A DNA stretch of 64,000 bases from Streptomyces klenkii (GTDB lineage Bacteria; Actinomycetota; Actinomycetes; Streptomycetales; Streptomycetaceae): assembly GCF_003626645.1 (NCBI RefSeq), contig NZ_RBAM01000001.1, positions 620,001 to 684,000 on the forward strand. The letters are read 5' to 3'. The position numbers and the translations under genes are program-made. The notes under the pieces are model-generated. The model was given only the letters and a program-made list of their open reading frames with translations. It was not told where the DNA came from and searched no databases. Below are positions 1 to 64,000 of the stretch, in pieces. The stretch's first letter is position 1. The number at the start of each line of letters is the position of its first letter.

Positions 1-2625
1 GGACACCTCACCTTCGGGCTGCTGGAGGGGTGGTGGCTCTTCGAGGACACCTCGCTGCGCGTCTCCGGCTCGCCCGCGCTGTCGCCCGAGAGCTGGCGCG
101 AGGTGCTGGAGGGAGAGGGCTTCCCGTCGGTCGTCATGGTTCTGCCGGAGGCGCGTGAACTCGGCCAGCAGATCATCGCCGCCCGCAGCGACGGGATCGC
201 CCGGCAGCGGGTCGTCGTGGGCCGCACGCCCGGAACGACGGGGGAGCGGAGCCGCGGCGCGGCGGCGAAGCGGGCCCTGACGGAGGCGGTCTCGCCGAAG
301 GCGTCCCCCTCCGGGGCCGTGACCACGAAGTCGCCCCTGACGGAGGCGGTTCCGCCGAAGGCGTTCGCTACGGAGACGGTGACCGCACAGCGTTCCCTGG
401 CAGGGGCCGTGGCGCCGAAGCCGTCCGCCACGGAGCCCGTGACGCCGAAGCCTTCCCCCGTGGAGGCGGCGCCGGTGGCACCGGCCGCCGTCGCCGGTCC
501 CGCACCGGCGGCAGCGTCCGTACCCGAGCCCACCCCCGCCCCGCGGGCCCTCCCCGCGCCGGAGAAGCGCGCCCACTCGGCGACAGCGAACAGCAACGGC
601 ACCGAGGCCCGTACGGTCAGCGGCACCACAGTCATCGCCCCCGATCCCGGCGCCCTCGCCGTCCTCCGTACCCAGGCCATGTCCGGCTACCTCCGCGACA
701 AGGCGGCCGCCACGTTGCGGATCCCGGCCGAGAAGATCGACCCGTCGGTGCCCCTCGCCGACTACGGCATGGACTCCATCCTCGTCCTCCAGCTCACCAA
801 CGCCCTGCGCGAGGACCTCGGCGACGTGCCGACCACGCTCCTCTTCGACGTGGAGAACGTCGAGGTGCTCGCCGAGCACTTCCTCGGGACCGGCACCGAC
901 CGGGTGGACGCGCTCGTCACGAGCCTGCTGCCCGCCCCGGCCGAGGAGCCGGCGCCCGAGCCCGCAGAGGAACCGGCGCCCGCACCCGCTTCCGAGCGGT
1001 CGGGCCTGTCCCAGGCCCAGCTGGGCCTCTGGCTCACCCAGCGGATCTCCCCGGACACCACCGCCTACCACGTCCCCCTCGCCTTCGAGGTGCACGGCGA
1101 GCTCGACGAGTCCGCGCTCGAAGCGGCCGTCCGCTCCCTGACCGGCAGGCACCCGGTGCTCGGCGCGGTCTTCCGCGAGGACGACGGCGTGCCGTACATG
1201 GAGACCGACGGGTCGCGCCGCATCCCGTTCGAACGCGCCGAGCTCGTCGCGGAGTCGCACGCCGCGCGGGTCGCCCGGGTCCGCGCGAAGGTGGCCGCCC
1301 CGTTCGACCTCGCGGACGGCCCCCTCGTCCGCGCGCACCTCCTGACCTTCGTGACGCCGGACGGCACGGAGGAGGCGTGCCGCGTCCTGCTGGTGACGGC
1401 GCACCACATCGTCGTCGACGGGATCTCGGCCGGGCTCCTCGTCCGCTCGCTGACCGAGGCCTACCGTGCCGCCGTACGGTCCGAAGGAGCCCCGGAGGCC
1501 GCCGAGAGCGCCGGGTACGCCGAGTTCACGGCCTGGGAAGCCGCGCTGCTCGACAGCCCCGAGGGCGAGGCCCACCTCGCCTACTGGGCCCACGAACTGC
1601 GCGCTCCCCGGCGGGCCCTCGCCCTCCCCGGCGACCGGCCCCTCGACCCGGCGGCCACCCCGCGCGGCGAGGAGGTGGCCGCGAAGCTCACCCCCGAGCT
1701 CTCCGCGGCGCTCACCGCCCGCGCCCGTGAGCGGCGGGCGGGCCCGTCCGTGGTCTTCCTCGCCTCGTACATGGCGTTCCTGCACCGGATCACGGGGGAG
1801 TCCGACCTCGTCGTCGGCCTCCCGGCCGCCGGCCGGCCCGAGGCCCGCTTCCGCGACGTCGTCGGCCACTTCGTGAACCTGCTGCCGATCCGCTGCGCCG
1901 TCGACGGCGACGCCACCTACGGAGACCTCCTCCAGGCGGTGCGGCGCGCGGTGCTGGGCGGCCTCGAACACGCCGCCTACCCGTTCCCGGCGATCGTCCG
2001 CGCGCTCGACGTGCGGCGCGACGGGACCCGGTCCCCGCTGGTCCGCACCAGCCTCTCGTTCCAGAACTTCGAAGAGGCCGCGCTGTTCACCGACGGCCCG
2101 GCGACGGGCCCCGGCGAGCTCCGCCTCCGCACGTTCGAAGGCGTACGCCAGCAGGGTGAGTTCGAACTGGAGGCGGAGATCTTCCAGGAGGCCGACGGCT
2201 TCCGGATCTTCCTCAAGTACGACGCCAACCGCTTCGACGCGACGACTGCCCAAGGGCTGCTCGACGCGTGGTGCGCGCTGCTGGAGCACATGGCGCATGC
2301 GCCCGACGGGCGCGTCGGCGACCCGGCGCCGTCCGCCGGGGAGGCGGACGCGGCGGCGACGCTGTGCGCGCTCTTCGCCGAGACCCTCGGCCGCGGGCAC
2401 GTGAGCCCCGGCGACGACTTCTTCACCCTGGGCGGCGACTCGCTCCAGGCCACCCGGCTGGCCGCACGGGCCGGCCGAGCCCTCGGCGTCGAACTGTCGA
2501 CGCGGGAGGTGTTCGCGGCGCCGACCCCCGCCGCGCTGGCGGCGCTGGCGGCACGGCCCGCCCGCGAGGCCGTCCCCGCGCGCCCGGTGCTCCGCAGGAT
2601 GTTCCGAGAAGGAGATGCTTCATGA
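1..2625 (+). CDS. Hybrid trans-AT-type PKS/NRPS, C-terminal part (cMT-ACP-C-PCP), 5' truncated
   Basis: The frame is open from base 1, so this is the 3' part of a longer synthase gene. In order it shows: the tail of a PKS C-methyltransferase domain (about nt 1-170, with the [10 protein letters not shown]-type end typical of embedded cMT domains); a long Ala/Pro/Thr/Glu linker with imperfect repeats; an ACP (nt about 660-880) whose phosphopantetheine Ser sits in GMDSI (Ser codon 775-777), the form usual for trans-AT PKS carrier proteins; a condensation domain (about nt 1000-2300) with intact HHIVVDG (His codons 1402-1407); and a PCP (about nt 2350-2560) with LGGDSL (Ser codon 2440-2442). No adenylation domain lies between this C and the PCP, which is unusual. 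The TGA stop overlaps the ATG of the next NRPS (ATGA), so the two are translationally coupled and very likely consecutive in one assembly line. The trans-AT assignment is inferred from the ACP and cMT signatures only; no KS is visible here. Confidence 0.9.
270..480 (+). repeat. Imperfect 60-bp tandem repeats encoding the ACP-upstream linker
   Basis: Within the first synthase, units starting near 276, 336, 396 and 430 encode variants of (L)TEAVxPKAxxxxxVTxK. The first two units share CCCTGACGGAGGCGGT exactly at a 60-bp spacing. The encoded linker is Ala/Pro/Thr/Lys-rich and presumably flexible, joining the methyltransferase to the ACP. Confidence 0.7.
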
Positions 2626-5600
2626 CCCCGTTGTCGTTCGCGCAGCAGCGACTGTGGTTCCTCCACAAGCTGGAGGGACCCGGCGCCACGCACAACCTTC
2701 CCTTCGCGCTACGGCTGACGGGAGAACTGGACACCCCGGCCCTGGAAGCGGCCCTCCGCGATGTGATCGGTAGGCACGAGAGCCTGCGCACCGTCTTCCC
2801 CGAGACCGAGGGCGTGCCCCGGCAGCTGGTCCTGGACCCGGTCGAGGCATGGACCGGCATGAAGGTCGTGCCGGTCTCCGAGGACGGCCTGGCCGCCGAG
2901 AGCGAGGCCGCGGCGCGGTACGCGTTCGACCTGTCCTGCGAAGCGCCCCTGCGGGCGACGCTGCTGCGGCTGTCGGAGCGGCAGCACGTCCTCGTCGTCA
3001 CCCTGCACCGGATCGCCGGCGACGGCTGGTCGCTGGGCCCCCTGGCCCGCGACCTGTCGACGGCTTACGCGGCCCGGCGCGAGGGCGCGGCACCGGACTG
3101 GGCCGAACTTCCCCTGCGGTACACGGACTACACCCTGTGGCAGCGCGAGCTGCTCGGCGCCGGCGACGACCCCGGCGGCCTGTCGGCGCGGCAGAGCGCC
3201 TACTGGCGGCAGGCGCTGGACGGCGCCCCCGAGGAGCTGGCGCTGCCCCACGACCGGCCGCGCCCCGCGGTCGCCTCCTACCGGGGCGGGCACGTGCCCT
3301 TCGCGCTCGGCCCCGAGCTGCACGCCGGTCTGCGGCGCGTCGCCCGCGAGCACGGCACGACGCTGTTCCTGGTCCTCCAGGCCGGCCTCGCCGCCATGCT
3401 GTCCCGCATGGGCGCCGGGGAGGACGTCCCTGTCGGCTTCGACGTGGCCGGGCGGCCGGACGAGGCCCTCGACGACCTCGTCGGCCTCTTCGCCAACACC
3501 CTGGTCCTGCGCACCGACGTCTCCGGCGACCCCACGTTCACCGAGCTGCTCGGCCGGGTACGGGAGCGTGCCCAGGAGGCGTACGGGCACCAGGACGTGC
3601 CCTACGAGCGCCTGGTCGCGGCCCTCGCCCCGGCCCCCTCCGCCGCCCGCCACCCCCTCTTCCAGGTGGCGCTGCTGCTCCGGCACCAGCAGGCCGAGTT
3701 CGCCTTCCCCGGCCTGCGGACCCGCCCGGAGCGGCCGGGCACCGGCACCTGCCGCTTCGACCTGTCCTTCTCCCTGGCCGAGCGGCTGGGTGAAGACGGC
3801 ACGCCGGCCGGCCTGGACGGCTCCCTGGAGTACGCCGCCGAACTCTTCGACCACCCGACGGCCGCGGCACTGGCCGCCCGCCTGACGCGGGTCCTGGAAC
3901 AGGCCGTGGCCGAGCCGGGCACACCCGTGGGCCGCCTGGAGGTGCTGTCCGCGCAGGAGCGCCACGACGTCCTGGAAGGCTGGAACAACACCGCCCGCGA
4001 GGGCGGCGTGGGCGACATCGTGGAGTGCGTACGCGAACTCGCCGAGGCCCGCCCCGACCGCATCGCCGTCGTGGACGGCGCGGGCGAGGTCAGCTACGCG
4101 GCCCTGGCCGCGCGGGCCGCCGGTGTGACGGCCGGGCTGCGGGAACTCCCCGAGTGGGGGCGCGGTCAGGTGGCCGGCCTGCTGGGCGGGCCCGGCACCG
4201 GCTTCGTCGCGGGTGTCCTCGGCGTGCTGGGCGCCGCGGGCGCGTTCGTCCCGCTGGACCCCGCGGCCCCCGCCGGCCGCTCCGCGGGCGTCGTCGCCGA
4301 CGGCGGCGTGCGCGTCCTGCTGGTGGAGGAGGGGCTGGAGCCCCTGGCCGCGCGGATCGTGGCCGAGGCCGGCACCGCCATCACCGTGCTGCCGCTGCGC
4401 ACCGCTGCCGCCGACTCGCCGCGCCCCTGGCCGGTGGCCCCGGCCTCCCCGTTCGACCTCGCCTACGTGATCTTCACCTCCGGTTCGACCGGCCGCCCCA
4501 AGGGCGCCATGGTCCACCGGGGCGGCATGGCCAACCACCTCTCCGCGAAGGTCGACGACCTCCGGCTGACCGCCGAGGACATCGTCGTCCAGAACGCCCC
4601 CCTCACCTTCGACGTCGCCGTCTGGCAGATGCTCGCCCCGCTGGCCGTCGGCGGCCGCGCCCGCATCGTCGACCACACCACCGCCGCCGACCCCGAAGCC
4701 CTCTTCGGCGTCGTGGAGGACGAGGACGTCACCGTCCTGGAAGTCGTCCCCTCCCTCCTGCGCACCGCACTCGACGCCTGGGACGCCGGCCTGCGCGCCC
4801 CCCAACCGGCCGCGCTCCGCTGGCTGATGGTCACCGGCGAAGAACTCCCGCCCGAGCTGTGCGACCGCTGGTTCACCCGCTACCCGGACGTCCCCGTCGT
4901 CAACGCCTACGGCCCCACCGAGTGCTCGGACGACGTGACCCACGCCGTCCTCACCGGCCCCGTCACCGGCGCCCGGACGACCCCCATCGGCAAACCCGTG
5001 CGCAACACTCGCCTCTACGTCCTCGACGAGGTGCTGCGCCCGGTGCCCGTCGGCGTCCCCGGCGAGCTGTACGTCGCCGGGCGCGGCGTCGGCCGCGGCT
5101 ACGTCGCCGACCCGGTGCGCACCGCCTCCGTGTTCGTCGCCGACCCCTACGCCCCCGCCGCCGGCGAGCGCATGTACCGCACCGGAGACCAGGTGCGGCG
5201 GCGGGCCGACGGGCAGCTGGAGTTCCTCGGCCGCCGCGACTTCCAGATCAAGGTCCGCGGCCACCGCGTCGAACTCGGCGAGATCGAGGCCGCCCTGCGC
5301 GCCGCGCCCGGCGTCACCGGCGCCGTCGCCTCCCTCGCCCACGACCCCGCCGGACGGCCCCAGCTGTGCGGCTACGTCACCGGCGACACCGACCCGGCGG
5401 CCGTCCGCGCCCACGTGACCGGCCTGCTGCCCGGCTACATGGTCCCCGCCGTCGTGACGGTCCTGCCCGCCCTGCCGCTGACCGCGCACGGCAAGACCGA
5501 CCGCAAGGCCCTGCCCGCCCCCGACCTCTCCGCCGTCACCGCCACCGCCTCCCGGCCCCCGCGCACCGCGGCCGAGGAGCTGCTGTGCGGCCTCTTCGCC

Positions 5601-8600
5601 GAGATCCTCGGCCTCGATGCCGTCGGCGCCGACGACGGCTTCTTCGACCTCGGCGGCCACTCGCTGCTGGCGACCCGGCTCGCCTCCCGCGTCCGCACCG
5701 CCTTCGGCGCCGAACTGCCCGTACGGGACGTCTTCGAGGCGCCCACCCCCGCCGGGCTGGCCCTCCGCCTGGACGCCGCCGCGGCAGCGCGCCCCGCACT
5801 GGCCCGCCGGCCCCGCCCCGAGCCGGTCCCGCTGTCGTACGCGCAGCAGCGGCTGTGGTTCCTCCACAAGCTGGAGGGCCCCGGCGCCACCTACAACATG
5901 CCCGTGTCCGTACGGCTGTCGGGCGAACTGGACGTCCCCGCCCTGGAGGCGGCCCTGTGCGATGTGATCGGCCGGCACGAGAGCCTGCGCACCGTCTTCC
6001 CCGAGACCGCGGGCGTCCCCCGGCAACTGGTGCTCGACGCGGCCGAAGCATGGCCCGGCCTCACCGCCGTGCCCGTCGCCGAGGGCGACCTGGCGGAGGA
6101 GATCGCGGCCGCGGCCCGGCACGGATTCGACCTGTCCTGCGAACCCCCGGTCCGCACCACCCTGCTGCGGGTCTCCGAGCGGGAGCACGTCCTGCTGTTC
6201 GTCCTGCACCACGTCGCCGGCGACGGCTGGTCCCTCGGCCCGCTGACGCGCGACCTGTCCGAGGCCTACCGCGCCCGGCACGCCGGGCACGGCCCCGGCT
6301 GGGCGGAACTGCCCGTCCAGTACGCCGACTACACGCTGTGGCAGCGCGAACTGCTGGGCACCGAGGACGACCCGGACAGCGTGATGTCCCGCCAGGTGAC
6401 CTACTGGCGCGAGGAACTGGCCGGCGCCCCCGAGGAGCTCGCCCTGCCCTACGACCGGCCGCGGCCCGCCGTCGCCTCCCACCAGGGCGGCTACGTACCG
6501 TTCGAGGTGGGCCCCGAGCTCCACGAGGGCCTGCACCGGGTGGCACGCGAGCACGGCGCCACCCCGTTCATGGTGCTCCAGGCCGCCCTGGCCGCCCTGC
6601 TCTCCCGGCTCGGCGCCGGCGAGGACGTCCCCGTCGGCTTCGGCGTCGCCGGCCGCCTGGACGACGCGCTCGACGGGCTGGTGGGCTTCTTCGTCAACAC
6701 CCTCGTCCTGCGCGCCGACCTCTCCGGCGACCCGACGTTCGCCGGACTCCTCGGCCGCGTCCGCCGGTCGGCGCTGGCCGCCTACGCCCACCAGGACGTG
6801 CCGTTCGAGCACCTCGTCGAGACCCTCGCCCCGGCCCGCTCGGCCGCCCGCCACCCGCTCTTCCAGGTCGCCCTCGTCCTCCAGAACAACCGGCGCGGCG
6901 AGATCGACCTGCCCGGCCTGCGCACCCGGATGGAATGGGCGGGCACCGGCACCTCCCGGCTCGACCTCTTCTTCTCCCTGGACGAACGGGAGGACGCCGC
7001 GGGCCGCCCGGTGGGCCTGGACGGTGTCGTGGAGTACGCCACCGAACTGTTCGACCGTGCGACGGTCGAAGGCCTCGTAGGCGGCCTCCTGCGGGTGCTG
7101 GAGCAGGCCGTCACCGACCCCGGCATCCCCGTGGAGCGGCTGGACCCGCTCTCCGCACGGGGCCGCCACGACGTGCTCGACGGCTGGAACGACACCGCCG
7201 TGGAGCTGTCCGGCCCGGCGACCCTGCCCGCCCTCTTCGAGGCCCGCGCCGCCCGTACACCCGCCGCGGCGGCCATTGACCACGGCGGCGAGGAGACCAC
7301 CTACGCCGAACTGGACACCCGCGCCGGCCGGCTGGCACGGCAACTGACCGCCGCCGGCGTGGGCCCCGGCGACCTCGTGGCACTCTCCCTGCCCCGCTCC
7401 GCCGAACTGGTCGTCGCGGTCCTGGGCGTGCTCAAAGCCGGCGCCGCCTACCTGCCCGTGGACCCCGGATACCCGGACGCGCGGATCCGCTTCATGCTCT
7501 CCGACGCCGCCCCGAAGCTGCTGCTGACGGACGGCCCGACCGCGAAGGCGCTGCCCGGGACCGGTGTGGAGCACCGGCTCCTCGACGACCCGGCGACCGC
7601 CGCGGCACCGGAGGCGCCCGCACGGCCCCCGCGCCCGGACGACCCGGCGTACGTCATCTACACCTCCGGCTCCACCGGCCGCCCCAAGGGCGTCGTCGTC
7701 CCGCACAAGGGCCTGCCCGCCCTCGCCGCCGCACAGGCCGCCGGCCTCGCGGCCGACGCCACGAGCCGGGTGCTCCAGCTCTCCTCGCCCAGCTTCGACG
7801 CCTCCGTCTGGGACCTCCTCATGGCCCTGGCCGCGGGCGGCACCCTGGTCCTGCCCGACACCGACGGGCCGCTGACCGGCGAAGCGCTCGCCGAGACCCT
7901 CGCGGCACGGAACGTCACCCACCTGACGATCACCCCCACGGCCCTGGAGGCCGTACCCCCGGGCGCCGAGTCCGCGCTCGCCGCCCTGCGCACCGTCGTG
8001 ACCGCGGGCGAGACCTGCCCCGCACCCCTCGTCGAGCGGTGGGCACCCGGGCGCCGGATGGTCAACGCCTACGGGCCGACCGAGGCCACCGTGTGCGCCA
8101 CCATGAGCGACGCCCTCTCGGCGGAGGCCGTGGGCACCGGACCCGTGCCCATCGGCCGCCCGGTCACCAACGCCCGCGTGTACGTCCTGGACGCCCGGCT
8201 GCGCCCGGTGCCGCCGGGCGTGACCGGCGACCTGTACCTCGCGGGCCCCGGCCTCGCCCACGGCTACCTGAACCGGCCGGGCCTGACGGCGGGACGCTTC
8301 GTCGCCTGCCCGTTCGGCGCCCCCGGCGAGCGGATGTACCGCACCGGCGACGTCGCGGCCTGGACGCCCGGCGGACAGCTGGTCTTCCGGGGCCGGGCGG
8401 ACGAGCAGGTGAAGGTCCGCGGCCACCGCGTCGAGCTCGGCGAGGTCGAAGCCCGCCTCCTGGAACACCCCTCGGTGGGCCGGGCCGCGGTCGTCGCCCG
8501 CGAGGAGACCCCCGGCGACGTGCGCCTGGTCGCCTACGTCGTCCCCACCTCCGGTACGGACGCCCCCGGCACGGACGCCTCCGGCGGGGAACTCGTCGAC

Positions 8601-11600
8601 GAATGGCGCGACATCCACGACCAGGTGTACGCGGCCTCCGGGCCGGCGCCCTGGGGCGAGGACTTCCGCGGCTGGGACAGCACCTACGACGGCGAGCCGA
8701 TCCCGCTGGAGCAGATGCGCGAGTGGCGGGACGCGACGGTGGCCCGGATCGCCGAGCTGCGGCCGCGCCGCGTCCTGGAGATCGGCGTCGGCGCCGGACT
8801 GCTGCTGTCCCGGCTGGCCGGGCACTGCGAGACGTACTGGGGCACCGACTTCTCCCCGGCCGCGGTGGCGAAGCTGACCGCCCACGTCGCCGCCGACCCG
8901 GAGCTCGCCGCGAAGGTCGAACTGCGCTGCCTGCCCGCCCACGACGCCGACGGACTGCCGGCCGGCTTCTTCGACACCATCGTGATCAACTCCGTCGCGC
9001 AGTACTTCCCCGACGCCGGCTACCTCTCCCAGGTCCTCGGCACGTGCCTCGGCCTGCTCGCACCGGGCGGCACCGTGTACGTCGGCGACGTACGCAACCT
9101 GCGGACACGGCGCGCCCTCCAGGCGGGCGTGGCAAGCCACCGCCCGGCCGACGGCACATCCAGTGCGGACGACACCTCCGGGCAGGACGAGACCGGCACG
9201 GCGGACGCGCTCGACCACGCGCTCGACGCCGAGACGGAGCTCCTGGTGGCCCCGGAGTTCTTCACCGCCCTGGCCGCCGCCGACGACCGCGTCACCGGCG
9301 TCGACATCCGCCTCAAGCGCGGCCTGCACCACAACGAGCTCACCCGCCACCGCTACGAGGCCGTGCTCCGCAAGACCTCCGGCCCGGACACCGAAGCGGC
9401 CGCGCCCCTCCTGCCGGTCGACGGCCTGGAGGAGCTCCCCTGGGAGCGGCTCGCCACCAGTGGTACGGGAGCCGACGGCATCGCCGCCCTCGCGGCCCGG
9501 CTGGCCACCGGCGGCACCGGACTGCGGATCACCGGCGTGCCCAACGGCCGTCTGCTCGGCGAGTTCTCAGCCCTGGCCGCACTCGGCCGCCCCGGCGACG
9601 CACCCGAGCCCCCCGTCCAGGGCCCGGGCGCCGACCCGGAGGCGCTCTGCCGGCTCGGCGAAGCCCTCGGCCTGCGGCCCGTCGCCACTTGGTCGCCCGC
9701 CCGGCACGACACCTTCGACATCGCCTTCCTGCCCGCCGGCACCACCGGCCCCGTGGCCGCTTACACCCACCCGGAGGCCGACCCCGACCCCGCCGCCCAT
9801 GTCAGCACGCCGCTGGGCGCCCGCGGCCACCGGGAGCCCGGCGCGGGCACCTCCGCCGCAGCCGCCCTGAAGCGGCACCTCGCCGAGGTCCTGCCCGCGT
9901 TCATGGTCCCGTCCGCCTACGTCACCCTCCACCAGCTGCCCATGACGGCCAACGGCAAGCTGGACCGCAAGGCCCTGCCCGAACCCGTCCTCGCCACCGC
10001 GCCGGCCGGACGCGCCGCGCGCACCCCCGCCGAGGAACTGCTCCGCGGCGCGTTCGCCGACGTCCTCGGCCTGGCCGCCGTGGGCGCCGACGACAACTTC
10101 TTCGACCTCGGCGGACACTCGCTGCTCGCCACCCGCCTGGTCAGCCGGATCCGGTCGGCGCTGGGCACGGAGCTCAGCCTCCGCGACCTTTTCGGCGCCC
10201 CCACCGCCGCCGAACTGGCCGCACTGGTCGCGGAACGCCGGTCGGAGGCGGGCCGCCCGGCACCGGCCCCGTACGAGCGCCCCGAGCGCATCCCGCTCTC
10301 CCCGGCCCAGGACCGCACCCTGCGGATCGGACTGGGCAACGCATCGGCCTCCAGCGCCCTGAAGAACATGCCGCTCGCCCTCCGGCTCACCGGCGACACC
10401 GACCGCGCGGCCCTGGAAGCCGCCCTCACGGATGTCGTCCACCGGCACGAAGCGCTGCGTACCCTCTTCCCCGGCCCCGACGGCGACCGCCACCAGCGCG
10501 TCCTCGCACCCGAGGACGCCTGCGTCACCCTGCCGGTCGTCCCCGCCACCGAGGCCGAGCTGGCCGACCGGGTCCGCGACGCCGCCCACCACGAATTCGA
10601 CCTGCGGACGGAACCGCCCTTCCGGGCCGTGCTGTTCGAGGCCGCCGAGCGCGAACACGTCCTCGTCCTCGTATGGCACCACATCGCCGGTGACGGCTGG
10701 TCGGTCGGCGTGCTCCTGCACGACCTCGCCACCGCGTACGCCGCCCGGCGCTCGGGCGACGAGCCCGGCCGGGAGCCGCTCGCCCTCCAGTACGCCGACT
10801 ACACCCTGTGGCTGGCGGACCTGCTGGGCGACGCCTCCGACCCGGAGAGCCTCGCCGCGCGCGGGCACGCCTTCTGGAGCGAGACGCTGGCGGACCTGCC
10901 TGTGGAGGTGACCCCGCCCCTGGACCGGCCACGGCCGGACCACCCCACCCACCGGGGCGCGACCCTCCCCTTCGAGATCGCCCCGGACGTCCACCGCGGC
11001 CTCCGGGAACTGGCCGCACGGCAGGACACCACCTTGTTCATGGTCCTGCACACCGCCCTCGCCGCCGCCCTGACCCTGACCGGCGCCGGCACCGACATCC
11101 CCGTCGGCACCCCCATCGCGGGCCGGGTGGACGAAGGCCTCGACGACCTCGTCGGCCTCTTCACCAACTACCTCGTCCTGCGCCTGGACACCTCGGGCGA
11201 CCCCGCCTTCACGGACCTCCTCCGCCGGGCCAGGGACGCCGACTTCGCCGCCTACGAGCACCAGGAGTACCCCTTCACCGGCATGGTCGACGCCTGCGAC
11301 CCGCCCCGGCACCCGGGGCGCCACCCGCTGTTCCAGACCATGCTCGTCCTCCAGAACTACGCCGGAACCGCCCTGGAAATGCCCGGGCTGGCGGTCGAGT
11401 CGTTCCCCGTGGACCACGCGTCGGCCCGCATCGACTTCTCCCTCCTGCTGACCGACGCGCCCGGCGCCGACGGCATGAGCGGGCACGTCGAGTACGCCGA
11501 CGAGCTGTTCGACCGCGAGACCGTCGAACGCTTCTGCGCGGTCCTCACCGACGTCCTGTCGGCCGCCTGCGACCGCCCCGGCCTCCCCATCGGCCGGACG

Positions 11601-11666
11601 ACCCCGGCCCCCGCGCCCGCAGGGCGCGCCCTGACCGCCGCGACCTCCGAAGGAGACCAGCTGTGA
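2622..11666 (+). CDS. Nonribosomal peptide synthetase, C*-A-PCP-C-A-NMT-PCP-C (3014 aa)
   Basis: ATG 2622 is chosen because it overlaps the upstream stop and follows AGAAGGAGA. Domains (residues): C1 3-440, with HRIAGDG at 129-135, so the second, catalytic His is Arg130; A1 about 473-960; PCP1 980-1050 (Ser1014); C2 1069-1507 with intact HHVAGDG (1196-1202); A2 about 1537-1976; an N-methyltransferase inserted in the A domain (about 1990-2250, SAM-binding LEIGVGAG); A10 motif [12 protein letters not shown]2 (Ser2500); C3 about 2555-2990 with HHIAGDG (2686-2692). The specificity code I read for A2 is DAWTVAAVCK, matching Phe-activating domains, so N-methyl-Phe is predicted. A1 reads roughly DVWEMTADDK: Glu and two Asp in the pocket suggest a basic substrate but give no exact match. 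The protein ends in a C domain with no thioesterase or reductase, so either C3 releases the chain onto a free nucleophile or another protein follows. C1 and C2 are near duplicates. Confidence 0.95.
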
Positions 11667-11875
11667 ACCCGTTCGACGACACCGACGCGACGTTCCTCGT
11701 CCTGACCAACGCGGAGGGCCAGCACTCGCTCTGGCCCGCCTTCGCCGAGGTTCCCGCCGGCTGGACCGTGGCGTTCGGCGAGGACACCCACGCGGCCTGC
11801 GTGGAGCACATCGAGGCGAACTGGACCGACATGCGGCCCAAGAGCCTCGCCGAGCTGACGGACGCGCAGTGCTGA
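11663..11875 (+). CDS. mbtH: MbtH-like NRPS accessory protein
   Basis: A 70-residue protein starting at GTG 11663, which overlaps the NRPS stop (GTGA) and is preceded by AAGGAG. It carries the full MbtH signature: N-x-E-x-Q-x-S-x-W-P ([10 protein letters not shown]), PAGW, and WTDMRPKSL near the C-terminus with the conserved Trp residues. MbtH proteins bind adenylation domains and are often needed for their solubility or activity, so the likely partners are A1 and/or A2 of the adjacent NRPS. Its last codons overlap the start of the following SbnA-like gene, so NRPS, MbtH and SbnA-like genes form one translationally coupled unit. Confidence 0.96.
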
Positions 11876-12873
11876 CCGCGGAACCCGGCATCCTGTCGAC
11901 GATAGGCGCGACGCCTCTGGTCGAACTCGTCAGGCTCTTCCCGGACAGCCCCATCCGCGTGTTCGCCAAGCTCGAAGGGTTCAACCCGGCGGGCAGCATC
12001 AAGGACCGGCCCGCCCTGAGCATGCTGGAGGACCGCATCCGCCGCGGCGACCTCGTGCCCGGCGAGTCGGTGGTCGTGGAGTCCAGCTCCGGCAACCTCG
12101 GCATCGGCCTCGCACAGGTCTGCCGTTACTACGGCCTACGGTTCATCTGCGTCGTCGACCCCAGGGCCAACAAGCAGAACATCGACATCATGCGCGCCCT
12201 CGGCGCCGAGGTGGAGATGGTGACCGAACCCGACCGGGAGACCGGCGACTACCTCCCTGCCCGCGTGGCCCGCGTACGCGAGCTGGCCCGGACCGTCCCC
12301 GGCGCCTACTGGCCCGACCAGTACGGCAACACCCTCAACGCCCTCGCGCACCGGACCACGATGCGGGAGATCCACGAGGCGCTGCCCGGCGGCCTGGACT
12401 ACCTGATCTGCTCGGCGAGCTCCTGCGGCACCCTCCGCGGGTGCGCGGAGTACATCCGCGCGCACAGGCTGCCCGTGAAGATCGTGGCCGTGGACGCGCT
12501 GGGCAGCGCCATCTTCGACCCCAGCCCGCCCGCGGTCTCCCGGCTCCTGCCCGGGCACGGGGCCGCGACCCGGCCCCCGCTGCACGCACCCGACCTGGCC
12601 GACACGGTCGTCCACGTCGGCGACCTCGACTGTGTCACCGGCTGCCGCCGGCTGGCCGCGACCGAGGCGATCCTCGCCGGGGGCTCCTCCGGCGCGGTCG
12701 TCAGCGCCCTCGACAGCCTGCGCCACGCCATCCCGGACGGCTCCACCTGCGCGATCGTCCTGCCCGACCGCGGCGAGCGCTACCTCAGCACGATCTACAA
12801 CGACGCCTGGGTCTTGGAGAACTTCGGCCGGATCCCCCGGCCGCACGCGGTTCAGGAGAGCCAGTCGGCGTAG
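11869..12873 (+). CDS. sbnA: SbnA-like PLP-dependent N-(2-amino-2-carboxyethyl)-L-glutamate synthase (cysteine synthase fold)
   Basis: A 334-residue fold-type II PLP enzyme; GTG 11869 overlaps the MbtH stop. Visible motifs are NPAGSIKDRPA (Schiff-base Lys45), the SSSGNLGIGLA phosphate/substrate loop, and the C-terminal GGSSGA. Family knowledge: the SIKDRPA form and length of about 330 aa fit the SbnA/ZmaU/VioB-type group better than housekeeping cysteine synthase. SbnA condenses O-phospho-L-serine with glutamate, and SbnB, an ornithine-cyclodeaminase-like dehydrogenase, then yields L-2,3-diaminopropionate (DAP). No SbnB is present in this window; it could lie upstream. The position inside the NRPS operon suggests it supplies an unusual building block, and the acidic A1 pocket would suit DAP or a relative. 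A cysteine-synthase-like role with another nucleophile cannot be excluded. The 3' end overlaps the convergent reductase gene by 22 bp. Confidence 0.85.
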   Translation: MLTAEPGILSTIGATPLVELVRLFPDSPIRVFAKLEGFNPAGSIKDRPALSMLEDRIRRGDLVPGESVVVESSSGNLGIGLAQVCRYYGLRFICVVDPRANKQNIDIMRALGAEVEMVTEPDRETGDYLPARVARVRELARTVPGAYWPDQYGNTLNALAHRTTMREIHEALPGGLDYLICSASSCGTLRGCAEYIRAHRLPVKIVAVDALGSAIFDPSPPAVSRLLPGHGAATRPPLHAPDLADTVVHVGDLDCVTGCRRLAATEAILAGGSSGAVVSALDSLRHAIPDGSTCAIVLPDRGERYLSTIYNDAWVLENFGRIPRPHAVQESQSA

Positions 12874-13580
12874 CGGGTGGGGGCGAGGTGGGCGTTCTTG
12901 TCAGTGAGGACGTCCCCCTTGACGGCGGCGAACATGCCGGCGGTGGGATCGGTGACGACGGTGCGGCCGTCGGACTTGTGGGACAGGGTGATCCGGCCCA
13001 GCTCGTCCAGGGTGAAGACCTCGGGTCCGCCGATGTTGCGGATGCCCCCCAGCGGGGCACCCGCGGCGACTTCCGCCACCGCGTCGGCCACGTCCTTGGC
13101 GGCGATCGGCTGGATCGGCGTGGGAGGCAGCCGGACGGTGTCGCCGTCGGTGGTCCAGGACATGGTCGCGTCCATGAATTCCATGAACTGCGTCGCGCGG
13201 ACGATCGAGTAAGGGATCGCTCCGGCCGCGAGGATGTCCTCCTGGAGCACCTTGGCCTTGTAGTAGTCCAGCTCGGGGACCTTGTCCACGCCGACGATCG
13301 AGAGGATGACGAAGTGCCGGATACCACCCTTCCGGCCCGCGGCCAGAAGATTGTCCATCGAGGTCTGGAAGAAGGCGAGGGAGTCTTTGTCGAAGGTGGG
13401 GGAGTTCGTCAGGTTCACGAGGACGTCGGCCCCCGCCACCGCCTCGTCCAGCCCCTTGCCGGTGATGACGTCGACTCCGGTGGACTGTGAATGGGGTACC
13501 GCCTCGTGCCCGGCGGCGTTCAGGCTTTTGACGACCTGCGACCCGATGAGCCCGGTACCGCCGATGACCGCGAATTTCAT
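12852..13580 (-). CDS. NmrA-like / atypical SDR NAD(P)-binding reductase
   Basis: A 242-residue protein with an N-terminal GGTGLIGSQV dinucleotide-binding loop directly after MKFAVI, and the (Y)YKAKVLQE stretch and RATQFMEFMD segment usual in atypical (NmrA/YbjT-like) SDR proteins. ATG 13580 has GGAAGG upstream. It is the last gene of the - strand set and overlaps the convergent sbnA-like gene by 22 bp, so there is no room for an ordinary terminator between them. A 146-bp gap with several inverted repeats separates it from the aminotransferase, so it may have its own promoter and may not belong to the pathway. Substrate unknown: members include redox sensors, quinone reductases and NADPH-dependent tailoring reductases. 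Confidence 0.85.
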   Translation of the reverse strand: MKFAVIGGTGLIGSQVVKSLNAAGHEAVPHSQSTGVDVITGKGLDEAVAGADVLVNLTNSPTFDKDSLAFFQTSMDNLLAAGRKGGIRHFVILSIVGVDKVPELDYYKAKVLQEDILAAGAIPYSIVRATQFMEFMDATMSWTTDGDTVRLPPTPIQPIAAKDVADAVAEVAAGAPLGGIRNIGGPEVFTLDELGRITLSHKSDGRTVVTDPTAGMFAAVKGDVLTDKNAHLAPTRYADWLS

Positions 13581-13726
13581 GACACGCCTTCCGCAGGTGC
13601 GGGCGTCTGGTCAGTGGCCGACTGGAGCGGTCGGCCGCAATAGGGTTATAGCAGGCCCTCGATTCCGCACGTCCGGAACCGGACACCTACGTGTCGGACG
13701 TGCGCACCCACGCTGATGTCGCGGCT
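13581..13726. promoter_or_regulatory. Inverted-repeat-rich gap upstream of the NmrA-like gene
   Basis: This 146-bp gap between the aminotransferase stop and the NmrA-like start holds a perfect 7-bp inverted repeat at 13616-13636 (GGCCGAC / GTCGGCC, 7-nt loop), another at 13671-13684 (GTCCGG-AA-CCGGAC), and GACAC-CTAC-GTGTC at 13681-13694. The first could act as a terminator-like hairpin after the aminotransferase gene, though no T-tract is visible. The set could also be an operator region for the NmrA-like gene. Function is inferred only from symmetry. Confidence 0.35.
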
Positions 13727-15046
13727 TCAGCGTCGATTCCTCACCTTGCGCTGTCCGCTCTTGCGGACCGCGGTCACCACGTGGTCGACGAGCCGTTCCT
13801 CTTCCCCGCTGCTCAGGCACGCGGGCGGTGCGAGCATGACCGTGCCGCCCTGCTGCCGCGTGTACGCCCCGAGGTCGTACACCGTCTGCTGGACGTTCCC
13901 GGCGGTGTCGGCGCTGTCCAGCTCGACGCTCACCGCGAGCCCCTGCCCGCGAACGTCGAGCACACCGTCCGCGCCCCGCAGCTCCCGGCCGAGCACGCTC
14001 AGCAGCCTGGCGCCGATGTCGCGAGCCTCGGCAACGGCCCCGGTCGCGCGCATGTGCTCCAGCGTCGCGCTCGCCGCCGCGCAGGCCGCGGGCGAGGCCG
14101 ACATCGTGTGCCCGTAGGACACGATGCTCCCGGAGGGAAGCCGTTCGAGCACCCCGTTGTCCACCGCGACCGCGGACAGCGCGCACACGCCGTTGGTCAA
14201 ACCCTTGCTGAAGGCCGTCAGGTCAGGGCGTACGCCCTCGTGCTCGTGCGCGAACCACGCCCCGGTCCTGCCGAGGCCGGTGAACACCTCGTCCAGCACC
14301 AGCAGCGCCCCGTACTCGTCGCAGATCCGGCGGATGTCACCGAGCAGCCCTTCGGGCAGCCGGATGCCGCCACCGACGTTCAGGAGCGGCTCGACGAGCA
14401 CCGTGCCCGCGTGCGAATCCGCCAGGATCGCCCGCAGCTGCCCGGCGATGTGCCGGCGCGCCTGCTGCGACCGCAGCCCCTCGCCGGTGAACTCGCCGAA
14501 CGTCAGGTGATGGACGCCCGCCCCGCACCGGTCCGGTGTGCTGCTGGTCTGCGGCAGGCCGGACAGCGACTGGCACAGCGCGGTGGAGCCGTGGTAGCCG
14601 CGCTCGAAGGTGACGATGTCCTGCCGCCGGCTGCCGGCGGCAGGGCCGGCCGCGGCCCAGTACAGCGACGCGATCTTGACGGCGAGTTCGACCGCCTCCG
14701 AACCGCTGTTGGCGAAGAAGAACCGCTCGCCGTCGCGTCGCCGGGCGGCCCGCAGCCGGTCCGCCAGCAGGTGCGCGGGCCGGGCGAGTCCCTGGGACAT
14801 GTCGATGTGAGCCAGTTCCCGCAGCTGCGACAGGTAGGCGTCCAGGACCGGCTCCACGCCGTGACCGCAGAGCACGTTCAGCGCGCCCGATGTCGCGTCG
14901 ATCACCCGGTGCCCGCCGCTGTCGACCAGCCACGAGCCTCGTCCGGATACGAACACCGGGCCGGAGTGGTCGTGGGGCGCCCGCCAGGGACGCCCGAGAG
15001 CCGAAGCCGCCCCTTCCGTCCCTTCCTTGGAATCCCTGGAATCCAT
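13727..15046 (-). CDS. Class III PLP-dependent aminotransferase
   Basis: A 439-residue protein of usual length for the family. Visible signatures are ANSGSEAVELAVKIA (PLP phosphate site), the GYHGST loop, DEVFTGLGRTG (Asp contacting the pyridine N), and AFSKGLTNG with the Schiff-base Lys. The ATG start has GAGGAG about 10 nt upstream. The family covers ornithine-, DABA-, beta-alanine- and adenosylmethionine-8-amino-7-oxononanoate-type omega-transaminases, so it may place a terminal amine on a tailored intermediate or make an amino-acid precursor. It lies 75 bp downstream of the dioxygenase gene in the same direction and presumably belongs to the operon. The first dozen codons are low-complexity (Asp/Ser/Lys/Glu/Gly), encoded by a short GGAATCC-type repeat, so the true N-terminus could lie slightly further in. 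Substrate is not predictable from sequence alone. Confidence 0.92.
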   Translation of the reverse strand: MDSRDSKEGTEGAASALGRPWRAPHDHSGPVFVSGRGSWLVDSGGHRVIDATSGALNVLCGHGVEPVLDAYLSQLRELAHIDMSQGLARPAHLLADRLRAARRRDGERFFFANSGSEAVELAVKIASLYWAAAGPAAGSRRQDIVTFERGYHGSTALCQSLSGLPQTSSTPDRCGAGVHHLTFGEFTGEGLRSQQARRHIAGQLRAILADSHAGTVLVEPLLNVGGGIRLPEGLLGDIRRICDEYGALLVLDEVFTGLGRTGAWFAHEHEGVRPDLTAFSKGLTNGVCALSAVAVDNGVLERLPSGSIVSYGHTMSASPAACAAASATLEHMRATGAVAEARDIGARLLSVLGRELRGADGVLDVRGQGLAVSVELDSADTAGNVQQTVYDLGAYTRQQGGTVMLAPPACLSSGEEERLVDHVVTAVRKSGQRKVRNRR

Positions 15047-15103
15047 CGTCGCCCAGCTCCTCTTCTCGAACCATGCCCACGGGTCGAAGGGAGCGTGCTC
15101 CCC

Positions 15104-15139
15104 TCATGGAGTGATCTCCGGTCATGGAGTGAGCTCCGG
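15104..15139. repeat. 18-bp imperfect tandem duplication at the dioxygenase 3' end
   Basis: Two adjacent 18-bp copies (15104-15121 and 15122-15139) differ at a single base. The second copy contains the dioxygenase stop codon and last codons; the first lies just beyond it and provides a duplicate stop-containing tail. It looks like a small slippage duplication. Confidence 0.7.
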
Positions 15140-15952
15140 CGCGTTGATGTGCAGGCTGCGCAGGAGCAGACGCGGGTGCCTGGGGTCGTCGGTGAAGTCC
15201 TCCCTGGAGTGGGCCAGCACGTCGTTGCGGAAGATCAGGCACTCGCCCGCCCGGAGCAGCAGATCGACGCGGACGTCCGGGTCGGCCCGGCGGTCCCTGA
15301 AGTACCGCAGTGCGCGATCGAGCGCCGCCCGTTCCGCCGCGTCCCCCGGATACCAGTGCTCGACCTGTCCCTCGCCGTACCGGGTGGCGTAGTTGCCGTC
15401 CCCCAGGCCGGCGAACACGGGCCCGACAGCCTCGCGTTCCACGCCGGGCAGCGTCGAGCGTCTGCCGAGGATCGTGCCCCGCAGCAGGACGTCGGCCGCC
15501 TCGGGATCCTCCGTCCGCAGCTCGCCGAATACGCGTCCGGTGTTGAGCAGCGACGTCCTGCCGCCCCGGCGTGCCGGGGACACGCAGTACAGCAGGGTCG
15601 TCCTGATGGTCCCGATGTCCTCAAGGAGCCCGTCCGTATGCCAGCCCTGTGCCGCGCACGTGTGGAAGACCGGATGGTCCGAGTCCCCCTTCCGGGTCAC
15701 CTCGGTGACGCTCGGGGCGTCCCGGTCGCGGTAGAGCAGCGGGACGTAGGGCTCCCCGAGACCGAAGTCGGCGCGGATCGTGCCCATTTCCCGGTGGGCT
15801 TCCGCCTTCGACACGGTCGTCAAGGGGCTCCGCGTCACCGCGAAGCCGAACGTCTCCAGCACGTCCAGCGTCTCACCGGGCTTCAGCAGATCGGTCACGT
15901 ATCCGCGGCCGGGCGGGGTGAGCTCCGCGTAACTCGACTTCGTCAGTTGCAT
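15122..15952 (-). CDS. TauD/TfdA-family Fe(II)/2-oxoglutarate-dependent dioxygenase
   Basis: A 276-residue protein starting at ATG 15952 (MQLTKSSYAEL). An in-frame ATG 24 nt further upstream would overlap the preceding gene and is less likely; the chosen start leaves a 13-bp gap containing ACGAGG. The iron-binding facial triad is visible as WHTDG (HxD) and a distal His in LAHSREDF, followed by the Arg-containing PRHPRLLLRSLHI strand expected to bind 2-oxoglutarate. The closest described style is the clavaminate-synthase-like/TauD group acting on amino acids or carrier-bound acyl chains (hydroxylation, desaturation, cyclisation). Its place between the ketoreductase and aminotransferase of the cyclopropane-type set suggests oxidative tailoring, possibly producing a carbonyl or hydroxyl for later amination. 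The actual substrate is not visible. Confidence 0.88.
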   Translation of the reverse strand: MQLTKSSYAELTPPGRGYVTDLLKPGETLDVLETFGFAVTRSPLTTVSKAEAHREMGTIRADFGLGEPYVPLLYRDRDAPSVTEVTRKGDSDHPVFHTCAAQGWHTDGLLEDIGTIRTTLLYCVSPARRGGRTSLLNTGRVFGELRTEDPEAADVLLRGTILGRRSTLPGVEREAVGPVFAGLGDGNYATRYGEGQVEHWYPGDAAERAALDRALRYFRDRRADPDVRVDLLLRAGECLIFRNDVLAHSREDFTDDPRHPRLLLRSLHINAPELTP

Positions 15953-15965
15953 GCCTCGTGCCCAG

Positions 15966-16730
15966 TCACAGGACAAGTCCTCCGGATATTTCGATCACCT
16001 GACCGGTGATGTAGCGCGCGCGGTCCGAGGCGAGAAAGCACACCAGTGCCGCGACGTCGTCGGCCGAGCCGAACTCCTGGGTGGGGATCATCGATTTCAG
16101 GCGGTCGGCGTGCTGCTCGGGGATCGCGGCCGTCATATCCGTGTGGATGAACCCGGGAGCGACGGCGTTGACGGTGACGCCGAGGCCGCCGACCTCCTTC
16201 GCCAGTGCCTTCGTGAAGCCGATGATCCCGGATTTGGAGGCCGAATAGGCCGTCTGGCCGGGTGCGCCGTGGATGCCGGAGGCGGAGGTGATGTTGATGA
16301 CGGTTCCGTTCCGCTGCTTCACCAGCGGCATCACGAGCGGCCTGGTGACGTTGAACATGCTGCCGAGGTTGGTGTCGATCACCTCGTCCCACTGCTCCCG
16401 GCGCATCCGGGCGAAGCTGATGTCCCGGGTGATGCCGGCGTTGTTGACCAGGACGTCCAGGCCTCCGCCCAGGGACTTCAGCGCCTCGGCCGCGAACTTC
16501 TCCGCCCCCGCGCCGTCGGACACCTCGCCCGGCAGCGCCGTGCACCGCTGCTCGGGGTAGGCGGTGCGCAGTTCGTCGCGGAGCGCTTCCGCCCGGTCGG
16601 AGCTGTGGTGGTAGCCGAAGGCCACGTCGGCGCCCTGTGCCAGCACCATCCGCACTACCGCGGCGCCGATGCCGCGCGAGCCGCCGGTCACGACGCACTT
16701 CCGGCCGCTCAGTGGAAGGGCGTCAGCCAT
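15966..16730 (-). CDS. Stand-alone SDR ketoreductase (FabG/Jaw6-like)
   Basis: A 254-residue classical SDR with TGGSRGIG (residues 15-22), NNAG, an ITSASG Ser segment and the catalytic YSASK, ending in EISGGLVL. Length and motifs are those of 3-oxoacyl-ACP reductases. The ATG overlaps the end of the radical SAM gene by 8 bp, and AAGGAG precedes it, so the two are coupled. The KS-AT-DH-ACP PKS encoded two genes upstream lacks a KR domain, so this protein is the natural candidate to reduce its beta-ketoacyl intermediates in trans before the DH acts. As I recall it, jawsamycin biosynthesis uses the same arrangement (Jaw6 with Jaw4). General FabG activity remains possible. Confidence 0.92.
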   Translation of the reverse strand: MADALPLSGRKCVVTGGSRGIGAAVVRMVLAQGADVAFGYHHSSDRAEALRDELRTAYPEQRCTALPGEVSDGAGAEKFAAEALKSLGGGLDVLVNNAGITRDISFARMRREQWDEVIDTNLGSMFNVTRPLVMPLVKQRNGTVINITSASGIHGAPGQTAYSASKSGIIGFTKALAKEVGGLGVTVNAVAPGFIHTDMTAAIPEQHADRLKSMIPTQEFGSADDVAALVCFLASDRARYITGQVIEISGGLVL

Positions 16731-18159
16731 GCTCCGCTCCTTCGTCGTCGACCAGCACCAGTCCGGCCTTCTTGGCGTGGGCCTCCCGCTCGCGGAGGGC
16801 GCGGTAGCGCTCCTCGGCCAGCAGCGCGGAGACCAGCGGCGTGTAGAACGGGCCGTCGCCGACGAGCCTGATCCGGTCCGGCTCGATCTCCGCGAGGTCG
16901 CGCTCGGCCAGCGCGTCCCAGATCGTGGCGAACTCCTCGTACACGTCGACGTTCATGGCCCGGCGGATTCCGGCCCGGTCGATCTCCATGCTGAGCAGCT
17001 TGCGGAAGAGCGTGGCCAGGAGCCAGTCCGCGGGCTGGTGCCGGAAACCCCGCTCGATGGGGAACCGTCCCTCGTCGATCGCCTTCTTGTACAGCGCCAG
17101 GTTGCGCTGGTTGATGAAGGACCAGGAGCGGCCGTCACCGAGCGAGGCGTCGCCGAAGAAGGAGACCGCGGCGTACCCCAGGCCGACGGCGTCGGAGGTG
17201 TCCCTGGTGGTCTCCGGGCGGTAGCCCTCGCGGAAGAGACGTGTGGTGGGGTCGCCGGGCTTGCGGAAGCTGTAGGCCCCGTGCTGCTCGTACCCCCGGT
17301 CGAGGAGGAAGTCGCGCGCCTCCCGGTACATCTCCAGGTTGCTCAGGGTGCTGGGGAGTTCGTGGAAGCGGTTGAGCGCGAAGTCGGTCGGGCCGCCCAC
17401 GTTCAGCTCGTAGTGGGTGATGTCGTGGACCTCCCAGGAGACCAGGGTCTCCAGGTCCTCCAGCATGGTCTCCACGGTCTGCCGGGGCCAGCCGAAGATC
17501 ACGTCCACATTGGCCGCCAGGCCGAATTCACGTGCCCATTCCAGGCTCTGGACGACGTGCCGGGTGGTCTGCTTGCGCCCGCTCAGACTGTTGAGCCGTT
17601 CGTTGACCTGCTGCACGCCCATGCTGATCCGGTTCATCCCGGAGTCGCGGATCGCCTGCATCTTGTCCCGGGTGAACAGCTGGGGGATGCCTTCGAGCGT
17701 CACGTCGGCGGCCGGTGAGATGTCCGGGAAGAAGCTCCGGACCAGGTCCATGATCTTGTGGTACATGTGCGGCCGGTACAGGTTCGAGGTGCCTCCGCCG
17801 AAGTACGCCGTGGTGAGGACGGAGCCCTCCCAGCGTTCCCGGTAGAGCTCCGCCTCGCGTTCGACGTACCCGTAGTAGTCCTCCAGTGCGTCGTTGCCCC
17901 GGAACTCCTCCACCGGGAACAGGCAGTACCCGCACTTTCCGGGGGTCGTCTTGATGCAGTACGGGACGCCGATGTAGAGGTAGACGCCCGCCTGACGGCC
18001 GTCTTTTTGCAGCCGGCGGCGGTCCTCGGTGATCTCGTCCATGGGCACCGTCAGCTCGTTCCAGTACCGGGGTGACGGGAAGCCGTGCTGGACCTTGTTG
18101 ACCTGCCGTTCTTCGAGATGGGTGTCGAGGTATTCCTTGACGAATGCGGAATCCAGCAT
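16723..18159 (-). CDS. HemN-like radical SAM protein, candidate polyketide cyclopropanase (Jaw5-like)
   Basis: A 478-residue protein with the HemN/HemW layout: an N-terminal radical SAM barrel containing YFGGGTSN, GVQQVNERLNSLSGR and NVDVIFGWPRQT, plus a C-terminal HemN-type region. The cluster-binding cysteines are Cys68, Cys76 and Cys79 in GVPYCIKTTPGKCGYC, a C-X7-C-X2-C spacing rather than the canonical C-X3-C-X2-C. The start has GGAAGGG upstream. The gene lies 58 bp after the KR-less PKS and overlaps the ketoreductase. This PKS / radical SAM / KR order is that of the jawsamycin chain-building enzymes, where the HemN-like protein installs cyclopropanes on the growing acyl chain using SAM. 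A housekeeping coproporphyrinogen oxidase is unlikely given the context and divergent Cys motif. The cyclopropanase role is inferred. Confidence 0.85.
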   Translation of the reverse strand: MLDSAFVKEYLDTHLEERQVNKVQHGFPSPRYWNELTVPMDEITEDRRRLQKDGRQAGVYLYIGVPYCIKTTPGKCGYCLFPVEEFRGNDALEDYYGYVEREAELYRERWEGSVLTTAYFGGGTSNLYRPHMYHKIMDLVRSFFPDISPAADVTLEGIPQLFTRDKMQAIRDSGMNRISMGVQQVNERLNSLSGRKQTTRHVVQSLEWAREFGLAANVDVIFGWPRQTVETMLEDLETLVSWEVHDITHYELNVGGPTDFALNRFHELPSTLSNLEMYREARDFLLDRGYEQHGAYSFRKPGDPTTRLFREGYRPETTRDTSDAVGLGYAAVSFFGDASLGDGRSWSFINQRNLALYKKAIDEGRFPIERGFRHQPADWLLATLFRKLLSMEIDRAGIRRAMNVDVYEEFATIWDALAERDLAEIEPDRIRLVGDGPFYTPLVSALLAEERYRALREREAHAKKAGLVLVDDEGAEHG

Positions 18160-18217
18160 GAGGCGGGCCCTTCCGTGCCGTCGGATTCTGCTGTGTGATC
18201 GGTGGGCGGTGTCCCGT

Positions 18218-21200
18218 TCAGGCGGGCGTGGGTGCGGGCGCGCCCGCGGGCCCCTGGTCCGCCGGGTCGAGGGCCAGCACCCGGTTGAGGAGGAAGTCGG
18301 CCAGGTCCTCGATGGTCTGGTAGTCGAGGGCCTCCATCGCCCTGAAGCGGAATTCGAGCTTTTCCTGGATGCGCCGCTGCAAGTCCGTGACCTTCAGCGA
18401 GTCGAGACCGATCTCCAGCAGCGCGAGCGAGGGGTCGATTCCGTCCCCTTCGAACTCCAGCTCGGCCGAGGCCCTGCCGAGGGTCGCCTGCACCTCCTGG
18501 ACGATCCACCGGGTGACCGCCTGCCGCCGCTCCTCGTGGGGGAGCGGCGCGAGCTCGTCCAGGAGTTCCTGGCGGGACCGGCCGATCCGGTGACGGTTCT
18601 CCTCAGTGTCGGGTTCGGTGCTGCCCGCGCCGCCGGCCAGCGAGCCGGCGTGCCGGTACTCGACGCCCTCCAGCTCGGCGACGACGTTCCCCTCGTCGTC
18701 CGTGACCAGCAGGTCGACGACGAACGCGGTACGGGAGTCGAGCGGGCGCCGCCGCACCTGAGCCCAGATCTGGCGGGGCAGTTGCCCGGCCAGCGTCATG
18801 TGCCGGATCGAGGCCGGGAGGTATCCCCCCGGCGGCAGTCCGGCGTCGGCCGCGAGGAAGAGGGCCGCGGCCAGCTGGAGGCAGCCGTCGAGCGTCGTCG
18901 CCGACCGGTGGGCGTGCCCCTCGGCGGGCGCGCCGTCGGGGACGACGGTGATCCGGGCGAGGGCTTCCTCCCGGTCCGGCGTCGCGACCCACAGTTCCCG
19001 GACGGTGGAGAAGTGGTACCCGTGCTCCAGGCCGTCGTCCCGCAGCTTGCCGTACAGCTTCGCGGGGGCGACCGGGGTGGGAATCTCCGCGCGCAGTGCC
19101 TCGGGGAGCCTTCCGCCCTGCGCGACTCCGCCTCCGTCCCCGGCGCCGCGGACGGCCCTGATCGTGCCGTGGCAGTGCTCGGCCCACCGGGCCCCCGCAC
19201 CCGCCCCGGCGCTGCCGGCGATCGCGAAGCGCCTGGCACCCTTCGCTTCCGGTCCGGCGTCCGTCAAGGTGACCCGGGCCACGGACTTCCCGCCGCGTAC
19301 GAGGACGAAGGGGCGGGTGAAGCCGACGTCGGTCAGCTCCACCGGCACGCTGCCGCCCCCGGCTCCGGCCTCGGCGTGGGCGCGGACGGCCAGCTCCAGA
19401 TAGCCGGTGGCCGGGAAGACGGTCGCCCCGTGCACCCGGTGGTCGGACCACGGCGCGGCGGTGGTCAGCTGCTCTTCGTGGACGTGGGCGCGGGCGGACG
19501 GCTCGGGCCCGGGGGAGGGGACTACGGGCGCGGGGACTACCGGTGCGGGGACCACAGGGGCGGATACGGCAGGAGCCGGGTTCGCGGACACCGGGTCCGC
19601 GGATGCCGGGCTTGCGGGCGCACTCTCCGATGCCTCGGTCCACCAGTACCGGTCCTTGCGGAAGGGGTACTGCGGCGCGGCCGAGGTCCGCCGGTACCGC
19701 GCGCCCCGGTAGAGCTGGGCGAGGTCGAGACCGGCGCCGGAGGTGAACAGTGCGCCCGCTGTCGTGAGCAGGCGCCGTACGTCGCGCCGGTCCTGGTCCA
19801 GGGTCGGGAGCGCGGTCACGCCCGCCGCGCCGAACGCCTCTGCGACGTGCCGGATCAGGGCGGAGTGCGGTCCGACCTCGACGACTACGGTGCAGCCCGC
19901 GTCGACGACCGTACGCACGGCGTCGTGGAACCGTACAGGCTCCCGCGCCTGGGCCGCCCAGTACTCCGGCCCCTCGTCGCCGGTCAGGCGCCGGCCGGTG
20001 ACGCTGGAGATCACGGGCACGGGCGCGGTACCGGACGCGGTCGAGGGGTTCGGCTCGAACGCGGCGGCGCACTTGTGCAGCTCGGGCAGGACCGGGTCCA
20101 TCAGGTGCGAGTGGAAGGCGTGGGACGTGCGCAGCCACGCGGTCTCGACCCGCGCCTTCTCGGCCAGCGCCGCGATTTCGTCCACCACCTCGGCCGTGCC
20201 GGAGACGACGACGTTCCGCGGGCCGTTCACCGCGGCGATCCCCACCGCGTCCTCCCGGCCGGCCAGCCAGCTCCGTACGGTCTCCTGATCGGTGCTGACC
20301 GCCAGCATCCTTCCCTTGCGCGGAAGTTCACTCATGAGCCGCCCGCGCAGCACGCTGAACCGGGCCGCGTCCTCCAGCGTCAGCAGGCCGCCCGCACAGG
20401 CGGCGACGACCTCGCCGATGCTGTGCCCGGTGACGGCGGCCGGCTCGACGCCCCAGGAGCGCAGCAGCGCGGCGAGGGCGTACTCGACGGCGAACAGCGC
20501 CGGCTGGGCGAAGCGGGTGTCGTGGATCTCCCGCGCGGCGTCCTCGTCGAAGAGCAGCCGGCACAGCGGGACGTCCAGCTCTTCGTCCATCACCTCCGCG
20601 CACCGGTCGACCGCCGCGGCGAACACCGGCTCCTGTTCGTACAGTTCACGGGCCATGCCCGGGTACTGCGTGCCCTGTCCGGAGAAGACGAAGGCCACCT
20701 TGACGGCCTTCCTGGCCCGTCCGGTGGAGACCGAGCCGGGGGCGCGGCCGGTCTGCCACTGCCGCAGGCTGTTGGCCAGCTCGCTGCCGCTGCGACCGGT
20801 CACCGCCAGCCGGTGGCGCATCGAGGCCCGGCCGACGGCAGCGGTGAACACCGCCTCGGGGAGGGCCTGCCGCCTGGTTCGGGAGAGGAAGTCCGCCCAG
20901 CGGCCGGCGAGCTCACGCAGGCTCTCCGGCGACTTCGCGGACAGCGTCAACAGCTCGTCGGAGCGTCGTACGGCCTCCGGGGCGTCCTGAGCGGGCCGGG
21001 AGGGCGGCGCCTCCCGGAGCACCGCGTGGGCGTTGGTGCCGCTGTAGCCGAAGGAGTTGACGGCGGCCAGCCGGGAGACCTCACCACGGGGCCAGTCCAC
21101 CGGCTCGTCGGGGATCTCGACCGGGACACCGGTCAGGTCGATCTGCGGGTTGAGCCGGTCCAGGTGAATGCTGGGATAGATGGTCTCCCGGTCCAGGGAC

Positions 21201-22297
21201 AGCGCAGCCCTGACCACTCCGAGCAGGCCGGCGCCCGCCTCGATGTGGCCCACGTTGCTCTTACCGGAACTGACGTACAGCGGCTGCCCGGCGGAGTGGG
21301 CGGCACCGTAGGTCCTGGCGATGGCGTCCATCTCGATCGGGTCACCGACCGGCGTGCCGGTGCCGTGCGCCTCCACGTACCCGACCTGCGCCGGATCGAC
21401 GCCCGCGGCGGCCAGTGCGGTACGGATCACCCGCTGCTGGCTGCGGCCGTCGGGCGCGGTCAGCGTCCTGGAACGGCCGGTGTGGTTGATCGCGGTGCCC
21501 ACCACACTGGCCAGGATCGGGCTGCCGTCCGCCTCGGCCAGCGACTGGCGCTTCAGCAGCGCCGCCACGCAGCCTTCGCTGCGCACGTAGCCGTCGGCGC
21601 CCGCGTCGAACGTGCGGCACCGGCCGCCGCGCGAGAAGAGGCCCAGCTTGCCGAACGAGATGTGCACGTTGGGCGCCAGGATCGCGTTGGCCCCGGCCAC
21701 GATGGCGGCGTCGCACTCGCCGGTGAGGATGGACTGCCGGGCCAGGTGGATGGCGACCAGCGATCCGGAGCAGGCCGTGTCCACGCTCACGCACGGCCCC
21801 TCCAGGCCGAGGAAGTGCGCGATCCGGCCCGCGCTGACGCTGTTGGCGTCGCTCATCGCCTCGTACGCGGTGATGGCCTCGGGGCCGGCCTTGACCTTGA
21901 GGGTGACGTAGTCGTGGCCCATCAGGGCGAGGAAGACGCCGGTGTTGGTCCCCGCCAGTTCGTCGGGATTCTGCCCGGCGTTCTCCAGGGCGTGCCACAC
22001 CGTCTGGAGCAGCATGCGCTGCTGCGGGTCCATGTAGGCGGCTTCCATGTCCGAGATCCCGAAGAACCCCGCGTCGAACCGGTCGATGTCGTCCACGAAA
22101 CCGCCGTGCCGGACGTAGGTCCGGCCGGCCGCGAGCGGGTCGGGGTGGTAGTACTCGTCCACGTCCCACCGGTCCCGCGGGATCTCACGGATGCAGTCGC
22201 GGCCCTCCTCGAAGACGGCGCGTGCCTCGTCCAGATTGTGCACGCCTCCGGGGAGCGTGCAGCCGACCCCGACGACAGCAATGGGTTCCGTTTCCAA
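18218..22297 (-). CDS. Single-module type I PKS, KS-AT-DH-ACP without KR (iterative Jaw4-like candidate), 1359 aa
   Basis: The start chosen is TTG 22297, with AAGGAG 8-9 nt upstream and the protein entering the KS almost at once (ETEPIAVVGVGC). A longer ATG frame exists, but its extra 32 residues are Arg-rich and unlike a PKS. Domains (residues): KS about 1-430 with DTACSGSL (Cys176) and the His motifs EAHGTGT and GHIEAG; AT about 536-832 with GHSIGE (Ser626) and SHAFH, predicting malonyl-CoA; DH about 940-1215 with HRVHGATVFP and DGCLQ, both catalytic motifs intact; ACP about 1270-1330 with GLDSL (Ser1300). There is no KR, ER or TE. One module that can dehydrate but not reduce implies iterative use with a trans-acting KR, encoded two genes downstream. 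With the radical SAM protein this predicts a polyene or polycyclopropane acyl chain. The DH-ACP linker and the Ala/Pro/Val/Ser-rich stretch before the DH are low complexity. Confidence 0.93.
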   Translation of the reverse strand: METEPIAVVGVGCTLPGGVHNLDEARAVFEEGRDCIREIPRDRWDVDEYYHPDPLAAGRTYVRHGGFVDDIDRFDAGFFGISDMEAAYMDPQQRMLLQTVWHALENAGQNPDELAGTNTGVFLALMGHDYVTLKVKAGPEAITAYEAMSDANSVSAGRIAHFLGLEGPCVSVDTACSGSLVAIHLARQSILTGECDAAIVAGANAILAPNVHISFGKLGLFSRGGRCRTFDAGADGYVRSEGCVAALLKRQSLAEADGSPILASVVGTAINHTGRSRTLTAPDGRSQQRVIRTALAAAGVDPAQVGYVEAHGTGTPVGDPIEMDAIARTYGAAHSAGQPLYVSSGKSNVGHIEAGAGLLGVVRAALSLDRETIYPSIHLDRLNPQIDLTGVPVEIPDEPVDWPRGEVSRLAAVNSFGYSGTNAHAVLREAPPSRPAQDAPEAVRRSDELLTLSAKSPESLRELAGRWADFLSRTRRQALPEAVFTAAVGRASMRHRLAVTGRSGSELANSLRQWQTGRAPGSVSTGRARKAVKVAFVFSGQGTQYPGMARELYEQEPVFAAAVDRCAEVMDEELDVPLCRLLFDEDAAREIHDTRFAQPALFAVEYALAALLRSWGVEPAAVTGHSIGEVVAACAGGLLTLEDAARFSVLRGRLMSELPRKGRMLAVSTDQETVRSWLAGREDAVGIAAVNGPRNVVVSGTAEVVDEIAALAEKARVETAWLRTSHAFHSHLMDPVLPELHKCAAAFEPNPSTASGTAPVPVISSVTGRRLTGDEGPEYWAAQAREPVRFHDAVRTVVDAGCTVVVEVGPHSALIRHVAEAFGAAGVTALPTLDQDRRDVRRLLTTAGALFTSGAGLDLAQLYRGARYRRTSAAPQYPFRKDRYWWTEASESAPASPASADPVSANPAPAVSAPVVPAPVVPAPVVPSPGPEPSARAHVHEEQLTTAAPWSDHRVHGATVFPATGYLELAVRAHAEAGAGGGSVPVELTDVGFTRPFVLVRGGKSVARVTLTDAGPEAKGARRFAIAGSAGAGAGARWAEHCHGTIRAVRGAGDGGGVAQGGRLPEALRAEIPTPVAPAKLYGKLRDDGLEHGYHFSTVRELWVATPDREEALARITVVPDGAPAEGHAHRSATTLDGCLQLAAALFLAADAGLPPGGYLPASIRHMTLAGQLPRQIWAQVRRRPLDSRTAFVVDLLVTDDEGNVVAELEGVEYRHAGSLAGGAGSTEPDTEENRHRIGRSRQELLDELAPLPHEERRQAVTRWIVQEVQATLGRASAELEFEGDGIDPSLALLEIGLDSLKVTDLQRRIQEKLEFRFRAMEALDYQTIEDLADFLLNRVLALDPADQGPAGAPAPTPA

Positions 22298-22338
22298 GGG
22301 GATGCTCCTTCGGTGATTCCGGCGGGTCCGGCGACGCC

Positions 22339-22357
22339 GATGACGCCTTACGTCATC
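22339..22357. promoter_or_regulatory. Perfect 7-bp inverted repeat upstream of the iterative PKS gene
   Basis: GATGACG-CCTTA-CGTCATC is a perfect dyad with 7-bp arms and a 5-nt spacer. It ends about 42 bp upstream of the TTG start of the KS-AT-DH-ACP PKS, inside the 181-bp gap after the AraC gene. Position and symmetry fit a regulator-binding site for the operon promoter. The binding protein is unknown; AraC proteins usually prefer direct repeats, so another dimeric regulator is as likely. Confidence 0.45.
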
Positions 22358-22460
22358 TCCTCCTGCGGGATGAATGCGGCCGAGGCTGTCCATAGCGAAC
22401 GAGCAGCACGCTTCCCGGCCAGGGCCTGATTTTTCCGGCCATCGCGGGCCGCGTCATTGC

Positions 22461-22478
22461 CCAGGTGCGACCACCTGG
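22461..22478. terminator. Inverted repeat immediately after the AraC stop
   Basis: CCAGGT-GCGACC-ACCTGG lies directly beyond the AraC-family stop codon (22479-22481, - strand). It has 6-bp perfect arms and a 6-nt loop, with no T-tract. It could be a weak terminator or mRNA-end hairpin for the regulator gene, or an operator. Called only on symmetry and position. Confidence 0.35.
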
Positions 22479-23468
22479 TTAGCTGGTCGCGCCCCGGCGG
22501 AGCCGCTCGTCGCGGAACCTGCCCGGCGGCAGCCCGTACCTGGCACGGAACGCCCGGCTGAAGTCGGAGGGCTGGGCGAAGCCGTTGCGCAGGCCGATCT
22601 CGCGGATGGGCACCGATCGCAGCTCCACGTCGCAGAGTTCCCGCCGGCAGCTCTCCAGCCTCCGCTGGCGTATCCAGTCCGACGGCGTACCGCCTTCCTC
22701 CTTGAACAGCCGTTGCAGGTGGCGGATCGAGACGTGGTGCACCGAAGCGACCAGGCTCGGCGTGAGGCCGGGATCGGCGAGGTTGCGGTCGATGAATCCG
22801 CGCATGCGCGTCATCAGCTCGTGCTGCTGGGCCGGCGGTCCCGCCTCCCCGACGTCGGAGAAGTGCCGTTCGAGCACCGCTGCGGCCAGTTGCAGGGCGG
22901 CGTCGCCGAACCGGGCCGCCTCCGGCGCGCGCAGCCCCGGCGCCCGGGTGGCCGCTTCGACGAGGAACCGGCGGAGCAGCGCTCCCGAGGCCGCGGCGTC
23001 GCGCACCTCGTACGGCGGCTCGCCCGCACCCGGCAGGACCGTCGGCACCGCCGACCCCGGGAAGACCATCACGACGGCCTCGGCCACCTGGTTCCTCGCC
23101 CCCGGGCCGATGCCCAACGGGAGCCGGGTGTCGCACAGCGCCGCCGCCTCGTCCCGGACGACGAGCTCGCGCTCGGCCCGCGCGACCCTTATCGCGCCGA
23201 GCGCACTCAGCACGAGGGCGTGCTGACCCGGGCCGGCCTCCAGCGTGTGCGGACCGGAGCCGGCCGCGCGGAACTCGACCCGGTACGCCGTGACGCTGCC
23301 CAGCTCGGTGGTGTGCAGGACCGGATAGACGCCGCGGAACGGCGGGTTCTGATGTACGGGCCCACCCGTGAGCTGCACCTGTGCGTACACGGTCCCGCTC
23401 GCCGGCCGCCTGTTTCCGCAGCGGACCCGGTCGTCTAACGGCATCTCCTTGCTGCTTCGCCTCGACAT
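22479..23468 (-). CDS. AraC-family transcriptional regulator
   Basis: A 329-residue protein. The C-terminal third (about residues 215-325) has the two helix-turn-helix elements of the AraC/XylS DNA-binding domain: VHHVSIRHLQRLFKEEGG-type first HTH, and IREIGLRNGFAQPSDFSRAFRARYG, the signature of the second. The N-terminal part resembles the AraC-binding-like sensor domain that precedes such HTHs. ATG 23468 has GGGGAG about 10 nt upstream. It is upstream of, and co-directional with, the KS-AT-DH-ACP PKS operon, 181 bp away, which suggests a pathway-specific regulator of the cyclopropane-type genes. The inducer is unknown. Confidence 0.93.
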   Translation of the reverse strand: MSRRSSKEMPLDDRVRCGNRRPASGTVYAQVQLTGGPVHQNPPFRGVYPVLHTTELGSVTAYRVEFRAAGSGPHTLEAGPGQHALVLSALGAIRVARAERELVVRDEAAALCDTRLPLGIGPGARNQVAEAVVMVFPGSAVPTVLPGAGEPPYEVRDAAASGALLRRFLVEAATRAPGLRAPEAARFGDAALQLAAAVLERHFSDVGEAGPPAQQHELMTRMRGFIDRNLADPGLTPSLVASVHHVSIRHLQRLFKEEGGTPSDWIRQRRLESCRRELCDVELRSVPIREIGLRNGFAQPSDFSRAFRARYGLPPGRFRDERLRRGATS

Positions 23469-23581
23469 CGGAGATCTCCCCGCTTCAGCAGATACGTCGG
23501 TTCGTCAGTCCGATCGCCGGGCAGGCCTCGGCAAAGTCGTGTGAGATTGTCCCGAGGAATGGTGATGGGCCTGCGCGGCCA

Positions 23582-23608
23582 TCCTGGTTTCCCTGGTTTC
23601 CCTGGCTT
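23582..23608. repeat. Three 9-bp tandem repeats (YCCTGGYTT type)
   Basis: Three successive 9-mers, TCCTGGTTT, CCCTGGTTT and CCCTGGCTT, lie in the non-coding gap. A related patch follows about 200 bp later. No function is evident; it looks like slippage-generated low-complexity DNA. Confidence 0.6.
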
Positions 23609-23787
23609 CCTGAGCTACAGCCTCATAGTCAGCGTGAGTATGCAGCCGTCGCGCCGGAACGGACAGGGCGCAGCCGTACCGGAACCCCGGCGCCCTGCAT
23701 GCGACCTCTTCGGATGGATGCGCTGCCACCTGCGGGAACCCGCGTGCCTCCTCGGTGCATCCCTCAACTATCCCACGGTGAAACGGC

Positions 23788-23814
23788 CTTCCCGGTCTTC
23801 CCGGTATTCCGGGG
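23788..23814. repeat. 9-bp tandem repeats (CTTCCCGGT x2 plus a degenerate copy)
   Basis: CTTCCCGGT occurs twice in tandem, followed by ATTCCGGGG. The 9-bp period is the same as in the patch at 23582-23608, but the unit differs. Both are in the gap between the AraC and GNAT genes. Confidence 0.55.
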
Positions 23815-24069
23815 GATGAAGTGAACTCGCGGTGGCGGAGTTCCCGCTGATGACGGAAGAAGGGCCCATGGCGTGGGGCGCGCGGATTTCCAGGGCGGCG
23901 CCACCGACCGGTTCCGGCGAAACACCGCTGTCATTACCAGGGCGCGACCGATCACATGGCCCCTCGCGACGAGCTGTGCAAGGCAGCCGGAACGCAGGTG
24001 GATTTCCGAGGCACTATCGGGTCGCGACCGGTCCGGGTGAGGACGCGGTGGTCAGCGGAGGGAGACACA

Positions 24070-24780
24070 GTGACCGGAGACCAGGTGACCGGAGGCACGG
24101 CGGCCCGCGACGTGGAAGCGTCCGAGGATTTCGACGAGATCGCCGACATCCTGACCGACGCGTTCCGCGACACCCCGGTGACCAGCTGGATGGTCCCGCA
24201 CGGGCTCCCGCAGCGGGAGCGGTACATCACGGGCTTCATGCACGCCTGGGTACGCTTCATGGTCCAGCACGAGGGAACCGCCCTCATCTCGCCCGACCGG
24301 GACGCCGTCGTGGTCTGGGAACCGTCCGAGCGCGCCGCCCCTCTCACCGCCGAGGAGCACGAGGCGTTCCGCGCCGACATCGTCGCCGCGACCGGTCCCG
24401 TAGCCGAACGCTGCCTCACGCTCATGGACCTGGTCGACGCGCACTATCCCCCTGACCTGCCGCCCCACATCCACGGCGCGCTGGCCGCCGTCCGGCCCGG
24501 AACCACGAACCGGGGAGCCTTTCTCAGCCTCGCGGTCGCCACGCTGAAGCACATTCATCCCCGGGGGCTGGGCGTCTACTGCGAGGGCACCTCGGAGACG
24601 AGCACTGCCTTGTGGGAGCGGCTGGGAGCCAAGCCGATCGGCCCGAAGATCCGGGTCCCGCAGAGCGACATCGCACTCACACCGCTGTTCATCCACCCGG
24701 ACGACATCGCCCGTCACCCGGCGGTGTCCATGCTCCTGTCCGCTCCGACGACTCCGACAACTTCGACGACCGGGACATAG
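24070..24780 (+). CDS. GNAT-family N-acetyltransferase-like protein
   Basis: A 236-residue protein. GTG 24070 is chosen because GGAGGGAG precedes it by about 6 nt; an in-frame ATG at 23956 lacks a site and adds an unconvincing N-terminus. The central and C-terminal part has the GNAT look, with AFLSLAVATLKHIHPRGLGVYCEG (the acetyl-CoA-binding beta4/alpha3 region seems degenerate) and TSTALWERLGAKPIG, resembling the usual N-x-x-A-x-x-x-Y-x-x-x-G-F segment. It probably transfers an acyl or acetyl group to an amine. It is followed 49 bp later by the SDR/deazaflavin reductase fusion in the same direction. Whether it belongs to either cluster is unclear. Jawsamycin is amide-linked by an acyltransferase, so a role in the left cluster is conceivable but unsupported by sequence alone. 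Confidence 0.75.
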   Translation: MTGDQVTGGTAARDVEASEDFDEIADILTDAFRDTPVTSWMVPHGLPQRERYITGFMHAWVRFMVQHEGTALISPDRDAVVVWEPSERAAPLTAEEHEAFRADIVAATGPVAERCLTLMDLVDAHYPPDLPPHIHGALAAVRPGTTNRGAFLSLAVATLKHIHPRGLGVYCEGTSETSTALWERLGAKPIGPKIRVPQSDIALTPLFIHPDDIARHPAVSMLLSAPTTPTTSTTGT

Positions 24781-24829
24781 GTTCCCGTCCGGCGCACGAC
24801 ACCGCGCGGCACAACGAAAGGACGGCACC

Positions 24830-26098
24830 GTGATCCCTAGTCAGCGCAGGCCGGCAGGCGAGTCGCCGGCCGGCCGGGTGTGCCTGGTCACCGGCGGAAC
24901 TGCGGGCCTCGGCCGGCCTCTGGCCCGGGCCCTGGCCGACGCCGGCGCCCACGTGCACGTGGGCGCCGGCGTCGGCGACCACTCCGCGCCCGGTCCGGAG
25001 CGCAGCGCCGGTGACCCCGAGCGGGCACCCCAGGACACGTCGATCACGGTCACCGATGTCGACGTGACCGACCGCGCCGCCCTCGAAGCGTGGATCGCCG
25101 CCGTCCACGCCGAGCACGGGCGGATCGACGTCCTGATCCACAACGCCGTCCGCATGCATGGCGCTGCTGACGCCGAGGGGATGACCGTCGAGCAGGCGCA
25201 GTCGGCCATGCGCGCGGGATACGACGCGCTGGTCTGCTCGGTGCGGGCGGTGCTGCCGCTGATGCGCTCTGCCGGCGGAGGGCAGATCGTGGCGGTGGGG
25301 CCGGGGGAGGGGCGGATGTCCGGCGAGGGCGCTGCCGCTTCCTGCGCCGCGGTGAAGGCGGCCGTCGAGGCGTACACCGAGATGCTGCGGAGCGAACTGG
25401 CCGGATCAGGATCCGGCATAGGCGTGACCCTGGTGCGGACGGACACGGCCGGCAACGGCTTCCGGATGCCCCGTATCGCCGACTTCCTTCCGTCCGTCTC
25501 ACCGGAGGAGGCCGCGGATGCCGTCGTCCACGCGATCCGGCACCGCCGTCCGTCCGTCGACGTACCCGGCTCCCTGACCCTGCTCCACCGGGGCTTCAAG
25601 GTCGCTGCGGCCGGCGTGGCGAAGTGCGAGGGCCTCGCACTGCGGGCCATCAAGAAGGCCGATGCGAACACCTACTTCCTGCGTGCCATGTCCACCATCG
25701 CACCGAGCGTCGATCGCGCCGCCCACCGCTTGACCGGCGGCCGGGTGCTCGTCATGCCCGCCTTGCTGCCGTCCCTGATGCTCACCACGACCGGCAGCGT
25801 CAGCGGCCGGCCCCGCCAGGTTCCGCTGCTGTGCCACCCCGAAGCCGACGGCAGCTACCTCATCGTCGCCAGCAACTCGGGCAAACCCCACCACCCCGCG
25901 TGGTCCCGGAACCTCCTCACCACCCCCCAGGCGGCCATCACGCGCTTCGGGCGCACCGTCAAGGTGACCGCCACCCTCCTCGACGGTTCCGAGCGAACCG
26001 CCGCATGGGACCACATGGTGAAGTTCTGGCCCCCGTACGAGGGTTACGCCCGCAGTTCCGGCCGCAACCTGCGGATCTTCCGCCTGGCCCCCGCCTGA
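24830..26098 (+). CDS. Fusion: SDR-like domain + deazaflavin (F420)-dependent nitroreductase/quinone-reductase domain
   Basis: A 422-residue protein from GTG 24830, with AAAGGA upstream. Residues about 17-250 are an SDR with TGGTAGLG (21-28) and an HNA motif. The catalytic YxxxK is replaced by Cys172-x-x-x-Lys176 (SCAAVKAA), so classical SDR chemistry is doubtful. Residues about 295-422 match the DDN/F420H2-dependent reductase family: LMLTTTGSVSGRPR followed by PLL, VASNSGKPHHPAWSRNLL, and a closing WPPYEGYARSSGRN-type tail. Family knowledge: DDN-type proteins use F420H2 to reduce quinones or enones. Joining the two in one chain is uncommon; the SDR half may now act as a scaffold or in NAD(P) binding. 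I see no frameshift, and the linker (about 245-295) reads as normal coding sequence. Role and substrate unknown. Confidence 0.85.
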   Translation: MIPSQRRPAGESPAGRVCLVTGGTAGLGRPLARALADAGAHVHVGAGVGDHSAPGPERSAGDPERAPQDTSITVTDVDVTDRAALEAWIAAVHAEHGRIDVLIHNAVRMHGAADAEGMTVEQAQSAMRAGYDALVCSVRAVLPLMRSAGGGQIVAVGPGEGRMSGEGAAASCAAVKAAVEAYTEMLRSELAGSGSGIGVTLVRTDTAGNGFRMPRIADFLPSVSPEEAADAVVHAIRHRRPSVDVPGSLTLLHRGFKVAAAGVAKCEGLALRAIKKADANTYFLRAMSTIAPSVDRAAHRLTGGRVLVMPALLPSLMLTTTGSVSGRPRQVPLLCHPEADGSYLIVASNSGKPHHPAWSRNLLTTPQAAITRFGRTVKVTATLLDGSERTAAWDHMVKFWPPYEGYARSSGRNLRIFRLAPA

Positions 26099-26126
26099 AT
26101 CAGCGACCGCGGCGCGCGGGAGGACG

Positions 26127-26474
26127 TCAGCGGTGGCCCAGCACGTTGACCACCCGGCCATTGGGATCGCGGACGAAGAACCGCCGCACGCCCCACTCCT
26201 CGTCCTGGAGGGGGTGAACGATCTCCGCGCCGCTGTCCCGCACGGCCGCATAGGCCGCGTCCACGTCGTCCACCTCGACACTCATGTCGGGGACGACCGG
26301 CGCGGTCTTGTCGCCGGCAATGAAGCTGACCTGCGCCGCCGGACTGGACGGCGAGGCGAGCGTCATGACCCAGCCGTGGTTCATGACCTCTTCGAAGCCC
26401 AGCAGGCCGTAGAACTCCCGGCTCTCCTGCGCGGCCTCCGACCGGACATTGGGCACGACACGGCGAACGGCCAT
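26127..26474 (-). CDS. VOC-family (glyoxalase/bleomycin-resistance-like) protein
   Basis: A 115-residue single-domain protein with the beta-alpha-beta-beta-beta repeat typical of the vicinal oxygen chelate fold: VVPNVRSEAAQESREFYGLLGFEEV at the start, VEVDDVDAAYAAVRDSGAEIVHPL in the middle, and RRFFVRDPNGRVVNVLGH at the end. The ATG has GGAGG upstream. It converges with the fusion reductase (28-bp gap) and is divergent from the GDP-mannose dehydratase. VOC proteins include drug-binding resistance proteins and small-molecule isomerases or dioxygenases. Nothing here fixes the role, and a housekeeping function is equally likely. Confidence 0.88.
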   Translation of the reverse strand: MAVRRVVPNVRSEAAQESREFYGLLGFEEVMNHGWVMTLASPSSPAAQVSFIAGDKTAPVVPDMSVEVDDVDAAYAAVRDSGAEIVHPLQDEEWGVRRFFVRDPNGRVVNVLGHR

Positions 26475-26583
26475 CGGTCCTCCAGGTGAAGCGGGCCTGC
26501 CTCCGAGACCCTCCAGGAGTACTACGGCGCACCCGTCATTGCACGCACTTCGAGCCGGCGGCTCCGCGGTTCGCGGGCGAAGA

Positions 26584-26599
26584 CTCGGAAATTCCGTAG
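26584..26599. promoter_or_regulatory. PimM-type (PAS-LuxR) operator candidate
   Basis: CTCGGAAATTCCGTAG matches 14 of 16 positions of the published PimM binding consensus CTVGGGAWWTCCCBAG as I recall it. The two mismatches are symmetric (GGG to GGA, CCC to CCG), so the dyad is kept. It ends about 90 bp upstream of the GDP-mannose dehydratase start, in the 215-bp gap divergent from the VOC gene, where an activator of the polyene operon would be expected. PimM-type regulators activate polyene macrolide genes; none is encoded within this window. Confidence 0.65.
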
Positions 26600-26689
26600 C
26601 CCGCTCCGTGATTCCGTGAGCCTGCCGACCGTTGGGTGAGGACTTGCGGCCCTCGACCGGCTTTGTCCGTGGCAGTGAAAGGGGACCGA

Positions 26690-27727
26690 ATGTCCAAGCG
26701 CGCGCTGATCACCGGAATCACCGGGCAGGACGGCTCGTACCTCGCCGAGCATCTGCTCGCCGAGGGCTATCAGGTGTGGGGGCTGACCCGAGGGCAGGCC
26801 AACCCGCGCAAAGACCGGGTGGCCAAGCTGATACCCGACCTCGCGTTCGTGGACGGTGACTTGATGGACCAGGGGAGCCTGGTCTCGGCTGTGGACCTGG
26901 TGCAGCCGGACGAGGTGTACAACCTGGGGGCCGTCTCCTTCGTGCCCATGTCCTGGCAGCAGCCCGAGCTCGTCACCGAAGTCAACGGCACCGGGGTGCT
27001 GCGCATGCTCGAAGCGATCCGGATGGTGAGCGGGCTGGGCAAGTCCACGGGCGGGAGCGACGGCCACGGCCAGATCCGCTTCTACCAGGCATCCTCCTCG
27101 GAGATGTTCGGGAAGGTGGTGGAGTCGCCGCAGAGCGAGCAGACCCCCTTCCACCCGCGCAGCCCCTACGGGGTGGCCAAGGCCTACGGCCACTACATCA
27201 CCCAGAACTACCGGGAGTCCTACGGGGTGTTCGGGGTCTCGGGCATCCTCTTCAACCACGAATCCCCCCGCCGCGGAGCGGAGTTCGTGACCCGGAAGAT
27301 CTCCCTCGCCGTGGCGCAGATCAAGCTGGGCCTCCAGGACAAGCTGCTCCTCGGCAACCTGGACGCGGTGCGCGACTGGGGCTTCGCGGGGGACTACGTC
27401 CGTGCGATGCACCTGATGCTGCAACAGGACAAGGCCAGGGACTACGTGGTGGGCACGGGCCGGATGCACTCGGTGCGGGACGCCGCGCGCATCGCCTTCG
27501 AGGCCGCGGACCTGGACTGGGAGGAGCACGTCGTGGTCGACCCGGCGCTGGTGCGGCCCGCCGAGGTCGAGACGCTGTGCGCCGACTACGGCGACGCCCG
27601 CCGGGAGCTGGGCTGGGAGCCGGAGACCGGCTTCGTGGAACTGATGCGGATGATGGTGGAGTCCGACCTCCGCCAGGCCGGCCTCGAGCGTGACCACGGC
27701 GAGCTGCTCGCCGGGGCGAGCTGGTAG
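26690..27727 (+). CDS. gmd: GDP-mannose 4,6-dehydratase (polyene DIII/PimJ-like)
   Basis: A 345-residue extended SDR. ATG 26690 (MSKRALITG) is preceded by AAAGGGGA. Motifs are [13 protein letters not shown] (nucleotide binding and the GMD-specific QDGSYL), YNLGAVSFV, the ASSSEMFG active-site segment, SPYGVAK (catalytic Tyr/Lys), and [18 protein letters not shown], which is diagnostic of GDP-mannose 4,6-dehydratases. It converts GDP-mannose to GDP-4-keto-6-deoxy-mannose, the first dedicated step towards mycosamine in polyene macrolides, and is followed by isomerase, DII-type aminotransferase and DI-type glycosyltransferase steps encoded elsewhere. It lies directly upstream of the six-module PKS, as nysDIII/amphDIII do with nysI/amphI. 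A role in cell-surface fucose or rhamnose-like sugars is possible but unlikely in this position. Confidence 0.95.
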
Positions 27728-27839
27728 GGCTCGCCGGAAGAAGACACCTGCTCATCCCCCATCGCGGAGCCGGGAACGGCCGACTCTACGGGTTTTCGTG
27801 GACACGCCTGCCGAGACTGGGCGCGTGGTGCGGGGGAGC

Positions 27840-27861
27840 GGGGCAGTGCCCCGTGCGGGGC
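27840..27861. promoter_or_regulatory. Alternating GGGGC/GCCCC/GGGGC blocks in the PKS leader
   Basis: In the 237-bp gap before the six-module PKS, GGGGC (27840-27844), GCCCC (27848-27852) and GGGGC (27857-27861) are spaced by 3 and 4 nt. The middle block can pair with either neighbour, giving two mutually exclusive small hairpins. This could be an attenuator-like or promoter-proximal element, or chance in GC-rich DNA. No PimM-like site was seen in this gap. Confidence 0.25.
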
Positions 27862-27964
27862 CTCCAGATGATTCGTTCGCTGTGGGAAAGCCGTCCCGGG
27901 TGTGCCGGATGTCCACATCGAAACCCCCTGCTGTCCGTCGGTCTTGAGATGGGTTGAGTTGAAC

Positions 27965-56539
<28,575 letters not shown>

Positions 56540-56550
56540 AAGAGCGGACC

Positions 56551-59500
56551 ATGACCCCATCCAGCGAAAACGTCGTCGCGGCTCTTCGCGCCTCGCTGAA
56601 GGAGGCCGAGCACCTGCGCCGGCAGAACCACAAGCTCGTCGCCGCGGCCAGGGAGCCGGTCGCGATCGTCGCGATGAGCTGCCGCTACCCCGGCGGCGTG
56701 CACTCGCCCGAAGACCTGTGGGAGCTCCTGGCCGCGGGCAAGGACGCGATCGGCCCGTTCCCCACGGACCGCGGCTGGGACCTCGACGCCCTGCGGGACG
56801 CCGGCGTCGACCGGCGCGGCAACGCCGTCAGCCAGGAAGGCGGCTTCCTCGACGGCGCGGGGGACTTCGACGCGGACTTCTTCGGGATCTCACCGCGCGA
56901 GTCCCTCACCATGGACCCGCAGCAGCGGCTGCTGCTGGAAACCTCGTGGGAGGCGATCGAACGGGCCGGCATCGACCCGCAGTCCCTGCGCGGCAGCCGC
57001 ACCGGCGTCTACATCGGCACCAACGGCCAGGACTACGCCTACCTGCTCGTGCGCTCCCTGGCCGACGCCACCGGCGACATCGGCACCGGAATCGCCGCCA
57101 GCGCCACGTCCGGCCGGCTCTCCTACACCCTGGGCCTGGAAGGCCCGGCGGTGACCGTCGACACGGCGTGCTCCTCCTCCCTCGTGGCCCTGCACACGGC
57201 GGTCCAGGCCCTCCGGGCCGGCGAGTGCGCGCTGGCCCTGGTCGGCGGGGTCAACGTCATGTCGTCCCCCGGCTCCCTGATGGAGTTCAGCCGGCAGGGC
57301 GGGCTCGCGGCGGACGGCCGGTGCAAGGCGTTCGCGGACGCGGCCGACGGCACCGGGTGGTCCGAAGGCGTGGGCGTCCTCCTCGTCGAGCGGCTCTCCG
57401 ACGCCCGCCGCAACGGGCACCCCGTCCTCGCCGTCGTCCGCGGCTCGGCCGTCAACCAGGACGGCGCCTCCAACGGCTTCACCGCGCCCAGCGGCCCCTC
57501 GCAGCAGCGAGTGATCCGGCAGGCCCTGGCGAGCGCCGGGCTCGCGGCGGCGGACGTCGACGCGGTGGAGGCGCACGGCACCGGAACACCGCTCGGCGAC
57601 CCGATCGAGGCCCAGGCGCTACTGGCCGCGTACGGGCGGGAACGCGACCCCGGACGGCCGCTGCTCCTCGGGTCGGTGAAGTCCAACCTCGGCCACACGC
57701 AGGCGGCGGCCGGCGTGGCGGGAATCATCAAGATCGTGACGGCGATGCGGCACGGTGTGCTGCCGAAGACGCTGCACGTGGACGCACCGTCCTCGCACGT
57801 CGACTGGTCCTCCGGGGCGGTGGAACTGCTCACCGAGGACCGGGAGTGGCCCGCGGCCGGCCGGCCGCGGCGGGCGGGCGTCTCCTCGTTCGGGATCAGC
57901 GGCACGAACGCGCACGTGATCCTGGAGCAGGCCGAGGAACTGGTGCTGGACCCGTTGCCGGACTCGGTGCCCGCACCCGGCACCGTGCCGTGGCCGGTGT
58001 CGGCCAGGTCCGAGGCGGCGCTGGCGGCGCAGATCGAGCGGATCTCGGCGCTACGGGGCGCGGCGTCCCCGGTGGACGTGGGCTTCTCGCTCGCCTCGGG
58101 CCGTACGGTCTTCGAACACCGGGCGGTGCTGCTGGCACAGGGGCCCGACGTCGAGCTGTCCGAACCGGCCAGGGGCCGCGCGGAGACGGGCCGCCGGATC
58201 GCGGTGCTGTTCTCGGGGCAGGGCTCGCAGCGGGTGGGGACGGGCCGGGAGTTGTACGGGCGGTTCCCGGTGTTCGCGGAGGCGCTGGATGCCGTGCTCG
58301 GGCATTTCGACGCCGAGCTGCGGGAGGTGATGTTCTCGGACGCGGAGCGTCTGGAGGAGACGGGCTTTACGCAGCCGGCGTTGTTCGCGGTCGAGGTGGC
58401 GCTGTTCCGGCTGGTCGAATCCTGGGGGATTCGCCCGGATTTCGTGGCGGGTCATTCGATCGGTGAGATTGCGGCGGCGCATGTGGCGGGGGTGTTCTCG
58501 CTGGAGGATGCGTGCACGCTGGTGGCGGCGCGGGCCCGTTTGATGCAGGCGCTGCCGGCGGGCGGCGCGATGGTTGCCGTGCAGGCGCCCGAGGCTGAGG
58601 TGGCCGGGCGGCTGGTGGACGGTGTGTCCGTCGCGGCGGTCAACGGCCCGGAGTCCGTCGTTCTCTCCGGGGACGAGGCCGAGGTGCTGCGCATCGCGGG
58701 GGAGTTCGCGGCCGAGGGACGTAAGACGCAGCGGCTGTCGGTGAGTCACGCGTTCCATTCGCCGCTGATGGAGCCGATGCTGGAGGATTTCCGGCGGGTG
58801 GCCGAGGGGCTGTCGTTCAACGCGCCGGGCATTCCGGTGGTCTCGAACGTGACCGGCAGCCTTGCTGCCGTGGAGCTGATCTGCTCGGCGGATTACTGGG
58901 TCCGCCACGTCCGGGAGACCGTGCGCTTCGCGGACGGTGTCCGTACGCTCGCCGCCGAAGGCGCTTCCGTCTTCCTGGAGCTGGGCCCGGACGGCGTCCT
59001 CACGGCCATGGCCCAGGACATCCTCGCCCCTGCCGGCGGGCAGGTGGCCGTACCCGCCCTGCGGAAGGACCGGCCCGAGGAGCAGGCGCTCCTGACGGCC
59101 CTCGCGCGCCTGTACGTGGCAGGCGTCGGCGTGGACTGGGCGGAGCTCTTCGCCGGCACCGGCGCCCGCCGCGTCGACCTGCCCACCTACCCCTTCCAGC
59201 ACCAGCGGTACTGGCCGAAGCCGGCCGTCGCGGCGGGCGACGTGTCCGCCGCGGGCCTGATGCCCGCCGGGCATCCCCTGCTGGGCGCGGAGGTGCCGCT
59301 GGCGGACTCCGCCGAGACGCTGTTCACGAGCCGGCTGTCGACGCGGACGCACCCCTGGCTGCTGGACCACGTGATCGACGGTGTGCCCGTCCTCCCTGCC
59401 GCCGGCTTCCTCGAACTGGCCGTCCGCGCGGGCGACCGGACCGGCTGCGACCGGGTCGGTGAACTCTCCTTCGCCGAACCCCTCGTCCTGGCCGAGGACA

Positions 59501-61917
59501 CCGAGACGCTCCTCCAGGTGCGGGTCGGCGCTCCCGACGCGGAGGGCGCGCGCCCGGTGTGCTTCCACGCGCGGCCCGCGGACTCCGCGGACCAGGCGTG
59601 GACGGAGCACGCGAGCGGCGTGCTGCTGAAGTCCGCGGCGCCGGCAGCGGACTTCGACGCGGCGGCGTGGCCGCCCCACGGTGCCGTGGCCGTGGACCCG
59701 GAGGACTTCGCCGGGCAGGACGAGCACGGCCCGGCGTTCCGGACCGTACGCGCGCTCTGGCGCCGGGGCGGCGAGACCTTCGTCGACGCCGCGCTTCCGG
59801 ACGGGGCGGAGGATGCCGGGGCCTTCGGGCTGCACCCGGCGCTGCTGGAGGCGGCGCCCCGGGCCGCCGGGGGCGACCAGGGCCTCACGCCGGTGTCCTG
59901 GACCGGGGTGTCGCTCCACGCGAGTGGCGCTCCGGCCGTGCGGATCCGCATCGCCGAGGCCGGCGGGGGCGCTTTCTCCGTCGCCGTGGCGGACACCGAG
60001 GGAGCTCCGGTCCTCTCGGCCGACGCGCTGGTCCTCGGGGCCCGGAAGACCGTACGGCAGCCCGCGCGGGAAGGTGCGCTGCTGCGGCTGGAATGGGTGG
60101 CGGCCCCGGACGCACGGGCCTCCGGCGAGGTGCGGAGCGTGACGCTCGGCGCGACGGGCCTGTCGTCGCTGGGGGAAGTCCCGGACCTGGTCGTGGTCCC
60201 GGTCTCCGGCACGGGGGACGACGTGCCCGCTTCCGCGCACGAACTCACCGCACGCGTCCTGGGGCTGGTGCAGGAATGGCTGGCGGAGGAGCGGTTCGCC
60301 GCGTCGCGGCTGGCGTTCGTGACCTGCGGCGCGGTGTCCGGCGACGATCTCGCCGGCGCCGCGGTGTGGGGTCTGGTGGGGTCGGCGCAGTCGGAGAACC
60401 CGGGCCGGTTCGTCCTGGTGGACGCCGAGGACGGCGACGTCCCGGCGGCGCTTCGGGCCCTGCCGGACCCGGCGGTCTCGGACGACGACCGGTTCGTCGT
60501 ACGCGAAGGCGCCGTACGCGTGGGCCGGCTGGCCCGGTGGGCGGCGGAGGAGGAGGGCGACACGGCACCCGCCTCGCCCGCGTGGGACCCGGACGGCACG
60601 GTGCTGATCACGGGCGGTACCGGCGGCCTGGGCGGCGTACTGGCCAGGCATCTTGTGGCCGAGCGCGGCGTGCGGCACCTGACGCTGGTGAGCCGCCGGG
60701 GCGAGGCCGCCCCGGACGCGGCCCGGCTGCGCGGGGAACTGACCGCCCTCGGCGCCGGAGTGGCCGTCGCGGCGTGCGACGTGGCCGACCGCGAAGCCGT
60801 CGCGCGGCTGCTGGAGACCCTGGACCGCCCGCTGACCGCGGTCGTCCACACGGCGGGCGTGCTGGACGACGGCGTGGTCACCTCGCTGTCCGCACCGCGC
60901 CTGTCGGGCGTGCTGCGGCCGAAGGCGGACGCGGCCTGGCACCTGCACGAGCTGACCCGGGACAGGGAGCTCGCCGCCTTCGTCCTGTACTCCTCGGTCT
61001 CGGGTGTCATGGGCAGCGCCGGCCAGGGCAACTACGCCGCCGGCAACGCCTTCCTCGACGCGCTGGCCCGCCACCGCACGGCGCGCGGCCTGCCCGCGCA
61101 GTCCCTGGCCTGGGGCGCGTGGGCGCAGGGCAGCGGCATGACGGGCACCTTGTCCGAGGCGGACATGCGGCGCATCGCCGCGTCCGGGGCCCCGCCGCTG
61201 TCGGCGGGGCAGGGCCTGGCACTGTTCGACGCGGCCACCGCGTCGGGCGAGACGTGCCTCGTCCCGGTCGGCCCGGTCGCCGCGGGCACGCGGATCCCCG
61301 GCGAGGTGCCGCCGCTGCTGCGCGGCCTCTTCAAGGGTCCCCGGCGTACGGCGGCGAGCTCCGCCGGCGGCGCTGAAGCCGCCCCGGCGCTCGGCCACCG
61401 GCTGCGGGAGGCACGGCCGGAGGAGCGCACGCGCCTCATGACCGATCTCGTACGGGCCGAGGCGGCCGCCGTGCTGGGCCACGCGTCGCCCGACGCCGTG
61501 GACGGGCGGCGGGAGTTCCGCGACCTGGGATTCGATTCCCTGACCGCCGTCGAGCTCCGCAACCGGCTCACCGCCGCGACGGGCACGCGCCTGCCCGCGA
61601 CCCTCGTGTTCGACTACCCCAGCCCGGCCGCGCTCGCGGCCCACCTCGTCCCCCGGCTCGTGGACGAGGCCGTGGCGGACGCGGGCTCTGCGCTCCTCGC
61701 GGAACTCGCACGCCTCGACTCCGCGCTCGCCGCCGGCGAGCTGGACGCCCGTACCCGGTCGGCCGTCTCCGGCCGGCTCTTCCAGATGCTGGAGAAGTGG
61801 CGAGGAGCCGAGGCGGAGGCCGGCGGCGCCCAGGTCGCCGAACGGATCGAAGCCGCCAGCACGGATGAGATCTTCGCCTTCATCGACAACGAGCTCGGCC
61901 GTCACAGCGCTCACTGA
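56551..61917 (+). CDS. Single-module type I PKS (PimS3-like), KS-AT-DH(degenerate)-KR-ACP, 1788 aa
   Basis: ATG 56551 lies 11 bp after the six-module PKS stop. The protein opens with a docking helix ([33 protein letters not shown]). Domains (residues): KS 36-460 with DTACSSS; AT 550-817 with GHSIGE and SHAFH (malonyl); DH about 907-1163; KR 1350-1584 with TGGTGGLG, an LDD motif and QGNYAAGN, a probable active B-type; ACP 1640-1700 with GFDSL; docking tail to 1788. The DH keeps the first motif (His940 in [10 protein letters not shown]), but the second reads [10 protein letters not shown], with Glu1100 for the catalytic Asp and Arg1104 for the usual His/Gln, and the YGP-F motif is HGPAF. Its activity is doubtful. 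One module with DH-KR and about 1,800 aa matches PimS3 (module 11) of pimaricin. If the DH is dead, the product has a hydroxyl instead of the C4-C5 double bond that is epoxidised in natamycin. The AT signature reads GTGREL rather than GMGREL. Confidence 0.93.
58396..58997 (+). repeat. Near-identical AT segment, copy 2 (pairs with 49001-49602)
   Basis: This is the second copy of the 602-bp AT tract. The stretch from about 58198 to 58510, overlapping it and continuing upstream, is also highly similar to 63598-63910 in the third PKS. The one AT thus looks like a mosaic sharing its 5' part with one neighbour and its 3' part with another. Confidence 0.85.
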
Positions 61918-61967
61918 GCCCCGCTCACCGAGCCCGGCCTCCACATTTTTCGGAAAGGTTTCGCGTC

Positions 61968-64000
61968 ATGCCCGAAGACAGCAAGCTCGTTGACTACCTC
62001 AAGTGGGTCACGGCCGATCTGCACCAGACCCGCCAACGGCTGCTGGAGGCCGAGTCCGGCAAGCAGGAGCCCATCGCCATCGTCGGAATGTCCTGCCGGT
62101 TCCCGGGCGGGGTGCGGTCGCCGGAAGAGTTCTGGCAGTTGCTGCACGAGGGCCGGGACGGCATCTCGGCGTTCCCCACGGACCGCGGCTGGGACCTCGG
62201 CCTGCTGACGGGCGACGGTGACGGCACGCGGGCGGCCGCCGAGGGAGGCTTCGTCGACGCCGCCGCGTTCGACGCCGGCTTCTTCGGCATCTCGCCGCGC
62301 GAGGCCGTGGCGATGGACCCCCAGCAGCGGCTGCTGCTGGAGACCTCCTGGGAAGCCCTGGAGCGGGCCGGCATCGACCCCGGCTCCCTGCGGGGCAGCG
62401 AGACCGGGGTGTTCGCCGGGACGAACGGCGTCGACTACGTCGGCGTCGTGATGAACTCCCGCGAGGACGTCGAAGGCCACGCCAGCACCGGACTCGCCGG
62501 CAGCGTCCTCTCCGGGCGGATCTCGTACAGCCTCGGCCTGGAAGGGCCGGCGGTCACCGTCGACACCGCGTGCTCGTCCTCCCTCGTCTCGCTGCACCTG
62601 GCGGCCCACGCCCTGCGCTCCGGCGAGTGCACGCTGGCGCTGGCCGGCGGGGTGACGGTGCTGTCGAGCCCGATGAGCTTCGCCGGGTTCGCCCGGCAGG
62701 GCGGGCTGGCGGCGGACGGCCGGTGCAAGGCGTTCGCGGACGCGGCCGACGGCACGAGCTGGTCCGAGGGCGCCGGCGTCCTCGTCCTGGAACGCCTCTC
62801 CGACGCACAGCGCAACGGCCACGACATCCTCGCCGTCGTCCGCGGCTCGGCGGTGAACCAGGACGGCGCGTCCAACGGCCTGACGGCGCCCAACGGCCCG
62901 TCGCAGCAGCGCGTCATCCGTCAGGCGCTGGCGAACGCCGGACTGTCGGCGTCCGAGGTGGACGCCGTCGAGGCGCACGGGACGGGCACGACGCTCGGCG
63001 ACCCGATCGAGGCCCAGGCGCTGCTGGCCACGTACGGCCAGGACCGCGACCCCGGGCGCCCGCTGCGGCTGGGATCGGTCAAGTCGAACATCGGGCACAC
63101 GCAGGCCGCGGCGGGCGTGGCGGGGATCATCAAGATGGTCCTGGCGATGCGGCACGGCGTCCTGCCGAAGACGCTGCACGTGGACGCGCCGTCGTCGCAC
63201 GTGGACTGGTCGTCCGGCGCGGTGGAGCTGCTGGCGGAGGCCGGGACGTGGCCCGAGGCGGACCGGCCGTGGCGGGCGGGCGTGTCGTCGTTCGGAATCG
63301 GCGGCACGAACGCCCACGTCATCGTCGAGCAGGCGCCGGCCGCCGAGGAGCCCGGCGCCGACGACGAGCCGAAGATCTCACCGGCGGCCGTGCCGTGGCC
63401 GCTCTCCGCGAAGTCCGAGGGAGCGCTGGCGGAACAGCTGGCGCGGATCTCCGCGCTGACCGGCGCCTCACCGCTCGACACGGGCTTCTCGCTGGCCACG
63501 TCCCGCGCCCGTCTCGAACACCGCGCGGTGCTGCTGGCGGGGGAGGACGGGACCGTCGAGGTCGCGCGCGGGCTCGCCGGGGACATGGCCGGAAAGCTCG
63601 CGGTGCTGTTCTCGGGGCAGGGCTCGCAGCGGGTGGGGATGGGCCGGGAGCTGTACGGGCGGTTCCCGGTGTTCGCGGAGGCGCTGGACGCCGTGCTCGG
63701 GCATTTCGACGCCGAGCTGCGGGAGGTGATGTTCTCGGACCCGGAGCGCCTGGAGGAGACGGGCTTTACGCAGCCGGCGCTGTTCGCGGTCGAGGTGGCG
63801 CTGTTCCGGCTGGTCGAATCCTGGGGGATCCGGCCCGATTTCGTGGCGGGGCATTCGATCGGTGAGGTCGCGGCGGCGCATGTGGCGGGGGTGTTCTCGC
63901 TGGAGGACGCATGCCGTCTGGTGGCGGCGCGTGCGCGGCTGATGCAGGCGCTGCCTGCCGGTGGTGCGATGGTCGCCGTCCAGGCGGCGGAGGACGAGGT
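61968..64000 (+). CDS. Type I PKS, N-terminal part (PimS4-like final module), 3' truncated by the window
   Basis: ATG 61968 follows GGAAAGG by 9 nt, 50 bp after the previous stop; the frame stays open to base 64000 (677 codons). It shows an N-terminal docking helix ([27 protein letters not shown]), a complete KS (nt about 62073-63330) with DTACSSS, EAHGTGT and GHTQAA, and an AT from about nt 63598 with GHSIGE, cut before its specificity motif. By position it would be the last extension module of the macrolide (PimS4-like, expected to end in a thioesterase outside the window). The KS ends with FGIGGTNAH where FGxSGTNAH is usual. The AT start shares near-identical DNA with the AT of the preceding PKS. 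Confidence 0.93.
63598..63910 (+). repeat. Near-identical AT segment, copy 3 (pairs with 58198-58510)
   Basis: About 310 bp covering the AT N-terminus through GHSIGE match the same part of the preceding PKS with only scattered differences. Similarity falls off soon after the serine motif, unlike the pair 49001/58396, which continues to the AT C-terminus. Confidence 0.75.

Follow-up and report, generated by a model that had tools for sequence, protein, structure and literature searches.

Jawsamycin (FR-900848; AB920328 / MT553334), described in excerpts of PMC7341893 as an inhibitor of fungal Spt14/Gpi3 whose amine is 5'-amino-5'-deoxy-5,6-dihydrouridine, belongs to a type of antifungal in which a chain of three-membered carbon rings is carried on a modified uridine. 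Excerpts of a recent study (Yin et al. 2026, PMC13389473) cover the characterized pathways of Streptomyces albireticuli NRRL B-1670 (fuelimycin) and S. longispororuber, and report an invariant Cx7CxxC motif in the polycyclopropane (POP) cyclopropanases, with the cysteines of Jaw5 at positions 68, 76, and 79. According to the same excerpts, chain length and ring number are set by the cyclopropanase and the polyketide synthase (PKS), the fuelimycin pathway releases free acids, and the jawsamycin cluster has no thioesterase. Routes to uridine amines are described, likewise in excerpts, for LipL, which converts UMP to uridine-5'-aldehyde, and LipO, which transaminates the aldehyde to 5'-amino-5'-deoxyuridine (PMC6384614, PMC4902027). 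Cpz15 converts UMP to uridine-5'-aldehyde in vitro, and members of its family are also reported from the jawsamycin cluster (PMC9814697, in part). The make-up listed for capuramycin clusters includes a UMP dioxygenase, a transaldolase, and CO-dehydrogenase-type subunits (PMC6384614, in part). The literature searched, which was available in part, gave no listing of jaw nucleoside genes.

The window analyzed here, a stretch of 64,000 nucleotides from the soil bacterium Streptomyces klenkii, shares with jawsamycin the families of the iterative PKS, cyclopropanase, and ketoreductase (KR), the comparison being one by description. On gene content, intact motifs, family placement, the predicted GNAT fold of one product, and conservation of the unit in a second genus (genome G454), we consider it highly likely that the window carries a jawsamycin-type polycyclopropane-nucleoside cluster. 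The cluster is eight genes, at 13727-26098:

13727..15046, minus strand: class III aminotransferase, LipO-like, predicted uridine-5'-aldehyde transaminase (context, alignment)
15122..15976, minus strand: TauD-fold protein, predicted LipL/CapA-type alpha-ketoglutarate:UMP dioxygenase (context, alignment); start probably at 15952
15966..16730, minus strand: stand-alone ketoreductase, Jaw6/Pfl3-type (Pfam SDR/KR)
16723..18159, minus strand: HemN-like radical SAM cyclopropanase, Jaw5/Pfl2-type (Pfam Radical_SAM; Cx7CxxC at C68/C76/C79)
18218..22393, minus strand: iterative PKS, KS-AT-DH-ACP without KR, Jaw4/Pfl1-type (Pfam, motifs); the true start may be nearer 22297
22479..23468, minus strand: AraC-family regulator of the cluster (Pfam; 70% identical in G454)
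23956..24780, plus strand: GNAT-fold N-acyltransferase, predicted to be amide-forming and chain-releasing (predicted fold); start probably near 24070
24830..26098, plus strand: SDR fused to an F420H2-dependent reductase domain, candidate for uracil C5=C6 reduction (domain match; G454)

The original prediction described the PKS, radical SAM, and KR genes as consecutive and codirectional with the last two overlapping, and this arrangement was confirmed: all three lie on the minus strand, and the stop of the radical SAM gene overlaps the KR start by 8 bases. Pfam identifies KS, AT, DH (both halves), and ACP domains in the product of 18218-22393 and no KR, in agreement with the predicted KS-AT-DH-ACP architecture with an intact DH. 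Every catalytic motif sought in the trio is intact, comprising DTACSG / EAHGTGT / NVGHIE in the KS, GHSIG and HAFH in the AT, HRVHGATVFP and D1169 in the DH, GLDSL in the ACP, YSASK in the stand-alone KR, and C68, C76, and C79 in the radical SAM protein.

All 21 POP rows carry the Cx7CxxC motif; the six more distant HemN-like homologues compared, which are 27-31% identical, all lack it and have Cx3CxxC instead. Phylogenetic inference separated the POP cyclopropanases from these homologues with support of 100/100, a result that concerns the split and not its depth, the branches parting the two groups being very long. A HemN/HemW identity for the window protein was ruled out by motif and tree together, and the PKS falls within the POP family. 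Scanning GTDB contigs yielded 19 POP loci from other genomes, with flanks of up to 10 kb (shorter for L026, L028, L030, L036, and L040). A PKS lies beside the radical SAM gene in 18 of them and an adjoining KR in 17, with the full trio together in 17/19; L039 is missing the KR, and L040 has neither PKS nor KR near its radical SAM gene. Recurrence at this frequency indicates that the association is not due to chance. Within the genus, a cyclopropanase at E<=1e-60 was found in 6 of 392 genomes, the window's own counted. By its sequence the window trio is a member of the POP family, of the Jaw4/Jaw5/Jaw6 kind as originally proposed.

Among the 19 loci are those of S. albireticuli NRRL B-1670 (L025) and S. 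longispororuber (L032). The iterative PKS, cyclopropanase, and KR of the fuelimycin cluster (pfl1-4) are 62, 71, and 69% identical to those of the window and the gene order is the same, but unlike the window this cluster has a thioesterase of the acyl-CoA-thioesterase (hotdog) type, and a tblastn search at 1e-8 of the 10 kb flanks of L025 found no TauD, class III aminotransferase, or GNAT relative. The trio of the S. longispororuber log cluster (57, 69, and 64% identical) lies outside the window clade, and there a thioesterase-family gene adjoins the KR. Pfl4-type thioesterases were found in 12 of the 19 other loci (with Pfam confirmation for L025) and none at positions 11001-28500 of the window.

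In the original prediction the trio was placed with a TauD dioxygenase and an aminotransferase rather than with nucleoside genes. The supposed absence of nucleoside genes is very probably wrong, since these two genes themselves look like a LipL/LipO-type nucleoside pair. The TauD protein has matches at E<=1e-25 in 5 of 392 genus genomes, its own among them, and the other four (L052, L053, L054, and L055) lie beside genes typical of nucleoside-antibiotic clusters. In three of these four (L052, L053, and L054) the neighbor is an SHMT-type gene as judged by Pfam. The TauD loci L052 and L053 are 89% identical, and L052 also has three CO-dehydrogenase-type subunits, a combination that corresponds to part of the listed capuramycin make-up. 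The best NCBIfam match of the L054 SHMT-type gene is fluorothreonine transaldolase, below cut-off; this locus also has a class III aminotransferase, along with weak matches to glycosyltransferases and nucleotidyltransferases. L055 combines a pyrimidine phosphorylase and a class III aminotransferase with the TauD gene, beside a PKS. The aminotransferases of L054 and L055 are 35 and 40% identical, respectively, to that of the window.

The six TauD sequences compared all align at an HxD motif and at a distal H. Searched alone against PDB sequences the TauD protein had no match at 1e-3, and a 5-row dioxygenase profile recovered general TauD-type hydroxylases only, so that this search neither supports nor opposes UMP as the substrate. 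Based on genomic context and 28-41% identity, the protein looks like a UMP dioxygenase of the LipL/CapA/Cpz15 type, and together with the class III aminotransferase it would yield 5'-amino-5'-deoxyuridine. The reactions predicted here, from UMP through the aldehyde to the 5'-amine, are of the kind described for the LipL/LipO and CapA/Cpz15 nucleoside enzymes of the A-90289, capuramycin, and caprazamycin clusters. The products of those clusters proceed to GlyU, aminoribose, and carboxamide, whereas the window amine is predicted to be acylated directly.

The divergent product of 23956-24780 had no Pfam family above cut-off and no NCBIfam family at 0.01, and its single match among PDB sequences was a weak one to an HPA2-type acetyltransferase (E 0.0005). 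AlphaFold2 gave no usable model from 2 rows (mean pLDDT 38.6); from 11 rows it gave a good one, with a mean pLDDT of 77.5, values of at least 90 for 154 of the 274 residues, and a core mostly above 90. Puromycin N-acetyltransferase provided the top Foldseek matches for this model (E 4e-12, TM 0.82 on target), and the protein is predicted to have a GNAT fold. It may be comparable to Jaw2. It could instead be a self-resistance acetyltransferase, as is puromycin N-acetyltransferase itself, with the TauD protein and aminotransferase acting on the polyketide and the product being a free or aminated polycyclopropyl acid. We consider that combination improbable given the nucleoside-type contexts of the TauD and aminotransferase relatives, the finding that two sister clusters (see below) join the GNAT to a decarboxylase, and the lack of a nearby Pfl4-type thioesterase.

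For the jawsamycin-type pathway that we favor, we infer the following substrates and order of steps. The iterative PKS and the trans-acting KR would convert malonyl units into an unsaturated chain. While this chain is being elongated, the radical SAM enzyme would cyclopropanate selected double bonds with CH2 from SAM, so that a polycyclopropyl acyl-ACP results. On the nucleoside side, and in parallel, the dioxygenase of the LipL type would oxidize UMP to uridine-5'-aldehyde and the class III aminotransferase would turn the aldehyde into 5'-amino-5'-deoxyuridine, with the F420H2-dependent domain probably reducing the uracil ring. The GNAT-fold enzyme would couple the acyl chain to the 5'-amine and in doing so free the product, making a thioesterase unnecessary.

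The aminotransferase, GNAT, and reductase of the window would fit the nucleoside amide of jawsamycin, whose cluster is reported to have no thioesterase and to include a Cpz15/LipL-family dioxygenase. The product is likely to be either jawsamycin or one of its close congeners. Within this reading, a congener with another nucleoside or chain, for example with unreduced uracil or a different ring count, appears rather unlikely. In its favor, the fusion and placement of the reductase differ between the window and G454, and chain length and ring number follow from the cyclopropanase and PKS and cannot be read from the sequence here. Set against this, the gene set fits jawsamycin, and of the three clades (PMC13389473, in part) those of fuelimycin and S. 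longispororuber are represented by other loci, which would leave the window clade for jawsamycin by elimination.

The extent of the cluster was drawn from its counterpart in another genus. Searching the family with the GNAT at E<=1e-12 gave matches in 43 genomes out of 394, mostly at about 30% identity; the match in G454, from another genus, is at 75-78%. This genome also encodes counterparts of the aminotransferase (78% identical), TauD protein (76%), KR (86%), radical SAM enzyme (89%), PKS (79-80%), AraC regulator (70%), and F420 domain (66%). The reductase domain alone is matched, the SDR part being without a match, and the reductase gene is at the opposite end of the cluster relative to the window. 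At the DNA level, homology to G454 extends over window positions 13755-24751, with gaps, and over the F420 domain at 25666-26098; it is this homology that delimits the cluster, and it helps to define the jawsamycin-type gene set. An NmrA-like SDR (12852-13580), a glyoxalase (26127-26456), and a GDP-mannose dehydratase (26690-27727) were rejected as members, each having no tblastn match in G454 at 1e-6. The 40 kb of G454 analyzed showed no NRPS and no modular PKS, with no called gene other than those matched exceeding 763 aa, and the window NRPS at 2622-11666 had no tblastn match there at 1e-3. A PapA-type acyltransferase gene is located ~6 kb beyond the F420 gene in G454.

The original prediction assigned the trio to the neighboring NRPS, the POP chain being passed to the adjacent PKS-NRPS to give a polycyclopropanated lipopeptide. 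In favor, the two gene sets are physically adjacent, and no Pfl4-kind thioesterase was found at 11-28.5 kb. As for the adjoining PKS-NRPS, no AT domain was detected in 10 slices and a free-standing AT lies upstream, in line with the predicted trans-AT type. Several features count against the proposal. The left cluster comes with a SARP-type regulator (BTAD, AAA), a free-standing AT, an ACP, and an asparagine-synthase-type amidotransferase of its own, besides the PKS-NRPS, an NRPS, MbtH, and SbnA. It also has its own chain-starting PKS, the PKS-NRPS opening with a KS-DH-KR-ACP module, and no starter C domain or loading ligase through which an acyl chain could enter was found there.

In S. eurocidicus (G341) the left set is present in the same order on contig 13 (86-94% protein identity over the best stretches), and the POP trio is on a different contig (contig 14, 219 kb). 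SbnA is followed in that genome by SbnB (TIGR03944); DNA homology to the window ends at about window position 12847, and the window continues with the NmrA-like gene, which is unrelated. In the genome that contains the window, SbnB relatives reach no more than 44-45% identity. The border between the left cluster and the POP genes is also marked by a step in G+C content from 0.753 to 0.71. Each half was sought without the other and both were found apart. The separation of contigs in S. eurocidicus and the G454 cluster without an NRPS point to a jawsamycin-type cluster, not a polycyclopropanated lipopeptide. Such a product is very unlikely, and we leave only the slimmest chance for transfer of the POP chain to the PKS-NRPS. 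The original observation of the trio therefore stands, and the absence of nucleoside genes and the lipopeptide link do not, correcting a tempting assignment to a new lipopeptide class.

On the right side of the cluster, a large ORF encodes a cis-AT modular PKS (G+C 0.756), accompanied by the GDP-mannose dehydratase, P450s, a DegT-type aminotransferase, and a glycosyltransferase, a make-up that we take to be polyene-macrolide-like. The jawsamycin-type cluster sits between two clusters, for a peptide and a macrolide, that look unrelated to it.

Biosynthesis of the jawsamycin kind is already known, and the value of the locus lies in its delimited gene set and in a sister amide type. When the trio sequences of 20 clusters were joined and analyzed with FastTree, two sister pairs emerged with support of 1.000, the window with G454 and Actinacidiphila yanglinensis (L024 = G516) with G536. 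The latter two are the nearest relatives of the window and G454 (GNAT 60-62% identical), and the A. yanglinensis stretch is like the window in having no Pfl4-type thioesterase. In both, a PLP decarboxylase replaces the dioxygenase and aminotransferase of the window, implying a different amine; it is fused to the same GNAT in L024 and encoded by a gene overlapping that of the GNAT in G536. The GNAT is common to all four clusters, and none of the 19 loci except L024 has a GNAT relative at 1e-8, which suggests release as amides with exchangeable amines.

We tentatively propose, with slightly less than even confidence, that the four clusters constitute one clade sharing GNAT-mediated amide release and differing in an exchangeable amine module, either UMP dioxygenase and aminotransferase for a nucleoside amide, with F420H2-dependent dihydrouracil formation, or an amino-acid decarboxylase. 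The decarboxylase arm would possibly make an amide of a simple amine, such as U-106305, which is an isobutylamide, or of an aromatic amine. It may represent the first gene cluster for such amides; no U-106305 cluster was found in the literature searched, which was available in part. A clade of this kind would supply enzymes for linking polycyclopropyl chains to other amines and a candidate U-106305-like route. Diaminobutyrate and aspartate decarboxylases rank first among the NCBIfam matches of the decarboxylase, and its closest PDB relatives are aromatic amino acid decarboxylases, so that valine as the substrate, and hence U-106305 as the product, is only a guess.

Two genomes carry a PLP-dependent decarboxylase gene together with a GNAT gene beside the polycyclopropane (POP) trio:
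L024 2814-4955, minus strand, decarboxylase joined to GNAT, Actinacidiphila yanglinensis
L081 9675-11851, minus strand, decarboxylase overlapping with GNAT, genome G536
Each locus is predicted to yield an amide between a polycyclopropyl chain and a decarboxylated amino acid, and is a candidate U-106305-type cluster.

An alphaproteobacterial POP PKS and cyclopropanase are present in the Rhodobacter sp. MAG MO_135.B1 (L039 2-11443), with no KR next to the PKS in this stretch. A second POP-like radical SAM protein, divergent from the POP PKS and cyclopropanase, is accompanied by a stand-alone ACP, a GNAT and a KAS III as well as by a condensation domain, and among the loci seen this is the nearest approach to one combining POP genes with a condensation domain. 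A further POP-like radical SAM protein (46% identical; L040 9651-11383) is preceded by the gene for a small protein grouping with L039's stand-alone ACP. No POP PKS was found in the L040 stretch, and its product is perhaps a different cyclopropanated compound.

The POP cluster of the window is flanked by two other clusters:
G000 C1 598109 (contig numbering) to window 12873, trans-AT PKS-NRPS cluster
window 11869-12873, SbnA of this left cluster
window 26690-64000, and L015, L045, and L046, cis-AT modular PKS cluster
The left cluster, which includes a free-standing AT, an ACP, an asparagine-synthase-type protein, MbtH, and SbnA, is kept in S. eurocidicus. SbnA is followed there by SbnB, which is missing after SbnA in the window, and homology between the window and S. 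eurocidicus breaks at this place (window about 12847-13580), as if SbnB had been removed from the window by insertion or rearrangement. The right cluster looks like a polyene macrolide cluster and contains a GDP-mannose dehydratase, P450s, a glycosyltransferase, and a DegT-type aminotransferase.

In L055, a LipL-like dioxygenase, a pyrimidine phosphorylase, a class III aminotransferase, a thioesterase-like gene and an adenylation-type enzyme (the last two assigned by eye), and a PKS lie in a row (10241-19807), a putative aminoribosyl or nucleoside polyketide cluster. A PapA-type acyltransferase gene lies a few kilobases past the POP cluster copy of G454, a genome of another genus (L078 1917-3209, minus strand), and is perhaps unrelated to that cluster.
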